Part shown: positions 1 through 34,134 of the stretch, piece after piece
Position numbering within the stretch: position 1 is the first letter of the stretch
Layout: each line of letters begins with the position of its first letter
Origin: a virus
Reading direction: 5' to 3' (one strand)
Length of the DNA: 34,134 nt
IMG/VR virus record: IMGVR_UViG_3300036817_000114
Span: 1-34,134 of that record
Notes under the pieces: generated by a model
The model's database searches: none
The model's input: only the letters and a program-made list of their open reading frames with translations
What the model was told of the DNA's origin: nothing
Made by a program: the position numbers and the translations under genes

Positions 1-99
1 GCTCACACTTCCCCGTTACTTGACGTTACTTGTGCAATACCTCCGCTCTACTTGAGGCGACGGCGGGACGATCCCCGCGCGTCGGTTGTGGGTTTCCGG
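1..99. repeat. Left arm of 99-bp terminal inverted repeat
   Basis: Bases 1-99 are the reverse complement of 33920-34018 with two mismatches (base 12 against 34007, base 22 against 33997). The arm contains the tandem GTTACTTG motif near its outer end and an internal imperfect hairpin (CGACG at 58-62 with CGTCG at 80-84, GCGGG at 63-67 with CCCGC at 74-78). The left arm begins exactly at base 1, so the contig may have been broken at the repeat. No gene lies in it. Confidence 0.95.
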
Positions 100-114
100 T
101 TCGCGCTCACGCGC

Positions 115-390
115 TCACGCATCCTCCGCATAGGCGCTTTCAATCCGCGCGCCGGTATGGGCGCAAAACAGCGTGGCGTCCTCCCAATTGACTTCAAGCG
201 CGACCGGGCGCCATCCGCTGCGGTCGCGGTCGCGCAAGGCCTCAAGCATGTTGCGCCGTTTGGACTTGGCCACGTCAAACGCGCACGCGTCGCCGTCTGA
301 CATGATCCAATAGAGCGGATAACCGCCCGGCCATGCGTAAGGGCCGTTGCGGACCGCGCGGCGAAAGTCTGAAATCGAGTTGATAGGCAT
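115..390 (-). CDS. Small hypothetical protein (91 aa)
   Basis: Soluble protein of 91 residues with no signal or membrane segment. It is rich in aromatic residues in the middle (PYAWPGGYPLYWIMSDG) and has a basic patch (KSKRRN). The ATG start is preceded by GAGGAGAGTGACGA, a strong ribosome site. It is the last gene of the leftward accessory block and faces the inverted repeat. A promoter/operator palindrome at 421-454 lies just upstream and suggests its own transcription unit. Small proteins of this look accompany DUF932 genes on rhizobial plasmids and phages; that is from memory. Function unknown. Confidence 0.8.
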   Translation of the reverse strand: MPINSISDFRRAVRNGPYAWPGGYPLYWIMSDGDACAFDVAKSKRRNMLEALRDRDRSGWRPVALEVNWEDATLFCAHTGARIESAYAEDA

Positions 391-420
391 TCGTCACTCT
401 CCTCATTGCGGCGCAGCACG

Positions 421-454
421 CGCCGTCAAGTGTCATATAATACACTTGACGGCG
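421..454 (-). promoter_or_regulatory. Palindromic operator/promoter of the 115-390 gene
   Basis: A perfect 13-bp inverted repeat (arms 421-433 and 442-454) surrounds an 8-bp AT-rich core. It contains one copy of the recurrent element TGTCA-N11-TGACG at 431-451. Read on the minus strand, TTGCAT, a 16-bp spacer and TTATAT form a plausible promoter about 45 bp upstream of the start codon. GTCAAGTG followed by ATTATATGACA is nearly identical (19 of 20 bases) to the element at 32938-32957. Confidence 0.75.
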
Positions 455-475
455 AGATGCAAGCCGAAATGCGAC

Positions 476-1525
476 TTATGCAGGAATGAGCACCTTGTCG
501 CGGCGGAACAGGTCAGGATCGACAAGCGGCAAAAGCAGATCTAGCGCCTTGCCCTTCATCGCGTCGCCGCTGCCGAACGTCCCGCTATCGAAGCGGCCGA
601 TCGCCGGATGGTCCGCGTTGCGCACGCTGCGGTCGTGATCGACGTAGCGCGTCACGGCCTGAAGCGCGGACCACACGTCATCGCGGCCCGTGTTGCGCTC
701 GCGTTTCGTGACGTTGTAGGCGCCGACAAGCTCTTGCGCGATGTTGCGCTTGCGCCCTGAAATCTCGGCCGGCTTGGCGTCTGGAGGGATGTCGAGCAGC
801 GTCGCAAAGAACGATTGAACCTGAACGCGCGTCAGCTCCGATTGCGCCATCGCGTCACCCATCGCCTTGAACTCGACGAACGATTGCGCAATCTGCGCCA
901 GCTCGCGGTGCACCGCGCGGCCGTCAAAGCGCGTGTTGTGGCGCGTCTTGACGAGCGCTTTGGCGCTCATGTGCGCGGCGCGCAACGTGTTTTGACAGAC
1001 AACGCGCGTCATCGTGGCTTCGTTGCGCGTGGCTTGCGACGCGTCAAACGATGTTGACATGAGAAGGCGCGCGACGTGGCGATCGCCCGCCACGGTGGTG
1101 TCGCCGTTAAAGCGCGCGGTCATCCATAGGCGCTCGCCGGACGAAAGCACGCCAGCCGCGTCGATGTGGAAGCGCTCATCCACGGTGATGTAGTTCTCAA
1201 ACCATGCCCAAATGTCAGCGGGCTGCACCGGCTGGTAGCCGTCGCCAGCAATGCCGAGCACGTGGCCATTGTCCTGGCGGACAAGAAAGCGCTTGTCGGT
1301 TTCAACAAAGCGCTTCTCAGGCGCGATATGGCCGAAACTGTCGGACGCGAGCGATGCGATCGCCGGGACCTTTTCCACGTGATAGTCAAAGCCGGCCGCC
1401 GCGATCCATTCGGCGCGGTCCGCGCCCTCGCGCACTTCCTGCCCTAGCTTATGCCAAACCTCGCCGCGCTCGCCCGTGAACGCGAATGAGTAGCGACCGT
1501 CGCGGACTTCAAGATTGTGTGCCAT
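476..1525 (-). CDS. DUF932 family phage/plasmid protein (349 aa)
   Basis: Recognised as a DUF932 (phage/plasmid-like TIGR03299) protein. The N-terminus has the usual order: a start MAHNLE, then FTGERGEVWHKLGQEV, then a central block with DRHVARLLMSTSFDASQAT and VVCQNTLRAA, which is the family hallmark (native DGS/C-QNTL region). Length of 349 aa is normal. The chosen ATG at 1525 has GGAGACAGT upstream at good spacing; an in-frame start 19 codons earlier lacks one. The family is common on plasmids and phages of proteobacteria and its biochemical role is not established. It has a private upstream region with the shared leader (1526-1554) and a degenerate operator (1603-1623). Confidence 0.9.
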   Translation of the reverse strand: MAHNLEVRDGRYSFAFTGERGEVWHKLGQEVREGADRAEWIAAAGFDYHVEKVPAIASLASDSFGHIAPEKRFVETDKRFLVRQDNGHVLGIAGDGYQPVQPADIWAWFENYITVDERFHIDAAGVLSSGERLWMTARFNGDTTVAGDRHVARLLMSTSFDASQATRNEATMTRVVCQNTLRAAHMSAKALVKTRHNTRFDGRAVHRELAQIAQSFVEFKAMGDAMAQSELTRVQVQSFFATLLDIPPDAKPAEISGRKRNIAQELVGAYNVTKRERNTGRDDVWSALQAVTRYVDHDRSVRNADHPAIGRFDSGTFGSGDAMKGKALDLLLPLVDPDLFRRDKVLIPA

Positions 1526-1554
1526 TGTGTTACTGTCTCCGATTTGTGTATGTC
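1526..1554 (-). promoter_or_regulatory. Conserved leader with CATAC box and GGAGA ribosome site
   Basis: Upstream of the DUF932 start the minus strand reads CATAC about 23 bases before ATG, then GGAGACAGT. The same arrangement occurs upstream of the genes starting at 2366 and 3126. It may be the -10/transcription start and ribosome site of a promoter class, or a translational control leader. Confidence 0.5.
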
Positions 1555-1602
1555 GGCGCGTCATTGCGCCGACAACCGTCATTTAATGGGCGCTCGTTAG
1601 GA

Positions 1603-1623
1603 TGTCAAGCGATTTGTGTTACG
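1603..1623 (-). promoter_or_regulatory. Degenerate operator copy and candidate -35
   Basis: TGTCA at 1603-1607 and TTACG at 1619-1623 match the TGTCA-N11-TGAC(A/G) element at nine of ten half-site positions. On the minus strand the strong half is CTTGACA, followed 16 bases later by TTAAAT, a plausible sigma-70-type promoter for the DUF932 gene. Confidence 0.45.
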
Positions 1624-1915
1624 GGTGCAGCCGCTCGTTAGCCTCCCGCTCAAGTTGCAACATTCTGTCACAATACGCCGAGGCTTTGTCGGCCGACATC
1701 GGATGGTCGCCGTTGGTGCCTTGCATCGCGATCATCTCGCATTCCAGGCGCTCTTGATGCTGCGCTGGCGTGTCTGGCAGCCACGAAGCGGCGTCGCCTA
1801 ACGCCCACATGCCGAGGCCATAGACCACGCCAACCGCGATGAGGCCTTTGATCGCGTCGCCAATCTTGAGGCCGATTGCGTGCCAATTCGCGCGGATCAT
1901 TCTCACGGAAGTCAT
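1619..1915 (-). CDS. Small membrane protein (98 aa)
   Basis: One clear transmembrane segment (IKGLIAVGVVYGLGMWALG, about residues 23-41) follows a short basic N-terminus. The C-terminal two thirds is soluble, charged and contains two Cys residues (LECEMIAM, SAYCDRM). Start ATG overlaps the stop of the preceding gene by ATGA and has GGAG upstream. Its neighbours are two other small genes in the same leftward unit. It could be an inner-membrane accessory or lysis-linked protein; nothing in the sequence decides this. Confidence 0.7.
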   Translation of the reverse strand: MTSVRMIRANWHAIGLKIGDAIKGLIAVGVVYGLGMWALGDAASWLPDTPAQHQERLECEMIAMQGTNGDHPMSADKASAYCDRMLQLEREANERLHP

Positions 1916-2109
1916 TGCGGCGCTCCGATGATTTCTGTCACGCGCTTGCAGAAATAGAGGCCAGAGCTGGCGTCATAGAAGCCAAGCCCGTGCGCAACTG
2001 TTTCACGAATGTCCGCTTGGCATTTCGCCAGCGTCGGCTCGGCGGCCAACTGTTGTGGCGTCGCGCCGTTGTGAGTTAGCAGCATGATTGCAAACATGGT
2101 CGTTTTCAT
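1912..2109 (-). CDS. Small, possibly exported protein (65 aa)
   Basis: The N-terminus (MKTTMFAIMLLTHNG) resembles a short signal peptide but lacks a good cleavage site. The remainder is soluble with two Cys residues (AKCQADI and LYFCKRV), which could form a disulfide if exported. ATG is preceded by GGAGAGTGGAAA. It overlaps the 1619-1915 gene by four bases and the gene upstream by four bases, so the three are translationally coupled. Family not recognised. Confidence 0.65.
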   Translation of the reverse strand: MKTTMFAIMLLTHNGATPQQLAAEPTLAKCQADIRETVAHGLGFYDASSGLYFCKRVTEIIGAPQ

Positions 2110-2366
2110 TTTCCACTCTCCGATGATTTTGGCGCCGGAGCGCCTTCGACGAGCACACGCTCAACGCCGTTTTCGATCATGACGATTGCGGGCGTTGAGC
2201 GCTCGCCATGCTTGCCAGCGCCCCAAACGTAGAGCGAGGCGCCCGCAAGCGCGCTTTCATCGTCCGCCGCTGACAGACGAATGGTGACGCTGCCATCCGC
2301 CTCCGCTTTGCGTTCGATGATGATTTTCGCTACGTCCCAAACGTAGGTATCAGTATCAACTCTCAT
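2106..2366 (-). CDS. Hypothetical protein (86 aa)
   Basis: Soluble, acidic protein with a predicted mostly beta character (alternating hydrophobic residues in VAKIIIERKAEADGSVTIRLS and PAIVMIENGVERVLVEG). No motif recognised. First gene of a three-gene coupled unit. Upstream are the conserved CATAC/GGAGA leader and a perfect operator palindrome at 2405-2435, so it is probably controlled by the phage regulator. Confidence 0.7.
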   Translation of the reverse strand: MRVDTDTYVWDVAKIIIERKAEADGSVTIRLSAADDESALAGASLYVWGAGKHGERSTPAIVMIENGVERVLVEGAPAPKSSESGK

Positions 2367-2396
2367 GTTGTACTATCTCCAATGGGTTCGTATGTG
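2367..2396 (-). promoter_or_regulatory. Conserved leader (second copy)
   Basis: The minus strand carries CATAC 24 bases before the ATG and then GGAGATAGTACAAC. This matches the leaders at 1526-1554 and 3127-3155. Confidence 0.5.
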
Positions 2397-2404
2397 AGCG
2401 CGGT

Positions 2405-2435
2405 CCGCCCGTCAACTGATTTAGTTGACGGGCGG
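2405..2435. promoter_or_regulatory. 13-bp palindrome containing operator copy
   Basis: Arms CCGCCCGTCAACT (2405-2417) and its reverse complement (2423-2435) are separated by GATTT. The inner part is CGTCA-N11-TGACG (2410-2430), fully symmetric. It lies between the end of the 2443-3126 gene and the start of the 2106-2366 gene. It may act both as an operator and as a terminator hairpin for the gene upstream; there is no T-run on the minus strand, so a pure terminator role is less likely. Confidence 0.65.
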
Positions 2436-2442
2436 CGTTTTG

Positions 2443-3126
2443 TCAAGAGCGCGGGCCAGCTCTTTTCTTGTCGGCTTCGGCCTTGCGCTTGCGCGTCAGC
2501 TCGGCCGCCAGCTCTTTGCAAAGATCGCCGAGCTTGCCAGCCGAGAGATTGCCCGCGAGCGTCATGGCGATGTTTTTCGCCGTGTCGCTCATGGCGAATA
2601 GGTTTTCGCCGCCTTGCTCGATTTTGCGCTTGAGCTTCGTCACCTCGCCCTCAAGCGTCGCGTTCGCCTCGCGCAAGGCTTCGCGCTCGGATTGCTTTTT
2701 GGGCGCCGCCTCGCCGGCCGTCTCGCGCTGCGCGGCCGTGAACCGACGCAAGACTGTCGTCGGATGGTTTATCGTCTGGCGCTGGTTTTCGCCGAGCGTC
2801 GCGCGCCACGCCTCGATGGCGTCGAGATGGTCGACGCATTGCATCGCGTGATTGCGCGTCGCCTTGTCGATAGACCTCAGCTTCGGATGCGCGTCGAGCC
2901 ATGCCGAAAAGCACAGGTTGTAACCCTTGCCTTCCGGTTTGTTGGCGTGACCATTAAGCATCGCGACCTTGCGGCCGTGAGCGAAGAGCTGCGCCACCTT
3001 CACCCAATCGAGCCAGCTCTGCCCGCGCTGAATGCGCTCAAGAGCTTCGTCCGCCTCGCGTTCAAGCTTGGCTTCGTACTCGGCTTCAAAGCGCTGCGCT
3101 TCGCCGTTGTCTAGGTTGTCCGTCAT
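2443..3126 (-). CDS. Conserved hypothetical with WRATL/NHP motif and coiled-coil (227 aa)
   Basis: The central part (WLDWVKVAQLFAHGRKVAM, then YNLCFSAWL, IEAWRATL and INHPTTVLRRF) follows a pattern I associate with alphaproteobacterial phage and plasmid hypotheticals of unknown function. Residues from about 140 onward are heptad-like and charged (REALREANATLEGEVTKLKRK), a probable coiled coil, with a basic C-terminus. The ATG at 3126 has GAGAGAGT upstream; a TTG five codons earlier is rejected for lack of a ribosome site. Upstream are a conserved leader and an operator copy. It could be DNA-binding, given its basic tail, but no helix-turn-helix is clear. Confidence 0.75.
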   Translation of the reverse strand: MTDNLDNGEAQRFEAEYEAKLEREADEALERIQRGQSWLDWVKVAQLFAHGRKVAMLNGHANKPEGKGYNLCFSAWLDAHPKLRSIDKATRNHAMQCVDHLDAIEAWRATLGENQRQTINHPTTVLRRFTAAQRETAGEAAPKKQSEREALREANATLEGEVTKLKRKIEQGGENLFAMSDTAKNIAMTLAGNLSAGKLGDLCKELAAELTRKRKAEADKKRAGPRS

Positions 3127-3155
3127 TTTGCACTCTCTCAAAGGGCTTGTATGGC
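3127..3155 (-). promoter_or_regulatory. Conserved leader (third copy)
   Basis: CATAC lies 23 bases before the ATG, followed by a GAGAGAGT ribosome site, as at 1526-1554 and 2367-2396. Confidence 0.5.
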
Positions 3156-3193
3156 ACTATCGCCGCAATGAGATAGTCGCAATAAGGTATGAT

Positions 3194-3214
3194 TGTCAAC
3201 CCTATCGCTAGACA
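3194..3214 (-). promoter_or_regulatory. Operator copy TGTCA-N11-AGACA
   Basis: Nine of ten half-site bases match the recurrent palindrome. On the minus strand the good half is part of GGGTTGACA, a perfect -35 hexamer. Seventeen bases further lies CTATCT, a weak -10. A second small inverted repeat, ACTATC with GATAGT, sits in the same 118-bp intergenic stretch (3142-3259), which otherwise holds nothing I can name. Confidence 0.6.
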
Positions 3215-3259
3215 TTTTTCAAACGTCGTTCTCGGATTATTTCACAAATAAAAAATGGT

Positions 3260-3496
3260 CTATTCCACCGGCTTGTCTTGCAAGACAGTGACGATGACGC
3301 CGCCGCTCACTTCGCGCGAGCGCTTGGATTTGTTCGCCGCCGCCGACGCCGCCATCTTGACCGCGATGGCGATGGTGTCGATTTCAATTTCGACCACAAG
3401 CTCGCGCGGCGGAAGCTTGGTCATCTTTTGCGCCTTGTGATCCCATCGATTGCTCCCGGGGACGCGCCACTTCTGAGTGAACGTGTGCTTGGTCAT
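3260..3496 (-). CDS. Small hypothetical protein (78 aa)
   Basis: Basic N-terminal half (RVPGSNRWDHKAQKMTK) followed by a hydrophobic, beta-prone stretch (ELVVEIEIDTIAIAVKMAA) and a short C-terminal strand (VIVTVLQ). No motif recognised. It overlaps the preceding gene by ATGA, so it is coupled to it. It is the last gene of the unit that starts at 4195. Confidence 0.6.
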   Translation of the reverse strand: MTKHTFTQKWRVPGSNRWDHKAQKMTKLPPRELVVEIEIDTIAIAVKMAASAAANKSKRSREVSGGVIVTVLQDKPVE

Positions 3497-3753
3497 GGGT
3501 TCCAGCTTTCCAGCTCTTCGCCGCGCTTGAATTTGTAGAGAACGATCCGCTTGCCCGTCGCCTTGGCCAAGCCGGGAACCATGCTGCGCATCTGCTCAAG
3601 CACGGTCGGCGAGCCGGTCACGAATGGCGTGGCGCCCCAACCGGCGATGAAACCGCCGACGATCCCGCGCAAACCTTTCTCGTCAACCGAAAGGAACGCG
3701 TAAAGCTCGTCTAGCTCGCGCTCGTTGGGCGGGGAGTGAATGATGTCAACCAT
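3493..3753 (-). CDS. Hypothetical protein (86 aa)
   Basis: Soluble protein that starts at MVDIIHSPPNERELDELYAF and ends LYKFKRGEELESWNP. The ATG at 3753 overlaps the end of the upstream gene by eight bases; a longer reading from 3846 would overlap it by 101 bases and has no ribosome site, so the short form is preferred. A Gly-rich middle (GIVGGFIAGWGATPF) is notable. Function unknown. Confidence 0.6.
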   Translation of the reverse strand: MVDIIHSPPNERELDELYAFLSVDEKGLRGIVGGFIAGWGATPFVTGSPTVLEQMRSMVPGLAKATGKRIVLYKFKRGEELESWNP

Positions 3754-4195
3754 GCGCGTCGGCCAGTGCGCATTCGAGGGAGCAATAGACAGCCGGCCCG
3801 CGATAGGTGGCGCTGCAATGGTCGCAAGCGCGAGGCTCGCAAGCATCGTCGTGATAGCTCGCCGCCACGCGGATCGTGATTGAGAAGCCGTGATGGATCA
3901 TGCCAACGTCGGCGCGCGCGGGCATTTGTTGCCCGATGCACGCGACGAACGTCCCGTCGCTTTGCGGCGCGACAAAGCCGGGCTGGCCGTCCGCGTATTG
4001 CTTGCCCGCGACAACCGAAGCCGCCTCTTGCGCAGCGAGCGTCGGATTGTCCGCGTGAACAGTGATCACATAGGGCCGCCTTCGATCCGGGCGCACTGAT
4101 AAATGCGCGATCATGCAATCGTACTTCATCTTGCCTCGCAATTTGATCCCGCGCGCCATCGCGACGGCGATCCGTTGCCACGGATGTAGCGTCAT
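3746..4195 (-). CDS. Hypothetical protein with C-terminal Cys-rich zinc-finger-like tail (149 aa)
   Basis: The first 110 residues are a soluble domain (YVITVHADNPTLAAQEAASVVAG) of unknown family. The last 30 residues contain CxxC, then CxxxC (ACDHCSATYRGPAVYCSLEC), a typical small zinc ribbon or MYND-like knuckle. The ATG at 4195 is preceded by AGGAGATTGC. The start codon and ribosome site lie inside an operator copy (4190-4210). It is the first gene of a three-gene leftward unit and is divergent from the winged-helix regulator at 4287. Confidence 0.7.
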   Translation of the reverse strand: MTLHPWQRIAVAMARGIKLRGKMKYDCMIAHLSVRPDRRRPYVITVHADNPTLAAQEAASVVAGKQYADGQPGFVAPQSDGTFVACIGQQMPARADVGMIHHGFSITIRVAASYHDDACEPRACDHCSATYRGPAVYCSLECALADAHG

Positions 4196-4210
4196 GCAAT
4201 CTCCTTGACA
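4190..4210 (-). promoter_or_regulatory. Operator copy CGTCA-N11-TGACA over the start codon
   Basis: The left half (4190-4194) includes the start codon of the 3746-4195 gene and the right half (4206-4210) sits upstream of its ribosome site. A protein bound here would cover the translation start and transcript leader. Confidence 0.6.
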
Positions 4211-4265
4211 AGGGTGCAAATGACCCTATGTTGCATTTTCGCCTATCAGTAGCAATTGGACTACT
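4211..4265. promoter_or_regulatory. Divergent control region with two inverted repeats
   Basis: Between the two divergent genes are AGGGT-N7-ACCCT (4211-4227) and AGTAG-N8-CTACT (4248-4265). Such short inverted repeats are typical binding sites of MarR-type winged-helix dimers, and one encoded regulator starts at 4287. The second repeat ends 21 bases before that start, which fits autoregulation. This is inference from position. Confidence 0.45.
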
Positions 4266-4286
4266 ACCATGAGAAAGTGGAGCACG

Positions 4287-4682
4287 ATGACAGCGCGAAC
4301 AGTTGACCGGGCCGAACGCAGCGAAGCGCAGCTCGGCATTATCAAGCAAACGCTGGCGTTCCTTGAGCCGTTTTTCGGCATTCGGGAGACCATGCCCGCG
4401 CGCTGCATCCAGGCGTTCCTTATCGTCGCCGAGAAGGAAAGCTTGAGTGTCGGCGAGTACGCCAAGCGCGCTGGCATATCGCCCACCACCATGTCACGCA
4501 ACTTGCTTGACATAAGCGAGCGCGATCGGAACTATGACGAGGGGCCGGCGCTGGTCGTGGGACGCGAGAACGTCTTGAACCGGCGCGAGAAGCTTTATTC
4601 GCTGACGCCAAAGGGGCGAGCGTTGCTCGCCTCGATCACAATGCTGCCAGACGAAAGGAAGCGAAGGCATGAAAAGGCTTAG
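4287..4682 (+). CDS. MarR-like winged helix-turn-helix regulator (131 aa)
   Basis: Helical N-terminus, then ARCIQAFLIVAEKESLSVGEYAKRAGISPTTMSRNLLDI, a standard MarR recognition unit (helix, SVGEYAKRAGIS, recognition helix PTTMSRNLLDI). A wing follows, ending in YSLTPKGRALL, also typical of MarR proteins. I chose ATG at 4287 because GTGGAG lies five bases upstream; ATG at 4269 has no ribosome site. It heads a six-gene rightward operon and probably represses its own promoter and the divergent one. Most likely a transcription regulator; ligand unknown. Confidence 0.75.
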   Translation: MTARTVDRAERSEAQLGIIKQTLAFLEPFFGIRETMPARCIQAFLIVAEKESLSVGEYAKRAGISPTTMSRNLLDISERDRNYDEGPALVVGRENVLNRREKLYSLTPKGRALLASITMLPDERKRRHEKA

Positions 4683-4971
4683 GATCATTGCGCTCGCGCT
4701 CGTCATCGCGACGCCAGCCGTGGCGCGCTGCCCGTATGGCCAAATCCTGCGCGTGAGCATGGGCAAGTGCGTGAGTTGGCACTCCAGGCTGGCGTCCGGT
4801 TACGTGCATGTCTCACGCGCGCGCATGCGGGTAGCGATCCGGCTTCCCGCCGCCCGGCCGCAACCGATCGAGCGGCCGGAAATCGAGGTCTTGCGCGAGC
4901 GCTTGGCGCATCCGGCGCCGCTCACGGCCACCGATATTCTCCTGTCCCGCGCGGCGGCGCTTGTCCAATGA
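4669..4971 (+). CDS. Small exported protein (100 aa)
   Basis: Signal peptide MKRLRIIALALVIATPAVA followed by a mature part with two Cys residues (RCPYGQILRVSMGKCVSW), likely a disulfide loop. The rest is basic and Pro-rich. The CPYG-RV-KCVS pattern resembles small periplasmic proteins seen repeatedly in rhizobial genomes and phages (from memory). Ribosome site AAGGAAGCGAAGG lies in the end of the regulator gene, which it overlaps by 14 bases. Role unknown; could act in the periplasm during infection or exclusion. Confidence 0.75.
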   Translation: MKRLRIIALALVIATPAVARCPYGQILRVSMGKCVSWHSRLASGYVHVSRARMRVAIRLPAARPQPIERPEIEVLRERLAHPAPLTATDILLSRAAALVQ

Positions 4972-5420
4972 CTGGACGGCAAACACAATCGTTCGCTCAG
5001 AGGTTTTGGGCAAAGGTTGACATTCGCGGCCCTGAAGAATGTTGGCCGTGGAAAGCGGCGACAAACGACGGGGGCTACGGTCTGTTTATGGCCGGAACGG
5101 CCTGTCGGCTCGCCCATCACGTCGGCTTCATGCTGACGTTCGGTCGATGGCCCGATTATCTGCGCCATTCCTGCGACAATCCCCCATGCTGCAATCCTTG
5201 GCATTCGACTGAAAGCACGCATCAAGAGAACGTCGCGGATCACGTCGCGAAGGGCAGACAAACGCGCGGCGAGGAGCACGGCCCGTCCAAGCTAACCACA
5301 AAAGAAGTTTTGGCCATCAGGGCCGACAGTCGCGGTTGTCGGCGGCTGGCGCGCGTCTATGGCGTGTCGTCAAGCCAAATCGCACGCATCAGGAATGGAA
5401 CGTCATGGTCGCACACGTGA
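4968..5420 (+). CDS. HNH endonuclease with C-terminal HTH (150 aa)
   Basis: HNH core visible: CWPWKAATNDGGYGLF, then LAHHVGFMLTFG, RHSCDNPPCCNPWH and HQENVADHVAKGR. This is the usual phage HNH order with the CDNPxCxNPxH signature. The tail (SKLTTKEVLAIRADS...LARVYGVSSSQIARIRNGTSW) is a nuclease-associated HTH. Starts at ATG overlapping the previous stop (ATGA). Likely a free-standing homing-type nuclease; it sits intact in frame in the operon. Confidence 0.9.
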   Translation: MTGRQTQSFAQRFWAKVDIRGPEECWPWKAATNDGGYGLFMAGTACRLAHHVGFMLTFGRWPDYLRHSCDNPPCCNPWHSTESTHQENVADHVAKGRQTRGEEHGPSKLTTKEVLAIRADSRGCRRLARVYGVSSSQIARIRNGTSWSHT

Positions 5421-5956
5421 GAAGATGCGGTTCTTGTAGCCTTTGCTGTCGCCTGCTCCCTGTCCGCTCGGTTGGCAAGGGCGCCAACGAACGCTGCAAA
5501 CATCAGCGTTTCAGCAGCAAGGGCGAGTGTTGCAAGGTTTACGTCAACCTTTGGCGCGTCTCGCCGGAGTGCAAGCTGTGGAGCTGTGGCTGGCTGAAGA
5601 TGCCCGATACGGGCGAGCTGAGCCGCCCTGACAAAAGTCACTACGTTATCGATCCCATGCCGGAGTACATCACGGTTCGGGACGCGGACGGAGCGCCGGA
5701 GCATGTCCAAGTCGTGCAAATCTGGTGCGACGAAAGCTATCCCGACGCGCACCGCGATCCGGCGCTGCGCGCGTGGCTTGTCAAGCGCAACATGCCGGGG
5801 CTTGTCCGCTACGACAACAAGCGCGGCCTCGTCATCTTCCCGCCGTCGTACATGTCGCACGGCGAATGGACAGAGAAGCACAGCAACATGAACGCGGAGC
5901 AGCCGCACACATTCGAGCAAGTGGTCCAAGCCTTGGGAGGCGCAAATGTACGATGA
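5405..5956 (+). CDS. YkgJ-like cysteine-cluster protein (183 aa)
   Basis: The N-terminal CGSCSLCCRLLPV followed by further Cys residues (ERCKH, GECCKVY, PECKLWSCGW) matches the zinc/iron-chelating YkgJ-like cluster family. The C-terminal two thirds is a soluble alpha/beta segment of unknown role (YITVRDADGAPEHVQVVQIW). ATG at 5405 overlaps the HNH gene end by 16 bases. Members occur in alphaproteobacteria and their phages; no reaction is established. Metal binding is inferred from the Cys pattern. Confidence 0.75.
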   Translation: MVAHVRRCGSCSLCCRLLPVRSVGKGANERCKHQRFSSKGECCKVYVNLWRVSPECKLWSCGWLKMPDTGELSRPDKSHYVIDPMPEYITVRDADGAPEHVQVVQIWCDESYPDAHRDPALRAWLVKRNMPGLVRYDNKRGLVIFPPSYMSHGEWTEKHSNMNAEQPHTFEQVVQALGGANVR

Positions 5957-6191
5957 CGAAAACGAGGTTTTACAGACATGGTTCCGGCTGCGCGACGCCA
6001 TGCTGCGCACCGGGCCGGAGGCGGCGAGCGCCATGCGTCCGCCGTCTCTGCGCGACGCCTGCTACGCCTACGCCCTCGCGCATCGCTCGCGCGTCGATAC
6101 CACGCCGGAGCTGATCGAGAGCTTCGTCAACGGGCTTGAGCTTGGCGCGATGGCCGCCATCCGCGAGCGGCTGAAGGGGGAACGCCGATGA
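5946..6191 (+). CDS. Small helical hypothetical protein (81 aa)
   Basis: Predicted all-helical acidic protein beginning MYDDENEVLQTWFRLRDAML. No motif recognised. GGGAGGCGCAA precedes ATG. It overlaps the upstream gene by 11 bases and the downstream gene by ATGA, so it is firmly in the operon. Confidence 0.7.
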   Translation: MYDDENEVLQTWFRLRDAMLRTGPEAASAMRPPSLRDACYAYALAHRSRVDTTPELIESFVNGLELGAMAAIRERLKGERR

Positions 6192-6661
6192 CCGGGCCAA
6201 ACTGCGCCGACTTGCTCAAGTCGGCCGAAGATCACGCGCGGCGCGTCATGATCGGAGGCAAGGGTCAACTTTGTCCGCTCGCCCACCTTGTGCGAGCCGA
6301 CGGCGAGGAGGCCGTCATCGGCACGCCGTGGAAAGACGAGTTCGAGCGCGAGGTCACGTACCGGGCTTTGCGCGCCCTCCTGCACGACGGCAGCGTGATC
6401 CGCTACATGCTCCTGTCCGAAGCATGGGCGAGCAAGGCGCCGCCCGGCTGGAAACTCGGAGACCCTGACCCTGACCCGCTGCCAGCCGATAGCCCGGATC
6501 GGGTCGAAATCGTCATGGCGTGCGCCGTCGAGCGCGGCGGCCGAACAGTCCGCTCATGGGAGACGAAGCGCGACGCAGCCGGGAACTGCGTCGAGCTGGT
6601 CGAGCAAGCCGACACGTCGGAGTGGCGAGGCCGGTGGCTAGGATTGTTCGAGGACGCTTGA
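6188..6661 (+). CDS. Conserved phage-type hypothetical protein (157 aa)
   Basis: Soluble alpha/beta protein. The segment WKDEFEREVTYRALRALLHDGSV and a later beta part (RVEIVMACAVERGGRTVRSWE) suggest a compact fold. No catalytic motif is visible. Strong ribosome site AGGGGGA upstream, ATGA overlap. Last gene of the rightward operon; a hairpin overlaps its stop codon and a terminator follows about 200 bases later. Confidence 0.65.
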   Translation: MTGPNCADLLKSAEDHARRVMIGGKGQLCPLAHLVRADGEEAVIGTPWKDEFEREVTYRALRALLHDGSVIRYMLLSEAWASKAPPGWKLGDPDPDPLPADSPDRVEIVMACAVERGGRTVRSWETKRDAAGNCVELVEQADTSEWRGRWLGLFEDA

Positions 6662-6856
6662 GACGCCCCTTCGGGGTCTCGATGGTCGCCAGCGGGAGCA
6701 TTGGCATCCGGGTAGGTAGGCGAAGCGCAAACCTCGGCGGTCCTGTGGCGGGACCGCTTCGGCGCGGCGCGACGCGGGAGCCTTCAAGGCGCGGTTCGGT
6801 ATCCCGAAGGGGTTCGTGTCATCGCTGACCGTGAAACCGTCGTCAACCAATGCGTT
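6662..6856 (+). ncRNA. Structured untranslated stretch, possible 3' RNA
   Basis: About 195 bases with no convincing ORF on either strand. It contains several hairpins: CCCC/GGGG right at the upstream stop codon (6661-6679), GCGGTCC/GGACCGC (6737-6757) and TTCGG/CCGAA (6795-6808). It ends in a strong intrinsic terminator. It may be a 3' untranslated region, a processed small RNA or a decayed gene. No tRNA-like cloverleaf was found. No promoter of its own is evident. Confidence 0.3.
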
Positions 6857-6891
6857 AAACCCGGCGCTTAACGGCGCCGGGTTTTTCTTTT
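6857..6891 (+). terminator. Intrinsic terminator of the rightward operon
   Basis: Perfect 8-bp stem CCCGGCGC (6860-6867) and GCGCCGGG (6874-6881), extended by AAA/TTT, with a six-base loop and a T-rich tail (TTTTTCTTTT). A textbook rho-independent terminator for transcripts from the 4287 operon. Confidence 0.9.
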
Positions 6892-6899
6892 AAGATCGC

Positions 6900-6937
6900 G
6901 ACAGTCGAGCGTGTCACCGCTCGACTGTCACTTGACA
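6900..6937. promoter_or_regulatory. 12-bp inverted repeat followed by TTGACA
   Basis: GACAGTCGAGCG (6900-6911) and its reverse complement (6918-6929) flank a six-base loop TGTCAC. Immediately after comes TGTCA-CT-TGACA (6926-6937), which contains a perfect -35 hexamer. The half-sites resemble the phage operator but with 2-bp spacing instead of 11. Likely the control region of the gene at 6962. Confidence 0.5.
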
Positions 6938-6961
6938 CAGCAACCTTCTGTGGAGGCGGCT

Positions 6962-7291
6962 ATGACCGCAGCGGACGTTCCCATCGTCGCGAGGTTCAAG
7001 CAACAGCGAAATCAGGCGAGGCAGAGGGGCATTCCTTGGCGATTAGCCTTTTGGGAATGGCTAGAAATCTGGCAAAACAGCGGGCATTTACACGAGCGAG
7101 GGCGTCACGGCGGGCAATGGGTCATGGCTCGCAAGGGCGATATTGGCGCTTACGAAGCGGGGAATGTGGCAATCGTCCGAACCGAGACGAACTGTAGCGA
7201 GGGGGCTCTCAACCTTCACAGGCGTAAACAGGCGGCCCGCAACCTATCGCCAGCCGGAAAAACCACCTTGTCCGGCACTCGGCTACCCTAG
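6962..7291 (+). CDS. HNH-like/phage DNA-binding protein (109 aa)
   Basis: The sequence RFKQQRNQARQRGIPWRLAF, then WLEIWQNSGHLHERGRHGGQ, WVMARKGDIGAYEAGNVAIV and NCSEG follows a recurrent phage family whose MxRxxDxGxYxxxNV block resembles the C-terminal half of HNH/AP2-type homing proteins (RID.GY.p.NvR). No complete HNH triad is visible, so it could be a DNA-binding relic. ATG at 6962 has GGAGG nine bases upstream. Single-gene unit with its own control region. Confidence 0.55.
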   Translation: MTAADVPIVARFKQQRNQARQRGIPWRLAFWEWLEIWQNSGHLHERGRHGGQWVMARKGDIGAYEAGNVAIVRTETNCSEGALNLHRRKQAARNLSPAGKTTLSGTRLP

Positions 7292-7360
7292 ACCGGGAAA
7301 TGTCGGCCAGCGGGCTTCTAATTCAATCCTGAGAGGTCGCTTACAGAAATGAAACGTCCA

Positions 7361-7651
7361 TTACCGCCTAGACGAGAGCCAAACCGTGGGGACAACCACA
7401 ACGAGCGCGTAAACCGCGAGCGCGCCGAGCCGCCACGGGTCGGGGGCCGCCACGACCCGCGCAGCAATGACGATCGCGCCGACGACCGCGACCATGACGA
7501 TCGAACGGACGGCGAGGATGACGAAGAGAACGTTTAGGCTCGCCATCACCGTCGCTTTCCACTGAGCGCGGTGGACATATTCGCCGGCCTGCGGATTGAC
7601 GAACTTGCCGTCGCTAGCTGTCGCCGAGTTCGTCTCGGATGTCGTCCTCAT
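7361..7651 (-). CDS. Small membrane protein, holin candidate (about 96 aa)
   Basis: Two hydrophobic stretches (ATVMASLNVLFVILAVRSIVMVAVVGAIVIAA is given here only as positions about 45-75, and LGALAVYALVVVVPTVWL near the C-terminus) suggest two or three membrane spans. It is the last gene of the late block, a usual place for lysis genes, so a holin is a reasonable guess. The start is uncertain: ATG at 7651 has no clear ribosome site, whereas GTG at 7756 has GGGAGAG but overlaps the upstream gene by 143 bases. The 69 bases between it and the converging 6962 gene show no terminator. Confidence 0.6.
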   Translation of the reverse strand: MRTTSETNSATASDGKFVNPQAGEYVHRAQWKATVMASLNVLFVILAVRSIVMVAVVGAIVIAARVVAAPDPWRLGALAVYALVVVVPTVWLSSRR

Positions 7652-7943
7652 CGCGGCCATCGAGGCTAAGTCCGGCGTCGTCCGTTCCCCCACGAGTTGC
7701 ATGGGCGGTCGAGAAGGCCGCTGCGTACTTGTCGATTGCTGACCCGCGTCCGACACTGAACTCTCCCTTCCTCAAATCCACGAACATCTTTTGCACTCGG
7801 CCCACCGCAATGAGCGCGTTGATCCGCTGCGGAAAGGTCATCGTCTCGTTGGCGTCGGCCGCCTCCATGTCGTCGAGAAGCTTGCCGAGCTGCTTGTAGA
7901 GCCGCGCATTGATGTCGAGCGGATCACTGTCCTTGGTCGCCAC
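7614..7943 (-). CDS. Helical phage hypothetical protein (109 aa)
   Basis: Acidic, predicted mainly helical. INARLYKQLGKLLDDMEAAD and MTFPQRINALIAVGRVQKMF recall a small phage family I have seen near structural genes, without known function. GTG start at 7943 with AGGA upstream, overlapping the previous gene by 20 bases. A small terminase subunit is one possible identity because none is otherwise recognised, but nothing specific supports it. Confidence 0.6.
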   Translation of the reverse strand: MATKDSDPLDINARLYKQLGKLLDDMEAADANETMTFPQRINALIAVGRVQKMFVDLRKGEFSVGRGSAIDKYAAAFSTAHATRGGTDDAGLSLDGRDEDDIRDELGDS

Positions 7944-8931
7944 CGGGTGTCCTGCCCAAATAATCGTACTCGCTGCCCATGATCTTGCTCACCGGGTAGC
8001 CTGCGTCGGCGAGCATACGCCCCACGACGGAAGGCGGAAAGCGCGACAGTAGCGCGCGAGCGTAAGTCCCGATCGGCGCGTAGTGCGACATCTGGTTGCC
8101 GAGCCGGGCGCCCCAAATCGAAGCAAGCCCGCCAAGCGGGCCGCCGACGCTGTGCCCGAGGACGCCGCCAAGCCCCATCCCGGCCAAATGATCGACCGCC
8201 TCGCCAGCCGCAGCGGGCATGCCGGGGACCATCCCGCCGACCGCGCCAACGGCCGTGTTAATTCCGCGTTGTGCGTCGCTGTCGGCGGGAGCGCCGCTGC
8301 CCTCGACGGCGCCAGCGGCGGCCGGGATGGCGAGCGCGCGAGCGTTAAGGGCTGGCCCCGCCGCCGCCTTCGCCTTGGGCGCTAACGCGTTAAGGGTCCT
8401 TGCGGTCCGGGCGCCGCTGGCCATCTTGCCCGCCGCTTCCTCGCCAGCCTCGGGTCCGAACCGCGAACTGATCCAGTCAATCCCCTCGTTGATGTCTTTC
8501 GACATGGCCTCGGCGGCGCCCTGTCCGTATCTGCCAGCGATCCAGCGAAGCCCGGTGTTCTCCACGGTCGGCGCAACCGTTGCGACCGCCTTCGGCACAG
8601 CGGCGGCGGCGCCAACGCCCGCGAGCGGGAGCGTCGCGCCAGCGAACCGGGCCGCCTTGTCGCCGAGCGTCGTCGGCTGTTTCTCGGCTGTCTGGTAGGC
8701 TGGCCCCGCCTTGGCGCCCAAGAGCTGCGCCGGGCCGCCGACAAGAGAGGCCGCTCCTTGCGCCGCGTTCGCCAGGAGATGGCCCGGCCCGCTGAAATCC
8801 CGTCTCACGTCGGCTGCTTGCGAGGCCTGCATCTGGCGCTCGGCTTCGGCTTGCGCTTGCTCCTGCGTCGCGTCGTCAGGGCCGGGGATCGTCCGCGTCT
8901 GGCCGCCAATGGTGACGGTGAAGCTCTTCAT
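7924..8931 (-). CDS. Ala/Gly-rich internal virion-type protein (335 aa)
   Basis: N-terminus KSFTVTIGGQTRTIPGPDDAT followed by a helical, Gln/Ala-rich part (EQAQAEAERQMQASQAA). Beyond that are long Ala/Gly-rich, weakly hydrophobic stretches with glycine-zipper character (AVGAVGGMVPGMPAAAGEAV, GLGGVLGHSVGGPLGG). Such proteins in podoviruses are often ejected with DNA and insert in the membrane. It overlaps the 681-aa gene by ATGA. Assigned to the ejection-protein group by composition and position only. Confidence 0.6.
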   Translation of the reverse strand: MKSFTVTIGGQTRTIPGPDDATQEQAQAEAERQMQASQAADVRRDFSGPGHLLANAAQGAASLVGGPAQLLGAKAGPAYQTAEKQPTTLGDKAARFAGATLPLAGVGAAAAVPKAVATVAPTVENTGLRWIAGRYGQGAAEAMSKDINEGIDWISSRFGPEAGEEAAGKMASGARTARTLNALAPKAKAAAGPALNARALAIPAAAGAVEGSGAPADSDAQRGINTAVGAVGGMVPGMPAAAGEAVDHLAGMGLGGVLGHSVGGPLGGLASIWGARLGNQMSHYAPIGTYARALLSRFPPSVVGRMLADAGYPVSKIMGSEYDYLGRTPGGDQGQ

Positions 8932-10973
8932 TGCACCGCGCCCCATCCCGATGACGGCGCGGCAGCCGATCCAGGCGCGGATGCGCCGGGCTGCGCGTCA
9001 TAGCTGCGGTCGAGCCCCTGCATCGACGGATCGTAAACTTGGCCGAACCGATTGGTCTTGGGATCGTAGCTCGCGATGGTTCTTAGCGCGTTCATCGCCT
9101 GCGGATTGTAGTGGAGCGCGTCATGCCCGGTGTAGCGCTTATAGTCCGCGTTGGCGTCCTCCATTGTGTTGACGGCGTTCTCGGCGTCAACCTGTAGCTG
9201 GCTTCCGCGCAGGAACTCCGGCCCGGCCGTGAAGTTCGTGTTGCGCATGACGCGCTGCACGTCGCCTTCGTGGAAGTTGCCGGTCTGGCTCGCGATCGAC
9301 TGCGCCTCTTGGACATAGGTGTTGTAGGCGGCGAACACCCGGCCCCACCTCGGGTCGCCAGTGAACCGATTGTTGAGCCAGTTCTCCAACGCGCCTTCGG
9401 GCGGCTTCTCGCCCTCGGGGATTTGCTGCAACGCCTCAAGCAAGGTCCGGCCCGCCGCCGCCATGCTCTCCGTGCGGCCCATGCGCCTGCCCGTCGGGCC
9501 GGCGTCGTATTCCTTGTTCAACTCGGCGATGCGCGGGAAATCGGCCGCGTTCCATCCGGGCTTCACCGCGAGCGCCAGATCGCCAAGGTTGCTCCAATAG
9601 GGCCGCGAGCCGACGGCCCCCATGCCTCCAGGCAAGCCCACCTTGCCGTCAAGCAACTTGCCCCAATCGGCCGCGATGGACGGACTGACCGCGCGAAGCT
9701 CGCTGTCAATCTGTTCGCGCGACTTGCCAGCGGAGTGCGCCACAACATCGTCAAGCCGTTGGTTCACGTCCGCTTCGTACTCGCGCGCCGAGCTGACAAC
9801 CTTCTTCGGCAAGCCCGTCGTCTCTGCGGGCTGCCCGCGCGCCATGTCGAGGCCGATTTGCTGATAGGGCAAGAGCTTCGAGTTCGGGTCCGGCTGCGGC
9901 AGACCGCTCGCCGGATCGTTGGAGGCGACTTGATCGCCGGGCGGCACTGCGCCGGGCTGAGCTGCGCCAGGAGCCGCGCCGCCCGCTGCCGGCGCTTGCG
10001 GCCCGGCTGCATTCGAGGACGTGGCGCCGGGCTGTTGCTGCGTTCCGGGGGCTTGCTGTCCGGGCTGTCCGGGCTGCTGTTGGGCCGGGTCCGGGGGAAC
10101 GCCCCACTTCGCCGCGTCGGCGTTGTCTTGATCCTCGGTCGCCTTGTTGGCCTTTTGCAGATCCTGCAAATGCGCGTCGCGCTGTTGCTGAAACCACATG
10201 ATCTGAGCCATCGGCTTGCCGTCATGCAGAAGGTTCGCGATCTGCGTGTCGCCGAGCTGGTCGGCCTGACTGAGCATGGCGTCGCGGAGGCTGACGCCAT
10301 TGATAGGCTGGATCATTTTCAAGGGATCGAGCGTGTTGTTCTCAACCGAATATTCGCTGAGAATATCGGCGTAAGCGTGGTGCTCATCCTCTTGCTGAAT
10401 TTGCAGCTTGGCGGCGTTCAGCTTCATCTCGTCGAGCGCCATTTTGGCCTTGTATTCCTGCCCTTCCTGCAACCCCTTGACGTACTCGGCGGCGTGGCCG
10501 GTCAAGAGGAAGGCGAGCGGGATCGAAGTCTGCGAACCGTTCTGTTGGAAAAACTGCCCGACGCCCTGATAGATCGACGGCACCTCGAACGGCTGCGGTA
10601 AATTCGGATATTGCTCGGGCTGGCCCCAATCGCTGAAATTGCGGGTCGGCCGCGACTTGATGAACGGTGTAAACTTCGCTGGCGGCTGTTGCGCGCCGCG
10701 AGGGAGCGCGAGGCTCGCCGTGGTTCCGGTCTGGCGAGGGCCGCCCGGCATGGGCGGCGGAGGCGGCTGCAATTGGCCCTGCGGCCCGATCGTCGGCCCC
10801 TTCGGGGACTGCGGAGCTGGCGAACCGCCGAACATCTGTTTGAACGCCGACGCGAGGCCGCCGAGAGCGTTCGGGACTTGGCTCGGCTTCGGCGGCGCAG
10901 CGCCGATCCCCGGCATATCGGACTGAAGGCCGCCGCTCGCCGTCGTGTCGTCTTGGCCGAATGCGTCGCTCAT
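8928..10973 (-). CDS. Large structural protein, probable internal virion protein (681 aa)
   Basis: Low-complexity Pro/Gly N-terminus, a central helical region (GLQEGQEYKAKMALDEMKLNAAKLQ about residue 180), a Gln/Pro/Ala-rich linker (about residues 295-365) and a long helical C-terminal half (YDAGPTGRRMGRTESMAAAG, QRVMRNTNFTAGPEFLRG). No enzymatic motif seen. Coupled by ATGA to both neighbours, the transglycosylase-bearing protein upstream and the Ala/Gly-rich protein downstream. The trio resembles the three large internal core proteins of T7-like phages in position, not in sequence. Confidence 0.65.
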   Translation of the reverse strand: MSDAFGQDDTTASGGLQSDMPGIGAAPPKPSQVPNALGGLASAFKQMFGGSPAPQSPKGPTIGPQGQLQPPPPPMPGGPRQTGTTASLALPRGAQQPPAKFTPFIKSRPTRNFSDWGQPEQYPNLPQPFEVPSIYQGVGQFFQQNGSQTSIPLAFLLTGHAAEYVKGLQEGQEYKAKMALDEMKLNAAKLQIQQEDEHHAYADILSEYSVENNTLDPLKMIQPINGVSLRDAMLSQADQLGDTQIANLLHDGKPMAQIMWFQQQRDAHLQDLQKANKATEDQDNADAAKWGVPPDPAQQQPGQPGQQAPGTQQQPGATSSNAAGPQAPAAGGAAPGAAQPGAVPPGDQVASNDPASGLPQPDPNSKLLPYQQIGLDMARGQPAETTGLPKKVVSSAREYEADVNQRLDDVVAHSAGKSREQIDSELRAVSPSIAADWGKLLDGKVGLPGGMGAVGSRPYWSNLGDLALAVKPGWNAADFPRIAELNKEYDAGPTGRRMGRTESMAAAGRTLLEALQQIPEGEKPPEGALENWLNNRFTGDPRWGRVFAAYNTYVQEAQSIASQTGNFHEGDVQRVMRNTNFTAGPEFLRGSQLQVDAENAVNTMEDANADYKRYTGHDALHYNPQAMNALRTIASYDPKTNRFGQVYDPSMQGLDRSYDAQPGASAPGSAAAPSSGWGAVQ

Positions 10974-13345
10974 TGAGACGCCGCTTGCACTGGCGCGTCA
11001 TTAGCAGACGTGATCGGTGTATTATCGAAATTCTTCTGGACGACATTCCCGTTCGGGTTCGGGGCCATGTTCCCACCGGTCGCCGTCGTCCCCGGCGCCG
11101 AGCCGCCGCCCGCGCCGTAATTCCAGGCGAATTGCCTGCCCGCTTGGCCTGCCGGCTGGCGGCCGAAACCCATACGCTGCGCCGTGGTCCACGGCCCCCA
11201 TCCTCGGGTCTGCGCATAGCGGAGCGCGTAGACGATCTGATCTTTCCACGTGTTCGGATCGCGCGGGTCCTCGCCGGTCGCCTGCATGAACGCCTGACCG
11301 AGCGCGCCCGGCGCGATGTCGAGCTGGAAGGGTCCGTGACTGCCCGCGCCCGGATCGCGGGGATTGGAGTAGTTCTGCCCGTAGGCGCTCTCCGCCTGGA
11401 GCACGCGCGAGGCTTGGTTCGGGTCGATCCCCAAGCTCTGCGCGACTTGCCGGGTGAACTGATCGGCTTGCTGCCCGGTGTAAGGGAGCGGCTGGCCGTT
11501 AGGGCCTCGACCGGGCGTCGTGCTCGGCGGGCCTGCATAGCCGCCGCTCGCGCCGCCGCCGCCCTGACCGCCCTGACCGCCCTGACCGCCGAACCGGCCG
11601 CCCTGCCGGAAGCCGCCGCCCTGACCGCCGCCGCCCATGCCCGGAACGTTGATCCCCAAGGCCTGCAAGATCGGCGCGAGCTGGCTCATGTCGCCACCGC
11701 TTCCGTCGCCGCCGTCGAGCCCCGACGCCACCCCGCCGCCGACTTGGCCGCCCATGCTCGCGGCATATCTCGGGTCAAGCGGTCGCCAGCCGCCGCCAGG
11801 ATGATGGTTGAAGCCGCTCCAGCCCATGCCAGGATGATGGTACGGGTACATGCCGGAGCCGTGGCCGCCAGGATGGCCGCCCTGAAACCGGCCGCCGAAC
11901 CGGCCATGCCCGCCGCGCCCCCACGGGAAACCCCGGCCGTGGAAACGGCCGCGCCCGCCGAACATTCCTCCGCCGCCGCTCATGAGACCGCCGAGCAACG
12001 GCATGACCGCCTGCGCCAGCTCGCCAAGCATCTGCGGGACGCCCTGCATGCCGGCTCGATCGCGCGTGATGTTGCTCACGCCGCGACGGCCGTCGCCGTC
12101 CATGTGATAGGGCCGATCGCCGTCGGAAGGCTTCTTTGTCGGCAACGCCGCGTTGCGCTGATCCGGCGTCGAGTTGTCGGCTTGCTTCTTGGCCTCCGAG
12201 GGCGACACGCCTTGGCTCTTGAGCCACTTCTCGTAATCGGCCTTGCTCGGCGGATTGGTCGCATCGTTCGCGCCCTGCCCTTGCGGCGGCGGAGGCATTT
12301 GGCCCCGGTTGCCGACGGCTGGCGCGGTCGCGTTCGGCGTCCCCGGCCCTCCTGACGTGGTTCCCGCTGGCGTCGGTTGATTGGCGGGCAAGCTCGGGTC
12401 AGGCGAATATTGCTGGCCCGGATAGGGCATGTTGCGCTGGTCAGGCGGGATGTTGGCCGCCGTCGGCGGAAGCTCGCCAGTCTCGGCGGGCGTCGGCTGC
12501 ATAACGGCGCCAGCGACGCCCAAGGGCGAGCCTCGAGCCACGGCGCCCGCCAAAGCCGGAGCGCCGGCCGCCGCCGCTGCGGAGCCGGGACCTATCTCAG
12601 GAGCGGCTGGCGTGCCGCTGTCTTGCGGCGCGGCCGCCCCGCCGACGGCGTTCTGGCCCGCCGCCGCAGCGCGGGGATTGCGCGCCGAGCCGATGTTGGG
12701 AGCGCCAGCGTTGGAGCTTAAGCCCGGAATGCGCGGGATGTCGGTCGGCTGATCGGACGGCGGCGAGTCATCGGCGCTGCCGCCCTCAAGCGGGCTCGAC
12801 GGAGCCCCGCCTGTCCCTTGCGGGTTTTGCCACGGCGACGGCGAAACGCCCTGCCCCCGCGTGTACTCGCCGAGCCAATCGCCCTGCCCGCCGCCGCCAC
12901 CGGCCCCACCGCCGCCAGCTCCCCCGCCGCCGCCAGCGCCAGCTCCCCCGCCAGTCTGATAGGGGTTCTGGCCCTGACTTTTGGCGATGCTGCTCTTGAG
13001 CAAGTTCGCCAGCTCGTCGCGCGTCGGCGCGGTCCACTTCTGTCCCGGCGCTGGCATTTGGCCGCCCGGAGCGTTGTTGGATTGAGGGGTCGCGCTCGCT
13101 GGCGCTTGGCCGGGCGGGTTGATCGCTTGGCTCGCCGAGACGGAGCCGGTCGGGTCAACCGCCTCTTGGAATGACTGCGCCGGATTGGAAACCTGTCCAG
13201 GCGCGGCGCTGCCGCTCATCATCGACGAAAGCGCGCTGCCGATGTCGCTCCCCCCGCCGCTGCCGGAAAACGCGGACCCGACGCCGCTAAGGGCGGACCC
13301 AATGCCGCCAGCTAAACCGGAGAGAGCGTCGCCAACGTCGCCCAT
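10970..13345 (-). CDS. Gly-rich virion protein with C-terminal lytic transglycosylase domain (791 aa)
   Basis: Residues 1 to about 600 are extreme low complexity, rich in Gly, Pro, Gln and Ala, including a run of Arg/Gly/Phe/His (about 440-510). Around residues 620-730 is a globular domain: QFTRQVAQSLGIDPNQASRV, LQAESAYGQNY with candidate catalytic Glu 652, SHGPFQLD, and ALRYAQTRGWGPWTTAQ. The E-S-x-x-G plus GPFQ pattern is that of a lysozyme-like transglycosylase (SLT/phage virion muralytic enzyme). It probably opens peptidoglycan during DNA entry; no other muralytic enzyme is seen, so it may also help lysis. Its start codon abuts an operator copy (13347-13367). Confidence 0.75.
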   Translation of the reverse strand: MGDVGDALSGLAGGIGSALSGVGSAFSGSGGGSDIGSALSSMMSGSAAPGQVSNPAQSFQEAVDPTGSVSASQAINPPGQAPASATPQSNNAPGGQMPAPGQKWTAPTRDELANLLKSSIAKSQGQNPYQTGGGAGAGGGGGAGGGGAGGGGGQGDWLGEYTRGQGVSPSPWQNPQGTGGAPSSPLEGGSADDSPPSDQPTDIPRIPGLSSNAGAPNIGSARNPRAAAAGQNAVGGAAAPQDSGTPAAPEIGPGSAAAAAGAPALAGAVARGSPLGVAGAVMQPTPAETGELPPTAANIPPDQRNMPYPGQQYSPDPSLPANQPTPAGTTSGGPGTPNATAPAVGNRGQMPPPPQGQGANDATNPPSKADYEKWLKSQGVSPSEAKKQADNSTPDQRNAALPTKKPSDGDRPYHMDGDGRRGVSNITRDRAGMQGVPQMLGELAQAVMPLLGGLMSGGGGMFGGRGRFHGRGFPWGRGGHGRFGGRFQGGHPGGHGSGMYPYHHPGMGWSGFNHHPGGGWRPLDPRYAASMGGQVGGGVASGLDGGDGSGGDMSQLAPILQALGINVPGMGGGGQGGGFRQGGRFGGQGGQGGQGGGGASGGYAGPPSTTPGRGPNGQPLPYTGQQADQFTRQVAQSLGIDPNQASRVLQAESAYGQNYSNPRDPGAGSHGPFQLDIAPGALGQAFMQATGEDPRDPNTWKDQIVYALRYAQTRGWGPWTTAQRMGFGRQPAGQAGRQFAWNYGAGGGSAPGTTATGGNMAPNPNGNVVQKNFDNTPITSANDAPVQAASQ

Positions 13346-13346
13346 G

Positions 13347-13367
13347 TGTCAACCTATTCGTATGACA
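13347..13367 (-). promoter_or_regulatory. Exact operator copy inside the late block
   Basis: TGTCA-N11-TGACA, both half-sites perfect. On the minus strand it ends one base before the ATG of the 791-aa gene and contains AGGTTGACA, so it overlaps the ribosome site. It lies in a 39-bp intergenic gap, the only real gap in this part of the late block. Confidence 0.7.
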
Positions 13368-13384
13368 GCCTGACCTTTACTGTA

Positions 13385-13759
13385 CTACAAACTCGCTAAA
13401 CCCCCCGCAGCCTTCGCCAGCGAGCCTAAGCCGACGCCTTGGTTCGCCGTCGCGCCGATAAGATCGTTGAGCTGCGGTTGAAGGGCGGGGTTGAGCGCGG
13501 CGTTGCCAACGTTGGCGGTCTGTTCCTGCCCGGTCATCGCGGTTCCCATGTTCTGCGCGCCGGTCACGTCCTGCCCCTCCATCGTCGAGCCGCCGAGCCC
13601 GAGCTGTTGGTAGCGGTTCTCGACGGCTTGCGTGTTGGAGCCGGTCGCCGCGTCGATCTGGCCTTGATCGAACTGGCTCACCCCCCAATTCCACGGCGCG
13701 TCCGTGCCGCCGCCCGTCACGTCATAACCACCCTTCGTGCCGCCGCCGCCGATGCTCAT
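13385..13759 (-). CDS. Gly-rich small structural protein, paralogue B (124 aa)
   Basis: Begins MSIGGGGTKGGYDVTGGG and ends NQGVGLGSLAKAAGGLASL. Low complexity, Gln/Gly/Asn-rich, no membrane segment. Start and end resemble the preceding gene (MSIGGGGGNKGAQDV and NLGSLASAAGFGTGS), which indicates a tandem duplication. ATGA overlap with the upstream paralogue. Probably a minor virion or tail component by context. Confidence 0.65.
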   Translation of the reverse strand: MSIGGGGTKGGYDVTGGGTDAPWNWGVSQFDQGQIDAATGSNTQAVENRYQQLGLGGSTMEGQDVTGAQNMGTAMTGQEQTANVGNAALNPALQPQLNDLIGATANQGVGLGSLAKAAGGLASL

Positions 13760-14175
13760 GTTGTCGTCTGCGTCCCGGTTCCGAAGCTTCCCGATCCTGT
13801 CCCGAAGCCCGCTGCGCTCGCCAGCGAGCCAAGGTTCGAGGTGGCGCTTGAGTTGACGCTTGCGTTGTTCTGAAGCCCTTGAAGCTCGTTTTGCACGTCG
13901 TTCTGATAGAGCTGGTACATCGCGCTCTCGTCAGTGTCGGACATCTGGCCCATCTGTTGGGCCTCCGTGTTCTGCGCTCCCTCAGCGCCCTGCGTCGCCA
14001 TCGTTGACATGCCCGTGCCGGAGCCGCCGAACTGGCTCGCTTGGCCCGTAAGGTTCTCCCCAAGGGTGTATTGCCCCAATTCGCTCTGTTGCGGCGTGAC
14101 GCCGCCCGCGCTCTCGAAGGCCGGGATGTTGACATCCTGCGCGCCCTTGTTGCCGCCCCCGCCGCCTATGCTCAT
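13756..14175 (-). CDS. Gly-rich small structural protein, paralogue A (139 aa)
   Basis: Begins MSIGGGGGNKGAQDV; the middle is Gln/Ser/Asn-rich (YQLYQNDVQNELQGLQNN), the end Gly/Ser/Thr-rich. ATG at 14175 overlaps the stop of the gene upstream by ATGA; an in-frame extension to 14559 is an antiphase reading of that gene and is rejected. Paralogue of the 13385-13759 product. Confidence 0.65.
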   Translation of the reverse strand: MSIGGGGGNKGAQDVNIPAFESAGGVTPQQSELGQYTLGENLTGQASQFGGSGTGMSTMATQGAEGAQNTEAQQMGQMSDTDESAMYQLYQNDVQNELQGLQNNASVNSSATSNLGSLASAAGFGTGSGSFGTGTQTTT

Positions 14176-14642
14176 GTGAGCCTCACGCGCCAGCGGGGCG
14201 GGCATTCCTCGCCGCCGACGCGCTTGGCGATCGGCGCAAGGTCGAAAACGCTCTCCGAGCTGATATGCCACTCGGCGCAGCCCCGGCGCTTCGCCCACGC
14301 GAGGCTTTCGCGGATCAAAGCCACCGCATCCCACATTTTTCCATCCTCGGCGTAAACGAGCGCGACATTGCATTCCATGTCGCGCGGGAGCCATGGGATG
14401 ACGGCCAGGATCGCGATTAGGAAGGCGTCGGCGGTGCGGATCGGCAGGAACACCATCGGTTGCTTGAGCACGATGTTGCGCATCCAGCCTTCGGCCGAAA
14501 GCAAATCGAAGGCGTGGTTCTGAAGCTTGAGGCGGCGCTCCGCGAGCCCCACCATCCACGGAATGTCGTTTTCAGTGATCAGGCGCCAGTCAACGCCGTG
14601 GTCGCTATGTCGTGTGCAACTTTGTTCGACAACGCCCACCAC
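14172..14642 (-). CDS. Possible GNAT-like acetyltransferase-fold phage protein (156 aa)
   Basis: The start region DWRLITENDIPWMVGLAERR and the later strand-helix pair (MECNVALVYAEDG, then AVALIRESLAWAKRRGCAEWHIS) resemble the GNAT-type proteins found among structural genes of many podoviruses. The acetyl-CoA loop (R/Q-x-x-G-x-G/A) is not evident, so activity is doubtful. The only usable start is GTG at 14642, overlapping the preceding gene by 64 bases without a strong ribosome site, so the N-terminus is uncertain. Confidence 0.5.
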   Translation of the reverse strand: MVGVVEQSCTRHSDHGVDWRLITENDIPWMVGLAERRLKLQNHAFDLLSAEGWMRNIVLKQPMVFLPIRTADAFLIAILAVIPWLPRDMECNVALVYAEDGKMWDAVALIRESLAWAKRRGCAEWHISSESVFDLAPIAKRVGGEECPPRWRVRLT

Positions 14643-14914
14643 TCATCCGGTCCTTGCGACAGATTGATGTCGTTAATAGCAATCGTTGACGGCAGTGTAA
14701 TCGCGGGAAACGCCGAAGCAAAATCGCTGTGCGCCTGCGCGTGATCGCTGTTCCACCATCCGGCCGGCACCTCCGCGCCCAGGATCGGATCGAGAAGGTA
14801 GGGGACGGCCGAATAGGCGCCAGCGGGAAGCGCGGACCACATGTTTTGGTGGAGCTGGTCGTGATCGAAGGCGAAACTCGGCCCCTTCGGGTTCAAGAGG
14901 CTCGCGACGCTCAT
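14579..14914 (-). CDS. Hypothetical structural-region protein (111 aa)
   Basis: Soluble protein with many Trp/Asp residues (WWNSDHAQAHSDFASAF, SQGPDEWWALSN). No known motif. ATGA overlap with the upstream gene. Being between tail and internal-virion genes it is probably a minor virion or assembly protein. Confidence 0.6.
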   Translation of the reverse strand: MSVASLLNPKGPSFAFDHDQLHQNMWSALPAGAYSAVPYLLDPILGAEVPAGWWNSDHAQAHSDFASAFPAITLPSTIAINDINLSQGPDEWWALSNKVAHDIATTALTGA

Positions 14915-15225
14915 CGGCGCGGCCGGTTGAGCTGTTCTGTGACCGCATCCGACGGAATGTCGCCGAACCGGTTGCGCGGCGTCCCCATCGGGTCGAAATC
15001 TCGCGGACTGATCCGGTCCATGCCGAAGTCGGATCGAGCGCTAACGTCGCCACTGACGGGGCCGCTTGCGCGAGGTCCCACGTCTTGTGAGGTCCCCGTT
15101 CGCAAAGGCCCGGCGAGTGAGCGATCGGACCTCTGCACCCCATCCGGATTGACGTAAAATCCGGTCGGGCCTTGCCGCTCCGTCCCATTGGTTCTGCCTC
15201 TCGGCCATTCGCGCTGTCCTGCCAC
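14911..15225 (-). CDS. Basic, disordered hypothetical protein (104 aa)
   Basis: Rich in Arg, Gly, Asp and Pro with no hydrophobic core, so probably largely disordered (GTERQGPTGFYVNPDGVQRS, ISPRDFDPMGTPRNRFG). GTG start at 15225 with AGAGGT upstream. It follows the resolvase gene after a 45-base gap. Function unknown. Confidence 0.55.
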   Translation of the reverse strand: MAGQREWPRGRTNGTERQGPTGFYVNPDGVQRSDRSLAGPLRTGTSQDVGPRASGPVSGDVSARSDFGMDRISPRDFDPMGTPRNRFGDIPSDAVTEQLNRPRR

Positions 15226-15270
15226 GATTACCTCTTTTGCTTGCGCTTCTTCGATCGCCCCTTGCGGAGG

Positions 15271-15810
15271 TTACGCCGCCGCGCCCGCTTCTGTGCTGTT
15301 GACCCTCGGGCCATGAACCACCTTCAAATCGAACGCCAAAAGCCCGGCGACGCCGATCAAGGCGCTCTCGGCAAGGCCGTCACTGTTCTTGAGCGCGAAC
15401 CGGCCAGCTTTAGAAGGCCAGCGACGTATCGCCTCTGCTCGCGCCGCGTCCTTTGCGCCTTCCTTGCCAGGAGCGATGCCAATGACCCGCTTCCACTGAG
15501 GCGAAGTGATCCAAACGGTCGGGATGGCGGCGCCTGCAAGAACGCCTCGAATAACGCCCTTGCTATCGCCGAATGCGAAAGCCCCGCCAACTCCCTCGCC
15601 CGGTCGTGGGCCGACGCGTTCGACAAACGCCGTGCGCGCGTGCGACTTGTAGACAATCTCAGCGAGGAGCGGGGCATTGATGGTTCGCCGGTTTTTCGGG
15701 CCGTCGTGAAGGCACGGCATGTCAAATACTTCGATTAACGCGCCGGTTTCAATCAGAAGGGCGATACCGCCCTTAATCCCTATGTCAATCCCCAAAACAT
15801 AGTCCGTCAT
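15271..15810 (-). CDS. RuvC-like Holliday junction resolvase (179 aa)
   Basis: RNase H-like fold signature: strand with the first acid in VLGIDIGIKGGIAL (Asp9), second acid in AFVERVG (Glu64), and the last helix acids in NSDGLAESAL (Asp144, Glu148). The middle (PTVWITSPQWKRVIG) fits phage RuvC-like nucleases. It would cleave four-way junctions, for example to debranch concatemers before packaging. It lies in the late block directly after the Arg-rich micro-genes, overlapping the last one by TGA/ATG. The ATG at 15810 is chosen for that coupling and because the domain begins there. Confidence 0.8.
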   Translation of the reverse strand: MTDYVLGIDIGIKGGIALLIETGALIEVFDMPCLHDGPKNRRTINAPLLAEIVYKSHARTAFVERVGPRPGEGVGGAFAFGDSKGVIRGVLAGAAIPTVWITSPQWKRVIGIAPGKEGAKDAARAEAIRRWPSKAGRFALKNSDGLAESALIGVAGLLAFDLKVVHGPRVNSTEAGAAA

Positions 15811-15980
15811 CGCTTGCCCCCGCGAACCGGCCCGGTCCTGCCGCCAGCGCGCGGCGTCGATCGCTTGTGCTTGCGCCGCCCACGGCGCGCGCCGGACCAA
15901 TCCGACGGCCAAGCGTCGCCGCTCCAAGGCATGACGTTGACGGGGCCTCTGTTCCCCGGAGCCTTGAAACGGCGAGCCAT
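15807..15980 (-). CDS. Arg-rich micro-protein 5 (57 aa)
   Basis: 57 residues with 12 Arg and 4 Lys. It begins MARRFKAPGN, has a Trp-rich middle (MPWSGDAWPSDWSG) and a basic end (ARRGRRKHKRSTPR, PVRGGKR). ATG is preceded by GGAGGGTGTA, a strong ribosome site. Its start overlaps the previous micro-gene (TAATG) and its stop overlaps the resolvase start (ATGA). Likely binds nucleic acid or packs with virion DNA; no homologue is recognised. Confidence 0.7.
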   Translation of the reverse strand: MARRFKAPGNRGPVNVMPWSGDAWPSDWSGARRGRRKHKRSTPRAGGRTGPVRGGKR

Positions 15981-16126
15981 TACACCCTCCGCCTAGACCG
16001 CTTGCCGCGCCCAACGCCTTGGCGATGTCCTCGCCCGCGATGAATGCGCGTCGTCGGCCGCACGGTTCCAAGTTTTCCAGCAGGGTCCACGCGGGAACGC
16101 GGCCCAAGATAGGTTCCGCGAGCCAT
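15980..16126 (-). CDS. Arg-rich micro-protein 4 (48 aa)
   Basis: 48 residues, 13 Arg and 2 Lys, starting MARGTYLGPRSRVDPAGK and ending in a GRGKRSRRRV tail. GGAGGATGTG precedes the ATG. Shares the MAR start with micro-protein 5, possibly by duplication. The stop of the preceding micro-gene overlaps its ATG (TGATG). Confidence 0.65.
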   Translation of the reverse strand: MARGTYLGPRSRVDPAGKLGTVRPTTRIHRGRGHRQGVGRGKRSRRRV

Positions 16127-16245
16127 CACATCCTCCTGCCCTTGCGATAAGAGAAGAGCCGGGGCCGCCAAGACGGCATTCGCCAGCTCTTTTGCTTAAG
16201 CTGCCTCTGCAAATTTTGAGTGTTGCGGAGGCCTAAGCGCTTCAT
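16126..16245 (-). CDS. Lys/Arg-rich micro-protein 3 (39 aa)
   Basis: 39 residues, 9 Arg and 4 Lys, Gln-rich centre (NTQNLQRQLKQKSW) and basic C-terminus (LFSYRKGRRM). It has no good ribosome site of its own but its ATG overlaps the preceding stop (ATGA), so translation would be coupled. Confidence 0.55.
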   Translation of the reverse strand: MKRLGLRNTQNLQRQLKQKSWRMPSWRPRLFSYRKGRRM

Positions 16246-16316
16246 CGCCGCTTACGGGCTCGGATGCGACGGGCTCGACGGGTCATCCGCAACGGACGGG
16301 ATCGACGCCAAGCCAT
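16242..16316 (-). CDS. Arg-rich micro-protein 2 (24 aa)
   Basis: 24 residues, 12 of them Arg plus one Lys, starting MAWRRSRPLR and ending RIRARKRR. The ATG is preceded by GGGAGGGTCCG, one of the strongest ribosome sites in the window, which argues that it is translated. Composition is protamine-like. Confidence 0.65.
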   Translation of the reverse strand: MAWRRSRPLRMTRRARRIRARKRR

Positions 16317-16328
16317 CGGACCCTCCCT

Positions 16329-16400
16329 TTACCTTCGCCGCCAGCGCCGGGAGCGCCTACGACGTGCTTCAGTGAAATCGAACTGAGTGGGACGGTCCAT
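16329..16400 (-). CDS. Arg-rich micro-protein 1 (23 aa)
   Basis: 23 residues: an acidic/aromatic head (MDRPTQFDFTEA) and a tail with 9 of 11 residues Arg. AGGAGAGACCCACA precedes ATG. First of five consecutive Arg-rich micro-genes; separated by 12 bases from the next and by 67 bases from the gp10-like gene upstream. The head could dock to a virion or packaging protein while the tail contacts DNA; this is inference. Confidence 0.65.
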   Translation of the reverse strand: MDRPTQFDFTEARRRRSRRWRRR

Positions 16401-16427
16401 TGTGGGTCTCTCCTTATCGAACGTGCC

Positions 16428-16445
16428 GACGCCCTCTATGGCGTC
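16428..16445. other. Hairpin between tail gene and Arg-rich cluster
   Basis: GACGCC (16428-16433) and GGCGTC (16440-16445) with a six-base loop. No T-run follows on the minus strand, so it is more likely an RNA processing or stability element than a full terminator. Confidence 0.4.
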
Positions 16446-16467
16446 TCCGCATGGTCAGCCTCTTCGT

Positions 16468-18087
16468 TTAAGCGCCAAACAGGGTCCGCTCTTCAGCCGC
16501 GACGTGTATGCGCTCCAAAGTAAAATCCGGCGAAATCGAACGTAAGTCAATGGCGCCCCAAATTCCGTGGCCATCGACCGGCTGTGGGATGATCTTGTGC
16601 TGCGTCCCGCCAGTCAGCTCGAAATCCACGCTCTGCACGCCGCCAGGAATGCCGCCGTCGCCGGTCTCAAGCTCGCCCTCAATCGAGACGCCCCGGCCGT
16701 CGTTGTCGTCAACCTCGGCATAGACCCGCTTGAAGTTCTTGATCTGGAGCTGCGCGATCCCTTCGCCGCGCAGCCGCTTGGACACGTAGCGCTTGAGCAA
16801 CGTCTCATCGGGCTGAGCGAAGAGCTGATAGAGGTTCGTCCCGTCCGTCCCATAGGGGATCATCGAACTGTCTTGCTCGTATGTCCCGATGTTGGTCAGC
16901 TCGACGCCTTGGCTCGCGACGGACCAAAATTTCCTCTCGGGATGGTACATGAGTAACAGGTTTCGCGTGACGCCCCACGGGTCAGTGAAGCGCCCGTTGG
17001 CGAGCAAGACGCGGAAACCGAACATCGTCGCGGGCGCGAACGTCGGCAGATAAAGCGACGTGTCGAGCGTCTGCCAAACCCCTGTCACCTTGTCGCCGAT
17101 CGGCTGCGCGTCGCCGCCCGTCATGAGGAAAATCCCGGCGTCGTTGAACAGCGCCATCTGGCGGCCGATCGCGCCGACTGGACGCGGGAAGCGCTGCCCG
17201 ACTTGCGGATCGATGTTCTCGTAATTGAAGTTCGTCGTGTACGGGCTCTCGGGCGTGCCGGAGCCGGTGAGCTGGATATTGCTGATCAAATCCGTCGAGC
17301 TGTCGCCGTAGACGAAGAGATAACCGGCCGCCGCGTGCAAATCCATGTAGCTGTAGACGAGCTTGTCGCCGAAATAGCCCATCGAGCCGCCGCCGTTCGT
17401 GGTCGAGAAGTCCGCCCCGTTCGACGGCGCCGAGAAGCTGATCACGTCCTTACCAGCAACCCAAAGCCGCGACTGGTAGACTTCCATCGCGTAAATGCCG
17501 GGCAGACCTTGCGGCATGGGCGGGATCGTCCCACCGGGGTCGGTCTCCTGAATGTCAGTCAGCCAATCGGGCGCGGGCTCGCCGGGCGAGGTGAGCGTTG
17601 TTCCATCCCACGCGTAGAGGCCCAAGGGGCTTCCGAAGAGAACGCCGCCTTGCTGGCCAGCCGCCGCGCCGTAAAACTGCGGGCGCCACACCTTCGCGTC
17701 AGCCCAAAGCTGCGGAAAGACCGGCGACCAAATCGGCCCCTGCGCCCGAAGGCCGGTCACGGACTGTGTGTTAAGATCAACTTCGTCAATCGTCCCATCG
17801 CTAAGAAACATCCACCCCATAGCGCCAGGAGGAGGAGCACCGAACTGAGGGGTAAGATTACCGTAAAAACCAAAACCGACACGAAGGATCGTCGTCCCGG
17901 CCGGCGCGGTGTAGATCGGGGCGCTTCGCCCCCAACAGGAGCGGAGGTTGCCCGGACCCACTGCAAAGAGATTTTCATTCCAGAACTCCTCCTGATCGTC
18001 TATACTCCCCTGCTTCGATTGCTGATTTAGACCCTTGAACTGATCAAGGGTCATAAGCTCCGGGGGGTTGTCCGATTGGATCGGCAT
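16468..18087 (-). CDS. Tail nozzle/DNA stabilization protein, P22 gp10-like (539 aa)
   Basis: Repeated short beta units with WD-type spacing suggest a beta-propeller. The stretch YQSRLWVAGKDVISFSAPSN followed by GADFSTT is the hallmark of P22 gp10-type tail proteins (RLWVAG..I..S....DF). It would form the lower part of the tail tube and keep DNA in the capsid. The length (539 aa) is near that of gp10 proteins. The first 12 bases overlap antisense with the HNH gene at 18076. It follows the adaptor-type gene in the late block, as expected for a podovirus tail. Confidence 0.7.
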   Translation of the reverse strand: MPIQSDNPPELMTLDQFKGLNQQSKQGSIDDQEEFWNENLFAVGPGNLRSCWGRSAPIYTAPAGTTILRVGFGFYGNLTPQFGAPPPGAMGWMFLSDGTIDEVDLNTQSVTGLRAQGPIWSPVFPQLWADAKVWRPQFYGAAAGQQGGVLFGSPLGLYAWDGTTLTSPGEPAPDWLTDIQETDPGGTIPPMPQGLPGIYAMEVYQSRLWVAGKDVISFSAPSNGADFSTTNGGGSMGYFGDKLVYSYMDLHAAAGYLFVYGDSSTDLISNIQLTGSGTPESPYTTNFNYENIDPQVGQRFPRPVGAIGRQMALFNDAGIFLMTGGDAQPIGDKVTGVWQTLDTSLYLPTFAPATMFGFRVLLANGRFTDPWGVTRNLLLMYHPERKFWSVASQGVELTNIGTYEQDSSMIPYGTDGTNLYQLFAQPDETLLKRYVSKRLRGEGIAQLQIKNFKRVYAEVDDNDGRGVSIEGELETGDGGIPGGVQSVDFELTGGTQHKIIPQPVDGHGIWGAIDLRSISPDFTLERIHVAAEERTLFGA

Positions 18088-18456
18088 TCTGGCCTAACCG
18101 CTGAGTACGTTCGTTCGATCCTCGCCTATAATCCTGAAAATGGCGAGCTGACTTGGAAACAGTCGAAAAGCGGGCGGAGCAACGGCAAGCGGGCCGGGAG
18201 CGTCCAGCCCTGCCACAACGGCCACCGCCTCGTGCTGTTCATCGACCGCAAACAGTATCGGGCGCATCGGGTGATTTGGCTTTTGATGACCGGCGAGTGG
18301 CCGACGAACGACGTTGACCATGAGGACCGCGACGCTTTGAACAATCGTTGGCTGAACCTTCGGGACAAGACGCCTGCGGAGAACAACCGGAACCGCGCGA
18401 AGAAATTTCAGCGACACGGGCTGCGTAAGCGGCGGCGAACTTCCGAGCTTCCTTGA
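18076..18456 (+). CDS. HNH homing-type endonuclease, antisense in the late block (126 aa)
   Basis: Clear HNH_3-type core: GELTWKQSKSGRSNGKRAGS, then RAHRVIWLLMTGEWPTNDVD, HEDRDALNNRWLNLR and TPAENNRNRAKK (His, Asn and His/Asn positions present). TTG start at 18076 after a GGGGGG stretch, uncertain. It is the only plus-strand gene in 21 kb of minus-strand late genes, placed exactly between two structural genes, so it is probably an inserted selfish element. The AP2-like C-terminal part seen in full-length relatives is absent. Confidence 0.85.
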   Translation: MDRHSGLTAEYVRSILAYNPENGELTWKQSKSGRSNGKRAGSVQPCHNGHRLVLFIDRKQYRAHRVIWLLMTGEWPTNDVDHEDRDALNNRWLNLRDKTPAENNRNRAKKFQRHGLRKRRRTSELP

Positions 18457-18517
18457 GGGACTTTTCGTAGCGCACGACGGCGCGACCGTAAACTATTGCG
18501 TATGTCAGCGTTCCCAT
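18239..18517 (-). CDS. Small late protein with a tail read through the HNH insert (92 aa)
   Basis: The first 40 residues (MGTLTYAIVYGRAVVRYEK and KEARKFAAAYAARVAEI) look like a genuine helical small protein. After that the frame is merely antisense to the HNH gene and ends in low-quality basic sequence. This suggests that the native stop was lost when the HNH gene was inserted. ATG at 18517 overlaps the preceding gene by 13 bases; no ribosome site. Function unknown. Confidence 0.4.
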   Translation of the reverse strand: MGTLTYAIVYGRAVVRYEKSLKEARKFAAAYAARVAEISSRGSGCSPQASCPEGSANDCSKRRGPHGQRRSSATRRSSKAKSPDAPDTVCGR

Positions 18518-18657
18518 GATGCAGGGGAAGCTATCAATCCTAACCGAAGGCCCAATTCGATAGCTGGCCGCTCGATCGGCTGGAGCCACGGCGGTTCGTC
18601 CAGGCCGAAGCGCCACTCGCGGACTTCCTCGATCGCGTCGAGAAGTTCGATCCTCAC
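18505..18657 (-). CDS. Small late protein (50 aa)
   Basis: GTG start overlaps the stop of the adaptor-type gene (GTGA). The product is acidic and Trp-containing (RIELLDAIEEVREWRFGLDE, PPWLQPIERPAIELG). The in-phase longer reading to 18807 is antiphase to the upstream gene and is rejected. Likely an assembly or minor tail protein from its position. Confidence 0.55.
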   Translation of the reverse strand: MRIELLDAIEEVREWRFGLDEPPWLQPIERPAIELGLRLGLIASPASWER

Positions 18658-19388
18658 GCGGAACGGAGTGTCGCGCCATAGGCGTTCATAATCAGTTGCG
18701 GACAGACGACGCTGGCGCACATTGGCAAGTCCGTGTTGAACATCTCCGCCATGTTCTGCGCGTCCTCCTTCCGCTGTTGCTGAAGGAGCGCGAGACACGC
18801 GGCCCAATAGCTCACCGCGTCAACCCAAGGGTAAGGGATCGGCTCAACGTCATCGTCGGTCATGAGCGGCTTGGGGATCAGCGTGAGGTCAACTTCCATC
18901 GGCGCCGCTATCGACGGGATCGGCGCGAGGTACAGCGCTGCGGCAGGCCCCTCTCCATATTGCGAATACCAGCCGGGTTGACTGATCGTTCCATAAAACG
19001 TTCCTCCGTAAATGCGGAAACGCGCCTGGAAGTCGGTCCACACGATCCGCTTCCAAACCGGCTTCCACGAGCCCTTCGTGATCGACCAAATGCCGTCCTC
19101 ATCCTCGGTCCACGCGCCGCCGAGCCCGATCGCCAGCGACCGGCAAGCGAGGATCGACTGCGCGCCAGGGCAGACTTGCTGCGCGAGCGCGTTCCATGCG
19201 CTGAAGGGATAAATCTCGCGGCCGGGCTTCGTCTGTGTGCCGGGGGGAACGAAACGCAAACAGCCTGACACGGCGGCGATGCGTCGTCGTGAGCGGTTGA
19301 TATAACCGGTCAGTCGCGGGATCGTGAAGAACTGCCCGCCGCTGTCGTTGAGGTGGCCTTGCACTTCGTCGATGTAGGCGGCGAGCAT
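18654..19388 (-). CDS. Podovirus head-tail adaptor / tail tube A-like protein (244 aa)
   Basis: Begins with a helical segment (MLAAYIDEVQGHLND), then YINRSRRRIAAVSGCLRF and beta-rich WKPVWKRIVWTDFQARFRIY, ending in helices (WAACLALLQQQRKEDAQNMA). The N-terminal helix followed by the INxSRxxIA pattern is typical of gp4/gp11-like adaptor proteins next to the nozzle gene. It would sit between portal and nozzle. Assigned by pattern and order; sequence identity to a named family not tested. Confidence 0.6.
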   Translation of the reverse strand: MLAAYIDEVQGHLNDSGGQFFTIPRLTGYINRSRRRIAAVSGCLRFVPPGTQTKPGREIYPFSAWNALAQQVCPGAQSILACRSLAIGLGGAWTEDEDGIWSITKGSWKPVWKRIVWTDFQARFRIYGGTFYGTISQPGWYSQYGEGPAAALYLAPIPSIAAPMEVDLTLIPKPLMTDDDVEPIPYPWVDAVSYWAACLALLQQQRKEDAQNMAEMFNTDLPMCASVVCPQLIMNAYGATLRSA

Positions 19389-19392
19389 CTCA

Positions 19393-19713
19393 TCACGCTA
19401 CCAGAAGCGGGAAGGCGTTCCAATTGCCGCCTGGATAAGGCGGAATGCCGCCCTCGGTCTCGAACATCTCCGCCTCGCCCGGTTCGTCGAGACTGACGAG
19501 CACATACCAGCCATCGGTGAGCGTCCCCGTGTACGGCAGCGTGATCGCCGCGCCAAGCGAATAGCTTGGCGGCGGAGGCGTCGGCGTGTCGCCGCTCGAA
19601 ATCGTCAAGAGCTGATCGGGGAGCGTGGTCGGATGCAACATGACGACGGTCGAGCCGTCGGACTGGACGCCGATCGGTTGCGTCGAAAGCGGCGGCCAAT
19701 CTTCCCAATTCAA
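19393..19713 (-). CDS. Structural-region protein (106 aa)
   Basis: TTG start at 19713 overlaps the previous stop (TTGA) with GGAGG eight bases upstream. The product is beta-rich with a Pro linker (IGVQSDGSTVVMLHPTT, then TPTPPPPS, then ITLPYTGTLTDGWYVLVSLD). A much longer in-frame reading to 20154 is antiphase to the Pro-rich gene and is rejected. Probably a minor capsid or tail component. Confidence 0.6.
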   Translation of the reverse strand: MNWEDWPPLSTQPIGVQSDGSTVVMLHPTTLPDQLLTISSGDTPTPPPPSYSLGAAITLPYTGTLTDGWYVLVSLDEPGEAEMFETEGGIPPYPGGNWNAFPLLVA

Positions 19714-20294
19714 TGCCGCGCCCTCCGCTTCGCATGGTGCGAGCGCTTCAGCTTCGGCGCGACCTCGGCGCTGAGCGGTTGCGGCTCGGGCTCGGGTGCC
19801 GTGCCTCCAGGGTTGCCGTGGAACGGGTCGGCGAGCGTCGCCGGCGTCCACGGCAGTTGAGGGATCGTCGCCACGTCCGAAATCGTGATCGGCTGCGTCC
19901 CCGGCGTGGTCGGAAGGGGCAGCGGGACAGGCGGCGGCGGTTGCGCGGCGCTGTAGACGATCGGCGGGTTCGGGCCGGGCGCGGTGAAGGCGGGAAACAG
20001 GCTCTCCGCCGTCGGCGTCGTGCCGCTGCCGGTGGCGAACTGCGGTTGCGGATAGCCCGCGACGCTCGGGGGAACGTCGGCGGGCTCGACAACGAGCGTT
20101 GGAAACGGTTCGTTCTCGCCCATGCCGACTTGCGGCAACGGAAGCCAGCCCCACCCCGGCGAGGTGAACTCCGTCCCTTCCGGCAGCGACGGCGGCAAGC
20201 TCTGCCCGCCGTCAACGATTACAGGCTGCGCGATCCCCGCCGTGCTCGGCGGGACAGGAGCCGAAGTGATCGGGGGAGGCGATGCGCCGCTCAT
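19710..20294 (-). CDS. Pro-rich structural-region protein (194 aa)
   Basis: About a quarter Pro, mostly disordered (PPPITSAPVPPSTAGIAQPV), with a basic C-terminus (KLKRSHHAKRRARH). No domain recognised. ATGA overlap with the upstream gene. The basic tail might contact DNA or a partner in the capsid; that is a guess. Confidence 0.6.
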   Translation of the reverse strand: MSGASPPPITSAPVPPSTAGIAQPVIVDGGQSLPPSLPEGTEFTSPGWGWLPLPQVGMGENEPFPTLVVEPADVPPSVAGYPQPQFATGSGTTPTAESLFPAFTAPGPNPPIVYSAAQPPPPVPLPLPTTPGTQPITISDVATIPQLPWTPATLADPFHGNPGGTAPEPEPQPLSAEVAPKLKRSHHAKRRARH

Positions 20295-21052
20295 ACCGAA
20301 AACACCTGCGTAATGTTGGCGAAACCCGCGCCAGCGATCACGACATTCTGCCCGTCGGCGTGAACCGAGCCGCCAGAGTTGAAATTGACCAAGGTGACGC
20401 CCGGAGCGCGGCGGTCAGGCCGCCAACCGAAGAAATTGGGCGGTCTGCGGCCCGGCAGAGGCCGGATTGGCGGGTCTGTGCGCCCAACGCGCCGCTGCCA
20501 CGCCCTCCAAGCCTCCAAATAGTCGTTCGCCTTCCAAAAACGCTCGGGCGGATGCGGGCGCCACTCTGTTCCGTCCCACCACCATCCTGTTTCATGTGAA
20601 ACAGCGGCCGGTCGCGGTTCATCGAAAAATCTTTGGGGCAAATTTCGAGTTGCAGCGATCGCGGGCGCCACAGCCGACTTCAAAACCGAGGCGACGGCGG
20701 CGGTTTGCTGCGGCGGAGCCCCCCGCCCGCCCTTGCCCCGCGTGATCTGCGCATTGACCCGCCATACCGTCGGCGCGGGCGGGCAAGGCGGCGGCCCCCA
20801 CGACGGCGGCTGCGGTCCATACCCCGGCCCCTGACCGGGCAAAAGGCCGGTTCCAGGCACGCGAGGCGGGTTATAGGGGACAACCTCGGGTCGGAACATG
20901 ACGACGCGGTTCGATCCGGTCTGCACAACCCACGTCCCCTTCGGCAGCACGTAGCCGTGCCGATGGAAGCGCAGATTGATGGTGCGCGGCCTCCCGAACG
21001 GCGAAAGCTGTGAGCCGGGCGGGCCGGGAGGCCATGCGGAGACCGGAAGCAT
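20291..21052 (-). CDS. Structural-region protein (253 aa)
   Basis: Starts with Pro/Gly-rich sequence containing two beta strands (RTINLRFHRHGYVLPKGTWV, RVVMFRPEVVPYNPP), then a disordered middle, then WWWDGTEWRPHPPERFW and a C-terminal beta repeat (VTLVNFNSGGSVHADGQNV). No family recognised. Its ATG overlaps the capsid stop (TGATG), so its synthesis is coupled to the major capsid protein; a decoration or minor capsid role is plausible. Confidence 0.6.
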   Translation of the reverse strand: MLPVSAWPPGPPGSQLSPFGRPRTINLRFHRHGYVLPKGTWVVQTGSNRVVMFRPEVVPYNPPRVPGTGLLPGQGPGYGPQPPSWGPPPCPPAPTVWRVNAQITRGKGGRGAPPQQTAAVASVLKSAVAPAIAATRNLPQRFFDEPRPAAVSHETGWWWDGTEWRPHPPERFWKANDYLEAWRAWQRRVGRTDPPIRPLPGRRPPNFFGWRPDRRAPGVTLVNFNSGGSVHADGQNVVIAGAGFANITQVFSV

Positions 21053-22068
21053 CAGAAGTCAGCGCCCCCGGTGATGCCTCCGATGATGACGCCGGTCGAA
21101 GGCTTCGAACACACGAGATTGAGCGCCGTGAGGCTCAACCCCACGGATGCGATCTGCCCTTGCGGGATCGTCGAGTACCAGCCGGTCCAGGCGAAGTTCG
21201 CATCCTCATGGACAACGAGCGTGATGTACTTGGAATTGAAGCCGATGGCCGTCCCTTGCGGGCAATTCAGGTCGAAAAATAGTGGAGTATCGCCAAGGAG
21301 CAACCCGCGAAAACCACTATTAACGGGATCGTCCTTTCCCCACCGTGAAGAGGGATCATTGTTGTACCTTTCGACTGACATGAAGTCCGTCAACAAGGTA
21401 GTCCAATCTTCCACCGACATTACGACGAAATCGAGCGCTTCGCCGCCTGAGTTTTTGACCGACGAAAGCATGTTCGGAATGAACGCGGCGCGGGTCAGGA
21501 TGTCGCCAGCGGCCGGGATCGAGAGGCCCGCCCAATCGGGATAGCCCGCCGCGCCGGTGCGCGCGAGCCCGCCATAGGGCGTCGTCGTGCCATAGGCGTC
21601 GGCCAGCGAATACATCTGCAAGACGTTCGTGGTCGGCGGTCCGAAGAGCGCGCCAGCGAGCGATTGAAGCGCGCTGTTCTTGAGGTCGTTGAGCTTGAGC
21701 ATGAGACGGCTCGCCACCGCGATCGCGTCCTGCGTCACAAGCTGTTCCAAGCCGAGCGAACTGACCGGTGTCGCCAGACAGCACATGTTGAACTCGGCGT
21801 TGACGGTCGCGGCCACGTCCTGCGGCAAGTCGAACTGGCCGGCAGGGCCAATCCAGCTCGACTGGACGTACTGACCCGTTTGCACGGGTTGGGTGTAGGG
21901 AGAGACACCGCCGCTGGCCCTGATGGCGTTCCGCAATAGCAGCGCCAGCAAGGGGTTTTGCTTGTAGATCAGGATGACAACCATCTGCGCGAACACGCGC
22001 CGCACGGTTGCTTCCAGCTCTAAACCGATCGGACCCGACGGGATGATGCCTGCGCCGAGTTGGGGCAT
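21052..22068 (-). CDS. Major capsid protein (338 aa)
   Basis: Size, position after scaffold and portal, and composition fit a HK97-fold major capsid protein: N-arm with Leu/Ala-rich helix (LLALLLRNAIRASGG), beta-rich core (QSSWIGPAGQFDLPQDVAAT), P-domain helices (LVTQDAIAVASRLMLKLNDL) and a phage coat-like SVEDWTTLLTDFMSVERYNN followed by LLLGDTPLFFDLNCPQG. Ribosome site GGAAGG upstream. No catalytic or crosslinking residue can be assigned. Confidence 0.8.
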   Translation of the reverse strand: MPQLGAGIIPSGPIGLELEATVRRVFAQMVVILIYKQNPLLALLLRNAIRASGGVSPYTQPVQTGQYVQSSWIGPAGQFDLPQDVAATVNAEFNMCCLATPVSSLGLEQLVTQDAIAVASRLMLKLNDLKNSALQSLAGALFGPPTTNVLQMYSLADAYGTTTPYGGLARTGAAGYPDWAGLSIPAAGDILTRAAFIPNMLSSVKNSGGEALDFVVMSVEDWTTLLTDFMSVERYNNDPSSRWGKDDPVNSGFRGLLLGDTPLFFDLNCPQGTAIGFNSKYITLVVHEDANFAWTGWYSTIPQGQIASVGLSLTALNLVCSKPSTGVIIGGITGGADF

Positions 22069-22074
22069 GGGATT

Positions 22075-22614
22075 TTACCTTCCTCTTGCGCGATCCGCGT
22101 CCCGCTGAATGGCGCCTAGAATTTCCCGTCTGGCCCACGCTTCTGGCTCGGCTGCGATTTCCTTGAAGTTGTCGGCCTTTTCGTGATGCCAGAATTGACT
22201 GTCATACGTAGGCTCTGTCGTCTTTGGGTTCTTGCTCGCCCTGTAGCTCGCGGCGACTTCGTGATCGGCCACCGCGTGATCCTGCATCCACCCCTCAAGC
22301 TCCTTGAGCCCATCGTCGGTGAAGCCGTAATCCTTCTTGACCTTCTCGCGGCTCGAGTTCCACGCGTCGGTCTCCGCCTTGGTCCGCGCCGTGTCCTGCT
22401 CCTTGCGGCGACGCTCTTCCTCGGCGCCGAGCCGCTGGTCGATCTTCTCCTCCATGTCGAGGTCAGGAATGGCGAGGTTCGGGTACTTGCGCTTGATCAG
22501 GCGCTTGGCCTCTTTGTTGAGCGTCGGATCGTTGTAGATGCTCTCAACAAAATCGGCGGTCATCCGCTTGTTTTGCAGGAACGCATATTCCTCGTCAGAA
22601 ACCTGTCTAGGCAT
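22075..22614 (-). CDS. Probable scaffolding protein (179 aa)
   Basis: Highly charged, mostly helical protein (EEKIDQRLGAEEERRRKEQD, TKAETDAWNSSREKVKKDYG) directly upstream of the capsid gene, as usual for phage scaffolds. Starts at MPRQVSDEEYAF (ATG 22614), which overlaps the preceding small gene by eight bases. No protease motif, so it is not a maturation protease. Confidence 0.75.
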   Translation of the reverse strand: MPRQVSDEEYAFLQNKRMTADFVESIYNDPTLNKEAKRLIKRKYPNLAIPDLDMEEKIDQRLGAEEERRRKEQDTARTKAETDAWNSSREKVKKDYGFTDDGLKELEGWMQDHAVADHEVAASYRASKNPKTTEPTYDSQFWHHEKADNFKEIAAEPEAWARREILGAIQRDADRARGR

Positions 22615-22780
22615 GAGCAATCGGCCCCGCATCTATGAGCGACGCAAGCCGCTCAACCTCTTCCAAACATTCAACCAAGCGATGGTTGTCCAACGCGAGG
22701 TCGCCGACAGGCTGCTCTTTGTCGAGGCAGGCGCGGACAACCTCACGGATGCGTTCGAGCGTAGCGCAAGGATCAACCAT
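22607..22780 (-). CDS. Small helical head-region protein (57 aa)
   Basis: Acidic two-helix protein (ATLERIREVVRACLDKEQ, HRLVECLEEVERLASLID). The ATG overlaps the preceding stop (TGATG) and its stop overlaps the scaffold start. Helical hairpin composition suggests a small partner or assembly factor. Not recognised as any named family. Confidence 0.65.
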   Translation of the reverse strand: MVDPCATLERIREVVRACLDKEQPVGDLALDNHRLVECLEEVERLASLIDAGPIAHA

Positions 22781-22965
22781 CAACTGTTGTTGCTCTTGCC
22801 CGTGATCGCCGGTTGCAGCGGCACGCCGCCTTCAGGCTTCGGCACGACGGCGGGAATGGCGCCCCACTCGGAAGTCTCGGATTGCGTATCGACTTGAAGG
22901 ATCGTGCGGGGCGGCGTCTCGGGAGGGGTCGTGATCGGAGGATCGTAAGATCGGTTCTGCGCCAT
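22780..22965 (-). CDS. Small Pro/Thr-rich head-region protein (61 aa)
   Basis: Disordered start (NRSYDPPITTPPETPPRT), then a short beta segment (TILQVDTQSETSEWGAIPAV). AGGAGG lies five bases before ATG, an unusually strong ribosome site suggesting high expression, as for a decoration or minor capsid protein. An operator copy lies just upstream at 22980-23008. Confidence 0.65.
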   Translation of the reverse strand: MAQNRSYDPPITTPPETPPRTILQVDTQSETSEWGAIPAVVPKPEGGVPLQPAITGKSNNS

Positions 22966-23119
22966 AAGGGCCTCCTTTCGGGTTGACTGTCAACCCTTTT
23001 AATTGACACTTCCAGTCCATCCAGGCGGCGGCGGCGAAGCACAGCGCGAGCCGTGCGAGGGCGTAGCAAAACACCCAAACGAGCCACAGCTTTTCGGATA
23101 CTGCTAACACGGCCGTCAA
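22832..23119 (-). CDS. Possible small membrane protein (95 aa or shorter)
   Basis: TTG start overlaps the stop of the 168-aa gene (TTGA). The first 40 residues contain a strong membrane span (LWLVWVFCYALARLALCFAA). The remainder is out of frame with the 22780-22965 gene it overlaps by 134 bases and contains the operator sequence, so it may be non-native. It fills an otherwise empty 150-base gap. Holin or membrane peptide possible. Confidence 0.4.
   Translation of the reverse strand: MTAVLAVSEKLWLVWVFCYALARLALCFAAAAWMDWKCQLKGLTVNPKGGPYGAEPILRSSDHDPSRDAAPHDPSSRYAIRDFRVGRHSRRRAEA
22980..23008 (-). promoter_or_regulatory. Operator copy with extended palindrome
   Basis: TGTCA-N11-TGACA exact at 22988-23008, overlapped by a second perfect palindrome GGGTTGAC-T-GTCAACCC at 22980-22996. 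It lies immediately upstream of the strong ribosome site of the 22780-22965 gene. The shared element could control capsid gene expression. Confidence 0.7.
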
Positions 23120-23622
23120 CTTCCCGGCAACGGCGTGCTCGGCATAGGCGGCTGTTGCTGCCCGCCCTGGCCGCCCGGACCCTGCCCCATCATCGACTGA
23201 ATGCGGCTCATGAGCTGGTTTTGCACGGTGCGGCGCATCTGATCGCCGAGCATGGTTTTCTGAATGCCGACGGCCGGGCCAATCCCGCCAGCTCCGCCAA
23301 GATGCTTCGAGAGCCGGTCGATCGTTTTGTAAACGTCGCCGTGCAGCTTGTCGCCGGGCGGCAGGCCCATGCCAGCCTGCTTGAGAATGTTGATCGCCTG
23401 AATGATCAAATTCATGCTGTCGGCCATGTTGCCGGGGCCGGGCGCCGAGACTTGCGGCCCCATGCGCGAACGCGCGAACGCCGCCATGCCGGGACCGGGA
23501 GGGGGAGCGCCGCCGCCGCCCGGTGGAGGGCCGCCTGGAGGGGCGCCGCCCCCCGACGACGGATCAGGCCCGGCTTGCCCGAGTGAAGGGTCATCTTGGG
23601 TCGGGTCTATGCCGTCAGCCAT
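23116..23622 (-). CDS. Gly/Pro-rich head protein (168 aa)
   Basis: Disordered Gly/Pro N-terminus, then a helical core (NMADSMNLIIQAINILKQAG, DVYKTIDRLSKHLGGAGG), then a Gln-rich end. It follows the portal gene and precedes the capsid genes, so it is probably an internal head or scaffold-like protein. Start ATG 23622 overlaps the end of a 39-aa gene. Confidence 0.6.
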   Translation of the reverse strand: MADGIDPTQDDPSLGQAGPDPSSGGGAPPGGPPPGGGGAPPPGPGMAAFARSRMGPQVSAPGPGNMADSMNLIIQAINILKQAGMGLPPGDKLHGDVYKTIDRLSKHLGGAGGIGPAVGIQKTMLGDQMRRTVQNQLMSRIQSMMGQGPGGQGGQQQPPMPSTPLPGS

Positions 23623-23734
23623 GTTTTACCCCAAGAGCCGCCCCCGCAGGGCCTTGGGGGGTTACGACGACGGGAGCGGCCTTCCGTGCGCTGGAGGGGT
23701 CCAGCGGCAGGGCGGGCCGGAAATTAGCCGTCAA
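23615..23734 (-). CDS. Very small protein between portal and head protein (39 aa)
   Basis: TTG start overlaps the portal stop (TTGA), with AGGGGG five bases upstream. Product starts MTANFRPALPLDPSSARK and is not hydrophobic. The stop overlaps the next ATG. Supported by coupling only. Confidence 0.45.
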   Translation of the reverse strand: MTANFRPALPLDPSSARKAAPVVVTPQGPAGAALGVKHG

Positions 23735-25467
23735 TGCGCCCCCTGTCGAGCCTTGCCCTTGGGCGCCCGTCCCCCGCCGCCTGTGTTGATCCCCATGACG
23801 CCCGCGATCAAACCTTCCTTCTTGTCCTCGGCGGCTTGCTTCGCCTGCGCCTTCTGCCGCTGTTTCAGCCGCGCCAGCAAAAGCTCGGCGCCGGGCGGAT
23901 GGAGCATGTGGATCAGATCCTCGGCATCGATCGCTCCCGCGCGGGCAAGCGCGATTGCAACTTGTCGGTTATCCTCTGCAAAAGCCGGCGACGCTGAGTG
24001 GCTGTCAACGCTGACTTGGTAGCCGCTTGGGAGCTGGCTGAGTAGGAACTCTTGCTTGGTGTCGGCGGTTGTGTAGACGAGCGCGTCCATCGCCTGCATG
24101 ATGCGGAGCGCCAGAAACCCGACATCCGCAAGCTGGCGTTCAATCCTGGCCGCTTGGTCGATAAGCCTGCCCCCCGATGTTCGCACCAGGGTTTGAGCAT
24201 GGACGCCAGCGCGGACACCCGGCTCTCCTTGTCCGGCCATGACCGGACTGAAACCACTAGCTTCATCGAACAGTTTGAAAATAAACTCAAGCTCTTCCAA
24301 GTAGTTTTCGGGCGGCGGGTCCAGTAATTTCGACGCTTTCGCATTTGGGTTCGGGTCGTTAATAAAACCTCCTTCGTTGACAATCTTATAGTATTGCTCT
24401 TCCGAGACGGAGGTGAACCCACTGAATACTTGCGGAGCGTTGACATTACGATCCCACATCACCTTGATGTCGCGGAGACGCTTGGAAAGCATGTCCTGCA
24501 ACATCTGCACGCTCGCCACGATCGAGCGCCCCCAAAAGTAGCCCGGCGTCTGCTGGCCCTGAACCTTGACGAACGGCGTCTTGCCCGGAACGCGGCTTAT
24601 GTTCCGTCGGGTTTTATCCCCTTCAATGATAATTGGCTCGGCCCCGTAGATCGTTTGGATCGTGGTCCAGTCCTCGGCCCGGTCGCGGTCTTTGATCCAT
24701 ACTTCGCAGAGTTTGACTGTGGGCGCGAAGCGCCTTTGTGGTCGCCAAGGGGTCGGAACGGGGAACACGTTGACAATCCCGGCCGCTGAGCTTGGCGCGT
24801 CTCCCACGTCTCCGAGGGGCTGGAGGCCTCCAACAACCATCTGATGGAAATATGTCGGCTCTTCCTCATCGCGGTCAGGCCCCGGATCGTCGTCGAGCTG
24901 TTTCATGATCTTCTCGTAATCGGGATGATCGAGAAGCATCGTGCGCAGCTTGGATTTTGTCGGGTAACTGACGTGACAGACGGCTTCCTGCTCGTCAATC
25001 GATAAGGTTGTCTCCGAGAGCACGCCGAAATTCTGCGGATGAACCGGCGCGGTCTTGAACGTCCCGCTGTCTCCGTCGGGGAGAACCTTCATGATCTGGC
25101 AACCGTTGACGAGCGACCAGACCACAGCCTCCGCGAATAGCACGTCAGCGTCAGTCGCGCGAAAGTCGGATGTCAGCTTCTCGGCGACGAGCTGGCAGCG
25201 CTCGAGCACGTCCTCTTCCTCGCCGCTGTCGTAAGAGAGCTGGAAGCGGACATCGGTCGGCTGCATGAGATAGCCCGCGAGCTTATCCACGAACGGGCCG
25301 ATCTTGTTGTAGAGCGCCGCCCGGCTGTCCATCGAGCCCATGTAGTAATATTGGCTGGCCCGCGTGTAGACCATGCCGCGCTCGGTCGCGCTCGCCATGC
25401 ACTCGTCGATGATTTCCTTGATCCACAGCTCAAGGAAGCCAGCCTTGTTGGGGATGCGAAGCGCCAT
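23731..25467 (-). CDS. Portal protein (578 aa)
   Basis: Position downstream of the terminase and the size fit a portal. Typical features: RASQYYYMGSMDSRAALYNK near the N-terminus, YFWGRSIVASVQMLQDMLSK and the C-terminal helical crown/barrel part (ARLKQRQKAQAKQAAEDKKE). Related to the P22/T7-type large portals by layout. It would form the dodecameric ring at the capsid vertex through which DNA is packaged. Confidence 0.8.
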   Translation of the reverse strand: MALRIPNKAGFLELWIKEIIDECMASATERGMVYTRASQYYYMGSMDSRAALYNKIGPFVDKLAGYLMQPTDVRFQLSYDSGEEEDVLERCQLVAEKLTSDFRATDADVLFAEAVVWSLVNGCQIMKVLPDGDSGTFKTAPVHPQNFGVLSETTLSIDEQEAVCHVSYPTKSKLRTMLLDHPDYEKIMKQLDDDPGPDRDEEEPTYFHQMVVGGLQPLGDVGDAPSSAAGIVNVFPVPTPWRPQRRFAPTVKLCEVWIKDRDRAEDWTTIQTIYGAEPIIIEGDKTRRNISRVPGKTPFVKVQGQQTPGYFWGRSIVASVQMLQDMLSKRLRDIKVMWDRNVNAPQVFSGFTSVSEEQYYKIVNEGGFINDPNPNAKASKLLDPPPENYLEELEFIFKLFDEASGFSPVMAGQGEPGVRAGVHAQTLVRTSGGRLIDQAARIERQLADVGFLALRIMQAMDALVYTTADTKQEFLLSQLPSGYQVSVDSHSASPAFAEDNRQVAIALARAGAIDAEDLIHMLHPPGAELLLARLKQRQKAQAKQAAEDKKEGLIAGVMGINTGGGGRAPKGKARQGAH

Positions 25468-25470
25468 CGC

Positions 25471-25935
25471 CTACCAGACCTTGATCGCTTTGCGCTTCGA
25501 GGCTTCGATCAAGTCGGGCTGCGCGCCGCTGGCGATCCCGCGCTTGAGCATGTCCAGGCCGTCCATGCCGAACTGTCGTCTGTTTTGTTTGCCAATGTTG
25601 ATCGCCGTCTCAAGCATCGCCTTGTGGCCCGCTTGCTGCCAATCGGACGGCAGCACCGAGGCGGTCTGATCCTTGTAACGGACTTTAGGCGTTCCGCCTT
25701 GACGCCGGTCGCTTTGGAAGTTGGCGACTTGGTAATCGTTGGCGATGATGCTTTCGGTTATCGCCGCCGCTTTCGACCGGACGCTCCCCCCGATCCCGAA
25801 CGGCTTGAACTCCTGGCTCATCTCCCTCCGGTCGCACGCTTCGCAGCTCGGCGGCGGCTTGTCCCATTCCTCCGCCGTCAGCGTCACCTCCATCCGATGG
25901 TTGCACTCCGGGCAGTAGTACGTCCTCACTATCAT
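25471..25935 (-). CDS. Zinc-ribbon phage protein (154 aa)
   Basis: Starts MIVRTYYCPECNHRMEVTL, with CPEC and later CEAC (residues about 8-34) making a four-Cys zinc ribbon like those of short phage proteins next to the portal. The rest is helical and basic (ASKRKAIKVW). It ends three bases before the portal start. Function unknown; the ribbon suggests nucleic-acid or protein binding. Confidence 0.65.
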   Translation of the reverse strand: MIVRTYYCPECNHRMEVTLTAEEWDKPPPSCEACDRREMSQEFKPFGIGGSVRSKAAAITESIIANDYQVANFQSDRRQGGTPKVRYKDQTASVLPSDWQQAGHKAMLETAINIGKQNRRQFGMDGLDMLKRGIASGAQPDLIEASKRKAIKVW

Positions 25936-26035
25936 CGCTAAGCCCTAAGTGTCGTTCGATCTGCGTTACGCGCTCTTCAAGCTTTGTGATCCGGTCCTCG
26001 GTCAGGGCCGTCCTCAAAAACATCTGCCGCGCCAT
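25685..26035 (-). CDS. Coiled-coil protein overlapping the zinc-ribbon gene (116 aa reading)
   Basis: The first 35 residues (MARQMFLRTALTEDRITKLE, VTQIERHLGLS) look like a real short coiled coil. From 25935 onward the frame overlaps the zinc-ribbon gene and reads as low-quality sequence. It may be a gene with a long overlapping tail or a small gene whose stop was lost. ATG directly follows the upstream TGA. Confidence 0.4.
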   Translation of the reverse strand: MARQMFLRTALTEDRITKLEERVTQIERHLGLSDDSEDVLLPGVQPSDGGDADGGGMGQAAAELRSVRPEGDEPGVQAVRDRGERPVESGGDNRKHHRQRLPSRQLPKRPASRRNA

Positions 26036-26314
26036 TCACTTCGCTTTCGCTTTCGGCCAAGTCTGCGCCTTGACCGTCCACATTTGCGCGTCGAGCGAGC
26101 GCAACGCCGCCTCATTCCAAAGGCTCGCCAGCTCGTTATCGCCCGCGTCCTTCAAGCCGTCATGGCAGATGTCAATGATTTCGGCGAACAGGCTCTTGAG
26201 CTGCGCCACCTTCGGATCGCCGCTCGGGTTGAAGGTGAAACCGACAAGCCGCTTGCCGTAGCTGTCAGCCTCTTTGCGGTCGTAACCTGTCACTTCGGGG
26301 GCCTCCGGCGTCAT
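26036..26314 (-). CDS. Acb2-like candidate cyclic-nucleotide sponge (92 aa)
   Basis: ATG at 26314 with GGAGGA upstream. The pattern [39 protein letters not shown] and [15 protein letters not shown] matches, as I recall it, the small phage proteins of the Acb2/Tad1-type fold that bind cyclic dinucleotides or related signals to block CBASS. Length (92 aa) is right. Proposed role is to sequester the immune signal. It is coupled by ATGA to the Tad2-like gene. Binding residues cannot be confirmed by eye; unrelated helical proteins are possible. Confidence 0.5.
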
Positions 26315-26532
26315 GTCGCTTCCTCCCAATCGGTCGCAAGCAAGTCCGTCTGCGAACAAAGCCACGGGACAAGATCGCCCTGCGCCGTGGACATGTAGAC
26401 GTAGGGCAGCGTCATCTTGGAATGTTCGTCGGGCCGCTGAAGCTCAAGCCACATGCCCTTGCCATTCCAGCCCGAACGCCGCACGCGTCCGCCGTTGTGC
26501 AACTGCTTGACCGCCCACCCAATCGTTTCCAT
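26311..26532 (-). CDS. Tad2-like (DUF2829) protein (73 aa)
   Basis: Recognised as DUF2829: [20 protein letters not shown] followed by [20 protein letters not shown] and [13 protein letters not shown] match the family closely in order and spacing. Members such as Tad2 of phage SPO1 are tetrameric sponges that trap the Thoeris signal (gcADPR isomers), and some bind CBASS signals. Starts right after the terminase stop (TGAATG). An unusual location, inside the structural operon. Confidence 0.85.
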
Positions 26533-28341
26533 TCAGAATGCTTCCTTTCGGGCCTTGACGTTCGCTTTCTGGTTAATCTTGCGGATGTGCTCGGAAAAAG
26601 CAAACGAGAGCACAGTCCCGGCGTTCTGCGGCGGACGCTCGCCCTTCACGCTGTCCCACGTCAACTTGCGCGCGATCAGCCCGGCGCGGCGCCACTCAAC
26701 CCACGTGTGATGCGCGAGAACCGTCGCCGAGACAAGATCATCGTTAACCCCCGTGTCCGGCCCCGCGCCAATCCAGCCGCTCTCTTCCTCGACGATCGCC
26801 TGCAATTCCTCGACCAAACGGATCGACCGGAACTCGATCCGCCGCAGCATGAGACTGTCGCGGAGCGAACTGTAGACCATCGACTTGTTGTCCTGATTGG
26901 TTTTCCAGGCGATCACGTTGCCCGCCCCGCCCAATGTGTCGGCGCGCCGGTAGAGGAACCATCTGACCGCGCCGATCATGTTCAAGATGTTCTCTGAGCC
27001 CGGCTCGCCCTGAAGAATGCCGCGCTCGGCGAGCTGGCGGAGGTTGCGCACCTCGGGGATCACGGCCGCGCCGACGCCGCTCACTTCGATGTTGGCGAGA
27101 TGGTCCTTGTACGCGCCGCACAAATGCGAGAGCACCCACGCGAACTGATAGGTCAAAGGCTTGTTCGATTGGAACTCGGCGACTTGCACAAGCCGGTCGG
27201 CGTAGCAGCGGAACACCTCGATCGCGTGATCGTTAGCGTCGCCGCCCCCGCCCCCGCTTGGATCGCCGCCGATGACGTATATTCCGTTTGGCTCCGGGGG
27301 CTCCCACACCCGAAGCATCGCCTCTTCGCGCTTCGTCGTTTGGGCTATCGACGATCCAAGGAAGGCATCCTCGAAGTTGTATTTGTAGCCCTTGTAGGGA
27401 GGTCCGCTCGACAGGTTCTCGCTCAACTCCAAAGTCCGTTGGGCGGGGAAGAATGCAGACCCCGAGGCTATGAAGCACTCGCGTTCGTTCCACGGATAAT
27501 GGCGGAGCATGTATTCCTCCGCCCGAAATTCCGCCTCTCGACGCCACCATGCGACTTGCTCCGGCTGCACTGTCACGCCGTACTCGCGCCGCACGTAGCG
27601 GGCCTTCTCAACCTCTTCCGCCGTCAGCCTGCCGTCCCAATAGGTCCGATAGTCCGGGTCTGCGCGCGGGATCGAATACGTCGGGTTCGCCCAAAAGCCG
27701 ACGAAGATGAACCGCATGTGGCGGTCTTGCTTCGCTTGCTGGCAATGATTGTAGAACCAATTGAAGCCGTTCGCGATGCTCTCCCAAATGTAGAGCCGCC
27801 GAGGGTTCACGCGCGCGAGCGAGGCCTTCAGGCTCTCGACGCCGGCCAAGCTCTTCCACTGCCCGCACTCGGTCGCGTGCATCATGTTGAGCGCGCGGCT
27901 CGCGCCAAGATCGGGATTGCTCGCCGCCGCCATGAGGTCAATCACGGACTTGTTGGCGAACACCATGCCGGTGCGATTGTTGCTGATCAGCCGCGAACCG
28001 ACGGTGCGCCACTCGGGCGGCAGGGTCTCCAATAGCGCGGCGAAGATGCGCCGCAAACGCTCAAGGTTGTCCGTCCTGTCGGCGATGATCGCGCCCTGCA
28101 CGCCGGGGTTGGCGAGCGCCCAAAACAATTCGATCACACTGCAAACCGTCGTGATCGCCACCTGACGGCACTTCAAAACGACAAATTCGTGGACGCCCTC
28201 TTGCAAGCCCTTCGACACGGCGTCGATGACGAGCCGCTGCGACATCCACGGATCGACATGCGTGCGGCCCTCTTCCTTCGTGTCAATCTCAACTGAGCCT
28301 AAGAGGTCATAAATGCCCTGACGAATGCTTGGTTGGGTCAT
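26533..28341 (-). CDS. terL: Terminase large subunit (602 aa)
   Basis: ATPase and nuclease domains in order. The Walker A region is FVVLKCRQVAITT (about residues 53-65); in this family the pattern is usually RQxGIT, so the Ala is a small deviation. Walker B region is LNMMHATECGQW. Nuclease acids are visible in IGGDPSGGGGGDANDHAIEV and, near the C-terminus, GVNDDLVSATV. It drives DNA into the capsid and cuts concatemers. Coupled by ATGA to the HNH gene. No small subunit is recognised nearby. Confidence 0.9.
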   Translation of the reverse strand: MTQPSIRQGIYDLLGSVEIDTKEEGRTHVDPWMSQRLVIDAVSKGLQEGVHEFVVLKCRQVAITTVCSVIELFWALANPGVQGAIIADRTDNLERLRRIFAALLETLPPEWRTVGSRLISNNRTGMVFANKSVIDLMAAASNPDLGASRALNMMHATECGQWKSLAGVESLKASLARVNPRRLYIWESIANGFNWFYNHCQQAKQDRHMRFIFVGFWANPTYSIPRADPDYRTYWDGRLTAEEVEKARYVRREYGVTVQPEQVAWWRREAEFRAEEYMLRHYPWNERECFIASGSAFFPAQRTLELSENLSSGPPYKGYKYNFEDAFLGSSIAQTTKREEAMLRVWEPPEPNGIYVIGGDPSGGGGGDANDHAIEVFRCYADRLVQVAEFQSNKPLTYQFAWVLSHLCGAYKDHLANIEVSGVGAAVIPEVRNLRQLAERGILQGEPGSENILNMIGAVRWFLYRRADTLGGAGNVIAWKTNQDNKSMVYSSLRDSLMLRRIEFRSIRLVEELQAIVEEESGWIGAGPDTGVNDDLVSATVLAHHTWVEWRRAGLIARKLTWDSVKGERPPQNAGTVLSFAFSEHIRKINQKANVKARKEAF

Positions 28342-28739
28342 CGACGCCGCGCCCCATCGCTGCGGTTATCGTGAGATAGTCGGTAACGCAGATTGGTCAG
28401 CTCGTTGTTGTGTCGGTTGCGGTTCCGATGATCGCCCTCATGTCCGTCGGGCGGCGGGCCGACGAACGCAAGCAGGACAAGCTGATGCACGTCCACGCCT
28501 TCGTGGTTTTTCTTTCCAAGCGTGACGTGAAGATAGCCGTTGCCCGATGGCGAGAGCTTCAGAACCTTGCCGCGATAAAATCTTCGCTGCACGCCGAGCT
28601 TCCCCGGTGGACAGGTAACGTGTCGATCGATTGACCTGACACGGCCAAGGTCGGAAACCTCATAGCCGTCGTGTCCGGGGATCGCTCGCCACTCTTCGGC
28701 CAACTCTCGGCGCTCCGCTCTCGACTGCAACCCGCGCAT
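28338..28739 (-). CDS. NUMOD4-HNH homing-type endonuclease (133 aa)
   Basis: NUMOD4 motif EEWRAIPGHDGYEVSDLGRV RS at residues about 15-37, then HNH: VDVHQLVLLAFVGPPPDGHE, DHRNRNRHNNELTNLRY and SHDNRSD. These are the standard module pair of phage homing nucleases. ATG at 28739 has no good ribosome site and overlaps the upstream gene by 80 bases. Placed between a small Ala-rich gene and the terminase, a common insertion site for HNH genes. Confidence 0.9.
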   Translation of the reverse strand: MRGLQSRAERRELAEEWRAIPGHDGYEVSDLGRVRSIDRHVTCPPGKLGVQRRFYRGKVLKLSPSGNGYLHVTLGKKNHEGVDVHQLVLLAFVGPPPDGHEGDHRNRNRHNNELTNLRYRLSHDNRSDGARRR

Positions 28740-29058
28740 GCGCGTCGGCGCCGCCCCTGATAGGCGAGTTTCGCTGCGCGGGCAAAGTCCCGGCAGGATA
28801 CACGTTGCCGTCGCGCCTTTGCCAGCGGTGCGTGAGATAGCCTTGCGCCGTCGTGTTGAACGTCTGCGGCAGGGTTGACGCCGTGGTCGCGGGCCGGACG
28901 CCGGTGTTGGCCGTCAAGGTCTGCGCCGCCGCAGCCGAGGCTTGCGCCGCCGTGGCCGCCGTGGCCGCCGATGTCGCAGCCGCTTCCGACGCGGTTTGAA
29001 TGCCCTGTAACGCCGCGATGACGGCAGGATCGGCCGGCGTGTACGTCCCATTGCTCAT
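28660..29058 (-). CDS. Ala/Thr-rich small protein, first of the late block (132 aa)
   Basis: ATG at 29058 with GGAG six bases upstream. Helical Ala-rich section (AALQGIQTASEAAATSAATA) resembling collagen-like or fibre-type heptads, then a segment (AQGYLTHRWQRRDGNVYPAG). The last 26 residues overlap the HNH gene in another frame and may be non-native. May be a minor structural or packaging protein. Small terminase is possible but unproven. Confidence 0.5.
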   Translation of the reverse strand: MSNGTYTPADPAVIAALQGIQTASEAAATSAATAATAAQASAAAAQTLTANTGVRPATTASTLPQTFNTTAQGYLTHRWQRRDGNVYPAGTLPAQRNSPIRGGADAHARVAVESGAPRVGRRVASDPRTRRL

Positions 29059-29193
29059 GACGCGCTCCGGTTGTGCGGCGTCACCCGATTGTGATAAACG
29101 CCAAACGCCCCGCCATTCCCAAACCATGACGAGGCGTCTGACGTACTGCAAGGGCTCTATTCGCCGTCGGGTTCCACGCTCGACGGCGATTTT
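29059..29193. other. Intergenic region between early block and late block
   Basis: About 135 bases without a convincing gene. Contains the hairpin CGCCGTCG (29162-29169) and CGACGGCG (29181-29188), followed on the plus strand by ATTTTTC. A T-run on the plus strand with only A-rich sequence before the stem on the minus strand makes it an odd terminator for minus-strand transcripts. I see no strong promoter for the late block here. Confidence 0.4.
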
Positions 29194-29283
29194 TCATCGC
29201 CAGTAGTGCGAGAGCACCGCCCCCACAAGATTGGCGAGGATTACGAACTCCGCCACGTTGAGCGCGAGCCTGAACGTCCTCAC
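29194..29283 (-). CDS. Tiny single-span membrane protein (29 aa)
   Basis: GTG start overlaps the stop of the upstream gene (GTGA). 29 residues with a clear membrane helix (LNVAEFVILANLVGAVLSHY) and basic N-terminus (RTFR). Supported by coupling and by the TM. Could be a membrane peptide active in lysis or early take-over. Confidence 0.5.
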   Translation of the reverse strand: MRTFRLALNVAEFVILANLVGAVLSHYWR

Positions 29284-29504
29284 CGCTCGCCCGCCTTTAT
29301 CATCATCGCGCGCCTCACGATGGTCGCCGCGAACGCCAGAGCGCGATCCGGGGGCATTGCGATCCAGGCGGTCGCCTTCCCGAACTCGATCATCACGTTG
29401 CCCTTTTCCTCGCCAATGGCGATCCTCAACCCGCCCTCGTCAGTGTCGTTGAGCTTGCCGTGCGGGAAGTCGCCGGTCGGCCCGGCTTCGTCACGCCCGC
29501 TCAT
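29280..29504 (-). CDS. Small beta-rich hypothetical (74 aa)
   Basis: Starts MSGRDEAGPTGDFPHGKLND, then beta strands (GGLRIAIGEEKGNVMIEFGK) and a helix (DRALAFAATIVRRAMMIKAG). The ATGA overlap with the XRE gene argues for start at 29504; a longer in-frame start is antiphase to XRE. Function unknown. Confidence 0.6.
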   Translation of the reverse strand: MSGRDEAGPTGDFPHGKLNDTDEGGLRIAIGEEKGNVMIEFGKATAWIAMPPDRALAFAATIVRRAMMIKAGER

Positions 29505-29776
29505 GGCGTGAGCCTCGCTTGCAATCGCCACAGCTTGAAGCGCGGCTTGGGCTTCGGGTAGTAGCCCACCATCCTGCGCACGTTGCCGGTCAGTTCGATT
29601 TGCTTGCCGACGACGCGCGCCACGCGCAGCATCGTGTCGATGCGCGGCAGCTTCGTCTCGCCGTCCAGCCAACCGTTAATCGTGCGGCGACACACCTTGC
29701 TCTCGGCCGCGATGGCGCGGACGCTCATCCCCGAGTGCATGATCAAGTGCTTCAGTTCGTCGAACACCTCGGTCAT
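29501..29776 (-). CDS. XRE-family (Cro-like) helix-turn-helix protein (91 aa)
   Basis: HTH: MHSGMSVRAIAAESKVCRRT followed by INGWLDGETKLPRIDTMLRV, a normal XRE pattern with recognition helix RRTINGWLDG. The tail is basic with PKPKPRFKLWRLQ. GGGAG lies upstream of ATG. In the early leftward operon; candidate Cro-like partner of the regulator at 32970 and candidate reader of the TGTCA-N11-TGACA element. Confidence 0.75.
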   Translation of the reverse strand: MTEVFDELKHLIMHSGMSVRAIAAESKVCRRTINGWLDGETKLPRIDTMLRVARVVGKQIELTGNVRRMVGYYPKPKPRFKLWRLQARLTP

Positions 29777-30183
29777 CCGCTTGCTCCCAACAAAGGTTGA
29801 TCCTTTCGCTGCGCATAGGACAGGCGCACGGGCTCGCGCGCCGTCTCGTAAACCGTCTTGTTCGTCCCCGGCATCACAATGTCGGCGAAGAACGCTTCCT
29901 CGAAACTGACCACGGCCGCGTCAACCGCAACCAGCTTGGCTTTCACCATCAGCAACAAGACGCGCCATTTGCCCTTGGCCTTTTGCTCGTTCGCCGGAAC
30001 ATCCACGGTCAGCCGAATGAGCCGGTCGTGACAAATGAACTCGATCCGCGCGCGCCCGCCATGCCCCGGCAGATGATCCTGCCACGCGCTGGCGAAGCCC
30101 TTGGCCCCGTACTTGCGGACAAGCTGCTCAATCTCAAGGCGGGTCCTATCGGCCGGAACCCGCGTCCGTTGGGCGTATGGCAT
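29773..30183 (-). CDS. Conserved phage hypothetical (136 aa)
   Basis: A recurrent phage protein of unknown role: PYAQRTRVPADRTRLEIEQL, WQDHLPGHGGRARIEFICHD, LLMVKAKLVAVDAAVVSFEE. ATG at 30183; a GTG at 30207 is in frame. ATGA overlap with XRE downstream. Often found in recombination or early modules, as here. Confidence 0.65.
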   Translation of the reverse strand: MPYAQRTRVPADRTRLEIEQLVRKYGAKGFASAWQDHLPGHGGRARIEFICHDRLIRLTVDVPANEQKAKGKWRVLLLMVKAKLVAVDAAVVSFEEAFFADIVMPGTNKTVYETAREPVRLSYAQRKDQPLLGASG

Positions 30184-30367
30184 TGTCGTTTGCTTTCTCG
30201 ATTTCACAGCCGAACAGTTTGCGAACCGTCGCCTCTTCGCTCGGCGACAGGTCCATGCCGATCACGATGTTGCAGCCCATGCAGCGGGTCTCGTCAGCCG
30301 GGCCGCCGAAAAGGAAAACGTTGATCCCGCAATCGGCGCAGACAAATTCACGCGCTACCAAGGTCAA
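30146..30367 (-). CDS. Small zinc-ribbon protein (73 aa)
   Basis: CADCGINVFLFGGPADETRC-x-x-C gives two CxxC knuckles 15 residues apart (FVCADC and RCMGC), a zinc ribbon. The rest is helical (SPSEEATVRKLFGCEIEK). TTG start at 30367 with AGGGGG upstream; TTG at 30361 is equally usable. Overlaps the exonuclease gene by 20 bases. Confidence 0.65.
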   Translation of the reverse strand: MTLVAREFVCADCGINVFLFGGPADETRCMGCNIVIGMDLSPSEEATVRKLFGCEIEKANDNAIRPTDAGSGR

Positions 30368-31082
30368 GCTCTCCCCCTTCCTCCGGGTTGATAATCGTCA
30401 GCGGCGGAGCGTCCGCCGCGTCCCCGTAGGCCGCGTCTTGCGGACGCTGAATGCGGCGCATTACCGCGTAGGCGCCGAGCATCCTGGCGCGCTCCGTCGT
30501 CACGTCGAGCGCATCGCAGAACGATGACAGCGCCGAACGCAAGACGCCCTGATAGCGCGGGTCGGGAACCGTCACCTTGTGCAGCGGCGGCATCTGAGGG
30601 TGCCAACTGTAAAAGTGGACAGCGCGAAACTCGCCAATCAAAATCTGCCCCTGGACTTGCGGCTTGTAATCGTCGCCCGGCCCGTCCAACAGATATTCGA
30701 CTTGCGTCCACGGCGCCGGACATTTCACCTCGACGCCCTCCGTCAGGCCGCGCAGCGTCCGGTCCGGCGAGGCGACCAGCCGCCCGTCATCGGTCGCGAC
30801 CAGCCCGCCCGGCTCAAGCTGCACCTCGTTGGTGAAATTGAACTGCGCGACGGCGTTCGGCTCCTGCTCCTTGCCGCGCGCCACCCATTGGACGAAGCCG
30901 ATTTCGTCGTCCATCGTTTCGTTTAACAGCCGCTCAGCGACCAAACGGTAGAGGTATTTGACCGCCTGTCTCGACGGCTCCCCTTTGGGCGTAACTATCT
31001 TATGAAAATTCGAGGCCGTCGGCCTGCCGAGCCGGGCCTGATACCACGCCGTTGACCCTTGTTCGATCTTGTAGAATTTCAT
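30348..31082 (-). CDS. YqaJ/lambda-exonuclease-type recombinase nuclease (244 aa)
   Basis: MKFYKIEQGSTAWYQARLGR-P-TASNF at the N-terminus is the family signature (RxGxxTAS). The catalytic region is LVASPDRTL with EGVEVKCPAP (acid, then E-x-K), and YKPQVQGQILIGEF follows as in YqaJ proteins. It degrades DNA 5'-3' to expose single strands. With the ERF annealing protein upstream it forms a two-component recombination system. ATG at 31082 has GGAGGGAGCG upstream and overlaps the HNH stop. Confidence 0.85.
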   Translation of the reverse strand: MKFYKIEQGSTAWYQARLGRPTASNFHKIVTPKGEPSRQAVKYLYRLVAERLLNETMDDEIGFVQWVARGKEQEPNAVAQFNFTNEVQLEPGGLVATDDGRLVASPDRTLRGLTEGVEVKCPAPWTQVEYLLDGPGDDYKPQVQGQILIGEFRAVHFYSWHPQMPPLHKVTVPDPRYQGVLRSALSSFCDALDVTTERARMLGAYAVMRRIQRPQDAAYGDAADAPPLTIINPEEGGELDLGSA

Positions 31083-31468
31083 CGCTCCCTCCGTCGAGCA
31101 TTCCAGCAACGGCGACAACCCCGTCTCACTTTCGGCCTCCGCGCCAAAACCTCGTAAGGATCACCGCATTCATCGCAGACGAACTTTTGAGGTTGACCGC
31201 GCAGTCCGCGCCGCACGTTCACGCCCGGCGTCACGGGCTCAAGGTGCGCCTCGTTGATGCAGCATCGCGTGCGGCAAAGATGATCCGGCAGCAATCCGAG
31301 CGGGATTGGACCATTCGCCAGCTCATAGGCGACGACGTGGGCCTGACGCATTCGGCCCGCCACCTTCATGCGGCCGTACCCCTTGTCGTTGAGCGCGCCC
31401 ATCCAAATCAAGCAACCGCTGTTCGGTTCCGGGATCGACCACTGTTCCAAGCGTTCCGCGAGCGTCAT
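31079..31468 (-). CDS. HNH endonuclease in the recombination block (129 aa)
   Basis: HNH core: PNSGCLIWMGALNDKGYGRM, AHVVAYELANGPIPLGLLPD, HLCRTRCCINEAHLEPVTPG (His-Asn-His present) and a C-terminal CDECGDPYEVLARRP zinc motif. ATG at 31468 with GGAGGGAGCG, identical to the leader of the exonuclease gene. It overlaps the gene upstream by 107 bases. Likely selfish element. Confidence 0.85.
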   Translation of the reverse strand: MTLAERLEQWSIPEPNSGCLIWMGALNDKGYGRMKVAGRMRQAHVVAYELANGPIPLGLLPDHLCRTRCCINEAHLEPVTPGVNVRRGLRGQPQKFVCDECGDPYEVLARRPKVRRGCRRCWNARRRER

Positions 31469-31574
31469 CGCTCCCTCCGCCATAGAGCGCGCCCATGAGG
31501 CCGGGCTTGCGCCGCATGAGCCGCCCGTGCTTCGCGCCAGCCTTGGCGCCCTTCCGCCAGTCGTCGCTGGTCAT
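31323..31574 (-). CDS. Small basic protein with an out-of-frame tail through HNH (83 aa)
   Basis: The first 37 residues (MTSDDWRKGAKAGAKHGRLM and RRKPGLMGALYGGGSDD) look native, basic and Gly-rich. The rest runs antiphase to the HNH gene and is probably read-through of a lost stop. ATG overlaps the upstream stop (ATGA). Confidence 0.4.
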   Translation of the reverse strand: MTSDDWRKGAKAGAKHGRLMRRKPGLMGALYGGGSDDARGTLGTVVDPGTEQRLLDLDGRAQRQGVRPHEGGGPNASGPRRRL

Positions 31575-31798
31575 TGCCCCTCCAGCCACGTCGCCATGCC
31601 GGGGAGCTGATAATCGAGCTGCGCCCGATGATCGGCGAGCAAACCCGCGCGCGTGTAGCCGAGCTGCTCCAACAGCATCAGGTCGGCCGCAAACTGCATC
31701 GGCGTTCGCTCTTCCGTGCTCTTGCCGTAGTGGAGCTGGCCGCAGCACAGACAACGGTTCGCCGGATGTTTCGATTTCACCTTGCCGCCATCGCTCAT
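31571..31798 (-). CDS. Small Cys-containing hypothetical (75 aa)
   Basis: NRCLCCGQLHYGKS carries CxCC, a possible half zinc site, followed by a helical part (QFAADLMLLEQLGYTRAGLL). GGAGG precedes ATG; ATGA overlaps at both ends. In the early operon. Function unknown. Confidence 0.6.
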   Translation of the reverse strand: MSDGGKVKSKHPANRCLCCGQLHYGKSTEERTPMQFAADLMLLEQLGYTRAGLLADHRAQLDYQLPGMATWLEGQ

Positions 31799-31998
31799 TG
31801 CCTCAACCTCCGCTCATGTTCGGCCCACCATTCGCGAGCGATGCTTTGAGGAAAGAAAGCGCTGTCAGGCGGCGGCGTTGTGCGCGGGCCGTCGAGCCAG
31901 TCAGTGATCAGCTTGCTTTCCCAACTCGCCATCCGCCATGAGCCGTAGAGTATTCCTGCGAACAGAATTGCTCCGCCGACAACAGCGAGCGTCGTCAT
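31795..31998 (-). CDS. Small N-terminal membrane-anchored protein (67 aa)
   Basis: N-terminal span (TLAVVGGAILFAGILYGSW) then a soluble tail (WESKLITDWLDG, AREWWAEHERRLRQ). AAGGAAG precedes ATG; coupled at both ends. Orientation or role not known; could be an early membrane effector. Confidence 0.6.
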   Translation of the reverse strand: MTTLAVVGGAILFAGILYGSWRMASWESKLITDWLDGPRTTPPPDSAFFPQSIAREWWAEHERRLRQ

Positions 31999-32756
31999 TT
32001 CTGGACTTCCTTTCGCACCGTCTTTCGCAGCTTGTCGCGCAGCGCCAGCTCTAAGCGCGGATAGTCGCGCACGCGCACGTCGGCGATCGCGTCGGCGCCG
32101 CTGACCATGATCTTGAGAAAGTTCGCTTCGTTGGTCTCGGTTTTCTTGATCAGGTCGGTAAGCGTCTTGATCTGCGTCGCGTCGATCAAGGCCTCCATCG
32201 CCCCCTTGCCGTCGTCATCCTTGCCCTTCCTGACCACGTTGCAAAGATCGTCTGTGATGTAGCGCTTGGCGTAGCGCCGGCTCGATCCGCGCGCCTGTAG
32301 CGCGTTCCTGCCCGGCCCCGCGTCTGGCGGCAACGTGTACGTCGAGTTTCGCTCCCAACCCCAACCGGCGAGCGTCCCCGTGATCGTCACGGCGTCCTTG
32401 TCGTCGCGCGAGGTGAAGCTCAAGGCGAAGCCGTGCTTCGCCAAAAGCGGGCGGATGATCACGTCCATCCCCTCGATTGTGGTGAACGCATAGCGGCCGA
32501 CTTCACGCCCATCCTTGACGAGCGCCACCGTGCCGTCGCGCTCGACTTGCGGCATCTCGGCGGAGAAGTCGGCGTAGTGCGCTAGGAACGCCTCGCGCGC
32601 TTGGTCGGCCAACACCTCGCGGCGCATCTTGAGCATCACCTCAAGCTTGTCAGCCGGAACGTCCGGGTTCGTCAGGAGCGTCATCAACGTCTGCGCGAAC
32701 GTCTCGGCGGGCCGGTCGGGGACAGGCGCCGGAAGCGGGTTTGGTTCGTCGGTCAT
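31995..32756 (-). CDS. ERF-family single-strand annealing protein (253 aa)
   Basis: ERF superfamily layout: helical start, then AFLAHYADFSAEMPQVERDG, YAFTTIEGMDVIIRPLLAKH, GFALSFTSRDDKDAVTITGT and SSRRYAKRYITDDLCNVV (the A/S-KRY-x-x-x-D/x-L signature of annealing recombinases). Anneals complementary single strands in recombination and circularization. AGAGGGATGGC ribosome site. Works with the nuclease at 30348-31082. Confidence 0.85.
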   Translation of the reverse strand: MTDEPNPLPAPVPDRPAETFAQTLMTLLTNPDVPADKLEVMLKMRREVLADQAREAFLAHYADFSAEMPQVERDGTVALVKDGREVGRYAFTTIEGMDVIIRPLLAKHGFALSFTSRDDKDAVTITGTLAGWGWERNSTYTLPPDAGPGRNALQARGSSRRYAKRYITDDLCNVVRKGKDDDGKGAMEALIDATQIKTLTDLIKKTETNEANFLKIMVSGADAIADVRVRDYPRLELALRDKLRKTVRKEVQK

Positions 32757-32862
32757 GCCATCCCTCTAGGTGTTCCTTCCAACGGATCGCCGGATCGTAC
32801 TTCGGCGGCAACAAGAGACAGACGATCGCGATGACGCCGAGCGCGTCGCCAAACCAGTCCAT
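32650..32862 (-). CDS. Small membrane peptide gene overlapping ERF (70 aa reading)
   Basis: Starts MDWFGDALGVIAIVCLLLPP, a short membrane span, then KYDPAIRWKEHLEGW; beyond that it overlaps ERF by 107 bases in another frame. First gene of the leftward early operon if real. Weak ribosome site. Confidence 0.45.
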   Translation of the reverse strand: MDWFGDALGVIAIVCLLLPPKYDPAIRWKEHLEGWHDRRTKPASGACPRPARRDVRADVDDAPDEPGRSG

Positions 32863-32969
32863 TCACCCGTTCTCTCATTGTTCCCGTCAGGCGAAATGTC
32901 ATACAATCCTTGACCAATACAATCCTTGCAAAAGAGTGTCAAGTGGATTATATGACAAAGGTGTCCAAC
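32863..32969. promoter_or_regulatory. Divergent control region of early operon and HTH gene
   Basis: Holds an exact operator (32937-32957), a 12-bp direct repeat ATACAATCCTTG (32901-32912 and 32917-32928), and candidate promoters on both strands. Plus: TTGCAA (32926-32931), 16 bp, TTATAT (32948-32953). Minus: TTGACA overlapping the operator left half, 17 bp, TATTGG. The layout resembles a phage switch region in which one regulator could block or choose between two promoters. Confidence 0.6.
32937..32957. promoter_or_regulatory. Exact operator copy between divergent promoters
   Basis: TGTCA-N11-TGACA, both half-sites perfect, overlapping the spacer and -10 of the rightward promoter and the -35 of the leftward one. 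It is nearly identical to the element at 431-451. Confidence 0.7.
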
Positions 32970-33443
32970 ATGCACGAACGACAAACGACAATCGATAACA
33001 TCGACAGTATCATCGGAATGGTCGCTTTGGCGCCCCTGAAGAAAGCCCTTCAGGGCGTCGCCCACAAGCTGCGCTACCCGATGGCTGACATCCTCGCCAA
33101 GGTGCCGGGCGAAACCCTGACCGAGCGTGCGCGCAAGATCGGGGTGTCGCGCCAAACCCTTTACGTGTGGGCGGAAGAGAAGTTCCGGCCCACGCCGCGA
33201 CAGGCGAAGGTGATTGCCAAACTGACGGGCGTCCCGGTTGAACACATTGTCGATGATGGCTTCGTGGAGGGCTGGAATGACGCTCGAAAAAAGGTTGCAA
33301 AAAAGACTGCAAAGGTGGCTGCAAGAAGCCCGAAAAAGAAGGCTCACCCAAAGCGAGGGAACGGAACCGCACGACGACGAGTGGTGGCTAAACCAAAGCG
33401 CGCTCGAAATGCTCGAAAAACTCATAAACGAGCTGACGGCTGA
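32970..33443 (+). CDS. HTH regulator with long basic tail (157 aa)
   Basis: N-terminal segment IDSIIGMVALAPLKKALQGV, then a helix-turn-helix (ETLTERARKIGVSRQTLYVW AEEKFRP) with recognition helix SRQTLYVWAE and a second helical pair (RQAKVIAKLTGVPVEHIVDD). From about residue 105 the tail is a Lys/Arg/Ala-rich, histone-like sequence (AKKTAKVAARSPKKKA). AAAGGTG precedes ATG at 32970 and the leader is very short if the promoter at 32948 is used. Likely repressor or activator of the phage-wide operator. The tail region overlaps a second gene. Confidence 0.7.
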   Translation: MHERQTTIDNIDSIIGMVALAPLKKALQGVAHKLRYPMADILAKVPGETLTERARKIGVSRQTLYVWAEEKFRPTPRQAKVIAKLTGVPVEHIVDDGFVEGWNDARKKVAKKTAKVAARSPKKKAHPKRGNGTARRRVVAKPKRARNARKTHKRADG

Positions 33444-33480
33444 CCTCTGCGCCGTCTCCGAGCCGGAGCCGCGCACATGA
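33277..33480 (+). CDS. Overlapping small protein (67 aa)
   Basis: GGAGGG lies six bases before ATG at 33277. The product is helical: MTLEKRLQKRLQRWLQEARK, then DDEWWLNQSALEMLEKLINE. 167 bases overlap the regulator's tail in the +1 frame. Its stop overlaps the next ATG (ATGA). Composition after the overlap is protein-like, so it is probably real. Confidence 0.6.
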   Translation: MTLEKRLQKRLQRWLQEARKRRLTQSEGTEPHDDEWWLNQSALEMLEKLINELTADLCAVSEPEPRT

Positions 33481-33707
33481 CCGTCATCGCCCCGGAGGGG
33501 GTCGAGTTCGATCTTGTCGTCTACGTCAAGGCCGAGAAAGGCCTGACCGGCGTCGTGCGCATCAGCGGCCTGCCCGTCCTGCCCGAGCTGCGCGAGGCGA
33601 TCGACGTGCCGGGCCTCATGAGCAAGCTCCCGACCGGGTTCAACTGGCGCGTGATGACGCGGCCAGAGATCGCCGCGTTCAAGGAGCGGAGGGACGACGA
33701 TGAGTAA
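33477..33707 (+). CDS. Small beta-rich hypothetical (76 aa)
   Basis: Starts MTVIAPEGVEFDLVVYVKAE and continues GVVRISGLPVLPELREAIDV. Coupled by ATGA to the gene upstream and overlapping the zinc-ribbon gene by eight bases. Function unknown. Confidence 0.65.
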   Translation: MTVIAPEGVEFDLVVYVKAEKGLTGVVRISGLPVLPELREAIDVPGLMSKLPTGFNWRVMTRPEIAAFKERRDDDE

Positions 33708-33900
33708 ACTCTGGTTTAGACCCGTCTTTGTCTGCCCGGTTTGCGCCTCTGAGAGCTTCAACCCCAACGACATCCGCGAGAATTACTGCGGCCGTTGCCA
33801 CAAGTTCTTCCGCGACGACGGTCAACCCGAACTGCGCAACGAGCCGGAAAAACCCTATCAGTCCATGAGGATGATAGCCGCTGTCAAGTGTATCGATTGA
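33700..33900 (+). CDS. Small zinc-ribbon protein (66 aa)
   Basis: FVCPVCASESFNPNDIRENY-C-x-x-C gives CPVC and CGRC knuckles 17 residues apart. GGAGGGACGACG precedes ATG. Ends exactly inside an operator copy (33881-33903). Last gene of the rightward unit; no intrinsic terminator follows. Confidence 0.7.
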   Translation: MSKLWFRPVFVCPVCASESFNPNDIRENYCGRCHKFFRDDGQPELRNEPEKPYQSMRMIAAVKCID

Positions 33901-33903
33901 CAG
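33881..33903. promoter_or_regulatory. Operator copy at end of rightward unit
   Basis: TGTCA-N11-TGACA exact (33882-33902), extended to CTGTCAA/TTGACAG. It contains the stop codon of the preceding gene. 16 of 20 bases match the 431-451 element. Purpose here is not a promoter for a downstream gene, because none follows for at least 230 bases. Confidence 0.65.
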
Positions 33904-33919
33904 TCTACCCTATAACCTG

Positions 33920-34018
33920 CCGGAAACCCACAACCGACGCGCGGGGATCGTCCCGCCGTCGCCTCAAGTAGAGCGGAGGTATTGCACAAGTAACGTAAAG
34001 TAACGGTGAAGTGTGAGC
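33920..34018. repeat. Right arm of 99-bp inverted repeat
   Basis: Reverse complement of bases 1-99 with two mismatches. It ends 116 bp before the right end of the window. If the molecule is circular, the arms face each other across 116 bp and could form a long cruciform between the converging operon ends. Confidence 0.95.
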
Positions 34019-34134
34019 AAGTTCAACGCCTTGCGCTTGCTTCCTCGAATGCCTCTTAACCTTGGAATGCCGATGGGCCACAACCCACCGGAGCGGCACA
34101 ACCGGTGGTTGTGGGAGAGCCTTCAGGGGGAACG
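34019..34134. other. Gene-free right end with nested hairpins
   Basis: 116 bases with no ORF of note. CCACAACCCACCGG (34078-34091) can pair with CCGGTGGTTGTGG (34102-34114) with one bulge, and CACAACC-GGT-GGTTGTG (34097-34113) forms an alternative hairpin. Possible terminator, origin or end structure. No T-run. Confidence 0.5.

What the first reader, a model, noticed from the sequence alone, without database searches (positions are those of the whole stretch)
15807..16400. Cluster of five arginine-rich micro-proteins
Five consecutive ORFs of 23, 24, 39, 48 and 57 codons follow the tail nozzle gene. All are strongly basic (9 to 13 Arg each) and linked by stop-start overlaps; four of the five have strong ribosome sites (GGGAGGG, AGGAGAG, GGAGGAT, GGAGGGT). 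The first has an acidic/aromatic head and an almost pure Arg tail, recalling protamines and the small basic J proteins of ssDNA phages. Because they lie in the late block next to a resolvase, they may bind virion DNA or coat the portal-tail channel. Most gene finders would drop them.
Basis: seen in the sequence. Interest (0 to 1): 0.8.

Follow-up and report, generated by a model that had tools for sequence, protein, structure and literature searches.

The report
Array of tiny arginine-rich phage genes
A group of mostly uncultured (metagenomic) tailed phages carries a conserved row of about seven very short genes for arginine-packed microproteins beside a DNA-junction-cutting enzyme; they are real genes missed by every protein-family library searched, and probably help handle or condense phage DNA at packaging, something not known for tailed phages.

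Summary
On the minus strand, after a P22-gp10/T7-gp12-type tail-nozzle gene, lie the five reported Arg-rich ORFs plus two missed ones: a 12-codon gene upstream (16414-16452) and a 28-codon gene just after the RuvC resolvase (15228-15314). Shuffled DNA gives 0.07 such ORFs in this stretch (0 of 1000 shuffles reach five). In 41 related viral contigs the same place holds on average 5.0 such ORFs against 0.33 in control stretches, in fixed order, usually with strong ribosome sites and 1-nt or 4-nt stop/start overlaps. Purifying selection is clear: dN/dS 0.07-0.23, substitutions concentrated at third codon positions. No Pfam, PHROGs, PDB or cultured-phage match exists. The cluster is absent from the nearest annotated relatives (0 of 21). 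The nuclease slot inside the cluster holds RuvC, VRR-NUC or RusA-like enzymes in different phages, tying the microproteins to DNA-junction processing. Best reading: late, nucleic-acid-binding microproteins that act with the resolvase at genome packaging, some perhaps enclosed in the head as protamine-like counter-ions. Existence and selection are shown; the function is inferred (about 0.5). 'Coating the portal-tail channel' has no support.

The parts
16468..18087 (-). Tail nozzle gene (539 aa), P22 gp10 / T7 gp12 type
   Evidence: AF2 model (low mean confidence, 53.7) but Foldseek top PDB hits nearly all podovirus nozzles: VP1, Pa223, Sf6, P22 gp10, Pam1, T7 (E 1.5e-7 to 1e-3); BFVD hits 'P22 Gp10, DNA-stabilising' (E 7e-14). 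No Pfam/PHROG hit.
16414..16452 (-).
   Evidence: Same position, SD and pattern M(A)RRxRRGRRHxR in window-like relatives (L002, L003, L004, L006-L008, L011, L029, L033, L034, L043); other short poly-Arg ORFs hold the same place in more distant loci. Weaker evidence than the others because of length; no dN/dS computed.
16329..16400 (-). F1: 23-aa microprotein, acidic-aromatic head (WLDFTED in relatives) and Arg tail
   Evidence: 27 ORFs in 27 loci, of which 23 are strong; dN/dS 0.19.
16242..16316 (-). F2: 24-aa microprotein, core TRRARRIRARK
   Evidence: 40 loci; dN/dS 0.11; amino-acid identical in window, L002, L003, L004, L005 while nozzle identity is 75-83%.
16126..16245 (-). F3: 39-aa microprotein, SWRLPSWRPRLNSYRKGRRL C-terminal motif
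   Evidence: 39 loci; dN/dS 0.19.
15980..16126 (-). F4: 48-aa microprotein, LGPRSRVDPAGK motif and Arg tail
   Evidence: 39 loci; dN/dS 0.16, 322 of 489 substitutions at third positions. 68 IMG/VR loci found with F4; all 57 examined carry the nozzle gene 218-1438 bp upstream.
15807..15980 (-). F5: 57-aa microprotein, MPWSDDAWPSDW and TPRPGGRTGPVR motifs
   Evidence: 36 loci; dN/dS 0.23; ATGA overlap with RuvC.
15271..15810 (-). RuvC-type Holliday junction resolvase (179 aa); replaced in relatives by VRR-NUC or RusA-like/PDDEXK nucleases
   Evidence: phrog_1770, E 6.6e-23; replacements: PF08774 and phrog_5702, phrog_244.
15228..15314 (-).
   Evidence: 27 loci; dN/dS 0.19.
14911..15225 (-). Conserved 104-aa protein of unknown function ending the module (SDRxLAGPLRxGT...SDFGMDRxSPRxFDPMGT); not Arg-tailed like the others
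   Evidence: 44 distinct family members in the loci; also seen downstream of all three resolvase types.

Best explanation
A late-expressed set of about seven distinct, probably unstructured, Arg-rich microproteins that bind nucleic acid. Each larger one consists of a short conserved non-basic motif (F1 WLDFTED, F3 SWRLPSWRPRL, F4 LGPRSRVDPAG, F5 MPWSDDAWPSDW, F8 MVLVPAS in relatives), probably a docking site for a specific phage protein, joined to an Arg-rich stretch that holds DNA. They are made together with a Holliday-junction resolvase and work with it when the branched replicated phage DNA is cleared and driven into the head; part of them probably stays on the DNA inside the virion as protamine-like counter-ions. 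Shown: genes, selection, fixed order, coupling to a resolvase, late structural context. Inferred: nucleic-acid binding (from composition), action at packaging (from neighbours), presence in the virion (not tested).
For: Coding and selected: dN/dS 0.07-0.23, third-position excess in all families. Fixed order F1-F2-F3-(F8)-F4-F5-resolvase-F6, one-nt overlaps at 55 and ATGA at 10 junctions. 4.95 Arg-rich SD-led ORFs per 1.72 kb after the nozzle in 41 loci against 0.33 in same-strand controls, 5.0 in an overlapping set of 51 loci found through the capsid gene. The nuclease slot inside the cluster is filled by three different resolvase types: RuvC, VRR-NUC/phrog_5702 and RusA-like phrog_244, so the partner function is retained while the enzyme changes. 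Location between the nozzle and large late proteins. Composition 24-51% Arg by family, little acid except in F1, no long hydrophobic run. Arg-rich counter-ion proteins condense genomes of eukaryotic dsDNA viruses (PMC6163548).
Against: No fusion of a microprotein to a virion protein was found. Tailed phages with ATP-driven packaging motors lie apart from viruses whose genome charge scales with capsid R-arms; Mg2+ and polyamines are proposed counter-ions (PMC7096446), so a protamine set would be exceptional and is not needed. F2 is more conserved in sequence than pure charge neutralisation requires. R-to-K exchange is no rarer than in the nozzle, so Arg specificity is not demonstrated. The nearest annotated relatives do without them (0 of 21). 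No expression or binding data.
Confidence: 0.5

Rival explanations
1. RNA- or ribosome-directed regulators: Arg-rich-motif peptides that bind phage or ribosomal RNA (like lambdoid N, or small ribosomal proteins such as bL34/eL41) and tune late translation or transcription.
For: F2 and F6 look like short Arg-rich RNA-binding helices, and F2 is nearly invariant, which suits a specific structured RNA better than bulk DNA.
Against: Late position after the nozzle rather than early; several different peptides at once; no Pfam match to ribosomal or N families at E<5; resolvase co-occurrence unexplained.
Confidence: 0.17
2. Head, scaffold or neck assembly factors: the peptides bind acidic inner surfaces of capsid, portal or nozzle proteins through the conserved motifs, the Arg tail being a protein-binding or assembly signal.
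For: Strict linkage to the nozzle gene, conserved aromatic/acidic motifs in F1, F3, F5.
Against: Does not explain the exchangeable resolvase; no fusion with structural genes.
Confidence: 0.15
3. Cationic membrane-active or lysis peptides made late in infection.
For: Cationic Trp/Arg composition of F3 and F5 resembles antimicrobial peptides.
Against: No transmembrane or long hydrophobic segment; a muramidase-like ORF lies separately downstream of the module in L006 (read by eye); six or more co-conserved peptides are redundant for lysis.
Confidence: 0.08
4. Chance or shadow ORFs of GC-rich DNA, or spacer whose Arg codons merely supply Shine-Dalgarno sequences (AGGAGG = Arg-Arg).
For: AGR codons are enriched in the last six codons (33% against 14%), because the next SD is often written inside the preceding gene's Arg-Arg codons.
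Against: Two thirds of terminal and 86% of other Arg codons are CGN; shuffles and control regions lack such ORFs; amino-acid-level selection throughout.
Confidence: 0.02

Closest known systems
Protamine-like virion core proteins of eukaryotic dsDNA viruses (baculovirus P6.9, adenovirus core peptides)
   Same: Very short, Arg-rich, late; proposed to neutralise DNA for encapsidation.
   Different: Those are one or a few proteins in viruses of eukaryotes; here about seven different microproteins in a tailed phage with a terminase motor; no sequence homology found.
Protein J of Microviridae (ssDNA phages)
   Same: Small basic protein packaged with phage DNA (from own knowledge).
   Different: ssDNA phage with a T=1 capsid and one J protein; no detected homology; here dsDNA podovirus and an array.
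Lambdoid N / Arg-rich-motif RNA-binding peptides
   Same: Short Arg-rich RNA-binding segment (own knowledge; PMC4499122, seen, concerns N and NusA).
   Different: N is early and single; these are late and multiple.
Phage Holliday-junction resolvases acting before packaging (T4 endonuclease VII, T7 endonuclease I; own knowledge)
   Same: A late resolvase belongs to this module.
   Different: I know of no resolvase operon with Arg-rich microproteins on both sides.

Membership tests
Genuine protein-coding genes | Reading frame conserved with excess of synonymous change | tested here: met
   dN/dS 0.07-0.23; substitutions by codon position e.g. F2 38/26/158, F4 97/70/322.
Genuine protein-coding genes | Translation detected | not testable with these tools
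   Uncultured virus record; SD motifs before 26 of 27 F1, 38 of 40 F2, 40 of 40 F4 ORFs are indirect.
Viral protamine-like core proteins (P6.9, adenovirus core peptides) | Short and Arg-rich | tested here: met
   23-57 aa in the window (12 aa for F0), 24-51% Arg by family, against 9% Arg+Lys in large proteins of the phage.
Viral protamine-like core proteins (P6.9, adenovirus core peptides) | Sequence homology to known members | tested here: not met
   No Pfam hit at E<5 except one weak Mu-transpos_C (0.39) for F9, no convincing PHROG (best 0.1), no PDB match for F2 and F4.
Viral protamine-like core proteins (P6.9, adenovirus core peptides) | Present in the virion bound to the genome | not testable with these tools
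   Needs virion proteomics.
Microviridae protein J | ssDNA genome, microvirus capsid and homologous J | tested here: not met
   Phage has TerL, portal and a tailed-phage capsid protein and a podovirus nozzle.
Ribosomal small proteins (bL34, bL36, eL41) | Profile match | tested here: not met
   No Pfam match.
P22 gp10 / T7 gp12 nozzle (upstream gene) | Fold similarity | tested here: met
   Foldseek probability 1.00 to P22, Sf6, VP1 and Pa223 tail chains, E 1.5e-7 to 1e-5, though the model is low-confidence.
Holliday junction resolvase in the cluster slot | Profile match | tested here: met
   phrog_1770 6.6e-23 (window), phrog_5702 5e-12 (L016), phrog_244 3e-12 (L031).

The most novel reading that the evidence does not exclude
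Tailed phages of this clade package their genome as a true nucleoprotein: a cocktail of six or more distinct Arg-rich microproteins, handed over with a junction resolvase, condenses the DNA as it enters the head, which would be the first protamine-type chromatin known to me in a terminase-driven virus of bacteria.
Probability: 0.22. Interest if true: 0.92.

Novelty: new variant of a known kind. Interest (0 to 1): 0.74.

Why it matters
It reveals at least eight families of real phage genes, 12-60 codons long, that the protein-family libraries searched do not hold and that fall partly below the default length limits of common gene finders. It shows a compact operon style in which Arg-Arg codons (AGGAGG) of one gene serve as ribosome site of the next. 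If the peptides ride in the head, the textbook picture that tailed phages pack DNA without basic proteins would need an exception; if they help a resolvase, they are a new class of packaging or recombination cofactor. Either way there is a simple, decisive test.

Tried and rejected
Host or prophage search: genome-contig scan with F4 gave a single hit (L119), a chance reading frame antisense to a chromosomal-type gene, so no host is known. Cultured phages: F4 finds nothing in INPHARED; the nearest annotated relatives (MW202753, MW202825; capsid 35%, TerL 33%) were fetched for MW202753, which lacks the cluster, as do 21 of 21 contigs of that type. Arg specificity: R-to-K exchange is not rarer than in the nozzle. 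Fusion search for a telling partner: none; hits in longer ORFs look like stop-to-stop extensions upstream of the microprotein start. Second cluster elsewhere in the window: none. The 55-aa basic frame at 15041-15208 was considered an eighth member, but it overlaps the conserved 104-aa gene; its frame is somewhat longer open than expected under synonymous shuffling (2 of 200), so dual coding is possible but not shown. Sequence search of the nozzle against PDB failed; only the fold comparison worked. The main survey of phage small genes (Fremin 2022) is not held, so overlap with its families is unknown.

Full report
What is there. The window is a 34,134-base virus record held in IMG/VR. Its late genes run on the minus strand: TerL 26533-28341, portal 23731-25467, major capsid 21052-22068 (PHROG matches), then a 539-aa protein at 16468-18087. 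That protein has no family hit by sequence, but its predicted fold, although of low mean confidence (53.7), retrieves mostly podovirus nozzles at the top of the list: VP1, Pa223, Sf6, P22 gp10, Pam1, T7 and 'P22 Gp10, DNA-stabilising' entries.

The microproteins. Directly after the nozzle come F1 (16329-16400), F2 (16242-16316), F3 (16126-16245), F4 (15980-16126) and F5 (15807-15980), then a RuvC-type resolvase (15271-15810, phrog_1770, E 6.6e-23). Two were missed: a 12-aa ORF, MRRRHRGRRHVR, at 16414-16452 (F0) and a 28-aa ORF at 15228-15314 after the resolvase (F6). Net charges are +7, +13, +13, +14, +14 for F1-F5 and +15 for F6. In 1000 dinucleotide shuffles of the stretch, comparable ORFs number 0.07 on average and never more than two.

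Relatives. A scan with the nozzle found 48 further viral contigs. Nearly all with enough downstream sequence carry the array. Profiles built from the families give F1 in 27 loci, F2 in 40, F3 in 39, F4 in 39, F5 in 36, F6 in 27, plus two extra families absent from the window: F8 (RRRMVLVPASRRAARARRRGRRR, 8 loci) and F9 (6 loci). Order is fixed: F1-F2-F3-(F8)-F4-F5-resolvase-F6, with F8 elsewhere in a few loci. The start of one gene overlaps the stop of the previous by one base in 55 cases and by ATGA in 10. In 41 loci the 1.72 kb after the nozzle hold 4.95 such ORFs on average, against 0.33 for other same-strand stretches and 0.13 for the opposite strand. Fifty-one loci found through the capsid gene, many from the same contigs, give 5.0. 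A scan with F4 alone found 68 loci; all 57 examined viral loci (L062-L118) have the nozzle gene 218-1438 bp upstream. The loosest members are L041, L042 and L048, where F3 remains and, in L041 and L048, F4 seems represented by divergent ORFs ending QRYRRSYRRGR.

Selection. Codon alignments of independent pairs give dN/dS 0.19 (F1), 0.11 (F2), 0.19 (F3), 0.16 (F4), 0.23 (F5), 0.19 (F6) and 0.07 (F8), with substitutions concentrated at third positions, e.g. F4 97/70/322 and F2 38/26/158. F2 is letter-for-letter identical in the window and L002-L005 although the nozzles differ by 17-25%. These are real proteins. F0 is too short for such a test and rests on position and pattern.

Anatomy. Each larger family pairs a conserved non-basic motif with an Arg-rich stretch: F1 WLDFTED, F3 SWRLPSWRPRL, F4 LGPRSRVDPAG, F5 MPWSDDAWPSDW and PRPGGRTGPVR. 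In L034 the F1 head is fused to F8, as if motifs were exchangeable modules. Arg makes up 24-51% of residues by family against 9% Arg+Lys in the phage's large proteins. AGR codons make up 33% of Arg codons in the last six positions against 14% elsewhere: the AGGAGG ribosome site of the next gene is often written as Arg-Arg in the preceding one.

The resolvase slot. In contigs without RuvC, the place between F5 and F6 holds a VRR-NUC protein (PF08774 E 6e-5, just under its curated cut-off; phrog_5702 'Holliday junction resolvase' 5e-12) or a PDDEXK protein (phrog_244 'RusA-like Holliday junction resolvase' 3e-12). Replacement of one resolvase type by another while the microproteins stay is the best functional clue: what matters at this place is junction resolution, and the microproteins go with it. 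Resolving branches is classically a step before or during packaging (T4 endonuclease VII, T7 endonuclease I; own knowledge). The RuvC assignment rests on the PHROG profile; Pfam gave no match. Profiles were run on representatives; the other members were recognised by eye from the shared motifs.

Distribution. The cluster is missing from the nearest annotated phage examined (MW202753, capsid 35%, TerL 33%) and from 21 of 21 contigs of that type. It was not found in INPHARED (F4 only), Pfam, PHROGs, PDB or the GTDB genome contigs (one chance hit). It is thus, as far as searched, a trait of one uncultured clade.

Function. The best-supported account is that these are late nucleic-acid-binding microproteins acting with the resolvase at packaging, part of which may stay in the head as counter-ions. 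Basic proteins do this in eukaryotic dsDNA viruses (PMC6163548). Tailed phages with packaging motors are reported to lie apart from viruses whose genome charge scales with capsid R-arms, with Mg2+ and polyamines as suggested counter-ions (PMC7096446), which makes the virion reading both interesting and uncertain. Illustrative arithmetic only: one copy each of F1-F6 carries +76 and a 42-kb genome about -84,000, so about 100 copies of each would neutralise near 9%. The strong conservation of F2 argues for a specific partner rather than charge alone, and keeps an RNA- or ribosome-binding rival alive. Lysis peptides and assembly factors explain the resolvase link less well.

Verdict. Observation confirmed and extended; interpretation partly supported. 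Genes and selection are near certain; nucleic-acid binding is likely (about 0.8); packaging role about 0.5; virion protamine about 0.2-0.3.

Noticed in passing
window 15041-15208 (-) within 14911-15225 (-): A 55-aa basic frame (RSLTRRAFANG...RKRPRQWRR) overlaps the conserved 104-aa gene in the +2 frame; across 44 relatives that frame is longer open than synonymous shuffles predict (2 of 200 reach it). Possible dual-coding eighth microprotein, or a shadow.
   Followed up: partly
L016 +865..+1302 and L031 +620..+1021 after the nozzle end; window 15271-15810: Three different Holliday-junction resolvase types (RuvC, VRR-NUC, RusA-like) occupy the same slot in related phages: replacement inside a conserved cluster.
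   Followed up: yes
window 10970-13345 (-): 791-aa low-complexity late protein (Gly/Pro/Ala-rich, RGG-like His/Arg stretch) whose C-terminal part looks by eye like a lytic transglycosylase; no Pfam or PHROG hit.
   Followed up: no
L034 cluster, +357..+467 after the nozzle: Chimeric microprotein MNPNLGWLDFTEDRRRMVLVPASRKAARARRRGRRR joins the F1 head to F8.
   Followed up: no
L016 +456..+683 and L036 +812..+967 after the nozzle: Longer RGG-rich microproteins (75 and 51 aa) in the same array, seen only in some relatives.
   Followed up: no
window 476-1582 (-), 31995-32756 (-), 30348-31118 (-): DUF932 protein (PF06067, E 7e-42), an ERF-type annealing protein and an exonuclease: recombination-type functions toward the ends of the record.
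   Followed up: no

Follow-up and report, generated by a model that had tools for sequence, protein, structure and literature searches.

What two small overlapping genes are doing between the genes of the terminase large subunit (TerL) and the portal protein is the question raised by IMG/VR virus record IMGVR_UViG_3300036817_000114, of which positions 1 to 34,134, the whole stretch analysed here, are referred to as the window. A sequence-only reading of this DNA had assigned the 73-aa product to the DUF2829/Tad2 family of proteins that sequester Thoeris signals and likened the 92-aa product to Acb2-type proteins that sequester CBASS cyclic nucleotides, and had suggested structure prediction and comparison with both families as a check. 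Coordinates of the locus are collected in Table 1.

Table 1. Features of the locus in the window.
Feature	Positions	Strand	Basis
tad2 (Tad2-like sponge gene), 73 aa	26311..26532	-	PF11195 match, Tad2 chains in PDB, AlphaFold model
Acb2-type gene (Acb2/Tad1 hairpin family), 92 aa, subfamily a, ATG start	26036..26314	-	homologues, profiles, model
ATGA start/stop overlap of tad2 and the Acb2-type gene	26311..26314	-	sequence
GGGAGGA, Shine-Dalgarno-like sequence inside tad2, before the Acb2-type start	26321..26327	-	sequence
TerL (terminase large subunit)	26533..28341	-	phrog_2, E 7e-15
Small 116-aa ORF, directly downstream of the Acb2-type gene	25685..26035	-	sequence
154-aa ORF, N-terminus weakly zinc-ribbon-like; borders the variable slot on the right	25471..25935	-	Zn_ribbon_8, E 0.002, under cutoff
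Portal protein (weak match)	23731..25467	-	phrog_1216, E 3e-4

The genes follow each other in the order NUMOD4/HNH gene, TerL, tad2, Acb2-type gene, 116-aa ORF, 154-aa ORF and portal, with a major head protein gene downstream of the pair (PHROG E 1e-15). The adjacency of the two genes and their overlap by ATGA had been recognized correctly, and their placement between terminase and portal holds as a location, except that the 116-aa and 154-aa ORFs come before the portal gene. The TerL stop codon (TGA, 26533-26535) is immediately next to the start of tad2, just as that of the Acb2-type gene (26036-26038) is next to the start of the 116-aa ORF at 26035; a Pfam search with the latter ORF gave no match, and the 154-aa ORF is kept beside the portal gene in relatives. 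A program-made ORF list carries the Acb2-type gene as a 109-aa form with a GTG start reaching 26365. Close relatives, whose N-terminus reads M-x-x-EAP-x-V-x-GYDRK, instead support the ATG at 26314 as the favoured start of the 92-aa protein. Scanning for sigma-70-like promoters found none in 25400-29300, where 0.6 would be expected, which is consistent with read-through from TerL and silent on the late expression that the sequence-only reading had suggested.

The 73-aa protein is, by sequence and predicted fold, clearly a member of the Tad2 family, as had been proposed, with a match to Pfam PF11195 (DUF2829) that is far above chance (E 2.1e-24; 86.3 bits at a cutoff of 25) and sequence matches to seven solved Tad2/AcrIIA7 sequences in the PDB. 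Tad2/AcrIIA7 entries account for every one of the 24 PDB matches that its AlphaFold model (pLDDT 92) retrieves at E<=1e-3, while the 25th lies at E 0.37, and the model superposes on solved Tad2s with TM-scores of 0.80-0.89 by query length. Across 61 Tad2 relatives, W22, P56, W57, S60, Q61, D63 and L65 are invariant and N23, G24 and K25 nearly so; these residues map to beta1-beta2, beta4-alpha3 and helix alpha3 of the model, and PMC12043709 describes the loops beta1-beta2 and beta4-alpha3 together with helix alpha3 as the elements of the gcADPR pocket of Tad2. SPO1 Tad2, HgmTad2/AcrIIA7, SptTad2 and ModTad2 have the family, the predicted fold, the GWNGKGM motif and a second conserved block in common with the 73-aa protein, which differs from these known Tad2s in being shorter (73 aa vs 88-104) and in being encoded in a packaging operon alongside an Acb2-type gene. 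The beta2-beta3 middle segment, extended in HgmTad2 and SptTad2 and reported to bind cyclic dinucleotides in other Tad2s, is short here, and alignments show no counterpart of the long middle segment of 8wjd and 8kbi. PMC12043709 attributes cyclic-dinucleotide binding by Tad2 to an insertion between beta2 and beta5, and SPO1 Tad2 is described in PMC11722364 as not binding 3'3'-cGAMP. By its missing long insertion, the 73-aa protein would thus fall outside the cyclic-dinucleotide-binding subset of Tad2s, with its membership in the family unaffected.

The resemblance of the 92-aa protein to Acb2 was borne out through homologues and profiles and not through any direct database match, since scans of Pfam, PHROG, PADLOC and NCBIfam with this protein found nothing. 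A search of the window itself with PF24729 (Acb2_Tad1_hairpin) also gave no match, so that membership in this family rests on relatives. An alignment search with the protein yielded hundreds of these, and tblastn locates it in Providencia, Enterobacter, Pasteurella, Haemophilus and lake phages with 36-46% identity. A protein of 48% identity from locus L021 reaches 32.1 bits against PF24729 (cutoff 27), and the homologues of phages EcP1, DSL-LC05 and Pmp11 reach 37.5-42.5 bits, compared to 71.4 bits for T4 Acb2 as positive control. Aligned to an Acb2 profile with T4 Acb2 among its members, a 65-member profile scored 39.9 (probability 91.8%, E 7.5e-7), with 100 column shuffles reaching no more than 23.1; the nine sequences closest to the 92-aa protein, taken alone, gave no match to the Acb2 profile (3% probability). 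We set aside a DPS protein (phmmer E 0.44) and designed helical proteins found by the profile as helical-composition noise, and TAL-effector repeats matching a partner protein as repeat-driven noise.

The predicted structure of the 92-aa protein (pLDDT 88.5) is a short helix followed by a long antiparallel hairpin, and this is the plan of the Acb2 protomer according to PMC12043709. The structural comparison was clear-cut for the Tad2 fold and divided for Acb2: the top two BFVD matches of the model are Acb2/Tad1 hairpin entries (E 7e-4 and 7e-3), but solved T4 Acb2 (PDB 7uq2) is a weak match at rank 2 (E 1.1, TM 0.36). Acb2 proteins such as T4 Vs.4 and those of PaP2/PaMx33 resemble the 92-aa protein in size, in the short N-terminal helix and two long antiparallel helices of its model, and apparently in an aromatic N-terminal residue, a conserved Lys and an M-W-x-x-(K/R)-A block. 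The 92-aa protein differs from them in a PF24729 score of its own below detection, though subfamily relatives pass the cutoff, and in its N-terminal GYDRK extension, shorter loop, pocket substitutions and pairing with tad2. Tad1 has the C-terminal hairpin domain in common with Acb2, and PF24729 covers both, but its N-terminal beta-sheet domain (described in PMC12043709) is absent from the model. The 92-aa protein is thus best described, by transitive homology and profiles, as a divergent Acb2-type protein and not a proven Acb2.

How far it has diverged bears on what it may bind. Tyr8 and Phe82 are given as pocket residues of T4 Acb2 in PMC12657218. In the profile-profile alignment, Phe82 pairs with Thr85 of the 92-aa protein, next to Trp86, and T4 Lys23 pairs with its invariant Lys40; Tyr8 corresponds approximately to Phe28, with the aromatic character kept, as read from Pfam match coordinates outside that alignment, and with this pairing the loop would be some three residues shorter than in T4 Acb2. 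With Phe28 in place of Tyr8 and Thr85 in place of Phe82, the ligand of T4 Acb2 can therefore not be assumed for the 92-aa protein. Tad2 might then be the Thoeris sponge while the hairpin protein has moved to another signal, such as a nucleotide or ADP-ribose derivative, or has lost binding altogether, an alternative that we find unlikely but take seriously. The failure of direct family models to detect the protein and the pocket differences, GYDRK extension and shortened loop of its near family point in this direction, as does locus L005, where two different copies surround one tad2 as expected for differing specificities. Yet 65 relatives retain the aromatic residue 28, Lys40 and most of an A-Q-M-W-x-V-K-A block, and members of the same subfamily score above the PF24729 cutoff.

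We surveyed the TerL-portal slot among 77 loci that have a related TerL and a recognizable right border (the 154-aa ORF or portal). Of these, 40 lack both genes, 30 have only an Acb2-type gene (15 of type a, 15 of type b) and seven have both (TAD-ACB in four, ACB-TAD in two and ACB-TAD-ACB in one), while tad2 alone was found in 0/77 loci, with its Acb2-type partner present in 7/7. From this occupancy it follows that both genes behave as accessory genes and not as packaging components. It is accordingly very improbable that they are packaging or head accessory proteins merely resembling sponge families, as their position between TerL and portal and the proximity of the Acb2-type subfamily to terminase or virion genes in Pmp11, Aaphi23, DSL-LC05 and PS3 might otherwise suggest: besides the many empty slots, types a and b substitute for one another, a relative in L056 has the gene after portal, the EcP1 homologue lies among hypothetical genes without annotated packaging genes, and other lineages carry the pair away from this TerL.

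Individual loci show further arrangements. The triple array of L005 (4527-5248; IMGVR_UViG_3300036817_000034) has the order Acb2-type / Tad2 / Acb2-type in the same slot, and its two Acb2-type proteins differ in subtype, one being over the PF24729 cutoff and the other divergent like that of the window. A further PF24729 form (FRPRYRALTEPEKALHDALK...LALTSLEESVMWIVKELT) is encoded near the same TerL-portal slot in L377 (7176-7457), L369, L376 and L413. In Providencia phage PSTCR8lys (L008:2989-3227), the Acb2-type gene is apparently frameshifted, with two overlapping frames and no intact ORF.

That the coupled pair forms a unit, as the sequence-only reading had it, is strongly supported by related loci. 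Among viral loci seeded with Tad2, an Acb2-type ORF occurs in 36/80 and is a same-strand neighbour of tad2 within 350 nt in 31 of these 36; among 79 loci seeded with Acb2, 13 have tad2, adjacent and on the same strand in every case (13/13). Random placement among about ten flank genes predicts roughly 20% adjacency against the observed 31/36 (p ~3e-17), but the loci are not independent and lineage counts are therefore safer. By this measure, the pair is found in 22 lineages without substantial DNA similarity, comprising viral loci and genome contigs (the latter titled Methylobacterium, Mycolicibacterium, Marinosulfonomonas MAG and uncultured bacterium). Either gene may come first, and the partners belong to three Acb2 subfamilies: type a, that of the window, the canonical type b, and type c, whose motifs are T4-like (GY close to the N-terminus, VF(K/Q)P close to the C-terminus). 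Acb2-type genes are also the commonest family sampled in the few hundred bases around tad2 (20/111 lineages by HMM label), followed by an unnamed ORF cluster (14 lineages) and Phage_gp49_66 (nine; the top Pfam-named family after Acb2). Recurring in 20 or more phage or prophage lineages that are unrelated to each other, the pair of Tad2 and Acb2-type genes has the appearance of a counter-defence cassette that selection has favoured repeatedly.

The same neighbourhoods could instead reflect hitch-hiking, with the TerL-portal slot and similar regions collecting small morons that meet by chance. We consider this improbable, even if the slot is clearly variable, Phage_gp49_66 recurs beside Tad2 as well, and TerL has an HNH homing-endonuclease gene as its direct upstream neighbour. 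Near tad2, Acb2-type genes occur about twice as often as any Pfam-named family and exceed the unnamed cluster by 20 to 14 lineages; tad2 never occupies the slot alone; and the pairs recur in Methylobacterium and Mycolicibacterium genome contigs. Moreover, in an alignment set of longer Tad2s, PF24729 is detected anywhere in 6/80 contigs, and all six place it within ~310 nt of tad2.

The Tad2 and Acb2 families are each already known; in the literature searched, passages naming both families mention no tad2-acb2 pair, though a report elsewhere is possible. The phage anti-defence gene clusters exemplified by the SPO1 acb4 cluster (PMC11722364) similarly group small counter-defence genes, but that type of cluster is one island in one phage group, whereas the specific pair described here turns up in either order in genomes unrelated to each other. 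As for the other neighbours, the Phage_gp49_66 (PF13876) gene beside tad2 in nine unrelated lineages (e.g., L101:2965-3357) is maybe a counter-defence candidate in its own right, and the ORF cluster without Pfam match, a putative gene, lies beside a longer tad2 in its 14 lineages (e.g., L277:3822-4001).

Pairing appears to be unevenly distributed over the Tad2 family. When both seed sets are merged by DNA lineage, an Acb2-type gene accompanies Tad2s of 80 aa or less (short Tad2s) in 20/64 lineages and longer ones in 2/48 (Fisher p 2.5e-4), a comparison confounded by Tad2 phylogeny, by seeding and by unequal detection (subfamily HMMs in the short set, Pfam in the long set). In the long-seeded set alone the association is borderline (p 0.054), and 44 of the 64 short Tad2 lineages have no adjacent partner. 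Longer Tad2s could accommodate the insertion that reportedly binds cyclic dinucleotides and are more rarely paired, which fits a division of labour in which the partner would complement the cyclic-dinucleotide site that short Tad2s lack, with the ligands of both proteins being predicted ones.

Taken together, we think that the two genes probably form a counter-defence cassette in a variable TerL-portal slot, consisting of a Tad2 sponge and a cyclic-oligonucleotide sponge with predicted ligands. The 73-aa Tad2 would most likely assemble as the known Tad2 tetramer and sequester ADP-ribose-derived Thoeris signals, while the 92-aa hairpin protein would most likely oligomerise, Acb2 itself being a hexamer, and sequester cyclic oligonucleotides, be it CBASS or type III CRISPR signals, so that the Acb2-type partner may cover signals that short Tad2 cannot bind and the two might jointly protect the phage, with the broad resistance proposed in the sequence-only reading being a conjecture. 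Translational coupling would ensure co-expression of both sponges at stoichiometric levels, which would suit proteins of this kind because sponges work by stoichiometry. Such a sponge may also carry a cost, since T4 Acb2 triggers the Panoptes defence according to PMC12657218, and this could explain the patchy presence of the genes. More tentatively, we can envisage a recurrent sponge cassette that was independently assembled many times with different Acb2 subfamilies and complements short Tad2s, with the partner of the window's subfamily having shifted to a different signal.

Single sponges with several pockets are already known. With a separate pair that is put together again and again, phages would be seen to reach breadth also by genetic coupling, and it would offer a guilt-by-association rule by which small genes adjoining tad2 are candidate signal sponges. 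The division of labour between short and long Tad2s becomes directly testable, and the survey supplies a collection of divergent Acb2-type proteins that may bind new ligands.

Elsewhere in the window, the NUMOD4/HNH homing-endonuclease gene upstream of TerL (28338-28739) is joined by a second HNH gene at 31079-31483, and both might drive traffic into the slot. Genes for a YqaJ exonuclease and an ERF-like annealing protein at 30348-32756 constitute a phage recombination module.
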